Shown here: positions 1 through 45,913 of the stretch, piece by piece
How positions within the stretch are numbered: position 1 is the first letter of the stretch
How the letters are laid out: every line of letters starts with the position of its first letter
From: an uncultured Colwellia sp.
GTDB taxonomy: Bacteria > Pseudomonadota > Gammaproteobacteria > Enterobacterales > Alteromonadaceae
Length of the DNA stretch: 45,913 bases
Direction of reading: 5' to 3'
Assembly (NCBI GenBank): GCA_913057925.1
Contig: CAJXPG010000013.1
Location: 1 to 45,913, forward strand
Position numbers and translations under genes: made by a program
Notes under the pieces: generated by a model
What the model was told of the DNA's origin: nothing
What the model saw: the letters and a program-made list of their open reading frames with translations, nothing else
Database searches by the model: none

Positions 1-45
1 ACACAGAGTAGATCGTCGGCAGCGTCAGATGTGTATAAGAGACAG
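1..45 (+). other. Illumina Nextera i5-side adapter (artefact)
   Basis: Not genomic. Bases 27-45 are the 19-bp Tn5 mosaic end, 13-26 are the Nextera read-1 primer part, 5-12 read AGAGTAGA (the Nextera i5 index sold as 504), and 1-4 are the end of the P5 sequence. The adapter also creates a false N-terminus (MYKRQ) on the first open frame. Confidence 0.98.
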
Positions 46-570
46 GAATCAGGTCTTTTCAAACGACCTGAAAACTTTCCTGTTGATTCAGTTGTAACGG
101 TTGCTACTCACGACACTGCAACATTGTCAGGATGGTGGCAAGGCATAGATTTGCAGTGGCGCCAGCAACTTGATCTTTATCCTAATGAGGCGGCAGGTGT
201 AGCAGACAGAAGTGCACGTTCTGGTGAAAGAGAAAATCTTATTGCCGCTTTAGACGACTTAAACGTTATCGATATGAGTAAAAAACCACCACTTCATCCT
301 CCGCAAATGAATACCGAATTAAGTATTGCTGTACAAAAATTCTTAGCTGCGTCACCCAGCCATATTCAACTCATTCCAATAGAGGATGCATTAGAGATTC
401 CACAACAAGTTAATATTCCAGGAACGATTAATGAACACCCTAATTGGTTACAAAAGCTTCCTTTATTATTAGAGAATTTCTGGCAAGTTAACTCAATGAA
501 TGAAATAGCTAAAGCAATGCAAACATCAAGACCACAAAACCAATATAAGCATGCACTATCAACCACTTGA
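46..570 (+). CDS. malQ: 4-alpha-glucanotransferase (amylomaltase), C-terminal part
   Basis: Partial gene: only the last 174 codons are present because the contig begins inside it. GH77 amylomaltase moves maltosyl/maltodextrin units between alpha-1,4-glucans in the cytoplasm. The visible part has the conserved THDTATLSGWW block (THDLPTL-x-GYW in E. coli MalQ) and the usual C-terminal segment in which a short alpha-helical region follows IPGT-x-NEHPNW. The reading frame runs back into adapter sequence, so the apparent start at base 31 is false. No mal neighbour is visible. It reads rightwards, towards the leftward aldolase gene, with a shared terminator between them. Recognition of the family is firm. 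Confidence 0.9.
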   Translation, partial: ESGLFKRPENFPVDSVVTVATHDTATLSGWWQGIDLQWRQQLDLYPNEAAGVADRSARSGERENLIAALDDLNVIDMSKKPPLHPPQMNTELSIAVQKFLAASPSHIQLIPIEDALEIPQQVNIPGTINEHPNWLQKLPLLLENFWQVNSMNEIAKAMQTSRPQNQYKHALSTT

Positions 571-1209
571 AAAATTTATTATGCGTTTAAATCAATAAGG
601 TTTTAGGATATTTCCCTTGTGTGGACGAAGTTGATTTTTCATCTAATCAAGGGCTCTTTTAAGTCATAATCACCAACCTAAAATGATGATTTACCGTGAA
701 GAATTATTATATAAATCTTCACATCATGGATAGTGATAACAAACTATATTATGACTGAAAATTTAAACCAATGGCGTGAAAAACAATTACAAGACATGAG
801 AAATAATTATAATGGATAGCCTGATGTGAATCTTGATTATTTATTAATAAGTCTCAAATTAGCTCAAATAAGCCCTCTATAAATAAAACTTCTTATGTAC
901 TCTTACTACATAATGTTTCCAATGCGCACGGAGCAGTCCAAAATTGAAAAATTGAGCATTAAATCCTAGCTCAAGAATGCCCTATAGTAAGAGAGCAGCA
1001 TTATCATAAAAGCAAGATATATCTATTTCCTATATACAAAAAGGCGAACCATTTCTGGCTCGCCTTTTCTATACGTGAGGTAAACGTCAGCATAAAATAG
1101 CTAGAGACTCTATTAATCAAACGCTACATTTGAATAGTTAATATTAAAAGAATGACAGAAATGGCCTGTCCCACATCTAAAATACTTTATCGTACAAAGT
1201 CGCGATTAT
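571..1209. other. Intergenic region with a degenerate small reading frame
   Basis: 640 bases without a convincing gene. It holds one bidirectional terminator (listed separately) and a possible broken mini-gene at 751-882: ATG, 22 codons, an in-frame TAG at 817-819, then 20 more codons before TAA. The peptide is hydrophilic at first (MTENLNQWREKQLQD) and then hydrophobic. No clear ribosome-binding site was seen. It may be a remnant or chance. Confidence 0.4.
1039..1068. terminator. Bidirectional rho-independent terminator between malQ and fba
   Basis: The stem AAAAGGCGAACC pairs with GGCTCGCCTTTT across a 6-base loop with one mismatch. T-runs follow on both strands. It lies 140 bases after the leftward aldolase stop. 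Confidence 0.75.
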
Positions 1210-2283
1210 CTAAATACATTGTAGCTCTTGATAGGCTTGTAGCAGTCTTGAGGACATAGAAGCCTCCGCTGCATGGGTCCAATGTCTAGGATCATAATAT
1301 TTTTTATTCGGCTTATCCGTTCCTTCAGGGTTACCAACCTGACTTTGCAAATACTCTTTAAACTTCTCGTTAAACTGGTGAATACCTTGCCAATATGCCC
1401 ACTGAGTATCTGTATCAATATTCATCTTCACAACGCCGTAACTTATCGCTTCACTAATTTCCTGTGCGCTTGAACCTGAGCCACCGTGAAAAACAAAATC
1501 GAGACTGTTGGCTGCTAGTTGATACTTTTCACTAACAAACTGTTGAGACTGTAACAAAATAATTGGTGTAAGGTGCACATTACCCGGTTGATATACTCCA
1601 TGAACATTGCCAAATGATGCTGCAATAGTGAAGTACGGACTTACTTGGTTTAGTTTTTCATAAGCATAAGCAACGTCTTCTGGTTGGGTGTATAAAGCGC
1701 TATTATCAAGGTGTGAGTTATCAACACCATCCTCTTCGCCACCAGTACAACCTAGTTCTATCTCGAGTGACATATCAAGCCGCTTAAATCGCTTTAGATA
1801 ATCGCTACAAGTAGCTATATTCTCTTCAAGTGGCTCTTCTGACAAATCAATCATATGGGAGCTAAACAATGGTGTACCTGTTTCAGCAAAAAACTTTTCT
1901 CCTTCAATCAATAAAGCATCAATCCAAGGCAAAAGTTTTCTATTAGCATGATCGGTATGCAAAATTACATGGACGTCGTAACTTTTTGCCACTTGATGAA
2001 CATACTTAGCACCAACAATAGCCCCTGCAATAGATGCTTCGATTGAAGATAAACCTGAGCTTTTACCAATAAAAGAAGCTGCACCACCACTTGAAAACTG
2101 AATGATAATCGGCATTTTAGCTGACTTTGCTGCCGACAGCGCAGCGTTTAAGGTAGAGCTGCTACTAACATTTACCGCAGGAAACGCGCATTGATTCGCT
2201 TTTGCAATAGCATATAAGCGGTGAATATCGCTACCTGTTACGACACCTTTAGCGATTGAGTTAAATAAATGAGCTTTTGACAT
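1210..2283 (-). CDS. fbaA: Class II fructose-bisphosphate aldolase
   Basis: Zn-dependent cytoplasmic aldolase that interconverts fructose-1,6-bisphosphate with dihydroxyacetone phosphate and glyceraldehyde-3-phosphate. Its 357 residues match the E. coli FbaA type (about 359). Metal and catalytic blocks are visible: HTDH at residues 109-112, a Gly-rich SSGGAASF block near 64-71 (FbaA-type), FGNVHGVY with the second Zn His, and FHGGSGS with the third Zn His, followed by the NIDTDTQWA phosphate-binding block. The ATG is preceded by AAGG seven bases upstream. It stands alone and leftward. Together with fbp at 5258 it supplies both special steps of gluconeogenesis, which fits growth on algal sugars that are degraded to C3 units. 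Confidence 0.95.
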   Translation of the reverse strand: MSKAHLFNSIAKGVVTGSDIHRLYAIAKANQCAFPAVNVSSSSTLNAALSAAKSAKMPIIIQFSSGGAASFIGKSSGLSSIEASIAGAIVGAKYVHQVAKSYDVHVILHTDHANRKLLPWIDALLIEGEKFFAETGTPLFSSHMIDLSEEPLEENIATCSDYLKRFKRLDMSLEIELGCTGGEEDGVDNSHLDNSALYTQPEDVAYAYEKLNQVSPYFTIAASFGNVHGVYQPGNVHLTPIILLQSQQFVSEKYQLAANSLDFVFHGGSGSSAQEISEAISYGVVKMNIDTDTQWAYWQGIHQFNEKFKEYLQSQVGNPEGTDKPNKKYYDPRHWTHAAEASMSSRLLQAYQELQCI

Positions 2284-2485
2284 ATGATTACCTTAATTTT
2301 AAATTACGCCACAAAGTGACCTTTAACTACAATACACACACAGCATCGATTATCAACAAACTTTAAACTATGTTAGTAATGAAATGCCAACCCTACTTAA
2401 TAAAGCATAGTCATCGTTAGGCAGTTCTAGCTAGCTAATTACATTAAATTTTTAATCAATGCACACCGAGAGGTTTAAAGGTGCC

Positions 2486-2519
2486 ATTTATAGGGTCATG
2501 ATTATCAGACCCTATAAAT
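2486..2519 (-). terminator. Terminator of the aldo/keto reductase gene
   Basis: Perfect 12-bp stem ATTTATAGGGTC/GACCCTATAAAT with a 10-base loop, 53 bases after the reductase stop. The U-run is weak, but the position fits a terminator. Confidence 0.6.
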
Positions 2520-2571
2520 ATTGAAAGCTTAGCGAGGTTAGTTGTAGGTTGTAAGTTATGAGGGTTTGGCT

Positions 2572-3570
2572 TTATATCGAAATAAGGCCTTGTTGTTTCA
2601 TTGCTTGCCAGAACGCGTCTGGTATTTTTGCTTCGACTAGCGAGACATTCCCCTTTACACGTTTTGGTGAGCTTGAATTTAACGCGACCGAGACAATTTC
2701 ATCAAATAAGAACGAGAACTGTACGCATACTTCGGCGGGCTTAACCTGAAACTCGTCACATAAGGCATTGAATTTATCGCGCCACGCAAACTCTGCCGGA
2801 TGAGTTTCACGGCTAATAGTTTTGTAGTCAAAGTTATCACTACCAATTAAAAATCCGGCATTAAATACCGCAGAATTAATAACCTCAACCCCTTGCTTAC
2901 CTAACTTCTTCAATAAGGCTAACGTCGATTCACTATGAGTATACGGCGTGATGGAACAAGCAAACATCGCCCAATCAAGTTGAATGTGGTCACTGATAAA
3001 ATCAATAACACTGACATCTTTAGCGCCAACACCTACTGACTCAACTTTACCGGCATCACGAAGTTCCATTAAGGCTTTATACGCATCAAGAATATCTTGT
3101 TTACGTTTTGCTAAATCAGCTTCATCTTCTGCGCCTGCTAAGTACTCATCAGGATCATGAATTGATACGATTTTCGCCTGATAATCACCCAATAAATCAT
3201 TACCTTGCTGATAACAATCAAGAATTCCCTGATAAGAAATGTCTTGCACCGCATCGTGTTTAAGGTTTATCCAAGCACCTGGCTCAAAGGTAGGCTCATC
3301 TGTGGTTAATGGCACACGCTTCCAACCCAATTTATTACTAATTTTTACTGCATCTGGGGCAACATTAAGGGCTTTTAATCCAGTAGCTAAAGACTCAAGC
3401 GCAAGGCCAGCACCGTATTTGCCGGCACTATCAAATAATGGTGTAGTGTTAGTGCCCTCAATAGCAGCTTGTACTAATTGCTTTTTAACTTCACTGTCTA
3501 ATTCAACAAACAGGTTACCTAAACTACTAGTACCAAATATTATTTTTGGTAATGAATACCTTTTAGTCAT
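2572..3570 (-). CDS. Aldo/keto reductase, L-fucose/D-threo-aldose 1-dehydrogenase-like
   Basis: 332-residue cytoplasmic NAD(P)-dependent TIM-barrel oxidoreductase. The catalytic tetrad of aldo/keto reductases is visible: Asp and Tyr in FDSAGKYG (residues 46-53), Lys in ISNKLG (around 80) and His in VSIHDP. The subfamily looks like AKR15/fucose dehydrogenase (acidic IHDPDEY block, GVGAKD block), whose members oxidise L-fucose or D-arabinose to the lactone. The proximity of two fucosidases and a sugar-responsive GntR gene supports fucose as substrate. The rest of the oxidative fucose route (lactonase, fuconate dehydratase, KDF aldolase) is not in this window. Substrate is inferred; an alternative is pyridoxal or another threo-aldose. 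Confidence 0.75.
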   Translation of the reverse strand: MTKRYSLPKIIFGTSSLGNLFVELDSEVKKQLVQAAIEGTNTTPLFDSAGKYGAGLALESLATGLKALNVAPDAVKISNKLGWKRVPLTTDEPTFEPGAWINLKHDAVQDISYQGILDCYQQGNDLLGDYQAKIVSIHDPDEYLAGAEDEADLAKRKQDILDAYKALMELRDAGKVESVGVGAKDVSVIDFISDHIQLDWAMFACSITPYTHSESTLALLKKLGKQGVEVINSAVFNAGFLIGSDNFDYKTISRETHPAEFAWRDKFNALCDEFQVKPAEVCVQFSFLFDEIVSVALNSSSPKRVKGNVSLVEAKIPDAFWQAMKQQGLISI

Positions 3571-3880
3571 TTTTATACGCTCTTACTGGTCACGATATAA
3601 AGCGAGATAGTTCATTGCCTAGCGCCTTTTCATAGGCCCTTAACATTAATCCCAGCTCAATTTTAGATTGCTTCATAGTAAAAGTATTGCCGTAAATAAG
3701 CAATCACTTTATGTATTTTACCGATAATAAACACAAGAATGATTATCTATTGTTGGTTTCTGCTTATAGAAGCAGTCAAGCTAATAGACTTTCTATTAGC
3801 TTGATTTAACTGATTATCCGTTCGTAATATTACGGTGCCTAGCTGTTCATATTCTTAAAGGCCAATGTTTTTAGATTACA
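3571..3880. other. Intergenic region with two palindromes
   Basis: It contains a perfect 13-bp hairpin at 3776-3804 (arms TCAAGCTAATAGA and TCTATTAGCTTGA, 3-base loop) and a perfect 12-bp palindrome CGTAATATTACG at 3823-3834. Both lie just after the leftward DUF3083 gene and upstream of the reductase, so they may be a terminator and an operator respectively. No gene was seen. Confidence 0.5.
3776..3804 (-). terminator. Hairpin downstream of the DUF3083 gene
   Basis: Perfect 13-bp stem with a CTT loop, 77 bases after the DUF3083 stop. It lacks a clean U-tract, so it could be an attenuator or operator rather than a rho-independent terminator. Confidence 0.45.
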
Positions 3881-5005
3881 CTAGACTCTACAAACCAACT
3901 GCTGATTAAAGCGCATTAACATATAGTCTTTATCTCTCTTCCAGTTAAGATCATCAGCAATACTGCCAACAGCTTGGGTAACCTGATTAACAAATTTACC
4001 GTAGGTTTTGTGAGTCTCATCAAAGTCGGTAGCAAAAAATACCAACCTAATGGTATCGACCAACTTACCGCCATGCCACTGACTAGTAATATCGCGACTT
4101 TCATGATGAGGGTTGTAGCCAAGAGAGATAATATCACCATTAATAACCGTACTGGCGTGTTCATCAAAGCGAACTATTGGGGACAGTCCGTTAGCTATCA
4201 TGGCTGCATGTTTTAGTTGATGTTTATCATTTGCCTTCGTAAAAGCTGTTGATATTTTACTGTATAGTTTTTCAAACGGTTTATCTAAATCATAGTCAAT
4301 GTCCGTTCCTTTTAATAATCTTCTGGTCATTGGCACACTAACAACCGCATAAGTCACCGCCGTTGCTTGCTCATTTACACGAACGTCTTGATGTTGATAA
4401 CGCGTAGTAATATCTCTGAAAGTATGACTAATGCTTTCTTTATTATCTTTATCTCTAGCAAAGACATCCCAAGTCAGGTGCTGATGATCTCGTACCTTGA
4501 GAGCGTCACTTGGCAAGCCAACTTTCTTAGCGAGCAAGCTCACCGCTGTCAGTACTTTTTGATGAAAACTAGCAGCACTGACACGTAAATTGTCACCGGT
4601 AGCCAAAAATAAGAACTTCACTTTGTTAGAGCGGATCGCACCATCAAAGTAACCTTTAAATGTACTATTTTGTTTCGGGCTATAGAAAAAGAAAGATTGC
4701 TTGTCGGTATGTAAAACTTGCTGCTCATCGCTATTTCTCACTCTAACTAAGCGGTTATTAGCGACGAAGTTAGCATGTTCGATATGACACTCTTCAACAA
4801 CATCAAAAGCGAGCTTGGCTAGCTTTTGATAAAACTTGTGATATGGCTGTTCTTGGGTCAAATCGACAACTTCACCCACTAAATCAATCAGTTCATCTGT
4901 TAATGCCATTTCAGCTATCACGTAGTGATTATCTCGAGCATTTGCAGGAACATAAACTTTTTCAGATGCACGATGTTTCCTAAGTATTGAACTTGCTCTT
5001 CTCAT
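3881..5005 (-). CDS. DUF3083 family protein
   Basis: 374-residue protein that I recognise as DUF3083, a family seen in Colwellia, Shewanella and relatives with no known function. It has no signal peptide or membrane segment and is probably cytoplasmic. The N-terminus is basic (MRRASSILRKHRASEKVYVP). Several strand-rich blocks follow, such as FFFYSPKQNSTFKGYFDG and VKFLFLATGDNLR. The frame can be extended upstream to a GTG at 5065, but ATG at 5005 is preferred because GAGGG lies seven bases before it and nothing similar precedes the GTG. It is monocistronic, between the reductase and the divergent fbp gene. Function is unknown. Confidence 0.8.
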   Translation of the reverse strand: MRRASSILRKHRASEKVYVPANARDNHYVIAEMALTDELIDLVGEVVDLTQEQPYHKFYQKLAKLAFDVVEECHIEHANFVANNRLVRVRNSDEQQVLHTDKQSFFFYSPKQNSTFKGYFDGAIRSNKVKFLFLATGDNLRVSAASFHQKVLTAVSLLAKKVGLPSDALKVRDHQHLTWDVFARDKDNKESISHTFRDITTRYQHQDVRVNEQATAVTYAVVSVPMTRRLLKGTDIDYDLDKPFEKLYSKISTAFTKANDKHQLKHAAMIANGLSPIVRFDEHASTVINGDIISLGYNPHHESRDITSQWHGGKLVDTIRLVFFATDFDETHKTYGKFVNQVTQAVGSIADDLNWKRDKDYMLMRFNQQLVCRV

Positions 5006-5162
5006 TTTACCCTCACTTACCAGTTGACAACCGCACATTCGGTGCGCCTTATTAATATTAAACACTACATACGTAAGTTTCCCTTGTCAATACAACAGAT
5101 ATAAAACAGCCTAAAACACGCACTGGCTTTATTAGAACGGGAGAATACAAGTCAACATAACC

Positions 5163-5182
5163 TTTTATCACTTATGATAAAA
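5163..5182. promoter_or_regulatory. Inverted repeat in the fbp promoter region
   Basis: TTTTATCA and TGATAAAA form a perfect 8-bp inverted repeat separated by 4 bases, 76 bases before the fbp start and between divergent genes. The position suggests an operator; no binding protein is assigned. A TATATACTG run at about 5210 could be part of a -10 box. Confidence 0.4.
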
Positions 5183-5257
5183 TCAGCTAACACATGACAG
5201 GGTTATTATATATACTGTACACATTAGATTTAAATATTGATTAACGAAGGTAATAAA

Positions 5258-6226
5258 ATGCAAAGATTAGCACCAGCATTGCGTGAAGATGATGTATCAC
5301 ATGATTTAATTTCTTTGATAAAAACCATACTCGCGGCAACGAAAGAAATTTCATTTCGTGTCGGACAAGGACATTTAAGTGGCTTAATGGGCTCTACCCT
5401 TGATGAAAATATTCAAGGTGAAATTCAAAAAGAACTCGATGTAGTGGCTAATGAGATCATTAAAGATGTTCTTTTAGAGTCTGGTTACGTCAAAGCAATC
5501 TCGTCAGAAGAGGAAGATACAACGGTCGTTGGCAATCCGGAAGGTAAGTATTTAGTGTCATTTGATCCACTTGATGGCAGCTCAAACATTGAGGTGAATG
5601 GTCTTATTGGTACTATTTTTTCAATACTACCAGCAAAAAAAGACTGTCCTGCTTATGATACCAGTATGTTTATGCAACCGGGAACTCAGCAGCTTTGTGC
5701 TGGCTATGTGTTATATGGGCCCGCCACTATGTTAGTAATGACTACAGGCAAAGGTACACACTTTTATGTCTTAGATAGAACCCATGGTGGATTCTTATTG
5801 GTTGAGCGTAACGTCAGTATCCCTGAAGATACCCATGAATTTGCCATTAATATGGCGAATCAAAGCCATTGGCAACCTGCTATGCAAAAATATATTGTTG
5901 ATTTAATTGCCGGTAAAAAAGGCCCTCGAGACAAAGCTTTTAATATGCGTTGGTTAGGAGCCATGGTCGGAGACGTTCATAGAGTTTTATCACGCGGTGG
6001 AATTTTTGCCTACCCAAGTGATAGTAAAAATAGTGAACAACCTAACAAACTACGCTTAATGTACGAAGCAAACCCAATGAGCTTTTTAGTTGAGCAAGCG
6101 GGGGGACTGAGTATCAGTAATCAGCAAAGAATAATGGAAATTCAGCCAAGTGACATTCATCAAAGGGTTGAAGTGATTTTAGGCTCTAAGAATGAAGTAA
6201 AAAAATGTATGAAATATTTAGATTAG
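5258..6226 (+). CDS. fbp: Fructose-1,6-bisphosphatase class I
   Basis: 322 residues. It hydrolyses fructose-1,6-bisphosphate to fructose-6-phosphate, the committed step of gluconeogenesis, in the cytoplasm. The metal-binding signature DPLDGSSN is at residues 103-110, preceded by SSEEED, and a Tyr/Arg substrate block (GGIFAYPSD...[14 protein letters not shown]) follows, all typical of class I enzymes. The start is ATG 5258, with GAAGG eight bases upstream; an in-frame TTG at 5237 has no comparable site. It is monocistronic, with an inverted repeat in its promoter and a hairpin terminator after it. Confidence 0.96.
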
Positions 6227-6326
6227 CTTAATTATAAAAATCATGGCTATAACCAATTTTTATGCACTTAATCCATGTTAGTGAATGATTGATTACTGCT
6301 AGCCTTCATTAGCCTCAGCATAACAT

Positions 6327-6360
6327 AACCATGGCTTGCACAAGAGCAAGCCTTGGTTTC
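6327..6360. terminator. Terminator shared by fbp and the cytochrome gene
   Basis: AACCATGGCTTGC pairs with GCAAGCCTTGGTT (12 of 13) over a 6-base loop, followed by TTTC on the + strand. The flanking genes converge here. Confidence 0.7.
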
Positions 6361-6378
6361 TACCCGCTAAAAACTTCC

Positions 6379-8580
6379 CTACAAACTCATAAACCAATCG
6401 TACATCTGACGATTTTGACTCTTTTGTGCCAAATAGACACCCAACTCTTTTAGCTGCTGGTAATTAGCATAATTTGTGATGAGTTTGCTCAGCTTATTTA
6501 GTGCCGCAACCGTTTCACCTTGACCATCTAGCGATAAAATATAGGCATAAAGGTATTGCTCTGAGCTTGGCTCAAGTAACATCGCCTTTTCAAAAAAGCC
6601 GAGCGCTTTACTATGTTGCTGGGTTCTTACCAAGTGTAAGGCATAAGCGTATTTTAACCCCGCTGCGTTCGGCAGTTTCTTCATGCCTTTTGATAAAACA
6701 GCAGCGACTTGTGCTGAGCGCTGTTGCGTTCGATACAAGTCAGCTAAGTTAATATAACCAATATCATAATAAGGCTCTATCTCAATAACGGCTTTTAATG
6801 CCTGTTCTGCTTTGGTTGCGTCACCCATTTCTAAGGCTAATAGCGCTTGGTTGGCTCTACCCTCACCTCGCCAGCTATTTACATCATTGCTAGCAAGTAA
6901 CTCATCAAATGCGCTATTAAAAGCTTGTTGGTTTTCTACTGCAATTTCACTGGTCAGTAAGCTTCTTGCCGCCGCTACTCTAATAGCCTTGTATTTGTCA
7001 GATAATAAAGGACTAAGGTGAGTAACCTTATCTGCTGGTGGTAACAAAGATGCAGCACCAGCGGCGCTTAACCTTAGTAAATCTTCCTCATGTGTTAAAT
7101 AAGGTTTTAAGATTTCAGCAGTGATCATCTGGGTGGTAAAGCTAAGCATTTGTATAGCACTGGCGCGACTGATCACCGCAAGCTTAGTATCAGCGATAAT
7201 ACTTAAGTGGTCCTCAAGATTAAGGCCTTGGCCACTATTTAGCGCCATTAAAAACTGTTTACTTGATAATAAATCGCCAGGTTTACCATGCCACTTTGTT
7301 AAATTCTCAGCAGCCCATTGGTTACTTTGATCTTGATGACATTTAATACAGGCATTCGGTGTGCCAAACTGCTCAGATAAGTCTGGTCTCGGAATTTTAA
7401 AACTGTGATCTCTTCTATCATCTACACCCATATACCGTGTTGTCGGCATATGACAATTGGCACATTGAGCGCCAGTGGATGACTCTTGATGTTGGTGATG
7501 AGATTTAACGTTATATGCTTCTCCACTATGACACTGCAAGCATAAACCATTACCTTCTGCTTTTAATTTCATTGTGTGTTTATCATGACAATCCAGACAG
7601 TTCACCCCTTTAGCGTACATTTTACTCTGTAAAAAAGAGCCATAAACATACACTTCTTCTTTTATTTGACCATCAGCATGGTAAGTTGGGGCTGAAGGTA
7701 ATTGTGGAGTAAATTGGTCTAAAAAGGCTTTATTGGGGTTAATACCATCAGTCAAAGGCGATCGTAAAGAGTGACAAGCAAAGCATCCCTCCATAAAATC
7801 ATTATTGCGTTTAGTGCCCTGCCATTTCGCGGTCTTTTCACCAATTTTACGTAACCACTGTCCTGTAGGGTGATTTAAAGCGGTAACTCCCTCTCTGCTC
7901 TTAGCTAGATTTTCATCAGTCTTGTTAGCATGGGATGTCATATCACCATGACAAGATAAACAGCCAACATTAATATTATCAAATTGACTAGCATAGCTAT
8001 TTTCAGCCTTGTCATAGTTTCTGACTAAGCCATCAGAGTGACAATCCGCACACATGCCATTCCAATTTTGTAGAGGTTGACGCCAATGTAATCTATCTTC
8101 TGGACGAATTTCTTCATGGCTATAGTTATGATACCAACGCTGGCCACCTTGTTTTTTCTCTCTAGAATCCCAAGCAAACGGCAACACCTGCAACTTTCCT
8201 TTTTCTGTCTCAACAAGGTATTGCTGCAATGGGAAGTAACCAAAAGTGTACTTTATTGGGTAGGTATCTACGTTATCATCGTAGCTAATTGTCACCTGAT
8301 ATTGTTTATTTTTAACAAAGAAGTGCGCCTTCTGACCATAATGTTTAACGTCAACATTATTAAAATCACCAACAACAGATGATTTGTCAGCAATTGCCAT
8401 TGATTTGGCGTGATCAGATTTCTGCCATTGATGTTGCGATTCTTGGTGGCAGGCAATGCATTGTTGGTTAGTGATAGGACTATATTTTTGAAAATGGTGT
8501 GCTGTATTCTCTGCGCCATGCACTGAAGCATTAATAATAAAACTACCCAAAGCGATACAACATAAATAAAAGAACTTCAA
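6379..8580 (-). CDS. Octahaem c-type cytochrome with HEAT-like and TPR tail
   Basis: 733 residues, exported by an N-terminal signal peptide (about 1-23). Eight CxxCH haem motifs are visible at residues 41, 177, 207, 266, 328, 347, 373 and 411, all with a two-residue spacer. Residues about 420-560 are helical and HEAT-like, and about 560-733 contain TPR-type repeats (for example ALEMGDATKAEQALKAVIEIEP and ALGFFEKAMLLEPSSEQY). Such periplasmic multihaem/TPR proteins transfer electrons, but the redox partner and substrate cannot be told from sequence; no nitrite or hydroxylamine reductase signature such as CxxCK is present. The start is TTG with GGTGAG upstream; no nearby ATG keeps the signal peptide. 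It is monocistronic. Confidence 0.85.
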   Translation of the reverse strand: MKFFYLCCIALGSFIINASVHGAENTAHHFQKYSPITNQQCIACHQESQHQWQKSDHAKSMAIADKSSVVGDFNNVDVKHYGQKAHFFVKNKQYQVTISYDDNVDTYPIKYTFGYFPLQQYLVETEKGKLQVLPFAWDSREKKQGGQRWYHNYSHEEIRPEDRLHWRQPLQNWNGMCADCHSDGLVRNYDKAENSYASQFDNINVGCLSCHGDMTSHANKTDENLAKSREGVTALNHPTGQWLRKIGEKTAKWQGTKRNNDFMEGCFACHSLRSPLTDGINPNKAFLDQFTPQLPSAPTYHADGQIKEEVYVYGSFLQSKMYAKGVNCLDCHDKHTMKLKAEGNGLCLQCHSGEAYNVKSHHQHQESSTGAQCANCHMPTTRYMGVDDRRDHSFKIPRPDLSEQFGTPNACIKCHQDQSNQWAAENLTKWHGKPGDLLSSKQFLMALNSGQGLNLEDHLSIIADTKLAVISRASAIQMLSFTTQMITAEILKPYLTHEEDLLRLSAAGAASLLPPADKVTHLSPLLSDKYKAIRVAAARSLLTSEIAVENQQAFNSAFDELLASNDVNSWRGEGRANQALLALEMGDATKAEQALKAVIEIEPYYDIGYINLADLYRTQQRSAQVAAVLSKGMKKLPNAAGLKYAYALHLVRTQQHSKALGFFEKAMLLEPSSEQYLYAYILSLDGQGETVAALNKLSKLITNYANYQQLKELGVYLAQKSQNRQMYDWFMSL

Positions 8581-8722
8581 AATTTACACTCACCTTAATC
8601 TATTTATTTTTATAAAAATACTTCTGAATGCCGCTATAAACGAAAGCTTAATGTGCAGCTTGACCTGAAATTTCCCTGTAAAGAGCAAGTTATCCAACAA
8701 AGGTACTTAACCTTAAAAAGAA

Positions 8723-8764
8723 AGGGCTTAAGCAAACTATATTATTTATATTTGCTTAAGCCCT
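8723..8764 (-). terminator. Terminator of the GntR gene
   Basis: Perfect 14-bp stem AGGGCTTAAGCAAA/TTTGCTTAAGCCCT with a 14-base AT loop, 34 bases after the regulator stop. Confidence 0.7.
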
Positions 8765-8797
8765 AATATTCAACGATCACATAACACAAGTATTTAT

Positions 8798-9703
8798 TTA
8801 CGCCGTCTCTTCAAGACCATGAGCCGAACGTAGTAGTGTTGTTTTTGATGTATTTAAATGCGTTTCCATCGCCGCTAAAACACCTGAGGTATTGCGTGCA
8901 AGTAATTGAGTGATAATGGCGATATGCTCTTCTATCGCCACTTTATTACGATCTCGTTCATCACCTTTATTCCATTGATAATGGTAGTGACAAATTAAAG
9001 ACACCACATCAAAGAACTGCATAAAGAATCTATTGCCAGAAGCGCGCTGTACTATGTAATGGAATTTGCGGTCAAGCTCACTTAATTCAGTATAACGATT
9101 ATCGACGTCAGCCAAAACTTCCATATGTTTATCTAACAATACCGATAATTCTTCCCAAACAGGATCATCTGCAGGGGTCGCCATTAACTGAGTGATAGAG
9201 TTCATTTCAAGAATACGTCTAAATTGCACTAACTCTAAAGCAAATTTTTCGTCAAACTTTATCATTTGCCATTTGGCACGAGGCTTTTTCTCAATCAAAC
9301 CAAAACGAGAGAATTTGATTAAAAACTCTCTTACCGTAATAGTGTTACAACCCGATGATTTAGCTAACTCAAGCTCAGAGAATTTATCCCCCGGAAGCAG
9401 TTTACCGTGGTTAATTAAATCTAAAAAATAGGTTTCAATGATTTCTTCTTTTGAAGATACGCTATTGCTAGTATCAAAGTAATCTGACTCGATAGGTAAC
9501 CGAACTACCGTTTTATGGTTCTCATTAATTTCAATAACACCTTTATTGGCGAGCTCTTTTAACGCAGTTCGAATGGTAGTACGACTAACATTTAACTGTT
9601 TAGCGAGGGTGTTATCTTTTAATATAATGTTATTGACACTTTCAGCTTCTGAAAAAGATTTCAATATGCTGTTTGCGGTTGTTTGAATCAGGTGACTTTG
9701 CAT
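8798..9703 (-). CDS. GntR-family regulator with two winged helices and an FCD domain
   Basis: 301-residue transcription factor. Residues about 22-68 form a GntR winged helix (LAKQLNVSRTTIRTALKEL), about 84-143 form a second complete one (GKLLPGDKFSELELAKSSG then TVREFLIKFSRFGLIEK), and about 150-290 form an FCD ligand domain with candidate metal ligands D211, H215, H260 and H282. Ordinary FadR/FCD members carry a single DNA-binding domain of about 70 residues before FCD, so the duplication is real rather than a start-site error. FCD proteins usually sense sugar acids or organic acids. Its position beside sulfatases and near a fucose-dehydrogenase-like gene suggests control of this polysaccharide locus, with a fuconate-like inducer as an inference. 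Confidence 0.88.
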   Translation of the reverse strand: MQSHLIQTTANSILKSFSEAESVNNIILKDNTLAKQLNVSRTTIRTALKELANKGVIEINENHKTVVRLPIESDYFDTSNSVSSKEEIIETYFLDLINHGKLLPGDKFSELELAKSSGCNTITVREFLIKFSRFGLIEKKPRAKWQMIKFDEKFALELVQFRRILEMNSITQLMATPADDPVWEELSVLLDKHMEVLADVDNRYTELSELDRKFHYIVQRASGNRFFMQFFDVVSLICHYHYQWNKGDERDRNKVAIEEHIAIITQLLARNTSGVLAAMETHLNTSKTTLLRSAHGLEETA

Positions 9704-9720
9704 TATATATCCTTTATATA

Positions 9721-9738
9721 AAGTATTAATCAGTACTT
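9721..9738. promoter_or_regulatory. Imperfect palindrome upstream of the GntR gene
   Basis: AAGTATTAATCAGTACTT is an imperfect dyad (AAGTA/TACTT outer arms) 18-35 bases before the GntR start codon. Its position suits autoregulation. It does not resemble the long repeat at 24919 and 35649. Confidence 0.35.
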
Positions 9739-9960
9739 ATATTTTTGTTGTTTATAAATAGTAACATCATTTAAGTGTATTTATTAAAATATTAGATGTT
9801 TTTATCTGTAAATAAACAAAAAAGTTAATAGATTTTTCATTCTGCGCCTTGATTCAATAATATTATGCTTTAAATATCTATATTCATACGACTGAAACCT
9901 GTAACTCCAGCAACAATTGCTCGCCGCTAATTTACGTTAGAGAACTAGATATGGCATTTA

Positions 9961-10296
9961 TTATTTTTTTAGGCTGGCTAAGTAGATATCCATCCGTTTA
10001 CTACCAATAATTGCAGTTATTTCATTTTTCTTTTGAGCTTTGATTGGCTTACTGGCAGTTTTAAAAGCCCCCTTGTCACCTTTGTAATCACGTTTAACAG
10101 ACTTAAGTAACTTTTGCTCCTCTAGCAATAATTGATAAATCTGTGCTTTTTCATCATCACTTAGGGGAAGCACTTGGGTATAACCCGCCATTTTTTTCTG
10201 AGCTTTCTTTTCTGATTTATCTGCCGCGTGTGCGCTAAAGGTAAACATAGCGACAAGCAACACTGTACAAGTCAAAATTATTATATTAGTTTTCAT
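9961..10296 (-). CDS. Small Lys-rich secreted protein
   Basis: 111 residues: a clear signal peptide (1-24, cleaved after AHA), then an 87-residue helical, very Lys-rich mature domain (about one fifth lysine) with LSDDEKAQIYQLLLEEQKLL. The pattern resembles the LTxxQ/Spy-CpxP style of small periplasmic helix proteins, but the match is too weak to name. It follows sulfatase C in the same direction with a strong hairpin between, so it probably has its own promoter or is expressed by read-through. A positively charged periplasmic protein in a sulfated-glycan locus could bind anionic oligosaccharides, which is speculation. Confidence 0.7.
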   Translation of the reverse strand: MKTNIIILTCTVLLVAMFTFSAHAADKSEKKAQKKMAGYTQVLPLSDDEKAQIYQLLLEEQKLLKSVKRDYKGDKGAFKTASKPIKAQKKNEITAIIGSKRMDIYLASLKK

Positions 10297-10359
10297 ACTT
10301 TCACCTACTTTTTAGTTTTAGTTTTGTTAAGCAAAGTATGAACGTTTCTTCCGCGTTAA

Positions 10360-10389
10360 ATGTCGTTTGCTTTTTAAAGCAAACGACAT
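10360..10389 (-). terminator. Terminator of sulfatase C
   Basis: Perfect 14-bp arms ATGTCGTTTGCTTT/AAAGCAAACGACAT separated by two bases, 34 bases after the sulfatase stop. Confidence 0.65.
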
Positions 10390-10422
10390 ACGGTTTAAAC
10401 GCTCATTAATTGAGTTGTTACC

Positions 10423-12018
10423 CTACTCGGTAAACTCTGCAAAGCTACCAACCCGATTTTTTAACTCTTGAGCAAGCTCTTGTTTTAATTGCTCAACAAT
10501 TTTTTTATTTTCTGGGTTATCAATAACATTATTTCTTTCTTTTGGGTCATCTAAGTAACGGTAAAGCTGATCTTTAGCAAAGTAATTTTCTTCACCATAA
10601 GTTTTAACAACCAATGCTTCTAGTCCTCGGCCACCTGGTGTTCCCCCCATGTGCATCCAAGGTAAATCTTTGGCACTTTTACCTTTACCCTGTTTCAATT
10701 TTTTACGCTCTGACATTGGCATATCAAGCTTTTCTTGAGGCACACGATAGGCAATGTATTTCCAACCGTCTTTAATAATTGCACGAGTTACACCAATCTC
10801 TGAAATCAAACTGTCTCGCCACTCGCTATTATCACCTTGATAAAGCGGTACCATCGATTGACCATCTGTTTTAGGTGCAGATTTAACTTGTGCTAACTCA
10901 TAGATAGTTGGTGCAATATCAATGTTGGCAACAATGTCATCACTTCGACGACCGCCTTTAAATTTATCGCCAAACCAAACAAATGATGGTGTTAACGTGC
11001 CGCCTTGATACATGCTGCCTTTGCCGCCTTCTACGCCGTGATCGTTAAAGTAAACAATAATGGTGTTATCAAGTTTGTTGGTTTTCTCTAGTTTAGAGAT
11101 TAACGCGCCAACAGCATCATCTAGCCATAAAACATCGGTAGCTCGTTTCTCTAAGCCATGTTGTTTAATTCTTTGGGTGATACTGTCACGTGAAGGTTGT
11201 ACCTTAGGGATATCTCCATCAGCTAACAAGCCAACAGGTGTCATGCGTACATCACCTTTATATTTACTACCTTGCTTATGTGGACCATGCTCTAGTGTAG
11301 TGGCAAAATATAAGAAGAAAGGTTGTTGCTTTTCTTTTGCAAGATCGAGGAAGTTCATCGCTCCTTCAGTGATCCAATCTTGGTTATGAGCTTCTAGTGC
11401 TTTAGGATATTGTCCTGGAACATTACCGGTATAAATTCTATCGGCAAAATCAAAACCGTTTTCTTTATAGGCATGGATTTGTGCTTGTTGATTTTCAACT
11501 AATTGCTTAATAATCTCAGGTTTAGTGACATCGGCTTTACGACTAATTTTATTGGGAATATGGCTTTCAATCACATGGTTTTTACCAACACCACCAGTGA
11601 AGTAACCGTTTTGGCTTAATGTTTTCGCAATATTGTCATTTTTTGGTTCAATATGCGTATTAAAAGCAACATTGGCTTGACCGTATTTTTTAAGATCTTT
11701 AGTAAATCGGCTGTTAGTTGCACGACTAGCTAAGTTGCCTGTTAACACTGAAAAACGACTCGGTGTACAAACGGTACTGGTTGCATACATTTGATCAAAG
11801 ATAATACCTTCACTCGATAAGCGATCGATATTTGGCGTAAGGTTTAATGCTTTACCGTTTTCATCACGCCCTTCTTTTAAGTAGTTAAAATCAATACGGT
11901 GTTGATCATCAGTAACAACTAAAATGATATTTGGTTTTTCTGGGCTTTGTGCATAAAGCGTCGCAGACGTTAATGAAACAGCTAATAACGTGGTTAGTTT
12001 TGACAGGGTACTTCGCAT
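10423..12018 (-). CDS. Secreted sulfatase C (S1 family)
   Basis: 531 residues with signal peptide (1-23, cleaved after YAQ region). Formylglycine-type sulfatase that removes sulfate esters. The active-site motif is C84-T-P-S-R88, which a maturase would convert to formylglycine. Ca-binding Asp pair in VVTDDQ (37-38), GKNH in the middle, and YFNDHG as the C-terminal metal block are present. The GKNH in place of the commoner GKWH, and DHG in place of DNG, set it apart from its neighbours. It is third in the leftward sulfatase group, separated from sulfatase B by a terminator, so it likely has its own promoter at about 12019-12148. The natural substrate is unknown; a sulfated fucan is inferred from context. 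Confidence 0.88.
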   Translation of the reverse strand: MRSTLSKLTTLLAVSLTSATLYAQSPEKPNIILVVTDDQHRIDFNYLKEGRDENGKALNLTPNIDRLSSEGIIFDQMYATSTVCTPSRFSVLTGNLASRATNSRFTKDLKKYGQANVAFNTHIEPKNDNIAKTLSQNGYFTGGVGKNHVIESHIPNKISRKADVTKPEIIKQLVENQQAQIHAYKENGFDFADRIYTGNVPGQYPKALEAHNQDWITEGAMNFLDLAKEKQQPFFLYFATTLEHGPHKQGSKYKGDVRMTPVGLLADGDIPKVQPSRDSITQRIKQHGLEKRATDVLWLDDAVGALISKLEKTNKLDNTIIVYFNDHGVEGGKGSMYQGGTLTPSFVWFGDKFKGGRRSDDIVANIDIAPTIYELAQVKSAPKTDGQSMVPLYQGDNSEWRDSLISEIGVTRAIIKDGWKYIAYRVPQEKLDMPMSERKKLKQGKGKSAKDLPWMHMGGTPGGRGLEALVVKTYGEENYFAKDQLYRYLDDPKERNNVIDNPENKKIVEQLKQELAQELKNRVGSFAEFTE

Positions 12019-12148
12019 AATTATTCTCTAAAATTTATCAAAAAGTATTTCTATAACGCATTGTGCGCTTTACCTATAATAAACACACTTTGTATTATTA
12101 AACAACAGTCTTTACAAAATCTTTGCATTCAGACGTTGGTTGGTAAAA

Positions 12149-12194
12149 TAAAAAGCCCACCAAACCTGATTCACTTCGGTTGTAGCGGACTTTT
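12149..12194 (-). terminator. Terminator of sulfatase B
   Basis: On the minus strand AAAAGTCC...ACAACC pairs with GGTT...GGGCTTTT and is followed by a T-rich run (TTTTTATTTTA). It lies 28 bases after the sulfatase B stop. Confidence 0.6.
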
Positions 12195-12221
12195 AATGCG
12201 TTAAATGATGAATGCTATGGC

Positions 12222-13715
12222 TTATTTAGTCGGCCAAGCATCTACTGGTTTATAGCTTGAATCATTGTAGTCAGCACCGGTGTGACTCTTTTCTGCCGAA
12301 ACTAAAAAGGCTTTCAATTTCTTTTTCATTGCCGATGCTCGCTCTGGGTGTTTATTGATGATATCAGTGGTTTCACCTCGATCATCTGCCATATTATATA
12401 GCTCTGATTTTGCTTTTTTCCCCATGGACATAACAAGCTTAAAATCACCATCAATTAACGTTGCAGTCTTACGGTGGCGAAATGGGATTGGCTCTGGTCG
12501 CTTAAAGTCTGGCTCACTGCCGTTCAATAACGGTAAGATGCTCACGCCATCAATAGGACGGTTATCAGGCATTTTATAGCCAACTAAATCAACTAAAGTA
12601 GGTAAGTAATCAAGCGTTGACGTAGGTTGAGCCATAACACTGCCTGGTTTAATTTTACCCGGCCAAGCAATAACAGTAGGTACTCTTACACCCCCTTCAT
12701 ATAACGAACGTTTTCTGCCACGCAAGCCATCAGTAATACCGGCATACCTGTCTTTACCTTTTTTAACTTTGTCTACCTCTGCTGATGACTTTTTACCTTC
12801 GGGACCATTATCACTGGTAAAGGTAATCAAGGTATTATCCGCAACACCTAAGCGCTTAAGCTCTTTTCTTAATCGGCCTATTTGTTCATCCATTTCAGTA
12901 ATAGAGCCGTAGTAATGCGCTACACCGTCTTTTACACCTTTATCTGTATAATATTTATGAAGTTCAGGGCTAGCATGTACTGGCGCATGAGGGGCGTTAA
13001 ACCATATCACCGTAAAGAAAGGCTGCTTTTTAGCAACAGCTCCCTCAATAAATGGTAAAGCTTTATCCATTACGATACGTCCAGCTCCACCTTTATAGGC
13101 AGGATCATCCATATTCACTGGCACACCATTAACATAGAAAGGGTTTCCTCCACCCCCGCCTTTCTTCTTTTTCTTCTTTTTAGGTGTTGCATTAGGATCT
13201 GTCCAAGTGGCAATGGAAGACTCAACAACGAATGATTCATCATAGCCATGCCAAGATGCAGGGGAGTAGTTTTCAGCAGGTTTTCGCTTATCACCCTTAG
13301 AAGAATCTGTCTTACTCAATGTACCTAAATGCCATTTACCAAAATGACCTGTGGTATAACCTTTGTCTTTTAATACTTCGGCAATGGTAATTTCTTGTTT
13401 AGGAAGATGACCTATGTTCGCGCTAAAAATACCATAACGAAAATAATGACGACCAGTAACAAAAGTGCCACGCGTTGGAGAACACACTGGGCCACCCGCA
13501 TGAAAATTAGTCATAACTGCGCCTTCGTTGGCAATTTGATCTAAATTGGGGGTTTCAATAACTTTATTACCAGTAAACCCGGTATCTCCATAACCTAAAT
13601 CATCTGCCATCATCAAAATGATATTAGGGCGCCTTTCATCAGCAATCGCCGATGTTGCTGAGCATAAAGCCATCAGTGCGACTAAGCCAGTCAGTTTCTT
13701 TGTTATTTTAATCAT
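12222..13715 (-). CDS. Secreted sulfatase B (S1 family)
   Basis: 497 residues with signal peptide MIKITKKLTGLVALMALCSA.. (1-25). Active-site motif C78-S-P-T-R82, Ca-binding MMADDLG, GKWHLG, APHAP and TSDNGP, and the SLYEGGVRVP strand are all standard for S1 sulfatases. The start at 13715 is chosen because AAGAAGA lies eight bases upstream and it places the signal peptide at the N-terminus; the frame is open back to 13763. An odd low-complexity insert, seven lysines followed by five glycines at residues 179-190, sits in a surface loop. It follows sulfatase A by 99 bases, so the two are probably co-transcribed. Confidence 0.9.
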   Translation of the reverse strand: MIKITKKLTGLVALMALCSATSAIADERRPNIILMMADDLGYGDTGFTGNKVIETPNLDQIANEGAVMTNFHAGGPVCSPTRGTFVTGRHYFRYGIFSANIGHLPKQEITIAEVLKDKGYTTGHFGKWHLGTLSKTDSSKGDKRKPAENYSPASWHGYDESFVVESSIATWTDPNATPKKKKKKKGGGGGNPFYVNGVPVNMDDPAYKGGAGRIVMDKALPFIEGAVAKKQPFFTVIWFNAPHAPVHASPELHKYYTDKGVKDGVAHYYGSITEMDEQIGRLRKELKRLGVADNTLITFTSDNGPEGKKSSAEVDKVKKGKDRYAGITDGLRGRKRSLYEGGVRVPTVIAWPGKIKPGSVMAQPTSTLDYLPTLVDLVGYKMPDNRPIDGVSILPLLNGSEPDFKRPEPIPFRHRKTATLIDGDFKLVMSMGKKAKSELYNMADDRGETTDIINKHPERASAMKKKLKAFLVSAEKSHTGADYNDSSYKPVDAWPTK

Positions 13716-13814
13716 ATCGTTATCTTCTTCTTGTAAGTGCTTGTTCATTACGATAGCAAGCAATAAAGTATAATTTGTATGCCTTGGTAATCATTGTGAA
13801 CAACAATAAATGTA

Positions 13815-15401
13815 CTAAATTTTTACATTTTTGGTTAACAGTTTTTGCCACTTCTTCAGTGACTTTTCATCAATTTCATCATTATTTGCAATAGCTTCAC
13901 CATGGCTTCGCCCTTTAGCTACATAGGTAGCCAATAACTTTGTTAGGTTACCTACCACCTCAGGATTCGCTGCGTGCACACTAACCCGCTCAGTTGGATC
14001 TATTTGCAAGTTAAAGAGCTGAATATCGCCAGCCTCTTTAACTGGATTGTGTTTATCTTTCGGGTTTAAGCGACGCGTACCACCAGCTTTATGCAAGACT
14101 AACTTCCATTTACCTTGAGCGATGGCGTAGTAGCCTGCATCAGAGTGATAAACAACACCGCGCTTTGTTTCAGCTTGCTTTTTACCTGCTAAAACAGGTA
14201 AAAAGCTCACGCTGTCTTCGCCCGCATTGTCGGCAAGTTTTACGCCTGTGATGTCCGCAACAGTTGCCATCATATCGACCAACGAACCATGGTGATCTGT
14301 TTTAGTTCCGCCCTTAACTGTATTTGGCCAGCGAACAATAAAAGGTACGCGATGACCACCTTCATATAACGAGCCTTTCAATCCACGATAGTCCATGCTA
14401 GAAAAGTGCCCTTTAGCTTGCATTGGCTCTAGTTTAGAGCCAGGCGAGGTACCATTGTCTGAGGTAAAAACAACTAAGGTATTGTCAGTAATATTTAACT
14501 TATCTAAAGCACTCATTAAGCGACCAATTTCATGATCCATTTCCATAGTGAAATCACCATGTGCGCTCAAGCCACTTTTGCCGATAAACTTGTCACTAGG
14601 CACAATTGGAGTATGTGGTGAATTTAGCGGCACATAAACAAAGAAAGGCTTTTCAGGGCTCGACTTCTGCTGGTGCTCGATCCAATTTATCGCCTTATCA
14701 ATAAAAGTTTTTTGCACTTGGTCTTGTTTAAAGCCTTTTGCTGCCCAGCCGGTTTTAGCGCCTTCTAACCCGAAAGCTTTAACTGACTTTTTATCTGTTA
14801 AATAAACCAAATCACCTTGTACTTGTGTATTTTCAATATAAGCATGGGGCGACATGTTAAGTGAAGCAGAGATGCCATAATAATAGTCAAACCCATTACT
14901 ATTTGGCCCGTTGCTTATAGGTTTGGACAAGTCTGCATTTTTGCCATAGCCACGATGAATTTTTTTACCATCGCTACTTGCCATATCCATGCCTAGATGC
15001 CATTTTCCAGTCATGGCAGTGGCATAACCTTGTTTCTTCAGCAGTGATGCAATAGTTTCTCGCTTAGGGTCAATCATATGTTGACTGTAGCCACCATAAA
15101 CGCCATTTTTCAGACTTGTACGCCAAGCATAGCGTCCTGTCATAATCCCATAACGCGTTGGTGTACAAACACTTGAATTAGAATGCACATTACTAAATGT
15201 CATCCCTTGCTCAGCCAATTTTTTCAGGTTAGGTGTGGGGATTTTCCCTTCGGAGTTATAAGCTGTTGTATCTCCTTGCCCCATATCATCTGCCAAAATA
15301 TAGATAATATTAGGTTGCTCAGCGGCACTAACATTGGCGGTAATCGCTGATAAAACCAATGCACCATAGAGTACCAACTTTTTTGGTGAGGTAATTTCCA
15401 T
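13815..15401 (-). CDS. Secreted sulfatase A (S1 family)
   Basis: 528 residues with signal peptide MEITSPKKLVLYGALVLSAI.. (cleavage near VSA-A at 26). Active-site motif C79-T-P-T-R83, Ca site in ILADDMG, GKWHLG, SPHTP, TSDNGT and GSLYEGGHRVP are present. Two starts are possible: 15401 (AAGG seven bases upstream, compact signal peptide) and 15443 (AGGA upstream, but a 20-residue extension before the hydrophobic core). I prefer 15401. It is the first gene of the leftward sulfatase group and is divergent from moxR, sharing an intergenic region of about 570 bases with it. Confidence 0.88.
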   Translation of the reverse strand: MEITSPKKLVLYGALVLSAITANVSAAEQPNIIYILADDMGQGDTTAYNSEGKIPTPNLKKLAEQGMTFSNVHSNSSVCTPTRYGIMTGRYAWRTSLKNGVYGGYSQHMIDPKRETIASLLKKQGYATAMTGKWHLGMDMASSDGKKIHRGYGKNADLSKPISNGPNSNGFDYYYGISASLNMSPHAYIENTQVQGDLVYLTDKKSVKAFGLEGAKTGWAAKGFKQDQVQKTFIDKAINWIEHQQKSSPEKPFFVYVPLNSPHTPIVPSDKFIGKSGLSAHGDFTMEMDHEIGRLMSALDKLNITDNTLVVFTSDNGTSPGSKLEPMQAKGHFSSMDYRGLKGSLYEGGHRVPFIVRWPNTVKGGTKTDHHGSLVDMMATVADITGVKLADNAGEDSVSFLPVLAGKKQAETKRGVVYHSDAGYYAIAQGKWKLVLHKAGGTRRLNPKDKHNPVKEAGDIQLFNLQIDPTERVSVHAANPEVVGNLTKLLATYVAKGRSHGEAIANNDEIDEKSLKKWQKLLTKNVKI

Positions 15402-15443
15402 TAAAATGCCTTTAGCTAGCGCTACGTTATGCTTTATGTTCAT

Positions 15444-15969
15444 ACAATTTCCTGCTCCCAAAACTCAAGTAAATATCTAAATAAGCGGCTGTGAAGCTCA
15501 TGTTGTCATCACTGCAACAATAAAAATGCTCATAAGCTACCGCTACAACAAAGGTTATTATTAATTTAAAGCAACCTTTAAGTCGTAATATTACTTAATT
15601 ATGCGACAACAGTGATTTTATTATGTAAAAGACAATAACAAGTCGAAATGTAAAGATCAATTATTGGAAAAGCTTACAATTAAGCATCAACAACAACCCA
15701 ACTCTTTGATTAAAAGAAAATTAATCAACCAAGCTAAAAAAAACACAATGTAAAAGCCGCTGTTTTTTACATAACTTTACATAGCCAAAACTATACGCAG
15801 TGCGTTAACCTCAGTACACTAAAATGACTGTTATAATTAATAATCAAACTAAAGTGCTTTTCTAGTGAAGTACTTTCATCGATATACAACAATACACCAA
15901 CAGACTTCTTTTCCACTATTGGATAAAGGCTAGACTTAACGTCAACACTACTGGTTACGTTAACTAAAG
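15444..15969. other. Divergent promoter region of sulfatase A and moxR
   Basis: About 525 AT-rich bases without a credible gene. It includes GTAATATTAC (15585-15594) and a TGCGACAAC core at 15602-15610 that equals the inner part of the long repeats at 24919 and 35649. A GTCG lies 18 bases to its left, which gives a weak, degenerate third copy of that element. No other strong signal was seen. Confidence 0.4.
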
Positions 15970-16968
15970 ATGAGCATAGATATGACAACAAACCACCATC
16001 ACTCGCAAGATTTAATGGCCAGCATTGATAAGTTACGAAAAGAAGTAGCGAAAGTTATCGTTGGCCAAGAAGAGTTAATTGAACGACTAATCATTGCGCT
16101 GCTGTGTCAAAGTCACGTATTGATCGAAGGCATTCCTGGCTTAGCAAAAACCTTAACGGTAAATACGTTAGCACAAGCCTTAGGGTTAAGTTTCAATCGC
16201 GTGCAATTCACCCCCGATTTATTACCCGGCGATTTAACTGGTACGCAAATATATAATCCAAGCAATGGTCAGTTTGATACGCAAAAAGGCCCTATCTTTG
16301 CCAATATTATCCTAGCTGATGAAATCAATCGCTCACCCGCTAAAGTACAATCAGCCTTACTTGAAGCAATGCAAGAAAAACAAGTTACCTTGGGAAAAAC
16401 GATTCACCCATTACCTAAACCTTTTTTAGTATTAGCAACCCAAAACCCGATAGAGCAGGAAGGTACTTACCCGTTACCTGAAGCGCAAGTTGACCGCTTT
16501 ATGTTTAAGTTAAAGGTTGTTTACCCAAGTTTTGAAGAAGAGTTAATCGTATTACAACGCATGTCTACTCCTAACCGCGATAAACCAAGCATTGAACCGG
16601 TATTTAATCTTGATGAATTAACTTACCTTTGTAACAAAGTCGGCGAAATACATCTAGCTGAGAGTTTAGAAAAATACATTCTGCATTTAGTGACAGCAAC
16701 ACGTAAACCAAAGCAATATGACTTAGCAATTACCGATATGATCCGTTTTGGTGCTTCGCCAAGAGCAAGCATTAATTTAGCAATGGCAGCTAGAGCCTAT
16801 GCGCTGTTACAAGGTCGAGATCATGTTCAGCCGAGCGACATTCGAAATTTGGCTCCTGATATTTTACGTCATCGTATTGCTTTGAGTTATAAAGCCGAAG
16901 CGCAAAATATAGATTCAGATCAGTTAATTGAACAAATCCTCGCCCATGTTGCGATCCCCAATGATTAA
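15970..16968 (+). CDS. MoxR-family AAA+ ATPase
   Basis: 332 residues, cytoplasmic. The Walker A motif is GIPGLAKT (54-61) and Walker B is LADEIN (115-120), followed by the MoxR-typical SPAKVQSALLEAMQEKQVTL, the sensor ATQNPIEQEGTYPLPEAQVDRF and the C-terminal lid FGASPRAS. MoxR ATPases act with VWA-domain partners as chaperone-like complexes that mature or insert cofactors into envelope proteins. It is first in a six-gene operon; the DUF58 gene starts 27 bases later. A second ATG at 15982 is an alternative start. Confidence 0.95.
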   Translation: MSIDMTTNHHHSQDLMASIDKLRKEVAKVIVGQEELIERLIIALLCQSHVLIEGIPGLAKTLTVNTLAQALGLSFNRVQFTPDLLPGDLTGTQIYNPSNGQFDTQKGPIFANIILADEINRSPAKVQSALLEAMQEKQVTLGKTIHPLPKPFLVLATQNPIEQEGTYPLPEAQVDRFMFKLKVVYPSFEEELIVLQRMSTPNRDKPSIEPVFNLDELTYLCNKVGEIHLAESLEKYILHLVTATRKPKQYDLAITDMIRFGASPRASINLAMAARAYALLQGRDHVQPSDIRNLAPDILRHRIALSYKAEAQNIDSDQLIEQILAHVAIPND

Positions 16969-16995
16969 CGCGCAACTTAACGCTGAGGTTGAAAG

Positions 16996-17889
16996 ATGTT
17001 AGATCACTTTGAACAGCGTTTACAGCAATTGCAATTATATTGTCGCCATAAAAGTAACCACCTTTTATCGGGGCATTACCATAGTGCGTTTAAAGGTCAT
17101 GGTATCGAGTTTGATGAGGTTCGCCCTTATAACGTCGGCGATGATGTCAGAAGTATTGATTGGAATGTTACCGCCCGAACAGGTGAAGTACATATAAAGC
17201 GTTTTCATGAAGAGCGCGAACTTAACCTTCTTTTTATTGTCGACCACTCACCATCCTTTGCTTGGTCAAGTGCTGAAAATAACCGCCTGTATAGTGCAGC
17301 GCAGTTTTGTGGTCTATTAGGCTCAGCAGCATTGGCAAACAATGATCGCATTGGTTTATTGCAATTTAGTGACGAGGTGAACGATTATTTACCGCCAACA
17401 CGGGGGAGAAGTCAATTAATGCGCTGCTTGAGTAAAATACTATTACCGCCTGCTCAAGTGAAGCACACCTGCATTAACCAAGTTTTAAAACATCTAGGTG
17501 AACTCAGTCTTAAACGCTCAATCGTCGTATTGATTTCAGATTTCTTTACCGAAGAAACCTATCAAGAAAACTTGGCTATATTAGCAAGAAAGCATGAAGT
17601 TTTAGCAATTGCACTAGATGATGAAAAAGAGAAAAGCCTGCCTTCACGCGGTTTATTTCAACTTACAGATAGTGAAAATTGTCAACAACAAACCATTGAC
17701 TGTAATAATAATCATGCACGTGAACAATATCTGCAAAACATGCACAAAAGGCTCAAGCACCGTCAGGCACAATTTTCCCATTGTGGCGTCGACTTGTTAA
17801 CTCATGGTTTATCTGACGATCCGATAGAGACATTGCTCGCTTTTTTTCATACTCGTCGTCAACGAGTTGAAGGAGAAACAGGTGGTTAA
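16996..17889 (+). CDS. DUF58 protein of the MoxR/Bat operon
   Basis: 297 residues with the hallmark DUF58 block (GxGIEFDEVRPYNVGDDVRSIDW at residues about 34-56, then TARTGEVHIKRFHEERE). A VWA-like fold follows, with VDHSPSF in the place of the metal-ion-dependent adhesion site. DUF58 proteins accompany MoxR ATPases almost universally and probably form part of the complex; biochemical function is not established. It lacks membrane segments, unlike many longer homologues. Start ATG follows GAGG. Its 3' end overlaps the next gene by 8 bases, indicating translational coupling. Confidence 0.93.
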   Translation: MLDHFEQRLQQLQLYCRHKSNHLLSGHYHSAFKGHGIEFDEVRPYNVGDDVRSIDWNVTARTGEVHIKRFHEERELNLLFIVDHSPSFAWSSAENNRLYSAAQFCGLLGSAALANNDRIGLLQFSDEVNDYLPPTRGRSQLMRCLSKILLPPAQVKHTCINQVLKHLGELSLKRSIVVLISDFFTEETYQENLAILARKHEVLAIALDDEKEKSLPSRGLFQLTDSENCQQQTIDCNNNHAREQYLQNMHKRLKHRQAQFSHCGVDLLTHGLSDDPIETLLAFFHTRRQRVEGETGG

Positions 17890-18817
17890 ATTATTCCGGT
17901 TAACAGTCAATATTCGCCTTTGTTTACAACTTACTTTCTTGCTCACTTTATTGGTTATTGCGAACAAATCACTCGCCATTGGCATTATTTATGATACGCA
18001 AGTTACCGTCTCACAAAGTCCTCTTAAATTAACGCCTGGGCAACAACTGACGTTAACAATTGCAATAACCTACCCTAAAGACGGTGAAATATTCTTTGAT
18101 GTTAATCAGGTAAATTGGCAAGCTTTTACGCTAATTAACCATCAAAAAAGCGCGGTAAAATGGATACCGAACTTCATTAACCCTGACCGTAGTACGGGAA
18201 GTTGGCAGGTAGAGTATATTATTGATTTAATTGTCCCTTTAGCCGGAGAGTACCAACTGCCTAATATGATTTTGCATCGCTATCTAGGGCTGCAGCATCA
18301 AAAGCAAGTCGTTCAAACACCTAAGATAGTAGTAACATCGAGTTACCCGACATCAACGCTAAACAAACAATTACAACCCATTGAAGCAATACACTTATTA
18401 AACGAGGAAGAAAGCAAGCAAACTAGTCTATTATTTTTGACCGCTTTTTTAGCAATATTGCTACTAGTATTTCGCTTACTAAAGGGGCAAAAAAGCACCA
18501 ACAACCAAAGTAAACACGGTAAAAATACTGCAATCAAGGCCGCAGCTCAGACACCAGCGCAATTGATAGTGCGAGCAAATGAAAGTAATGACTGCCATTG
18601 GGAAGGCTTACGCCAATGTATGTTGGTATATTTAGGTTTTGATCCACTTGCTGAACGTATTAACGACGAACATTTAGCACTAAGCAATCGCTATATTTCT
18701 GCTCGCTTTGCTAAAACAAGCAAAGCCACATTTATAGCGCTATGCAAACAATGCCAAGATACTACTAACTTGACTGATGACCAAGCGAATAGCGGGAGTG
18801 ACAATGCTCAGTTTTGA
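17882..18817 (+). CDS. Membrane protein of the MoxR operon (DUF4381/BatD-like)
   Basis: 311 residues: signal peptide or membrane anchor (about 8-30), a beta-rich extracytoplasmic domain (LKLTPGQQLTLTIAITYP...) resembling the BatD immunoglobulin-like domain, a membrane helix (about 178-197) and a cytoplasmic tail with DUF4381-like helices. The GTG at 17882 is chosen as start because AAGGAG lies six bases upstream; the frame is open to a TTG at 17867, which overlaps that site. It overlaps the genes on both sides. Likely a periplasm-facing subunit of the Bat complex; exact role unknown. Confidence 0.75.
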   Translation: MVKLFRLTVNIRLCLQLTFLLTLLVIANKSLAIGIIYDTQVTVSQSPLKLTPGQQLTLTIAITYPKDGEIFFDVNQVNWQAFTLINHQKSAVKWIPNFINPDRSTGSWQVEYIIDLIVPLAGEYQLPNMILHRYLGLQHQKQVVQTPKIVVTSSYPTSTLNKQLQPIEAIHLLNEEESKQTSLLFLTAFLAILLLVFRLLKGQKSTNNQSKHGKNTAIKAAAQTPAQLIVRANESNDCHWEGLRQCMLVYLGFDPLAERINDEHLALSNRYISARFAKTSKATFIALCKQCQDTTNLTDDQANSGSDNAQF

Positions 18818-19847
18818 ATATCCGTTCGTGTTGTGGTTATTATGCCTGCTACCAATATTTGGGTTTGCTTTACGGTCTTCTCATGGGCTAAGCCAGCACG
18901 ATTTCTCTAACGTGTCCTTATTAGCGGGTTTAGGACAGAGTAACCGACAAAAGTATTCGTCTTTGATTGAGATTTTATATTTGCTGGCATTAGCTGCCAT
19001 CATTATTGCTTGTGCCCAGCCATTTAAGAAAATACAACACTACTCAGAGCAAGCCCAAGGTATTGCCATTTCAATTGTTGTTGATGTGTCTTCATCAATG
19101 GACTTTGATATGCAGATTAACGGTAACCGTAAAGCAAGAATGGATGTTGCTAAAAAAGCACTGAGAGAATTTGTCTTGGGTGATGGTGATAAGTTAACAG
19201 GCAGACCCAATGATCTTATTTCTGTTATTACCTTTGCCCGTTACCCTGACACCTTAGTACCGTTAACCAGTGCACATGATGCCTTAGTTGATATGACCAA
19301 TGAAATGACAACCTCTTCGCGTCCAAATGAAGATGGTACCGCTTTTGGTGATGCCACTGCATTAGCCGCTGCTCAGTTACATCACTATGAAAACTCATTA
19401 GGCTTAGAAGATAATAGCATTGAAAGCAAAGTCATTATTTTACTTACGGATGGCGAGAACAACAGTGGTAATTATGAGCCACTCAGTGCTGCAGCAATGG
19501 CAAAAAAATGGGGCATTAAAATTTATACCATTAGCATTGCAGATAACCAATCCGAAACACTTATCAGTAATGCTGGGCAACAACTAACACTAGACGAAAG
19601 CATAATGCCCACCGATTGGACCCTGCAAGCCATGGCAGAAAGCACCGGCGGAATTTATCAAAAAGCCACTGATTTCCAATCACTTCAAAGTGTATATCAG
19701 GCTATTAATACCCTAGAGACATCAAGCCTTCAGCGTGTGCTGTTTCAAGATAAACAAGCTATTTTTCATTTCCCTGCGTTATTTGCCTTATGCTGCTTTT
19801 TTATCGCCAATATCCTTAATGCGACCTGGTTGAGGATACAAAGATGA
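18804..19847 (+). CDS. batA: VWA-domain membrane protein BatA-like
   Basis: 347 residues: two N-terminal membrane segments (about 8-22 and 54-71), a von Willebrand A domain with the metal site DVSSS (94-98) and LLTDGEN, and a C-terminal membrane helix (about 320-340). This is the BatA layout. Start ATG 18804 is preceded by GGGAG and overlaps the previous gene by 14 bases; the longer frame start at 18777 has no such site. It ends in an ATGA overlap with the next gene. In Bacteroides the bat operon is linked with aerotolerance; here the role is unknown. Confidence 0.88.
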   Translation: MLSFEYPFVLWLLCLLPIFGFALRSSHGLSQHDFSNVSLLAGLGQSNRQKYSSLIEILYLLALAAIIIACAQPFKKIQHYSEQAQGIAISIVVDVSSSMDFDMQINGNRKARMDVAKKALREFVLGDGDKLTGRPNDLISVITFARYPDTLVPLTSAHDALVDMTNEMTTSSRPNEDGTAFGDATALAAAQLHHYENSLGLEDNSIESKVIILLTDGENNSGNYEPLSAAAMAKKWGIKIYTISIADNQSETLISNAGQQLTLDESIMPTDWTLQAMAESTGGIYQKATDFQSLQSVYQAINTLETSSLQRVLFQDKQAIFHFPALFALCCFFIANILNATWLRIQR

Positions 19848-21712
19848 ATGACTTTACTTTTCTTGCCATTAACTACCTATGGTTGTTATTGCTTATCCCC
19901 TGCTGGTTAGCCATTAATTATTATCATCAACAACAAAGTGTGCTCGACTTACAAGCTTTTAGGAACGTTGCGGTTAAAAAGCAGCAACAATACTTCAATA
20001 GTTTTTTAGCCTTATTAACACTTACAGCATTAATTATTGCGTTAGCTAGACCTGCTTGGGATCCACAACCTGAAGGTAGCGAGTCACCGGGACGTGATAT
20101 GGTGTTTTTGCTCGATGTATCGCGCTCTATGCTGGTTGATGATGCACGACCAAATCGACTCGAAGTTGCTCGACAAGCAATACGGGAAACCATCAATGCT
20201 AGCAACAATGATCGATTTGGCTTAGTGGTATTTGCAGGCTCTACGTCTATAAAATCACCATTAACCAATGACAAAACCTTCTTTAATTACCTGCTCGACC
20301 AAGTAAACACTGACACTGTCTCACAAGGGGGAACACGCATTGAAGATGCGCTCTTTAAAGTCTTAGATAAAATGCGTGAAAACAATCAACAAAATGCCAT
20401 GGACATTATCTTAATCAGCGATGGTGAAGACTTAGGCAGTCAGCCTGAACGCGCATTAAAGCAACTTAATGAGCAAGGATCACGATTGATTGTTATAGGT
20501 GTAGGCGATAGTGAATTTGGCGGTCGTGTACCCGCTCGCAAAGACTCAACTTGGCAAATGTTTCAAGGCCAAGAAGTATGGAGCACAATGCAAACAATCA
20601 AGCTGCGTGATTTAGCACAAGGTGCTGAACAAGGCATGTTTATTCCAGTGGGTACTGCAACATTCGATCTGGCCAAAATCATTGAGAAATTACGACAAGT
20701 ATGGCCAAGTGAACAGCAAAATAAGGGACAGATCATTAAATACCATCAAGGTTACCCTTATTGTTTATTTATTGCTTTACTTGCCCAAATAGTGGCTTGG
20801 CGTCGAGGCAGAAAGTTTTGGTTAACTGCTTTTGCCCTGCTGTCATTTAATAGCCAAGCTTTTTATCTAGCAGAACTAGATGATGAGCTAAATGATAAAT
20901 TAAGCAGTGAGCAGCACTCTGAGATAGTTAGTGCTCAAAAAAGTGAAGATAACCTGCCTACTGAAGAACAGATAAACATCTCGCCAGATCATTTAGCTCA
21001 ACTTAGCCCATTAGCTCAATTTCAGTTAGCCCAGTCTCTACTTCCCGAAACACCTGAATACGCAGTAGAAGTTTATCGTTACATTGCCCAGAGCGCTCAC
21101 CAATCAAAAATCGCCATTACAGCCAATTATAATTTAGCCACCAGTTTGATTTTGTACGGCGAAGCACTTAATCAACAATTAGCCAGCTTAACTGACTTAA
21201 CGGATGAATTGACAGAAGGCCTAGCAAGTAATGATGACACTTTTGATTATTTTGACTCTTTTGATGAGGAAGAATTGATAGATCCGGAAATCTATTACAG
21301 CCAAGCTGCGGATATATTGCGCACCTTGTTATCACACGCACCCGAGCACTTAGCGAGTCAACAGAATTTAGAGTGGTTAATGGTAAGAGCTGAACAACAA
21401 AAACAAGCAGATCAGCAGCATTCTGCCCAACAACAAACCGCTGAACAACAAAAAAATCAACAAGATGAAAAGTCTGATCAACAAGAGCAATCTCAACAAA
21501 ATGAAGATCAAGACACCGAGCAGACTGACAATGACTCAGAGCAATCAAAACAAGCACAACAAGATGAAAATCAGGCGCTCAGCCTTGGTGACATTCAATT
21601 ACCACCGCCAAGCGCCAGTGCTGAAGAAATATTAAAAGCCGCAAAAAAACGAAACCTCACAGAACGTGCGCCAAAAAGTAAAAAACAAACCACTGTCGAA
21701 CGCGACTGGTAA
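19844..21712 (+). CDS. batB: VWA plus TPR membrane protein, BatB-BatC fusion
   Basis: 622 residues. Two N-terminal membrane segments (about 9-26 and 52-68), VWA domain with DVSRS (91-95) and LISDGED, then a membrane helix (about 303-320) and a C-terminal TPR region (about 375-520, PLAQFQLAQSLLPETPEYAVEVYRY). A long Gln/Glu/Asp-rich disordered stretch covers about 525-590. The order VWA-TM-TPR corresponds to BatB fused to BatC. It overlaps batA by ATGA and precedes the BatD-like gene by 12 bases. Confidence 0.88.
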   Translation: MNDFTFLAINYLWLLLLIPCWLAINYYHQQQSVLDLQAFRNVAVKKQQQYFNSFLALLTLTALIIALARPAWDPQPEGSESPGRDMVFLLDVSRSMLVDDARPNRLEVARQAIRETINASNNDRFGLVVFAGSTSIKSPLTNDKTFFNYLLDQVNTDTVSQGGTRIEDALFKVLDKMRENNQQNAMDIILISDGEDLGSQPERALKQLNEQGSRLIVIGVGDSEFGGRVPARKDSTWQMFQGQEVWSTMQTIKLRDLAQGAEQGMFIPVGTATFDLAKIIEKLRQVWPSEQQNKGQIIKYHQGYPYCLFIALLAQIVAWRRGRKFWLTAFALLSFNSQAFYLAELDDELNDKLSSEQHSEIVSAQKSEDNLPTEEQINISPDHLAQLSPLAQFQLAQSLLPETPEYAVEVYRYIAQSAHQSKIAITANYNLATSLILYGEALNQQLASLTDLTDELTEGLASNDDTFDYFDSFDEEELIDPEIYYSQAADILRTLLSHAPEHLASQQNLEWLMVRAEQQKQADQQHSAQQQTAEQQKNQQDEKSDQQEQSQQNEDQDTEQTDNDSEQSKQAQQDENQALSLGDIQLPPPSASAEEILKAAKKRNLTERAPKSKKQTTVERDW

Positions 21713-21724
21713 AGGTCAACATTT

Positions 21725-24574
21725 ATGAAACTATTCAACTCATCACAACTAAAAAAGTCACTGGTAACCATGCTATCAATCATGCTTTGTTTTTCTATTG
21801 CCAAAGCAATGGCATATTCATCAGTACTTGATGCCAAGCAATTACCCGATTCTACGGCGCAAACCACACAAGTTTACCTACAATCTCCCAATCAAGCATT
21901 ATGGCTAGGACAAGCTAGTCAGTGGTATCTTATTTCATTAAACCCACCTAACGGCAAGGCTGTTGTTAAATTTCCTAACAGCAAAACTTTCAGCTTTTTA
22001 GCAGGTAACCCTGTTGCCGTGAATAGCAATGAAAAAGTCGGTTGGGCTTACCCGATTAACATCACAGCACAAAAATCAGGTAAATTAACACTGCCTGAAA
22101 TTCAGTTAAGCTATCCTTCACAGACACTAACCTCACCTGCACAACAAATAGTGGTTAAAGCTCCCCAGCTAAGTAATCACATGCAATTAACACACGAGAT
22201 AAACAAAAATGATATTTATCTTGGTCAAAGTATTCGATTAACGACAAGTTGGACGTTTGATTACCCCGTAGCAGCACTAAAAGACGTTAATTTACATACG
22301 CCTAGCTTGCTTAATGAGAACTTCACTGTAGTTAACCCTTGGAATAAAGCGGATGAAAATAGCAAAAAAAGTATCGGCTTACCGGTAAATGGACAACGAC
22401 AAATTGCGCATTGGGAAAACATGGAGAATAACCAGGTACGTATTTTCTTTGATACTGTGATAAAACCCAATCTTGCTGGCCAATATCAAATAGCGCCTGC
22501 AACCTTATTAACCGCGGTACTCATTAAAAACGAGTCATCTGATAATCAAGCTAGCAAGAAAAAAAATAGCAAAGGTAAAAAGAAGTTTAAAGGTACGCAA
22601 TACCTTGCCTATTACAACAACCAGTTTTTTGAAGCCTTAAACGACCAAGCACAAGTGCGCCATGAATTAGCAAAAAGCACAGCCCTAACCCTTAATGTGA
22701 AGCCATTGCCGGCAAATGCGCCAAGTCATTTCTCTGGTATTGTTGGTCGCCCTGTTATTCAAGCCAGTGCACAACCGAAAAAGGTAAAAAAAGGCGAGGC
22801 AATCCAATACGCTTTAACGATTGTACATCCGGACATAGAAACACTGACTATACCGCCATTATCGCAATACCCAAGTGTTACGCAGTCATTTAAGTTACCT
22901 GCTGAGCCAAGTATTTCAATGAGCAACACTGGCAGTAGCGTGATCAGTCACAGCCTCTTTCCCCGTCGAGCCGATATCGGGGCAATACCCGAGTTAACCC
23001 TAAATTATTTTGAACCTGCAAGCGGACAATATCGTGATTTAATCATAGACAACCTGCCCATTACTGTTGATGAGAATGATAATTTTAATTTTTCAGCGGT
23101 TGAAGGGAGTAAAAATATCGTTTTGAAAAACGCGATAAAACCTGACCCAGAAGGGATTTGGGCACTGCGCTGGCAAAAACAAAATGACATTACGACCAAG
23201 GACAATACATCACTAAGCCAACAATTTAAACAACCCTGGCTCTGGCTAATACTCTTCTTATTACCACCAGTAGTGGTTGCTTTATTACTCGTTAAACCGT
23301 TAAGAAAAAGACTGTACCGGCAACGGCTAAAACACCCGGTAACACAGTTACATGCGGCTCTAAATAAAGGTGGCGATCCTCTACTTCACTTAAGTAAGTA
23401 TTGTTATCTTCGTTTTAACCTAACGCCATCAAAATTTAACTCAAGCAATTTAAAATCGACACTCGCTCAGTACCTAAAAGATAATGCTAGTACAGGCCTT
23501 AAAAATCAGCATAAAAATAACGATAGAATAACAAAGTTAACCACTGAATTATCAAGCTGGTTAGCACGGTATCAAGCGCGTTATACGCAACAAGAAAATG
23601 AAATTTCGGCTGATGAAGAAAAGCAACTTATTGCTATTATTGACAATTTAGAGCGATACTTACCACGTTATCAACAAAAAGATCGCTACAGCGCTACCCC
23701 ATCAATACTCTTTACCAGTATTAATAACATGGTTACCACCAGTGTTTTTCTTACCTTGTTAGTGGGTTCGAGTTATGCACACCTTACTTTTGCCGACGAA
23801 TTATCCGCTCAAGACCAAGTACAAAACCAAGCACAAAACATGACTATTGAAAGCTTGCACTATGCTCATCAACAAGCTTTACAATTAAGTATTGATTCAC
23901 CTCATAAAGGCCGTATTGCCCATGGTAAAGTTGCCGAGCAATTAAGCAGTTTTATTGATGATGATACGCTCAATAAAGCTAGCCTGTTTTACGATATTGG
24001 TACCAGTTGGTTTCAAGCGGGTCGCTATGGTAACAGCATTTTATGGCTACGCCGCGCGCAAAACATGACCAGTAATAACGATGTTAATGAGCATACCTTA
24101 ACTCAAACATTAAACCATAACTTAGCGCAAGCAAGAGCCAAACGCCTTGACCAATTGCCAGATAACTTCTCACCACCATGGCAAAACCAATTACAGCAGC
24201 TGATAAGTTCAGTCCCTTGGTTATTTATGTCTTGGCTAGGCTATGCTCTTTTTTGGCTAATGGTTTGGCGTCGGATCATAGGTAAGGAGCTAAATAATAA
24301 AAAGTTAGCCTTAGGCATAGTATTTGTTGGGTTTGCCAGCATATCCCAAGTAACAAACTTAACTTTCAAGCCCCAGCTTAGTGAAGCAGTAATAACCAGC
24401 CAAGAAGTTGTCAGCCGAAAAGGGCCAGGGTTAATATTTTCACCGGCTTTTACTGCACCTTTGCATGAAGGGGCTGAGTTAGTGATTCTAAAAACGGATG
24501 GCCAGTGGAGTGAAGTTAAACTCACCAACGGAGAGATCTGTTGGTTGCCAAGTCGCAGTATTTCAATTATTTAA
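21725..24574 (+). CDS. batD: BatD protein fused to a BatE-like TPR/SH3 module
   Basis: 949 residues: signal peptide (1-28), repeated Ig-like beta domains typical of BatD (about 35-460), a membrane helix (about 505-525), a cytoplasmic helical part (540-650), another membrane segment near 668-685, TPR-like repeats (700-810), two more hydrophobic segments (about 826-842 and 855-873), and a C-terminal SH3-type domain (VVSRKGPG...GQWSEVKLTNGEICWLPS, about 895-949). The second half has the TPR plus SH3 arrangement of BatE, so this is a BatD-BatE fusion. It is the last gene of the operon and is followed by a hairpin. Confidence 0.85.
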   Translation: MKLFNSSQLKKSLVTMLSIMLCFSIAKAMAYSSVLDAKQLPDSTAQTTQVYLQSPNQALWLGQASQWYLISLNPPNGKAVVKFPNSKTFSFLAGNPVAVNSNEKVGWAYPINITAQKSGKLTLPEIQLSYPSQTLTSPAQQIVVKAPQLSNHMQLTHEINKNDIYLGQSIRLTTSWTFDYPVAALKDVNLHTPSLLNENFTVVNPWNKADENSKKSIGLPVNGQRQIAHWENMENNQVRIFFDTVIKPNLAGQYQIAPATLLTAVLIKNESSDNQASKKKNSKGKKKFKGTQYLAYYNNQFFEALNDQAQVRHELAKSTALTLNVKPLPANAPSHFSGIVGRPVIQASAQPKKVKKGEAIQYALTIVHPDIETLTIPPLSQYPSVTQSFKLPAEPSISMSNTGSSVISHSLFPRRADIGAIPELTLNYFEPASGQYRDLIIDNLPITVDENDNFNFSAVEGSKNIVLKNAIKPDPEGIWALRWQKQNDITTKDNTSLSQQFKQPWLWLILFLLPPVVVALLLVKPLRKRLYRQRLKHPVTQLHAALNKGGDPLLHLSKYCYLRFNLTPSKFNSSNLKSTLAQYLKDNASTGLKNQHKNNDRITKLTTELSSWLARYQARYTQQENEISADEEKQLIAIIDNLERYLPRYQQKDRYSATPSILFTSINNMVTTSVFLTLLVGSSYAHLTFADELSAQDQVQNQAQNMTIESLHYAHQQALQLSIDSPHKGRIAHGKVAEQLSSFIDDDTLNKASLFYDIGTSWFQAGRYGNSILWLRRAQNMTSNNDVNEHTLTQTLNHNLAQARAKRLDQLPDNFSPPWQNQLQQLISSVPWLFMSWLGYALFWLMVWRRIIGKELNNKKLALGIVFVGFASISQVTNLTFKPQLSEAVITSQEVVSRKGPGLIFSPAFTAPLHEGAELVILKTDGQWSEVKLTNGEICWLPSRSISII

Positions 24575-24626
24575 ATAAACTGGCAGCTCACATTCAAAAC
24601 AGCTGCGTTTAATTACCCAACTCTAA

Positions 24627-24656
24627 AGCAAGAGCAATATTATCGAAGCTCTTGCT
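24627..24656 (+). terminator. Terminator of the bat operon
   Basis: AGCAAGAGC pairs with GCTCTTGCT over a 12-base loop, followed by a pyrimidine-rich tract (CTGCTCTTTCTC). It lies 53 bases after the last stop. Confidence 0.55.
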
Positions 24657-24860
24657 CTGCTCTTTCTCTATCTCTTGCGGCATTAAAAATCAACAACTCA
24701 GCCAAGTCTAAACAAAAGACACCTCGCGATACGTAGTTGTTTGATACCTACAAAGTTTACATCTCTCTGAAAAACTTTTTCAAATAATGTTTACTCACTT
24801 GCCTTTTCACCCAGTAACTTCAATAACAAGAACTGAGGGACTATCTACCCTAACCCCACG

Positions 24861-24902
24861 TTGTTGAGCCAAAGTTGTTGAGCCACAGTTGTTGAGCCAC
24901 AG
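24861..24902 (+). repeat. Three tandem 14-bp repeats
   Basis: TTGTTGAGCCAAAG is followed by two exact copies of TTGTTGAGCCACAG. They end 17 bases before the long inverted repeat, so they may bind a second regulator or be a replication-slippage product. Confidence 0.85.
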
Positions 24903-24918
24903 TTTTCACCATTAAATA

Positions 24919-24962
24919 GTATCAAGTTGTCGCATCAGCACTTATTTGCGACAACTTGATAC
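24919..24962. promoter_or_regulatory. Long inverted repeat, copy 1 (proposed operator)
   Basis: Perfect 16-bp arms: GTATCAAGTTGTCGCA at 24919-24934 and TGCGACAACTTGATAC at 24947-24962, with a 12-base spacer. The same element, slightly diverged, lies between the two fucosidase genes at 35649-35691. The right arm contains TTGATA (24956-24961), usable as a -35 box, so a bound protein could block transcription. The right arm ends 207 bases before the sulfatase D start. No T-run follows, and it is 345 bases past the bat operon stop, so a terminator is unlikely. Confidence 0.75.
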
Positions 24963-25169
24963 AAGTAAAAAAAATACCTAAACATTTTTTCTATATATTG
25001 AATTTATAGATTCAGCCACTAAAAACAACTGGATATTAAATACAATAAACACCAAGTAGATTTACCATTAATTATATTTAAGACAGTAAAATTGCACCAT
25101 TACAATAATAACAATAAAAAACCAACACAAAACAAACGAATAAAGTAAATAATAAACACAGGTAAGATA

Positions 25170-26639
25170 ATGGCTTATTTCACAAAAAAACTGATTTTAT
25201 CATCAGTTATTTGCACTTTTTTAATGCTGTCACCGACAAGCTATGGCCAAAGCAGTAATGCTCAAGACGCCCCAGGGACTAAACAACCCAATATACTGTT
25301 CATCCTCGCTGATGATTTGGGTAAAGAGTGGATCAGTGCTTATGGCGCCCAGGATATCTCTACGCCAAATATTGACGAACTTGCTAGCCAAGGTATTCGT
25401 TTTGATAATGTTTGGTCACACCCACAATGTACCCCTTCACGTGTTTCGCTGATCACGGGGCAATACCCCTATGAAAATGGTTGGGTTAACCACTGGGATG
25501 CACCTCGATGGGGACAAGGTTACCTAGATTGGCAGCAAAACCAGAGTGTCGCTAAAGTAATGCAAGATGCCGGTTATGCCACTGTTGCTGCTGGTAAATG
25601 GCAAGTTAACGATTTTCGTATTGAACCAGAAGCTATGAGCAAGCACGGATTTGATGATTACGCCATGTGGACAGGTTACGAAACCGGTGTACCTGAAAGT
25701 GCCGAACGTTATTGGGACCCTTACATCCACACTAAAAAAGGCAGTAAGACTTACCCTGGTGAGTTTGGTGAAGATATCTTTGCCGGGTTTTTATTAAACT
25801 TCATAGAACAAAATAAAGCACAACCTTGGTTTGCTTATTTTGCCATGAATTTACCCCATGCACCTTACACAACTACACCGCATAAAACTAAGCTCAATAG
25901 TAAGCTTGATAAACACAAGGCGATGGTTGAATACGCCGATATTATTTTAGCAAGAATGATTGACCGCCTTGAAGAAATGGGTGAGCGTGAAAATACCATT
26001 ATCATTTGGACAACCGATAATGGTACCAATAAAAGCCTTGTTGGTACCCTTAATGGCCGTAAAGTGCGCGGTGGCAAACAAAAAACTACTGAAAATGGTA
26101 TTAACTCACCCTTTATTATCAGTTCACCCGGATTAATTCCAACCGGCGTGGTGAGTGATGCGCTGATTGACTTTACAGATATTTTACCTACCTTCGCTGA
26201 ATTAGCCAAAACCAATGTACCTAGCGGCTATAAGCTCGATGGTCAATCCTTTGCGCCTTATATTCTTAGCAGAAAATCAGACAGTTCACGTAGCTCCATA
26301 CTTTCCATGGGAGGCATGAATGAAGCACAAGTATCCGATCGAGGCATTGAAAACAAGTTCACCTTTAGAGATCGTGTGATTCGAGATAAAAGATACAAAC
26401 TTTATGTAAATGCCACACAGCCCTTGTCTTATGAAAAGCTAGTTGACTTACAAGCCGACCCACAAGAAAAAGTAAATATTATCAACAGTAAAAAACCTGA
26501 GGTTATTGCCGCCAAAGCAGCCTTAATAAAGGTTGCTCAAGCACAACCGAAACGTGATAACGATCCTAAATATCGTAAAAGACAGGCATTAGCTTGGGAC
26601 AAACCAATTACGGTTAAATCACAAGTATGGAAGCAGTAA
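25170..26639 (+). CDS. Secreted sulfatase D (S1 family)
   Basis: 489 residues with signal peptide (1-26). Active-site motif C87-T-P-S-R91; Ca site ILADDLG; LPHAPY; TTDNGTN. The block that normally reads GKWH is GKWQ here, so the conserved His that contacts the formylglycine is replaced by Gln; the other catalytic positions look intact. This probably marks a different S1 subfamily rather than a dead enzyme. AGG lies about nine bases before the ATG. It is the first gene after the proposed operator and is followed by the beta-helix gene 180 bases later on the same strand. Confidence 0.9.
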   Translation: MAYFTKKLILSSVICTFLMLSPTSYGQSSNAQDAPGTKQPNILFILADDLGKEWISAYGAQDISTPNIDELASQGIRFDNVWSHPQCTPSRVSLITGQYPYENGWVNHWDAPRWGQGYLDWQQNQSVAKVMQDAGYATVAAGKWQVNDFRIEPEAMSKHGFDDYAMWTGYETGVPESAERYWDPYIHTKKGSKTYPGEFGEDIFAGFLLNFIEQNKAQPWFAYFAMNLPHAPYTTTPHKTKLNSKLDKHKAMVEYADIILARMIDRLEEMGERENTIIIWTTDNGTNKSLVGTLNGRKVRGGKQKTTENGINSPFIISSPGLIPTGVVSDALIDFTDILPTFAELAKTNVPSGYKLDGQSFAPYILSRKSDSSRSSILSMGGMNEAQVSDRGIENKFTFRDRVIRDKRYKLYVNATQPLSYEKLVDLQADPQEKVNIINSKKPEVIAAKAALIKVAQAQPKRDNDPKYRKRQALAWDKPITVKSQVWKQ

Positions 26640-26741
26640 AGTGAATTTTTTCACACGTAATTAGCTAAATAATTAATGCGAATAAACGTACGCACATCAA
26701 TACGTTCAATTCAAAGGTTGCCAAGACACCTGAAGTATTCA

Positions 26742-26770
26742 ATTTATATTTATATTTATATTTATATTTT
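26742..26770 (+). repeat. ATTTAT hexamer microsatellite before the beta-helix gene
   Basis: Four exact copies of ATTTAT followed by ATTTTATT, 50-78 bases before the start codon. Slippage here could change promoter spacing; a fixed AT-rich UP-type element is an alternative. Confidence 0.6.
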
Positions 26771-26819
26771 ATTCAAAAAAAACTAAAACCTAAAACATAA
26801 TAACAAGCGGTATCACTCT

Positions 26820-29800
26820 ATGAGAATCAATAAAAATCTGAGTAAAATAACTAGTTTTATTGCGTTAGCACTTTGCGCCGAAACTAATGCGCAAGACTAC
26901 TACGTTGATGTCAATGCATCTAATGATGGCTCAGGCACACTAGTCGCTCCTTTTAACAGCCTATCAAATGCTATCACCGAAGCACTTAATGAAAAAACAG
27001 GTGGTGACACCATTTATTTGCGCGAAGGCCGTTACCAAACGCCTATTGTTATGTCAGATATTGGTGACGCCAGCAACCCTATTACCATAACCGCGTTTAA
27101 TAATGAAAAGGTGATTATTGATGGCTCAAAATCCATTAGTGAGTTGGGCGGTAGTCACTGGACACCAATCGATGGCCTAAATGGCAGCTCGCCTATTTAT
27201 AAAACCACCCTTTCACAAGATATTTGGCAACTCTGGGTAGATGACAAAATGGCAGTCGTTGCCCGTTGGCCTAATGTTACCCTAGGACACCCAACTGATC
27301 CCATTCATTTAAAGGCGGATCATGTCACGCCTAAAGATGGCTCATGGTGGGATTTAAACGGCACTTGGGCTCACATGAGCGAAGGCTGGAGCGAAACCAG
27401 TGGTAATGCCACCATGAAAAACAATCGTGATTACCATGATTTAGCTGCGTTAAATAAAAGCATCGCTGGTGGCTCAGTTATTTTAAACTTTCACTCTGAA
27501 ACACAGTTTTCTCGCAATATCACTCAGCATACTGCCGGCACCAATGAGTTTGAATATGACAAAGTAAAACGCCCTTTTGATAAAGGCCAAGGGCACTTTA
27601 TTATTGAACATAAAAATGCGCTAGATATGCCGGGCGAGTGGTACTTTGATAAAGACACTAAAGAAGTGTGGTTATGGCCGGAAGTGGGCCAAAGTATTGC
27701 TGAATTAAACAATGTGGTACGGGGTAAAGTTTCAACTTACGCTTTTGATTTAACTAATGCCCAGCACATAACCATTAAAGGTTTGACCTTTTTTGGTACA
27801 ACTATTTCATGTGTTCAGTGTGACAGCATGACTATTGATGGCAACAAGTTTTTATACCCGTCATGGCATGATCGCATGTTAGGGAATCATCGCATTGTTG
27901 ATGATACTCCCAAAAAAGATGCTGAAGGTTATAACGTTACCGCCGATGGCGTTGGCAAAGGTGATACCATCTTTTTTGGCAGTAATTACCGTATTATCAA
28001 TAATGAATTTGCCTACAGCGATGCTACCATCGAGATGCGTCGCCACAATGACAATCGTTCTCCTGAAAACAACCAAGTAGAAAACAACTTGTTTCATCAC
28101 TTCAGTTTTTCAGGTATGGCATTATCAATATTGGGTATGAATTCCAACAAAGGTGATTCTTGGCAAAAAAGAAATACCTTTCATACCCATGGATCACGCG
28201 CCATGTCAAAAGTCGCGCATGTTGATGTCAGTATGTCACGCGCTTCTCATTGGGGCTATTTTCAACAAGACGGCGTTGCTTGGCAAGCCGCGGGTGGTGA
28301 AGGTGCTGGTGGCGGTAGTGATGGCACAACGCGTCACCATTTATGGGTGCATGACTCAGTTAAGCCAGCTGTTCGCTGGGACGGTTTTGATGGTATTAAT
28401 GGCACAGATCACCATGAGGTAGCGGTAAATGTCCCCGGTTTTGGCATGATTAAGGGGGATTACCACCAAGTGTATAATAGCGTTGGGGTGTTATCTCATG
28501 ATCCCAACGAAACCATGTTTAAAATCCTCAATACTAATGAGAAGTGGCATAACGCGCCGGGAGATGATACTCACTACCCACGTAATGAAAACACATTAAT
28601 CAAAAACAACTTGTCTGACTCAATATCAGGCCAACGTATCGGCTATTTAGCGCTAACTGCTACTGATGAGAATAACTGGAACGGTTATTTACAGAACACC
28701 CTTGCTGCCGAGCAACTACGTGATGCCATTAACTTTGATTTCAGACCTAAAGCTAGCTCAACAGGATTGATTAACCAAGGGCAAGTTATTGCAGGTATTA
28801 ACGATGATGTTGCCGATGGCCTTCCAGATATTGGTGCTTATGAACACGGCGCAAGTTATTACTGGATACCGGGGTATCAATACCCAGATAAAGCAACATC
28901 ACCCGTACCACGCTTGGCAACATTAAATGCAAAAACAGATGCTGACCTAATGTGGTTAAAAGCTAAAGGTGCCGTTGAAGAGAGACTCTTTTTTGGTACG
29001 TCACCTGATTCCTTAACAGAAATGGCCACCTTTACCGGCGACAACAATATCTATACACCTGGAGCATTAACACCTTATCAAACCTATTTTTGGCGCATTG
29101 ATACCAAAACGGCTGAATCGGGTAGTGATTTTATTACCGGTGACATTTGGTCGTTTAGTGTTGAAAAACCGCTAGTTAGAACAAAACAAACGGTTGTTAT
29201 CACTGAAGATACCCATGTAGAACGTGGTAATCCAACAAAAAACTTTGCTGATGCACTCGATCTTAAAATTCATACCACCGACAGCGGTGAGATTGATAAA
29301 GTTGCCCTATTGAAATTCACTATTCCAAGTGTTGCCAATAGCAAATTAAGCAAGGTAACACTGCGTGTTCACACAGATTTAACCGCTGCAACTAAAGGGG
29401 CCAAACTGTATGTAATGCCTGATAGCAGTTGGAGTGCGAATACGATCATATGGAATGATATGCTTGATATCAATAACTTAGGCACATTCATTGCTACCTT
29501 TGATATTGCCGCTAACAGCTGGCAAGAGGTTGATATCAGTGCCTATATTTCTGAGGGAGTAACTGAAGGAGAGCTTACATTTGCCATAAGTCGAGAGCCA
29601 AATACCAACAACCGAGCCATAGACTCTGCTGAATCAGCCTATCCACCTGAGTTAGTGGTTGAACATCAGGAAATCAACCCTGATGCGCCACCTCTAGCCC
29701 CTAAGAGCTTAACCAGTAGCAATACATCACAGGGGATATCACTTACTTGGGATGAGGTTTCAGGCGCGAAGGGATATAACGTTTATCGTCGTATAACTCC

Positions 29801-30374
29801 GGAAGATTTTTTTGTTACGCCGCTAAACGCAGTTCCATTAACAACGCTAAACTTCAACGACACAAAGGCTTCATTAAATACTAACTATCAATATGTCGTT
29901 AAAGCTGTAGGACAAAATGATAAGGAGTCGTATAACTCTGACGTTCATATAACAGCGTTGATGGATAAAGATATCGATGGCATGGCAGATAGTTGGGAGG
30001 ATTTTCATGGTTTAGATAACAACATCAATGATAGTGCCCTTGATGCCGATGCAGACAACATAACAAACCTTGAAGAGTATCTCGCTGGTACTACACCAAA
30101 TGGTGATAGAACAGATACCGACAACTCTGGTAGTGATAACTCTGGTGGTGATAGCTCTGGCGGTGATAGCTCTGGCGGTGATAGCTCTGGCGGCGATAGC
30201 TCCGGTGGTGATAGTTCTGGCGGTGATAGCTCCAGCGGTGATAGCTCTGGTGGCGATAGTACAAGTGATGAAACAAGTGAAAGTAGTGGTGGCTCAAGCA
30301 GTTATTACTTTATATTGCTGATACTTGCCGCCTTTTCACGCAAAAAAAAGCTATTGAAACTACATTTTAGCTAA
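26820..30374 (+). CDS. Multi-domain beta-helix carbohydrate enzyme with GlyGly-CTERM tail
   Basis: 1184 residues. Signal peptide 1-24; right-handed parallel beta-helix about 25-690 (YYVDVNASNDGSGTLVAPFNSL start, then GDTIYLREGRY and repeated strand turns); fibronectin-like domain 695-785; a DNRLRE/CBM96-like carbohydrate-binding domain 790-947; fibronectin type III 957-1040; a Ca-binding thrombospondin-3-like segment 1048-1089 (DKDIDGMADSWE, DADADNITNLEEY); a DSSGG repeat linker 1100-1145; and a GlyGly-CTERM tail 1155-1184 (GGSSS, hydrophobic helix, then RKKKLLK). GlyGly-CTERM proteins are exported by type II secretion and cut by rhombosortase for surface attachment. Catalytic family is not certain; beta-helix families that act on fucose polymers (GH141, GH174) or polysaccharide lyases are candidates. 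Confidence 0.82.
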   Translation: MRINKNLSKITSFIALALCAETNAQDYYVDVNASNDGSGTLVAPFNSLSNAITEALNEKTGGDTIYLREGRYQTPIVMSDIGDASNPITITAFNNEKVIIDGSKSISELGGSHWTPIDGLNGSSPIYKTTLSQDIWQLWVDDKMAVVARWPNVTLGHPTDPIHLKADHVTPKDGSWWDLNGTWAHMSEGWSETSGNATMKNNRDYHDLAALNKSIAGGSVILNFHSETQFSRNITQHTAGTNEFEYDKVKRPFDKGQGHFIIEHKNALDMPGEWYFDKDTKEVWLWPEVGQSIAELNNVVRGKVSTYAFDLTNAQHITIKGLTFFGTTISCVQCDSMTIDGNKFLYPSWHDRMLGNHRIVDDTPKKDAEGYNVTADGVGKGDTIFFGSNYRIINNEFAYSDATIEMRRHNDNRSPENNQVENNLFHHFSFSGMALSILGMNSNKGDSWQKRNTFHTHGSRAMSKVAHVDVSMSRASHWGYFQQDGVAWQAAGGEGAGGGSDGTTRHHLWVHDSVKPAVRWDGFDGINGTDHHEVAVNVPGFGMIKGDYHQVYNSVGVLSHDPNETMFKILNTNEKWHNAPGDDTHYPRNENTLIKNNLSDSISGQRIGYLALTATDENNWNGYLQNTLAAEQLRDAINFDFRPKASSTGLINQGQVIAGINDDVADGLPDIGAYEHGASYYWIPGYQYPDKATSPVPRLATLNAKTDADLMWLKAKGAVEERLFFGTSPDSLTEMATFTGDNNIYTPGALTPYQTYFWRIDTKTAESGSDFITGDIWSFSVEKPLVRTKQTVVITEDTHVERGNPTKNFADALDLKIHTTDSGEIDKVALLKFTIPSVANSKLSKVTLRVHTDLTAATKGAKLYVMPDSSWSANTIIWNDMLDINNLGTFIATFDIAANSWQEVDISAYISEGVTEGELTFAISREPNTNNRAIDSAESAYPPELVVEHQEINPDAPPLAPKSLTSSNTSQGISLTWDEVSGAKGYNVYRRITPEDFFVTPLNAVPLTTLNFNDTKASLNTNYQYVVKAVGQNDKESYNSDVHITALMDKDIDGMADSWEDFHGLDNNINDSALDADADNITNLEEYLAGTTPNGDRTDTDNSGSDNSGGDSSGGDSSGGDSSGGDSSGGDSSGGDSSSGDSSGGDSTSDETSESSGGSSSYYFILLILAAFSRKKKLLKLHFS
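30120..30254 (+). repeat. Nine 15-bp repeats encoding the D(S/N)SGG linker
   Basis: In-frame units of the form GATAGCTCTGGCGGT. In protein order they are DNSGS, DNSGG, five DSSGG, DSSSG and DSSGG. Third-base differences show that the array is not freshly duplicated, but unit number may vary between strains. Confidence 0.9.
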
Positions 30375-30416
30375 ACAACGTTCGAACTAAACAACGTTTG
30401 AACTAAACAAGGTTAC
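30371..30416 (+). repeat. Three tandem 16-bp repeats after the beta-helix gene
   Basis: CTAAACAACGTTCGAA, CTAAACAACGTTTGAA and CTAAACAAGGTTACGC follow each other, and the first overlaps the stop codon. The AACGTT centre is palindromic. Function unknown. Confidence 0.75.
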
Positions 30417-30569
30417 GCTAGCGATCAATTGAGCTTAAGGTATCAGAGGAACGTTAGCTTATTACACAGGGATAAATTGACTCATTCTGCCTAAATACCC
30501 ACGGCTAGCGCATTTTAGGCCCTTACTGTATATGACTTGAGAAATAGCTCTTAAGATTCAACAATACTC

Positions 30570-30975
30570 TTAACTTCTCTAGCGTCGCGGTGGCGACAAC
30601 ACCCAGAGAGGGCTATCGCCGAGCCCTCTCTGGACTCTCCCGGCGCTGCGAGTAAAACCTAATATTCCATTCAATCAGTGCTTCGAGGTGCCGCGTTAAT
30701 GAACATCCCTGTCCAACGCCGCTTTTTCATCATCCTTGATGAAAACACCTGCGCACTTTCAATCATTTCAGGGTTTTACCACGCAGATTCAGCACTTTTA
30801 GCTTGTTTGGTGCTCAATTCTCGTATTTGAAAGTGTTGGGGTGTCACAAATATTGGCAATGTGATGTGTTACTGAGGTGATAAGAGTGAGTATCACAAGC
30901 ATGGATGCTTGTGTTAAGCCCCATGGATGGGTTTATGCGTCTCACTTGTTTACTCAGTAATGCGGAACTAAGAGG
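30570..30975. repeat. GC-rich, multiply base-paired non-coding element
   Basis: No reading frame. Several perfect stems were found: CCAGAGAGGGCT/AGCCCTCTCTGG (30603-30633); CTGCG plus GTAAAACC pairing with GGTTTTAC plus CGCAG (30646-30659 with 30772-30786); TTTTCATC/GATGAAAA (30724-30745) inside it; and a nested cluster with TTACTGAG/CTCAGTAA (30869-30960) enclosing AGTGAG/CTCACT, CACAAGCAT/ATGCTTGTG and CCCAT/ATGGG, both with GG loops. The first half is much richer in GC than the flanks. It looks like a dispersed palindromic repeat or a structured RNA; no second copy is in this window. Confidence 0.6.
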
Positions 30976-31103
30976 TCTTAACTAGAAATGATGAAATACA
31001 GAAAAGCCATATAGACAGTGGAGTTTAAATGCGCTTGCCTTGCCTAAATATCTAGTACCAAGGATTGTCATATATCTTCGAGGGATGGGGAAATAGACCT
31101 TTC

Positions 31104-31135
31104 AAAACCCTTCAGCTGCATAGCTGTAGGGTTTT
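31104..31135 (-). terminator. Terminator of the toxin-antitoxin operon
   Basis: AAAACCCT pairs with AGGGTTTT, with an inner AGCT/AGCT stem, 29 bases after the toxin stop. The minus strand ends the stem with TTTT. Confidence 0.65.
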
Positions 31136-31163
31136 ATCAAATAAGGAACAAATACAGTTGCCT

Positions 31164-31442
31164 TTACTCAGGTGGGAAATTCTGCTTTTGGTGTAAAACT
31201 CGCATTATTCTAATGGTTTCATTATCGATCCAATAAGAAACAATCATTGATATTTCGGGGGTAATTAGCACTCTTCCACGAAAAATGTCTCTTTTAACAC
31301 CCATTAGTGGCTGTGTTAGTAAGTTCTCAACTCTAGCTACAATAGTTCGATCAGTTTTTTCTGCTGCACTTGGATTAAAATCAAAAAGAAACTCAAATAT
31401 TTTTTCACGATCATTTAGTGATTCTTCTTCCCAAAAGATCAT
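31164..31442 (-). CDS. RelE/ParE-type toxin
   Basis: 92 residues with the RelE/ParE fold pattern: an N-terminal strand (MIFWEEESLND), two helices (REKIFEFLFDFNPSAAEKTDRTIVARVENLL), then GVKRDIFRGRVLITPEISMIVSYWIDNETIRIMRVLHQKQNFP, including the typical Arg-rich strand and final VLHxxxxxP. Members either cut mRNA on the ribosome or inhibit gyrase; which one cannot be told. Its ATG shares one base with the antitoxin stop (TAATG), so translation is coupled. Confidence 0.88.
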   Translation of the reverse strand: MIFWEEESLNDREKIFEFLFDFNPSAAEKTDRTIVARVENLLTQPLMGVKRDIFRGRVLITPEISMIVSYWIDNETIRIMRVLHQKQNFPPE

Positions 31443-31723
31443 TATTTGTCTCTATTACGGATTTTCTGTTTTCTTGCTTCCATTAAAGATTTCGCTTCAT
31501 CATGTTCAATAAAATTAGCTCTTCCGTTATCAAACTTGTCAAATGCTGCATTTATTTGTGCCGATAACCATACATCATGACACATAGTTTTTCTCTGCTC
31601 TTCAGCTAAACTTTCTGCAAGTTCTCGGCATGCGTCGCTAAGAGTACGGCCTTGGCTTTCAGCCATAAGCTGTGCTAAACGTTTCGTTTCTTCATCAACT
31701 CTAAATTGAATGCGAGTGTCCAT
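31442..31723 (-). CDS. RelB/DinJ-type antitoxin
   Basis: 93 residues with an N-terminal ribbon-helix-helix DNA-binding part (MDTRIQFRVDEETKRLAQLMAESQGRTLSDACREL) and a C-terminal helical toxin-binding part. The first gene of the pair, with AAGG about nine bases before ATG; such antitoxins repress their own promoter. It stands directly beside the structured repeat element and downstream of sulfatase E, and may stabilise this accessory stretch. Confidence 0.88.
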   Translation of the reverse strand: MDTRIQFRVDEETKRLAQLMAESQGRTLSDACRELAESLAEEQRKTMCHDVWLSAQINAAFDKFDNGRANFIEHDEAKSLMEARKQKIRNRDK

Positions 31724-31760
31724 TCTAAGTTACCTTAAATAAAACTTTGTACTCACAAAT

Positions 31761-31792
31761 GTTAGCACCACAATTAATCTGTGGCAACTAAC
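31761..31792 (-). terminator. Hairpin downstream of sulfatase E
   Basis: GTTAG/CTAAC and CCACA/TGTGG form a stem with small internal asymmetry and a 7-base loop, 58 bases after the sulfatase stop. No clear U-run. Confidence 0.4.
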
Positions 31793-31850
31793 AAGCGAGT
31801 TAACGACACACTCTTATTTAGAGAAGTCAGTTTGTCATGATTGATGGACG

Positions 31851-33356
31851 TTATTCTTCACCGCGATAAGTTTCATCATAACGTTTGTAATCTTTATGGT
31901 TATACAGGTGCTTATTAATGACTGCAGGACTCGCTAATTTCTTTAATTCCCTTTTACCTGACTTAGTCTGCCAGTGCGGGTGATCTTTAGTTATTGCAGG
32001 TAATTGTGCCATAAAGCCATTGAACTTCTCGCGCGCTTTAGCGTGCTCTGGGTTGCCATCAGCAAGTATATAACCATGACCAAAACGGTTATCTCCAGTA
32101 TAATAGAAGCGACCTTTTGCCATGTTCATCACCGGATTAACCACTTCTAACATATACTGTTTGGTACGAAATATTTGTGATGTGCCCGCATAACCGTATA
32201 TCCACTCTCTATGATTATCAGACTTCCCTAAGTAAAAATCTTTTAAGCTAACACCATCAAACTTATGATTTTCAGGCACAAAGTCCCATGCTCCTGCAAT
32301 ATCAATTAAGGTTGGCGTAATATCTGATAAGTCAGTTAATTCATAGCTAGCTCCGCGCTTTTTAATACCAGCACCTGCAGCAATATGCACAACATGAGAA
32401 CCACGTTCAACACCACGTGTTTTGGCAGTGACCGCAGTACCATTGTCTGAGGTAAAAATAATAATCGTATTGTCACTAATACCTAATGACTCAACTTTTG
32501 CGACAACCTCACCTACTTTTAAGTCCATATATTCAATCAATGATTTAAAACGTTTATCGTTTTCATCATTACTTTCTTTACCTTTTCCACTTGCCGGAGC
32601 TAGGCTGCCCTGCTCACCACGAAGTGGATTTGTTGGCATGCCTGTACGTGTGCCATGTGGCGCTACTGTTGGCCAGTAAGCTAAAAACGGTTTATTGGCT
32701 TTAACGTTCTTTTCCATAAAATCCATGATGAAATCTGCTTCAATATCGAGGCTGTAATCTGATGGCTTAGTGTCCATCAATTTACCGTTTTTAACGTAGC
32801 CTGGATGCCAGTAACGTGACGTGGTTTTTTTATCTTCCATTAAACCAGTAAACTTAGGTGAGCCTTTTAATTTAGCGATTTCTTTTGTACCTTCCCATAA
32901 AGCGTACTCATCAAAGGCTAAGGCTTCATCATGTGGCATCTGAATACCGGCATGCCATTTACCGGTAATCGCAGTCGCGTAGCCTGAATCTCTTAGTACA
33001 CGACTAAACGGGATATTGTCGCTATAGACATTTTTCCGAGAATCGCCCATCCAAATCTCATTGACATAAACCCCCGTGGTATTGGCGTAACGCCCAGTCA
33101 TGATTTCAACACGACTAGAGCCACATTTGGCTGTTGCATATGTCGTTTGAAAACGAACACCTTGCTGCGCTAATTTATCAATATTGGGTGTACTGGCTGC
33201 ACCCTCTTGCCCATAAATACTGAACATATCAGGGCTAACATCATCAGCTAAAATTAAAATTATATTTGGTTTTGATGCCAAAGCTTGACTAATAAAGCCG
33301 ATAAATAACAGCAAGGTTGTCGTTAATATGATTAAAGATTTTTTAACGTAACTCAT
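31851..33356 (-). CDS. Secreted sulfatase E with non-standard active-site motif
   Basis: 501 residues with signal peptide (1-28, cleaved after ALA). S1-type blocks are present: ILADDVS metal site, GKWHAG, APHGTR, FTSDNGT. The formylglycine motif, however, is C78-G-S-S-R82, where family members normally have C-x-P-x-R (or C-x-A-x-R). I re-read the codons (TGT GGC TCT AGT CGT) and they are unambiguous, within an intact frame. Start ATG has AGGA seven bases upstream. It is the second gene after the leftward fucosidase (154-base gap) and so is probably under the operator at 35649. Activity as a sulfatase depends on whether a maturase accepts Ser at the Pro position. Confidence 0.85.
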   Translation of the reverse strand: MSYVKKSLIILTTTLLLFIGFISQALASKPNIILILADDVSPDMFSIYGQEGAASTPNIDKLAQQGVRFQTTYATAKCGSSRVEIMTGRYANTTGVYVNEIWMGDSRKNVYSDNIPFSRVLRDSGYATAITGKWHAGIQMPHDEALAFDEYALWEGTKEIAKLKGSPKFTGLMEDKKTTSRYWHPGYVKNGKLMDTKPSDYSLDIEADFIMDFMEKNVKANKPFLAYWPTVAPHGTRTGMPTNPLRGEQGSLAPASGKGKESNDENDKRFKSLIEYMDLKVGEVVAKVESLGISDNTIIIFTSDNGTAVTAKTRGVERGSHVVHIAAGAGIKKRGASYELTDLSDITPTLIDIAGAWDFVPENHKFDGVSLKDFYLGKSDNHREWIYGYAGTSQIFRTKQYMLEVVNPVMNMAKGRFYYTGDNRFGHGYILADGNPEHAKAREKFNGFMAQLPAITKDHPHWQTKSGKRELKKLASPAVINKHLYNHKDYKRYDETYRGEE

Positions 33357-33510
33357 AGTAAATCCTACTTGATTTTCAATTTAGTTCTAACTTAACAATT
33401 ACCATTGACGGTGTGATGCAATGAGTAACCATAAAATTAATAAGAAACACCTACATAAAACAAGCGCATAAAAGTAAAACGTAAATACGCCATTACCAAC
33501 AATTTAAGCG

Positions 33511-35427
33511 CTACTCCTCCATTGATTGATTCGAGGCAATTAACTCAATAACATCGATATCAATATTCATTGCACGATAGCGCTGATCTTGTGCTTTAAA
33601 CGCTTTAGTGCTGGCTGTTAACTCAAAGGCTTGACCTTGTTTCAAGGTGACTTTTTGAATACCTGCTTGATTAAAGCTTAATTCACCGAGGTAACTTTCA
33701 ATAAATTGACCTGAATTTTTACTGGCCTTTACTTTGTCAACAGGTGCTTGCTCGTTACCATCAAATGCCTGTAGAGCCTCTACTTTCTTCCCTTTACCTT
33801 TAAGGTTGAATGCCAACTCATCACTTGTACTAGCGATAACAAAATCTTTTTCTTTATAACGCATTTTATAGTGTATTTTTACTTGGTATTGACCTGCTTT
33901 AGGGACATCAACATACCAACTGCGCGAGAAGTCTTTTAACATAGAGCGGTAACTTTCCTTACCAAATTTCCCCTGCTTGGTGGCATCTTCGCCGACTAAG
34001 GTAATTGTGCCGTTTTCGTTGGCTTTACTATGACGAGGCACAATGGTTAATTCACCATGGTAATCTAGCTTTAAAATAGTTAAATAAGGATCTTGCTTAA
34101 TAGCTCTAAGATTAATGATAGTATCGCCACCTTGTTGGATTACTGATAATTGACTATCACTATCCGTTAACAAACTAACTTGCTCTACAGCGTTTTCTAA
34201 GCCCGGTAATACTAATTTGTTATTCTGCGGCCATTGATGAATATGCAGATATAAACTTCCAGCTTTGGTAGATACTTGTCCCCAGGGTAATTTAAGAAAT
34301 GGGTTTAAGCCCGTTTCAAAAATAGCCTCTTTATTTTGCTCTACCCAGCCACCAACACCGACTAAAACATCTTTTTCGTAAGCTAATATACTGCCGTCAC
34401 CTTTAGGGCCGATGTTAAGTAAAAAGTTTCCTCCCATGCTAGCAATGTCTGAAAGTTTTGCTACTTGTACCGCTATTTGTTCTTCAAGTGGCAAGCCTGT
34501 AACCCAAGATTTGTAACCCCAAGTATGATAAAAAGTGCCTGGGGTTTCCCAAGGGTATTCAGTGATTGGCGAATCGGGTACATGATTATCAGGCATGGTC
34601 AAAAAGTCCCCCTGATTATTCATTACTCGGCCATTAATTAAGGCATTAGGTTGATACTTCTTAACTATCTCTCGAAAACGTTTGCTTTGCGCCAGCGTTG
34701 GCTCGCCCATATCAAAAAATACTTCGACAATTTCACCGTAATTACTCATTAATTCTTCAAGCTGCGCTACTTGGAAATCTTCATTGGCTTTTGATACTTT
34801 ACCAAAAACACTGATCTTGCCATCAACTGGATTACGCTCGGGGTTCGGGCCATTAAAATGCCAATCTGGCGTTGAATAATATAAACCCAGTTTTAAACCA
34901 TGGCGCTGACAAGCATCACTAAGCTCTTTTAATATATCCTTTTTGTAATCGGTATAATCAACAATATCAAAGTCGGTATGTTTGGAGTCAAACATGGCAA
35001 AACCATCATGATGCTTGGTGGTTAAAACGATGTAGCGCATACCCGCTTTTTTAGCGAGCTTGGCAATCGAGTCAGCATCAAAGTTTTCAGGATTAAAGTT
35101 TTTAACCACGTCCTGATAATCTTGCTGTGAAATATCCGCATGACGTTGAATTTGCTCACCTAGTTTTTCTATTTCTTTCCCTTGCCACATGCCCGCCAAA
35201 TCAGCATAAGCGCCAAAGTGAATAAACAAACCAAATCGCATTGCTTGCCATTTGGCAATAGCTTGCTCGGTTTGTTTTTGCTGTTGAGCGCTTTTATCAA
35301 GCTGAACTTTTGTCAGGGTTAGAGCTTTAGCTACCTCAGCATCTAATTGCTGCTGACTACATCCGGCTAATATCAATACAGACATTACACTGCTGATCAT
35401 TATTTTCTTGGTTGATTTAGAAAACAT
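33511..35427 (-). CDS. GH29 alpha-L-fucosidase lipoprotein 1
   Basis: 638 residues. Lipoprotein signal peptide with lipobox L-A-G-C23, so it is probably anchored to an envelope membrane. The GH29 catalytic domain covers about 55-390: RFGLFIHFGAYAD, TKHHDGFAMFDSKHTDFD and the nucleophile block VEVFFDMGE with D239. A C-terminal beta-rich part (about 400-638) may bind sugar. GH29 enzymes release terminal L-fucose with retention. Start ATG 35427 has GAAGGA five bases upstream; the frame opens further to 35475 but without support. It is first in a leftward pair with sulfatase E, driven from the region holding the second inverted repeat. Confidence 0.92.
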   Translation of the reverse strand: MFSKSTKKIMISSVMSVLILAGCSQQQLDAEVAKALTLTKVQLDKSAQQQKQTEQAIAKWQAMRFGLFIHFGAYADLAGMWQGKEIEKLGEQIQRHADISQQDYQDVVKNFNPENFDADSIAKLAKKAGMRYIVLTTKHHDGFAMFDSKHTDFDIVDYTDYKKDILKELSDACQRHGLKLGLYYSTPDWHFNGPNPERNPVDGKISVFGKVSKANEDFQVAQLEELMSNYGEIVEVFFDMGEPTLAQSKRFREIVKKYQPNALINGRVMNNQGDFLTMPDNHVPDSPITEYPWETPGTFYHTWGYKSWVTGLPLEEQIAVQVAKLSDIASMGGNFLLNIGPKGDGSILAYEKDVLVGVGGWVEQNKEAIFETGLNPFLKLPWGQVSTKAGSLYLHIHQWPQNNKLVLPGLENAVEQVSLLTDSDSQLSVIQQGGDTIINLRAIKQDPYLTILKLDYHGELTIVPRHSKANENGTITLVGEDATKQGKFGKESYRSMLKDFSRSWYVDVPKAGQYQVKIHYKMRYKEKDFVIASTSDELAFNLKGKGKKVEALQAFDGNEQAPVDKVKASKNSGQFIESYLGELSFNQAGIQKVTLKQGQAFELTASTKAFKAQDQRYRAMNIDIDVIELIASNQSMEE

Positions 35428-35892
35428 AAAATCCTTCAAAGCTGAATCATAAAAATACTTATTGAGGAAAATCACTTATCATTTTCCTTAACAAACCACA
35501 CAAAGTGCACTTTATATCCAATAAACACTCACTTCAAGTATTCTTGTTTAAACACTATATAAGGTAAAATTCTTCTCAACATACTGTTACAGGTAGATTT
35601 TAACTAAAAAAAATATCAATCCCGCACTAATCTACGGAATTTTAATTTGTATCAAGGTGTCGCAAAAAACACCGTTACGACAACTTGATACAAAACGCAC
35701 AGTAAACTGACTAGTTCACCAATCGATAACAAGGTTAATATTAATAAAAAACACAGCAAACTTGTCTGAGTTTAGATTGCGAGCACACAGTAATACCGCT
35801 TGAGGTATAAAAGTCAGTTCAAATCAATCGGGCATACTTAACCAAGCATAATCAACCAAGTGAGAATCACTTTTCTACGATTGGGATACCAG
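35428..35892. other. Divergent regulatory region between the two fucosidases
   Basis: 465 bases without a gene. The second long inverted repeat is close to its centre; about 220 bases lie on its left and 201 on its right. The rest is AT-rich leader sequence for both genes; no further strong repeat was seen. Confidence 0.7.
35646..35694. promoter_or_regulatory. Long inverted repeat, copy 2 (proposed operator)
   Basis: Arms GTATCAAGGTGTCGCA (35649-35664) and TACGACAACTTGATAC (35676-35691), 14 of 16 paired, 11-base spacer. Three further outer pairs (TTT/AAA) extend it to 19 bp per arm. The right arm matches copy 1 at 15 of 16 bases and the left arm at 15 of 16. TTGATA occurs outward on both sides. 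The right arm ends 201 bases before the start of fucosidase 2, almost the same distance as copy 1 to sulfatase D (207). Confidence 0.75.
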
Positions 35893-37437
35893 ATGAAAAA
35901 GCTAACAAGAATAATGACAAGCATATTAACCGCTTGCGCGGTATCGTCATGTTCATCAACACAAAACATTGAAGCAGAACAAACGGTTGCTACAGCAAAA
36001 TACGCCCAAGACTGGCATTCATTATCGGCTCATGAAGCAGCCCCACAGTGGTATCAAGACGCCAAGCTAGGTATTTACCTACACTGGGGCGTTTACTCAG
36101 TACCAGCATTTGCCAGTGAATGGTATCCAAGATGGATGCACGTTGAAGGCCGTAAAGAAAACAAACACCATATTGAAACTTACGGTGAATTAAATGCATT
36201 TGGTTACCATGATTTTGTGCCTATGTTTAAAGGTGAACACTTTGATCCACAAGCTTGGGCTGAATTGTTTAAAAAAGCAGGGGCTAAATTTGCTGGCCCG
36301 GTAACTGAACACCATGACGGTTTTGCCATGTGGGACAGTGATATAACGCCATGGAACGCTATGGATAGAGGGCCTAAAGTAGATGTGACAGGTGAGCTTA
36401 AAAAAGCTATTACCGGCGAAGGTATGAAGTTTATTACCACCTTTCACCATTCAAGACAGTTACAACGCTACAGCCCTATTAATAAAAAAACGCCAAACAA
36501 GCCCAATGAACGATTCGGCGGTAGCCATTTCCCTTACTTTGAAAATACACCGCCAGCCAGTAACGACCCAGAGCTTGCTTTATTATACGGTAACTTACCT
36601 GAAGCCGAATGGAATGAGAAAGTTTGGTTTGCTAAGTTAAAAGAGGTAATTGACAAGTATCAACCTGACATTGTCTGGTTTGATTCTTGGTTACATTTAG
36701 TGCCAGAAGCATACCGAAAAAAGTTTGCTGCATATTATTTAAATGAAGCTAAAAAGCTTAATAAAGAAGTGGTTATCATCAGAAAACAAGATGACTTACC
36801 GTTATCATTTTCCTTGGATGATTTAGAAAAGTCACGCAAAAACCACATAGGCGAGCAGCCATGGATGACCGACGAAACTATCAGTAAAGGTAGCTGGTCT
36901 TACACTGAAAACTTACGGGTGAAAAAAGCGAAAGATGTGTTACATGTGCTTATCGATGTGGTTAGTAAAAACGGCACCATGCTGCTAAATGTATCGCCAA
37001 AAGCCAATGGTATTATTCCACAGAACCAACAAGCGGTGTTATTAGAAATGGGCGCGTGGTTAGAAAAATACGGTGAAGCTATTTATGCCACTCGCCCTTG
37101 GTATACCTTTGGTGAAGGACCAACCAAAGAGCCAGAAGGTCACTTTAAAAATCATAGAGAATTTGCCAAGGTTAAATACACCAACCAAGACATTCGTTAT
37201 ACCAGCAAAGGCAATATCATTTATGCAACGGTACTGGGTACTCCAGAAGGTAAAATAACACTTAACGCTTTTGCTAAGGCTGAATTAGCAAAGGATATCG
37301 GCATTGTTAAAGTTAATGCGTTAGGAACAGATGAAAAAGTAACCTGGTCACTGACCGATGATGCGTTAATTATCACGGCGTCAACTCAACCAATAGATGC
37401 CATGGCAACGGTGTTTAAAATTGAGCTTGCTGACTAA
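35893..37437 (+). CDS. GH29 alpha-L-fucosidase lipoprotein 2
   Basis: 514 residues. Signal peptide ending in AVSSC20, a weak lipobox, so lipoprotein is probable. GH29 domain about 40-420: KLGIYLHWGVYSVPAF, EHHDGFAMWDSD and nucleophile block DIVWFDSWL with D264; a short beta domain follows. It differs clearly from fucosidase 1 (for example EWYPRW in an early loop), so the two are not recent duplicates and may cleave different linkages. Start ATG 35893 with GGGA about eight bases before; the frame is open from 35860. A very strong terminator follows. It is monocistronic and divergent from fucosidase 1. Confidence 0.92.
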   Translation: MKKLTRIMTSILTACAVSSCSSTQNIEAEQTVATAKYAQDWHSLSAHEAAPQWYQDAKLGIYLHWGVYSVPAFASEWYPRWMHVEGRKENKHHIETYGELNAFGYHDFVPMFKGEHFDPQAWAELFKKAGAKFAGPVTEHHDGFAMWDSDITPWNAMDRGPKVDVTGELKKAITGEGMKFITTFHHSRQLQRYSPINKKTPNKPNERFGGSHFPYFENTPPASNDPELALLYGNLPEAEWNEKVWFAKLKEVIDKYQPDIVWFDSWLHLVPEAYRKKFAAYYLNEAKKLNKEVVIIRKQDDLPLSFSLDDLEKSRKNHIGEQPWMTDETISKGSWSYTENLRVKKAKDVLHVLIDVVSKNGTMLLNVSPKANGIIPQNQQAVLLEMGAWLEKYGEAIYATRPWYTFGEGPTKEPEGHFKNHREFAKVKYTNQDIRYTSKGNIIYATVLGTPEGKITLNAFAKAELAKDIGIVKVNALGTDEKVTWSLTDDALIITASTQPIDAMATVFKIELAD

Positions 37438-37511
37438 TTAGCTAAACTTAATGAAGTTATTGTCAGAGAAAGCCCGACTAGATTTGCATTAACTACAGTT
37501 ATCCTCTTTAC

Positions 37512-37553
37512 AAAGCAGCCGTTAATATTTTTCATATTAACGGCTGCTTTTTT
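37512..37553 (+). terminator. Terminator of fucosidase 2
   Basis: Perfect 17-bp stem (AAAGCAGCCGTTAATAT with its complement) and a 5-base loop, followed by a run of six T. The strongest intrinsic terminator in the window. Confidence 0.92.
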
Positions 37554-37754
37554 AGTTCAACCACTGAATACCGTCATAAAGCCTCGAGTATCAGTGCCAC
37601 CTAATTGCATTTATCTAAACCTGCCAATTACATTTAACTCTGCCGTAATAATTCAAACTGAATAGACCTATCATTTTTGGATAAATTGAATGTTACTAAC
37701 GCACACTTTTACCACTTAACAGTCGTAAAGATCAGAACGAAAAACTCCGCTTTT

Positions 37755-37784
37755 ATGTCAGCTATCTTCAAGGATAGCTGACAT
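37755..37784. terminator. Hairpin between fucosidase 2 and the histidine kinase
   Basis: Perfect 12-bp arms ATGTCAGCTATC/GATAGCTGACAT with loop TTCAAG. It lacks a T-run on either side, so the terminator role is uncertain. Confidence 0.4.
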
Positions 37785-38001
37785 TAGAATAATTGTTTTA
37801 TCTCGCTTTCGCCCCCCAAGTGAGTTAGAAAACTATAAATTAGTGGGCAGAATGACTTAGCCATTGCACTACAAACAGATAGGTTCTATGAAGTTATGTG
37901 TCCCCTTACGAGGTAGAGTTGCACTCATCAATAAAGTTTTTAGGATTCGCCTCCATATCTACGCTCTTTTACCTCTAAGTTTAAGCCTCTTAAATCCCAT
38001 C

Positions 38002-39258
38002 TTAAATATCAACCGGCGATTCAAAAATTACTGATGCTGTGCAACCACCACCTAGGTTGTTTTTTATACTAAACTGCCAGTGATATTTTTCACATATATC
38101 TCTAACTATATTAAGCCCAATACCAAAGCCTTCATATCCACGAGGTTTAGCATCAAGTCCAACACCATTATCAATAACATCGATTCGTTGTGGTGAGATA
38201 AATAAACTTACCTTACCGTTAACACTACAATTAATGGCATTTTTTAATAAATTATTAACGACTGCAGAAAATAATAATGGTTGTACGTTTAAGCTAAAAT
38301 CACATTGTATTTCTTGATGAAAAATCACCTGGTTTGCTTTTATTGTCGATTCAAAACCTTGTACTATTTGATCGATAAATTCTGCAGAAATATCAACATT
38401 AATGGTATCGCTCTCTTCATTTCTCGCCATTAACAAAAAAGTATGAATTAACTGTTCCATTTCAATGACAGCATGATCAATTCGATTAGACTGCTTTTTA
38501 ACTTTTTCGTCATCTAAGCGCCGTAAAATACTGATACCACCACGAATAACTGTCATCGGCGTACGAAGTTCATGACTAACGTAGCGAGTAAAAGCTTGCT
38601 CTCTCATAAACGCATCGTGGATTCTACTTCGATAACTATTGATACTCGTTAACATTTGTACCAATTCAAGCGATAATTCACCATCAACCATGAGGGGTGT
38701 GTAATTTTCTTTATCATTATTTTCTAACTGATTAGCCAAGTTAGAAAATGGGGTACTAATTCGTTTTGCCATTTTTATAATAAAAAGTGCTGCGATAATA
38801 TAGATAAATAAACCAAGCCCAAAGATCACCGCTTGGAAAATCGCGAATTCGGTATCATCCCATTCTATAGCATCTATATCTTCCAAAGCATAGACAATAG
38901 CTATCCCCTTTTTGGTAATAACTTCCTGCGAAAAGACACTGTATTCACTGTCATCTTCAAAATGGAAGGTGATACTTCCCTGCCAGTTATTATTGAGTCT
39001 TCGCTTAATGGATGGTGGTAATATATCGTATTCGTCATAGATTTTAAGCATGGGATCAATTTGAATTTCTCCCTCAAAACCTTGGCTAAATAACTTAAAG
39101 TGGTAGGGTGAGATTAATGCTAAACGGCGTTCACTACTTTGATTTTCAGTATATAAAATAGTGTGATAAAAAATAGCGCCATAAAATGCTAACAGTACCA
39201 TTGCCCCCACTAAATAAATATGGATAATCTTACTACTCATTGGCTTTGCGTTAATCAT
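38002..39258 (-). CDS. Sensor histidine kinase
   Basis: 418 residues. Membrane segments about 12-33 and 138-162 enclose a periplasmic sensor of about 100 residues that is acidic near its end (EDDSEYS, EDIDAIEWDD), which could bind cations. HisKA with phospho-acceptor H229 (YVSHELRTP), then ATPase with N box (NNLLKNAINC), DNGVG and GFGIGL. The ATG overlaps the response regulator stop region by 8 bases, so the two are coupled. It is last in the GT2-GT39-regulator-kinase operon, which suggests that it responds to envelope charge or cationic stress; the ligand is unknown. Confidence 0.92.
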   Translation of the reverse strand: MINAKPMSSKIIHIYLVGAMVLLAFYGAIFYHTILYTENQSSERRLALISPYHFKLFSQGFEGEIQIDPMLKIYDEYDILPPSIKRRLNNNWQGSITFHFEDDSEYSVFSQEVITKKGIAIVYALEDIDAIEWDDTEFAIFQAVIFGLGLFIYIIAALFIIKMAKRISTPFSNLANQLENNDKENYTPLMVDGELSLELVQMLTSINSYRSRIHDAFMREQAFTRYVSHELRTPMTVIRGGISILRRLDDEKVKKQSNRIDHAVIEMEQLIHTFLLMARNEESDTINVDISAEFIDQIVQGFESTIKANQVIFHQEIQCDFSLNVQPLLFSAVVNNLLKNAINCSVNGKVSLFISPQRIDVIDNGVGLDAKPRGYEGFGIGLNIVRDICEKYHWQFSIKNNLGGGCTASVIFESPVDI

Positions 39259-39928
39259 GATTCAGTACCATGCGGTAACCTAATTTGGGCACCGTCTCTA
39301 TAATATTTTCGGTAAAAGGTTTATCTACCTTATTACGAAGTTGATAGACATGTTTGCGTAATATATCTTGGTCGGGTAAATCATCAGGCCACAACACTTC
39401 TTCTAACTCTTGTCGTAAAACAACATTGGGCGATTTTTTAACGAGAAGATGCAAAATCTTAAAACAAATAGGGGTTAATTGGATTTCTTGCTTACCTCGC
39501 CACACTTGATGGGTATTGATATCTAAGGTAATAGGGCCACAAGTCATTTGTGTGATAAAACCTGAGCCTGAATGACGACGAGTAACACTGTGAATACGTG
39601 CTTCAAGTAATTCTAAATTAAAAGGCTTAACAATATAATCATCTGCCCCTTGGCGTAGTCCTAATAACATATCCGTATGAGTATCTCGTGCAGTTAGCAT
39701 TATAATGGGTGTGTTATTTCCCTCGGCTCTCAGCTGGTTACAAATGCTAATGCCATCGAGACCAGGCAACATAATGTCTAGAATAATACAGTCAAATTTT
39801 TGAGCTTGTGCTAATGATAACCCTAAGGTACCCGTAGCTGCGTAGTCTAGGTCAAAATCTGAGTCTTCAAAATAATCAAAAATGACTTCAGCAACACTTT
39901 GACAATCTTCTACTAATAATATTTTCAA
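39251..39928 (-). CDS. OmpR-family response regulator
   Basis: 225 residues: receiver domain (about 1-115) with phospho-acceptor D51, T79 and K101, and a C-terminal winged helix (about 130-222; LTPICFKILHLLVKKSPNVV, then RKHVYQLRNKVD). The start is TTG at 39928, supported by AGGA seven bases upstream. It lies 37 bases after the GT39 gene and overlaps the kinase. Likely activates its own operon or related envelope genes. Confidence 0.93.
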   Translation of the reverse strand: MKILLVEDCQSVAEVIFDYFEDSDFDLDYAATGTLGLSLAQAQKFDCIILDIMLPGLDGISICNQLRAEGNNTPIIMLTARDTHTDMLLGLRQGADDYIVKPFNLELLEARIHSVTRRHSGSGFITQMTCGPITLDINTHQVWRGKQEIQLTPICFKILHLLVKKSPNVVLRQELEEVLWPDDLPDQDILRKHVYQLRNKVDKPFTENIIETVPKLGYRMVLNHD

Positions 39929-39965
39929 GAGAGGATCCTTACCTATATCTGTATAATGAGTGTAA

Positions 39966-41405
39966 TTAGTTGCATTTAAATAGCAGTCGTCTTTTCGTTT
40001 GATTTTTTTTCAAACAAACAGTTTTTAACAGAGGCTGTAACACTTTAAAATCACTGTGTTTTATCGCAATAAAAAAGGGTTCTTCTGCTTTGATTAAAGT
40101 TATTAACCTATCTTTATTTTCCAATAATTGCGCCTGACCCTTAGAATAAAATTGAGCACTAAAGGGTCTTTTTTTCAAATAATAAAGTGGCGTATATTGT
40201 GAAAAGGTTCGATTAAGCCCAAGTAGCTTAGACTCACTTTTGCCTTGAATAACCCCAAAGCTTAATAACGTTATGATTAATCCTAATAGTACTAATGAAA
40301 TTAATGCTAAATAGTTGCTTTTCTTTGTTAATTGGCAGTTTAATGCAACCAGCACAGCCAAAGCGCTAAAACCCGGTAGTACATAAATAGGTAAAATATT
40401 ACCCGCTAAAGTAAACAATAATAATGGCGATATCATCCAACACACAAGATATTTATTAATCCCCAACGCCTGATACTTAGTTTGAGGTAGCGCAATACCG
40501 CGATACTTTTTAACGATTAATCCTATGATGATAAAAGACCATGGGCTAGCACACACAAGCCAATACAGCCAAATAATGCCTCTGGGTTTAACATGGGCAG
40601 TTCCGTACAAATCACCTTGCCATCCTGACACTAGAAAACGCTGAACATGTTCGCCAATTATAAAGTACTCTAAAAATCCTGGCGTACGTATTTCAGCCCA
40701 AATATACCAAGGTAAGGTCAACAGCAAAAACACCATTATACCAGTTAACCAAGGCAAGCTTTTGATTGCAAGCTTAAAGCAGCCTTGCCATAAACTCCAA
40801 CTGACTAGAGATATCCCAATCAACACCACAACAACTGGGCCTTTGATGAGCATACCTAATACTAGCGCGACAAAAAACATGTGGCCAGAGACTGCTTTAT
40901 CCTTTTGACTATAGCATTGCCAATAACTAACCATGGCTAAAGTGTATGCCATTAATAACGCGCTATCGGTCATGACCATGCCTATAGCGATAATAAAACC
41001 AAGGCTTGAAGTCAGTATTAACAGAGAAAAAATAGCAGTACGGTTATTGGTTAGTGATTTAGTAAAGCGATAAACCAAATAACAGGTAAGTAAACCACAA
41101 CAAAAATGCGGTAACCGTGCAGTGAACTCACTAATACCAAACCAAGAAAAACTTAACGCACTTATCCATGTTTGAAACGGTGGTTTCCCCCAAAAAGGTA
41201 CGTTGTAGTCAAATTGAGGGGTCACCCAATTATTGGTTTCGAACATTATTCTTGCCATTTCACCGTATCGTGCTTCTGTTGTGTCATAAAGCGGAAAAAG
41301 ACCGAGTGAAATGAGTCTAATGGAAATTAATGATAAAATTAATGCCCCAGCCCAAAACATCAGTGATGAAGCTTTATTACTTTGTTCTCTATCTGAATCA
41401 ACCAT
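39966..41405 (-). CDS. GT39/ArnT-like membrane glycosyltransferase
   Basis: 479 residues, about eleven hydrophobic segments. The N-terminal DTTEARYGEMARIM block and the first loop (PFWGKPPFQTW) are typical of ArnT/PMT-like (GT-C) enzymes, which move a sugar from an undecaprenyl-phosphate carrier to lipid A or a protein on the periplasmic side. The catalytic Asp/Glu pair in the first loop is visible. It overlaps the GT2 gene by 8 bases. With GT2 and GtrA it forms a carrier-synthesis, flipping and transfer set. The sugar and the acceptor are not known. Confidence 0.88.
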   Translation of the reverse strand: MVDSDREQSNKASSLMFWAGALILSLISIRLISLGLFPLYDTTEARYGEMARIMFETNNWVTPQFDYNVPFWGKPPFQTWISALSFSWFGISEFTARLPHFCCGLLTCYLVYRFTKSLTNNRTAIFSLLILTSSLGFIIAIGMVMTDSALLMAYTLAMVSYWQCYSQKDKAVSGHMFFVALVLGMLIKGPVVVVLIGISLVSWSLWQGCFKLAIKSLPWLTGIMVFLLLTLPWYIWAEIRTPGFLEYFIIGEHVQRFLVSGWQGDLYGTAHVKPRGIIWLYWLVCASPWSFIIIGLIVKKYRGIALPQTKYQALGINKYLVCWMISPLLLFTLAGNILPIYVLPGFSALAVLVALNCQLTKKSNYLALISLVLLGLIITLLSFGVIQGKSESKLLGLNRTFSQYTPLYYLKKRPFSAQFYSKGQAQLLENKDRLITLIKAEEPFFIAIKHSDFKVLQPLLKTVCLKKNQTKRRLLFKCN

Positions 41406-42396
41406 GCTTTTCTGCCATCGAACTAACTGTAGTATTTCTTTCTTTATCCATAATTAAATATATCGGTCGTGCCTTGGCTTCCGCATAAATGCGCCCTACA
41501 TATTCACCTAAAACACCGATAGCTAATAGCTGAACTCCGCCTAAAAACAACTGTATTAACATCATCGAAGGATAACCTGCTACGGCTTCACCATAGACTA
41601 TCGTTTTTAACAAAACCCAAAGTCCGAAGCAAAAAGCAGACCCTGAAATAAGTGCGCCAGCCCACGTGGATATTCTTAATGGTTTAACACTAAACGCGGT
41701 TATACCTGATAACCCTAATTTAACCAATTGCAGAAAAGACCATTTCGTTTCCCCTGCCACTCGCTCTGGACGTTCAAAACTAAGGGTGGTTTGTTTATAC
41801 CCTGGCCAAGAAAGAATGCCTTTCATATATCTACTTCTTTCAGATAGTTTTTTGATATCCTCAATAACTCTTCGACTAAGTAACCTGAAGTCACCAACAT
41901 CTTTTTGTAAGGGTACTTCTGATAAATGGTCAAGCAGTCGGTAATAAACATGCGCTGACCAACATTTAAATTTGGACTCTCCCAATCGTGCACTACGTTT
42001 CATGTTAACGACATCAAATCCTTCTCGCCATGCTGCCAGCATTTTAGGTATAAGCTCCGGCGGATCCTGTAAATCCGCATCCAATAAAATGATGGCTTGC
42101 CCTTTTGCATTATCTATTCCTGCAGTCATGGCCGCTTCTTTACCAAAGTTACGACTCAAGTTAATACACTCAACACTGGCATAATGACTATTTAAGTTAA
42201 GCATGACATCCCAACTATCATCTGAACTACCATCATTGACATAAATAATTTCAACGCTGTCATCAGAGAGAGTGCTCAATGTTTTGGCTAACTGATGGTG
42301 AAATATAGGTAGCATTTCTCGTTCATTATAAACGGGCACAATAATACTTAGCGTCATTTCATTTTTATTTGATAACTCATTATTTACAAGTTGCAT
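41398..42396 (-). CDS. GT2 polyprenyl-phosphate glycosyltransferase (GtrB/ArnC-like)
   Basis: 332 residues: GT-A domain (SIIVPVYNER, IIYVNDGSSDDSW, LLDADLQDPPE with the metal-binding DxD-like acidic block) followed by two C-terminal membrane helices (about 230-290), the GtrB/DPM1/ArnC layout. It makes an undecaprenyl-phosphate sugar on the cytoplasmic face. Start ATG 42396 is chosen because GGAGA is seven bases upstream; the frame is open to a TTG at 42408 that lies in that site. It is first in the operon and divergent from gtrA. Confidence 0.9.
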   Translation of the reverse strand: MQLVNNELSNKNEMTLSIIVPVYNEREMLPIFHHQLAKTLSTLSDDSVEIIYVNDGSSDDSWDVMLNLNSHYASVECINLSRNFGKEAAMTAGIDNAKGQAIILLDADLQDPPELIPKMLAAWREGFDVVNMKRSARLGESKFKCWSAHVYYRLLDHLSEVPLQKDVGDFRLLSRRVIEDIKKLSERSRYMKGILSWPGYKQTTLSFERPERVAGETKWSFLQLVKLGLSGITAFSVKPLRISTWAGALISGSAFCFGLWVLLKTIVYGEAVAGYPSMMLIQLFLGGVQLLAIGVLGEYVGRIYAEAKARPIYLIMDKERNTTVSSMAEKHG

Positions 42397-42543
42397 TGTT
42401 CTCTCCAAAATAAATTCTGGTGTTACTTTAAAACAAGCGAGGTCTAAAAAAAGTCACTCTTATCTCGACAACGTTAGTGACAATTTTTAGACCTTACAAA
42501 CGATAAGCTGAACTTATAGTTTCAAATCATTAATGTGGAAGTA

Positions 42544-42936
42544 ATGCAGCAGTTCAAAAAATTTTGTCTAATTGGTGGCTTAGGCTTTGTTGTAGATAGT
42601 TTGTTTTTTTTAATTTTAAATGAAATAACTGACAAGATAATGTTAGCAAGACTATTGTCATTTTGGCTCGCGGCTAGTGCGACTTGGTTTGGTAATCGTA
42701 TTTACACTTTTAATCATCAACAATTCACTAACGCTTTTTCTCAATGGTGCAAGCACCTGTTAACAGCGCATCTTTCTGGCGCTATAAATTTACTAGTATT
42801 TTGGTTTGCTAAAGATATTGTTTCTCTTCCTATTGCTTTTTGTCTCGGCATTTTCGCTGGATTGTTTAGCAATTATTTTTTTTCAAACCGTTTTGTTTTT
42901 ATAAGCTCCCCAGATTCTTGCGCTAGTTCTGATTAA
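42544..42936 (+). CDS. gtrA: GtrA-family membrane protein
   Basis: 130 residues, four membrane helices, with the GtrA start pattern FKKFCLIGGLGFVVDSLFFLIL and an ending FSNYFFSNRFVF. GtrA-type proteins are thought to flip undecaprenyl-phosphate sugars across the inner membrane. Start ATG 42544 has GGAAG close upstream; an in-frame GTG at 42535 is less likely. Divergent from the GT2 gene, with about 150 bases shared, so joint regulation is plausible. Confidence 0.9.
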   Translation: MQQFKKFCLIGGLGFVVDSLFFLILNEITDKIMLARLLSFWLAASATWFGNRIYTFNHQQFTNAFSQWCKHLLTAHLSGAINLLVFWFAKDIVSLPIAFCLGIFAGLFSNYFFSNRFVFISSPDSCASSD

Positions 42937-43024
42937 TCCTTCTGCTAATACTTATCAATCTACTTCATAAGACATTTCATAGACGTATCCCGTGACAAAC
43001 TCTCCATCTTTGTTAAGCACTTTT

Positions 43025-43045
43025 TTGACTCTACTGACGAGTCAA
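43025..43045. promoter_or_regulatory. Inverted repeat before the cytochrome c peroxidase gene
   Basis: TTGACTC and GAGTCAA, perfect 7-bp arms with a 7-base spacer, 33 bases before the start codon. It follows TTTTTT on the + strand. Position suggests an operator; a weak terminator of gtrA is the alternative. Confidence 0.4.
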
Positions 43046-43077
43046 TGCGTTTTAAACCACTTATGGGATAGTTATAT

Positions 43078-44163
43078 ATGAAACGGTTAACATTTAGTTT
43101 AATTACTCTTGCTTGTGTCAATTTAGTTGGCTGCGAAAATCCTGATGGTCCGGAGGGTATTGAAAATGATCCTCAAATTAGAGATTATTCCAATCTATTT
43201 ACGCCCTTAACATCAAAAGTACTCTACCCTTCAGATAATCCTTATAATGAAAAAAAAGAGCAATTAGGTGAATTACTCTTTTGGGATCCTATACTTTCAG
43301 GGGATCAAAATACCTCATGTGCCTCTTGTCATCACCCGGACTTTGGCTGGGCTGATGGCCGAGCACTATCTATAGGATCTGATGGTATCGGCTTAGGGCC
43401 ACAACGATATGGCTTACAAGTAACACCTATTCATTCCCCTACGATTATGAATGTTGCGTTTACCGGTATCACAAATAATAAAACCGCTGATACCTTTGTT
43501 TCCGGCGGTTATTTTTGGGACTTAAGAGCTGACACATTAGAAGAACAAACCTTAGGCCCCATCAAGAATCCAGTGGAAATGCTTGGTTATAATATTAGTG
43601 AACAAGAAATTATGGCTAAAATAGTTGAACGCTTACGACTTATTCCTGAATATGTCGTGTTATTTGAGCAATCATTCGCCGTAAGTGATGCAATAACCAG
43701 TGAAAACATAACAAAGGCATTAGCAACTTTTGAAAGAAAAATTACCAGTCCTAATACACGATTTGATCAGTTTCTTGCTGGAGAGCAATCAATATTTACT
43801 CAACAAGAAGTTATCGGTCTCAATAAGTTTATTGATGGTGGCTGTGCTCGTTGCCATTTAGGACCCATGCTGTCAGATAATAAATTACATGCTGATGAAG
43901 CCATTATTAACGACATTGTGGTGCGTACTCCAAGTCTGAGAAATATATCTTACACTGCTCCCTATATGCATGATGGTTCAAGAGCTAGATTGATTGATGC
44001 AATTGCAGATTATGAAGATAGAGGTGATCTTGAGGTAACAATTGGGGATGGTGATTTTAGCGATATAGAAGCATTTTTAAAAACAATTAATACTAATGAC
44101 TTTTATAAAGGTAAACCTACTATTGTGCCAAGTGGCTTGAGCGTTGGTGGCGATATTTACTAA
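43078..44163 (+). CDS. Di-haem cytochrome c peroxidase/MauG-like lipoprotein
   Basis: 361 residues. Signal peptide with lipobox L-V-G-C19, so probably a lipoprotein facing the periplasm. Two haem motifs, CASCH (81-85) and CARCH (about 256-260), with the di-haem peroxidase blocks LGELLFWDPILSGDQNTSC, TFERKITSPNTRFDQFL and TPSLRNISYTAPYMHDG. It reduces hydrogen peroxide or oxidises a protein substrate in MauG style. It converges with a di-haem cytochrome c that could be its electron donor. Confidence 0.9.
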   Translation: MKRLTFSLITLACVNLVGCENPDGPEGIENDPQIRDYSNLFTPLTSKVLYPSDNPYNEKKEQLGELLFWDPILSGDQNTSCASCHHPDFGWADGRALSIGSDGIGLGPQRYGLQVTPIHSPTIMNVAFTGITNNKTADTFVSGGYFWDLRADTLEEQTLGPIKNPVEMLGYNISEQEIMAKIVERLRLIPEYVVLFEQSFAVSDAITSENITKALATFERKITSPNTRFDQFLAGEQSIFTQQEVIGLNKFIDGGCARCHLGPMLSDNKLHADEAIINDIVVRTPSLRNISYTAPYMHDGSRARLIDAIADYEDRGDLEVTIGDGDFSDIEAFLKTINTNDFYKGKPTIVPSGLSVGGDIY

Positions 44164-44170
44164 ACGCATT

Positions 44171-44221
44171 AAAATAAACGACGGTGAATTAGTGCAACTC
44201 AACGTCACTGCCGTTTATTTT
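44171..44221. terminator. Bidirectional terminator between the two cytochrome genes
   Basis: AAAATAAACG pairs with CGTTTATTTT and an inner GGTGA pairs with TCAC; A/T-runs flank both sides. The genes converge here. Confidence 0.7.
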
Positions 44222-44238
44222 TATGTTGTCTCGAAATA

Positions 44239-45213
44239 TTAATTTACCGGCAAGGATGTTAAATAGGCTGATATATCAATAATATCTTTATCTGTTAAAC
44301 CATTTACAACCGTTTGCATCATAGCAGCTTGTTCTCCTTTTCTACTGTTAGCTTTAAAACCATATAATTGACGTACAGTATAACTAGCAAAACTTCCCCT
44401 GATAGCAGGACCAATAGAACTACCGTTTAAATCGGTGCCATGACAACCAGTACAGGCAATTGTTTTACCGCCGCCAGTAGTTACTAAGTTTCTCCCTCGA
44501 TCGATACTCCCAATAGGAACATAACTAATAAACGTACTATCAGGATGTCGCTTTTTCACTTCTGCTAGATTGTCAGGAATTTCAATGATCCGATTTCCCA
44601 TAGCTTCCATTACATAGGGCTTAGCAACACGTCTCATACGAGTTTCATCAACATAAGTTTTAAGTACTTGATCTGTTTCTACAACCTTGGTTACTTTTTG
44701 GGGTGTTAATGTTGAAAACCAATCACTGACTTCTTTAATTTCTGCTGTGCTTAGCGCCTTTGACATTCTGTTCATATGCCCAGAATAATCAAGCCTTGAG
44801 CCATCAGTAAAAGCCTTCATTTGGCTTTGAAGATACAAACTATCAAGTCCCGCAAGTCTTGCCGATTCTGGATGACCTGAGCCCGAAGCAAGGTGGCAAG
44901 AAGCACATGCCCAGACTTTAGGCGCTTTCCCCGATTTCACGATCATTGGCATTTTATCATGTTGATTAGGGAACCAGTCTGGCGCATTAAATTTGTCATC
45001 AATTTGCATTTTAGAATAACGTAGTGAACTGCCAACAATACCTAATAAACTCTCGTCATTATCTTTCGCTGTTTTTTTGCTTTCAAGGTTTACTCCTCGC
45101 GTGGGGGTAGACCAATAAGGAGCTCCCTTTATCACATTATCTGCATACAAAGACGAAACCGTTAGACTTGAAATAATAAGCCCAGCATACATTTTATTTG
45201 CACGATTGTTCAT
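44239..45213 (-). CDS. Di-haem cytochrome c (c4-like)
   Basis: 324 residues with signal peptide (1-24). Two CxxCH sites: CASCH near residue 104 and CTGCH near 252, each in a c-type fold with a later Met (SGHMNRMSKALS; AAMMQTVVNGLTDKDIIDISAYLTSL). A long linker of about 80 residues separates the halves, longer than in cytochrome c4. Likely a periplasmic electron carrier, possibly for the convergent peroxidase; this is inferred from proximity. The ribosome-binding site is weak. Confidence 0.87.
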   Translation of the reverse strand: MNNRANKMYAGLIISSLTVSSLYADNVIKGAPYWSTPTRGVNLESKKTAKDNDESLLGIVGSSLRYSKMQIDDKFNAPDWFPNQHDKMPMIVKSGKAPKVWACASCHLASGSGHPESARLAGLDSLYLQSQMKAFTDGSRLDYSGHMNRMSKALSTAEIKEVSDWFSTLTPQKVTKVVETDQVLKTYVDETRMRRVAKPYVMEAMGNRIIEIPDNLAEVKKRHPDSTFISYVPIGSIDRGRNLVTTGGGKTIACTGCHGTDLNGSSIGPAIRGSFASYTVRQLYGFKANSRKGEQAAMMQTVVNGLTDKDIIDISAYLTSLPVN

Positions 45214-45305
45214 TAGAAGTCGCTATATAAATTGGAAAATTAATTCAAACAAGGATAACCTTACTCATGTCATTTAAATGTCAAAGCTATATAGGATGAA
45301 ACCTG

Positions 45306-45710
45306 ATGCGAATAGAGCATGGCTCGTTTGAGTTTGAACTGAGGGGGCAAATTTTAATTATGCGTCCGGAAGGCGCGTGGAACGTTGAAACCGCAATTAG
45401 ATGTTGTAAGGAATACAAAGCATTGGCCGAGTCAATTAACCACTCTCCTTGGGCTTGTGCGGTTAATTTATTATCTTGGGAGCTAGGGACTCCAGATATC
45501 TGGCTCGAGATTGATAATGTGAATGCATGGGCTGATAAACATAATGAAAAATTCGAAGCTGTTATTTGCTCCACTAGTGTACAGACGGCTATGCTAGAAA
45601 AAACCTATGAACAATTCACTAATGTTCAGACAAAGTTTTTCGACACTGAGACTGAATCCCTAGAGTGGCTAAATGCTAAATTATTGGCTTATACAGATGA
45701 ATTGTCATGA
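45306..45710 (+). CDS. Small soluble protein, possibly STAS/SpoIIAA-like
   Basis: 134 residues, cytoplasmic. The pattern HGSFEFELRGQILIMRPEGAWNVETAIRCCKEYKAL, then a Trp-containing strand (ACAVNLLSWELGTPDIWLE) and an alternating strand/helix layout resembles the STAS-like fold (SpoIIAA-like family), which occurs in small membrane-associated or regulatory proteins. I cannot name the family with certainty. Start ATG has GGATG about nine bases upstream. It is divergent from the cytochrome c gene. Confidence 0.7.
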   Translation: MRIEHGSFEFELRGQILIMRPEGAWNVETAIRCCKEYKALAESINHSPWACAVNLLSWELGTPDIWLEIDNVNAWADKHNEKFEAVICSTSVQTAMLEKTYEQFTNVQTKFFDTETESLEWLNAKLLAYTDELS

Positions 45711-45849
45711 ATATTATCTTGAAGTATTAGCACTTACCTTAGAGAGTCAAAGTCACTGATACATAATCCTTTGTTATATCGCCTTAGGAAGTACTTCTAG
45801 CCCTAATTACAGAATAATCTCCTAAAGGTAACTTTCTTAAGTAAATTAC

Positions 45850-45875
45850 CGCTATTAATTATTATGTTAATAGCG
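45850..45875 (+). terminator. Hairpin near the genomic end of the contig
   Basis: CGCTATTAA pairs with TTAATAGCG over an 8-base loop, about 140 bases after the last gene. No T-run is visible before the adapter starts. Confidence 0.35.
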
Positions 45876-45881
45876 ATATTA

Positions 45882-45913
45882 CTGTCTCTTATACACATCT
45901 CCGAGCCCACGAG
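45882..45913 (-). other. Illumina Nextera i7-side adapter (artefact)
   Basis: Reverse complement of the Tn5 mosaic end (45882-45900) followed by the first 13 bases of the Nextera read-2 adapter (CCGAGCCCACGAG). Not genomic; the true sequence ends at 45881. Confidence 0.98.

What the first reader, a model, noticed from the sequence alone, without database searches (positions are those of the whole stretch)
24919..35694. A long inverted repeat occurs at two promoter regions of the fucoidan-type locus
Two copies 10.7 kb apart share 16-bp arms (left GTATCAAG-T/G-TGTCGCA, right T-G/A-CGACAACTTGATAC), with spacers of 12 and 11 bases. Arms match 15 of 16 between copies while the spacers differ. Both sit in the promoter region of polysaccharide genes, and their right arms end 207 and 201 bases before a start codon. 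Copy 2 sits between divergent fucosidases. Conserved arms, unconserved spacer and equal placement argue for a protein operator of a regulon. TTGATA in the arm could be a -35 box, so repression by occlusion is inferred.
Basis: partly seen in the sequence, partly recalled or inferred. Interest (0 to 1): 0.85.

Follow-up and report, generated by a model that had tools for sequence, protein, structure and literature searches.

The report
Doubled OmpR-type boxes of a polysaccharide regulon
Two mirror-image DNA sequences in front of fucose- and sulfate-removing enzyme genes of a marine bacterium are most likely landing sites for a two-component response regulator encoded on another contig, which probably switches on these genes, an outer-membrane receptor gene and its own gene.

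Summary
The repeat is real. The window copies (24919-24962, 35649-35691) are two of five two-arm sites found in the 4.38 Mb draft genome. The other three, on contig C21, precede a response regulator (RR)/kinase pair, an OmpR-like orphan, and a TonB-dependent receptor with a divergent secreted-protein gene. "Regulon operator" is supported. The window's GntR as binder is not: of 10 relatives carrying a site, only 2 have a GntR ortholog, while all 10 carry it upstream of an RR homolog (51-86% identical). Each arm reads as an OmpR-type tandem box (GTATCA-N4-GTCGCA, 10-bp period), so the site is two boxes facing each other. A -10-like hexamer starts about 32 bases beyond the site edge at RR promoters, suggesting activation from about -44 to -87 rather than occlusion of a -35 box; this is inferred and weak at the other promoters. 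Against: one RR ortholog (G048) has no site; target genes turn over (in G237 three of five orthologs of structural targets lack a site); the weakest relatives' sites are near background. Verdict: new variant of a known kind, an OmpR/EnvZ-paralogous, apparently autoregulated system controlling sulfated-polysaccharide genes. No binding or expression is shown.

The parts
24919..24962 (.). Site 1: two 16-bp arms, perfect dyad, 12-base spacer; before a sulfatase gene
   Evidence: -10-like TATATT starts 32 bases past its right edge
35649..35691 (.). Site 2: arms 14 of 16 complementary, 11-base spacer; between divergent GH29 fucosidase genes
   Evidence: hexamer at the expected offset absent on the + side and weak (GATATT) on the - side
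24994..24999 (+). Proposed -10 element TATATT of the sulfatase promoter (inferred)
   Evidence: offset 32-37 from the edge of site 1
25170..26639 (+). Sulfatase, proposed target of site 1
   Evidence: Pfam Sulfatase 2e-45; its G237 ortholog has no site
26820..30374 (+). Protein with CBM96 and a weak chondroitinase-B match; same direction 180 bases after the sulfatase, possibly same operon (inferred)
   Evidence: Pfam
33511..35475 (-). GH29 alpha-L-fucosidase, proposed leftward target of site 2; the ORF begins at GTG 35475, a later ATG at about 35427 is a likelier start (read from the translation)
   Evidence: Pfam Alpha_L_fucos 1.3e-69; its G237 ortholog has no site
31851..33356 (-). Sulfatase downstream of the leftward fucosidase, possibly same operon (inferred)
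   Evidence: Pfam
35893..37437 (+). GH29 alpha-L-fucosidase, rightward target of site 2
   Evidence: Pfam Alpha_L_fucos 1.2e-99 for the ORF 35860-37437; its G237 ortholog (80%) also has a site upstream
8798..9703 (-).
   Evidence: Pfam FCD and GntR; distribution in relatives

Best explanation
The repeat is the operator of an OmpR-family response regulator encoded on contig C21 of the same genome (C21:14230-14940, with an EnvZ-like kinase at 14937-16328). Each 16-bp arm is an OmpR-type box: hexamers GTATCA and GTCGCA in the same direction at a 10-bp period, fit for a head-to-tail dimer. Two boxes face each other across 11-12 bp, giving four half-sites that can serve promoters on either side. 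The regulator probably activates its own operon, an OmpR-like orphan gene, a TonB-dependent receptor, two fucosidases and a sulfatase, from about -44 to -87. Shown by computation: five sites in one genome, association of the site with this RR rather than GntR, the 10-bp grammar, the place of the site before the RR. Inferred: binding itself, control by phosphorylation, activation rather than repression, and a polysaccharide-derived signal.
For: Five sites, three of them on C21 at RR/kinase, orphan regulator and receptor. In 395 family genomes 8, own included, have an RR of 66% identity or more; 7 of these 8 have the two-arm site at the RR promoter, 5 of 8 by the strict pattern, which hit 1 other of 295 genomes, a terminator-like hairpin; Fisher P 2e-8, genomes not independent. 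A symmetric site precedes an RR (53% over the part on the contig) in G422, of another family, the only other hit in 394 genomes of the order. Site edge to RR start 47-88 bases in the 9 RR promoters. GTNNCR pairs on one strand 6-25 bp apart in 13 RR upstream regions: 14 of 20 at exactly 10 bp. The DNA-binding domain matches solved OmpR best. G237 repeats the arrangement: one site between receptor and RR, one before the fucosidase. -10-like hexamer at fixed offset, P 0.0006 for 9 RR promoters. The promoter-proximal arm is nearer consensus in 6 of 9 RR promoters, equal in 2, worse in 1.
Against: G048 has an RR of 66% with the same recognition-helix stretch as the other seven but no site. Of five G237 orthologs of own structural targets, two (receptor, one fucosidase) have a site and three (sulfatase 25170, fucosidase 33511, the secreted protein) do not; G003's 54% fucosidase has none. 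Scores of 19-21 in G169, G051 and G189 are near background: an unrelated RR locus (L083) also reaches 19. Most RRs of 43-57% identity have no such site: 19 of the 22 loci under 66% examined. The -10 offset was first seen by eye, is not significant for 16 non-RR flanks (P 0.18, best window elsewhere) and is marginal for the 7 own-genome flanks (P 0.06); an unweighted count was less clear. RR and kinase fall below NCBIfam's OmpR and EnvZ cut-offs.
Confidence: 0.8

Rival explanations
1. The site is the operator of the GntR/FCD regulator encoded in the window, which occludes the -35 region until a sugar ligand releases it.
For: GntR lies on the same contig, and G237 and G003 have both a GntR ortholog and a site. 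Palindromic operators are usual for GntR proteins (recalled).
Against: 8 of 10 site-bearing relatives lack a GntR ortholog; G339 has a 92% GntR but no site found (with the caveats given); no site near the GntR gene itself in the window. Arms are direct repeats at 10 bp.
Confidence: 0.06
2. The site belongs to the OmpR-like RR but works as a repressor, or as repressor and activator by position.
For: OmpR-family regulators can do both by position (passage in PMC7380067). Non-RR flanks do not show a -10 at the activator offset.
Against: RR-promoter flanks place the site upstream of the proposed -35 region.
Confidence: 0.2
3. The binder is the orphan OmpR-like protein without a recognisable receiver (C21:16562-17197), or it shares the sites with the RR.
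For: It has its own site, an OmpR-type DNA-binding domain, and relatives in G237, one of them next to a site.
Against: Apart from G000 and G237, G196 has one 34% partial match and G259, G135, G180 and G003 only matches of about 100 residues over the DNA-binding domain, as expected for any CpxR-like protein, yet these five have the site.
Confidence: 0.07
4. RNA hairpin: an attenuator or terminator rather than a DNA site.
For: Copy 1 is a perfect 16-bp dyad.
Against: Over 16 sites the arms differ at 54 positions and change alike at 5; no T-run directly follows either window copy.
Confidence: 0.02

Closest known systems
E. coli EnvZ/OmpR and the OmpR box GTTACAnnnnGTTACA (one passage of PMC7315122)
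   Same: GT..CA hexamers in direct repeat at a 10-bp period; RR and kinase score best with the OmpR and EnvZ models; DNA-binding domain closest to solved OmpR.
   Different: Below both curated cut-offs (249.8 of 331 bits, 190.9 of 415); hexamer letters GTATCA/GTCGCA; boxes set as an inverted pair; targets are polysaccharide genes, not porins.
OmpR-family regulators on dyad sites: AgrR, CopR, PcoR (passages of PMC7380067)
   Same: OmpR-family protein on a symmetric site, type II activation and autoregulation proposed for AgrR.
   Different: There the two hexamers themselves are inverted (6-4-6); here hexamers are direct repeats and whole boxes are inverted.
RR/kinase pairs beside RND pumps in G051, G169, G189 and G422 (this study)
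   Same: RR 51-55% identical, two-arm site at the RR promoter.
   Different: Divergent neighbour is an HlyD-type adaptor, with an ACR_tran pump confirmed beside it in G051 and G189; hexamers drift. I found no experimental description.

Membership tests
OmpR/PhoB-family response regulator (proposed binder) | Receiver plus winged-helix Trans_reg_C domain | tested here: met
   Pfam Response_reg 8e-28 and Trans_reg_C 1.1e-20; acidic pair, phospho-acceptor Asp, Thr and Lys present in the alignment (hallmark residues recalled)
OmpR itself (equivalog) | NCBIfam NF007005 cut-off | tested here: not met
   249.8 bits against 331, though the best model
EnvZ itself (equivalog) | NCBIfam NF007004 cut-off | tested here: not met
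   190.9 bits against 415
OmpR-type DNA box | Hexamers in direct repeat, 10-bp period | tested here: met
   14 of 20 pairs at 10 bp; at least one GTNNCR-N4-GTNNCR in 11 of 13 RR upstream regions, the strict form missing G000 and G048
OmpR-type DNA box | Letters GTTACA in both hexamers | tested here: not met
   GTATCA and GTCGCA; only GT..CA shared
OmpR-type DNA box | Bound by the RR | not testable with these tools
   needs gel shift or footprint
GntR/FCD operator | Occurs with the GntR regulator | tested here: not met
   GntR ortholog in 2 of 10 site-bearing relatives
Intrinsic terminator or attenuator | Compensating arm changes, T-run after the stem | tested here: not met
   54 differing against 5 shared changes; no T-run directly after the stem

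The most novel reading that the evidence does not exclude
A branch of OmpR/EnvZ paralogs, shared with RND-pump control, has been recruited to run sulfated-polysaccharide uptake in this marine family. It uses a doubled, convergent OmpR box of four half-sites whose symmetry lets one regulator assembly fire two divergent promoters (fucosidase/fucosidase, receptor/RR), with a receiver-less OmpR-like protein as an internal modulator.
Probability: 0.33. Interest if true: 0.68.

Novelty: new variant of a known kind. Interest (0 to 1): 0.55.

Why it matters
It gives a candidate regulator pair, an operator with an explicit grammar and a five-site regulon for a fucoidan-type locus of a marine gammaproteobacterium, all directly testable. 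None of the titles or abstract openings listed by my searches describes such control (listings only; one search returned no paper). It shows an OmpR-type box used as a mirrored pair, hints at how an envelope-regulator lineage was reused for nutrient uptake, and ties two contigs of a draft genome into one functional unit.

Tried and rejected
Rejected: GntR as binder; RNA hairpin; the orphan OmpR-like protein as general binder; the window's own RR at 39251-39928, whose best NCBIfam models are MtrA and heavy-metal regulators and which has no site before it. The G210 hit (L055) is a long perfect stem followed by a T-run, 9 bases after a stop codon, and was set aside as a terminator. Reading each arm as an inverted CAA-N-TTG repeat was dropped because positions 8-9 vary.

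Led nowhere or limited: the GTDB-wide pattern scan was set with too short a gap, so it could not find 12-base-spacer sites. Of its 10 hits I kept L051 (the G422 record) and L052 (the G135 record) and set aside L055; the other 7 I judged chance from their letters, with reading frames looked at for L054 only. A scan at the 12-base spacing with up to 3 mismatches in 5 genomes added two weak matches, in G135 and G180. The relaxed pattern found nothing in 8 genomes, including five (G003, G196, G051, G169, G189) where scoring finds degenerate sites, so absence by pattern is weak evidence. Orthologs of five structural targets in G237 were checked; three have no site. The exact arm letters occur in no held paper.

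Rows dropped before counts: G135 (same site as G259) and G422 are not among the 16 sites / 32 arms. The Fisher table counts G210 as a site without RR. In one search the 30 best RR loci of 120-odd matches were scored, not all. The tree has long branches and a weak root; only its two supported clades are used.

Full report
What is there. Both copies are as described: GTATCAAGTTGTCGCA / TGCGACAACTTGATAC with a 12-base spacer at 24919-24962, and GTATCAAGGTGTCGCA / TACGACAACTTGATAC with an 11-base spacer at 35649-35691. Copy 1 is a perfect dyad, copy 2 has two mismatches. In 3,669,640 positions of simulated window-like sequence nothing scored above 20 of 26 on the two-arm score; both copies score 26.

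Genome-wide list. A single-arm search with up to 3 mismatches in the own assembly (4.38 Mb, 260 contigs, 93% complete) gave 66 matches against 49 for the reversed control. Ten of the 66 are the arms of five two-arm sites: two in the window, three on contig C21 at 14103-14146, 16447-16489 and 20880-20923. The other six arms with up to 2 mismatches lie inside stop-to-stop reading frames of at least 150 codons; the rest have 3 mismatches and were not examined. The C21 sites precede an OmpR-family response regulator and its kinase (14230-14940, 14937-16328), an OmpR-like protein in which Pfam finds no receiver (16562-17197), and lie between a TonB-dependent receptor (21139-24045) and a divergent large protein with weak Ig-like matches (17820-20633). 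In the window the targets are a sulfatase and two GH29 fucosidases. So the two copies belong to a five-site set that includes regulators.

Which protein binds. In 295 family genomes a two-arm pattern hit 6: the own genome, G259, G135, G180, G237 (two sites) and G210; the G210 hit is a terminator-like hairpin. In the four other relatives a site lies just upstream of an ortholog of the C21 RR, 68-86% identical. A protein search of 395 family genomes found 8, own included, with an RR of at least 66%. Scoring the 30 best RR loci found the two-arm site in 7 of these 8 (not G048); among the other 22 loci I accept G189 (21 of 26), G051 (20) and G169 (19), because they lie at the same place with a 12-base spacer, but an unrelated locus (L083) also reaches 19, so these three are less sure. 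A symmetric site precedes an RR in G422, of another family, the only hit besides the own genome in 394 genomes of the order. The GntR has orthologs (51% or more) in G237 and G003 but not in the other 8 site-bearing relatives, where the best match is 24-29% or absent. G339 has a 92% GntR in a syntenic locus with sulfatases (91% and 75%) and bat genes, but no match to a relaxed pattern and no score above 18 in the 60 kb around it. That negative is qualified: the pattern also misses the degenerate sites of five other genomes, and G339 has no fucosidase closer than 38%.

Anatomy. Over 32 arms of 16 sites GTATCAA and TGTCGCA are conserved and position 8 is nearly free, position 9 less so. As hexamers, GTATCA and GTCGCA stand in direct repeat at 10 bp. 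In 13 RR upstream regions 14 of 20 same-strand GTNNCR pairs 6-25 bp apart are at exactly 10 bp, and 8 of 11 in the seven more divergent regions. G339's RR promoter has GTCTCA, GTCGCA and GTATCA in one direction at 10-bp steps. This is the grammar of the OmpR box as given in a passage of PMC7315122. The RR's DNA-binding domain matches solved OmpR best (the full-length protein hits MtrA first), and its best NCBIfam model is OmpR, below the cut-off. The stretch HGREAKAFDRSIDN of the DNA-binding domain is identical in all 8 RRs of 66% or more, including G048. The window feature is thus two OmpR-type boxes set face to face.

Direction of action. About 32 bases beyond the site edge a -10-like hexamer begins: TATATT at site 1; TATTCT, TACACT, TATATT and TATGTT at C21 flanks; TATACT, TATAGT and TATAGT at RR promoters of G237, G259 and G003. 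I saw the offset by eye before testing. With random shifts and the maximum over offsets, P is 0.0006 for 9 RR promoters, 0.003 for all 25 flanks, 0.06 for 7 own-genome flanks and 0.18 for 16 non-RR flanks, where the best window is elsewhere; a plain match count was less clear. Site 2 has no good hexamer there on the + side. The proximal arm is nearer the consensus in 6 of 9 RR promoters, equal in 2, worse in 1. This places the site at about -44 to -87, which fits activation.

Target turnover. In G237, orthologs of the receptor and of fucosidase 35860 have a site in the 400 bases upstream; orthologs of sulfatase 25170, fucosidase 33511 and the secreted protein do not. G003's 54% fucosidase has none. 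G196 has a second site between a GH10-like gene and a sulfatase, and G180 a weaker second one before a TonB receptor. The constant member is the RR promoter.

Family and history. The RR tree has two supported clades. One holds the own genome, G237, G003, G259/G135, G196, G180 and G048; sulfatases or TonB receptors stand beside the RR or its sites in G180, G196 and G237, and an outer-membrane efflux protein is divergent from it in G259. The other holds G051, G169, G189 and G422, where an HlyD-type adaptor is divergent from the RR, with an ACR_tran pump confirmed in G051 and G189. An ACR_tran pump and adaptor also lie on C21 (24697-28973). In G237, GntR, fucosidases, sulfatases, receptor, RR/kinase, orphan regulators and bat genes lie within about 55 kb of one contig, so the C13 and C21 parts may be one locus.

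Novelty. The exact arm letters occur in no held paper. Searches on fucoidan plus two-component systems, Colwellia plus fucoidan, polysaccharide loci plus regulators, and OmpR plus TonB receptors listed nothing that describes this, judged from titles and abstract openings; most subscription papers are not held. OmpR-family sites with dyad symmetry are known (AgrR, CopR, PcoR; passages of PMC7380067), but there the hexamers themselves are inverted. I file this as a new variant of a known kind.

Noticed in passing
window 24856-24904: Short tandem repeat (14-base unit CCACAGTTGTTGAG, 3.6 copies, 91% matches) ends 14 bases before site 1.
   Followed up: no
window 15970-24574: A MoxR/BatA-BatD-like gene set lies between two groups of sulfatase genes; its orthologs also lie near the sulfatases in G237 and G339.
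   Followed up: partly
C21:16562-17197 (L031): OmpR-like orphan with a DNA-binding domain but no receiver found by Pfam, with its own site; two relatives in G237, one of them next to a site.
   Followed up: partly
C21, just upstream of 16447 (L031): A run of CCAAAA units precedes the site before the orphan regulator (seen).
   Followed up: no
window 38002-42936: A second two-component pair stands beside PMT-type, GT2 and GtrA genes, a set that looks like envelope glycan or lipid modification.
   Followed up: no
L107:9945-9980 (G339): RR promoter with three OmpR-like hexamers in one direction at 10-bp steps instead of two facing boxes.
   Followed up: partly
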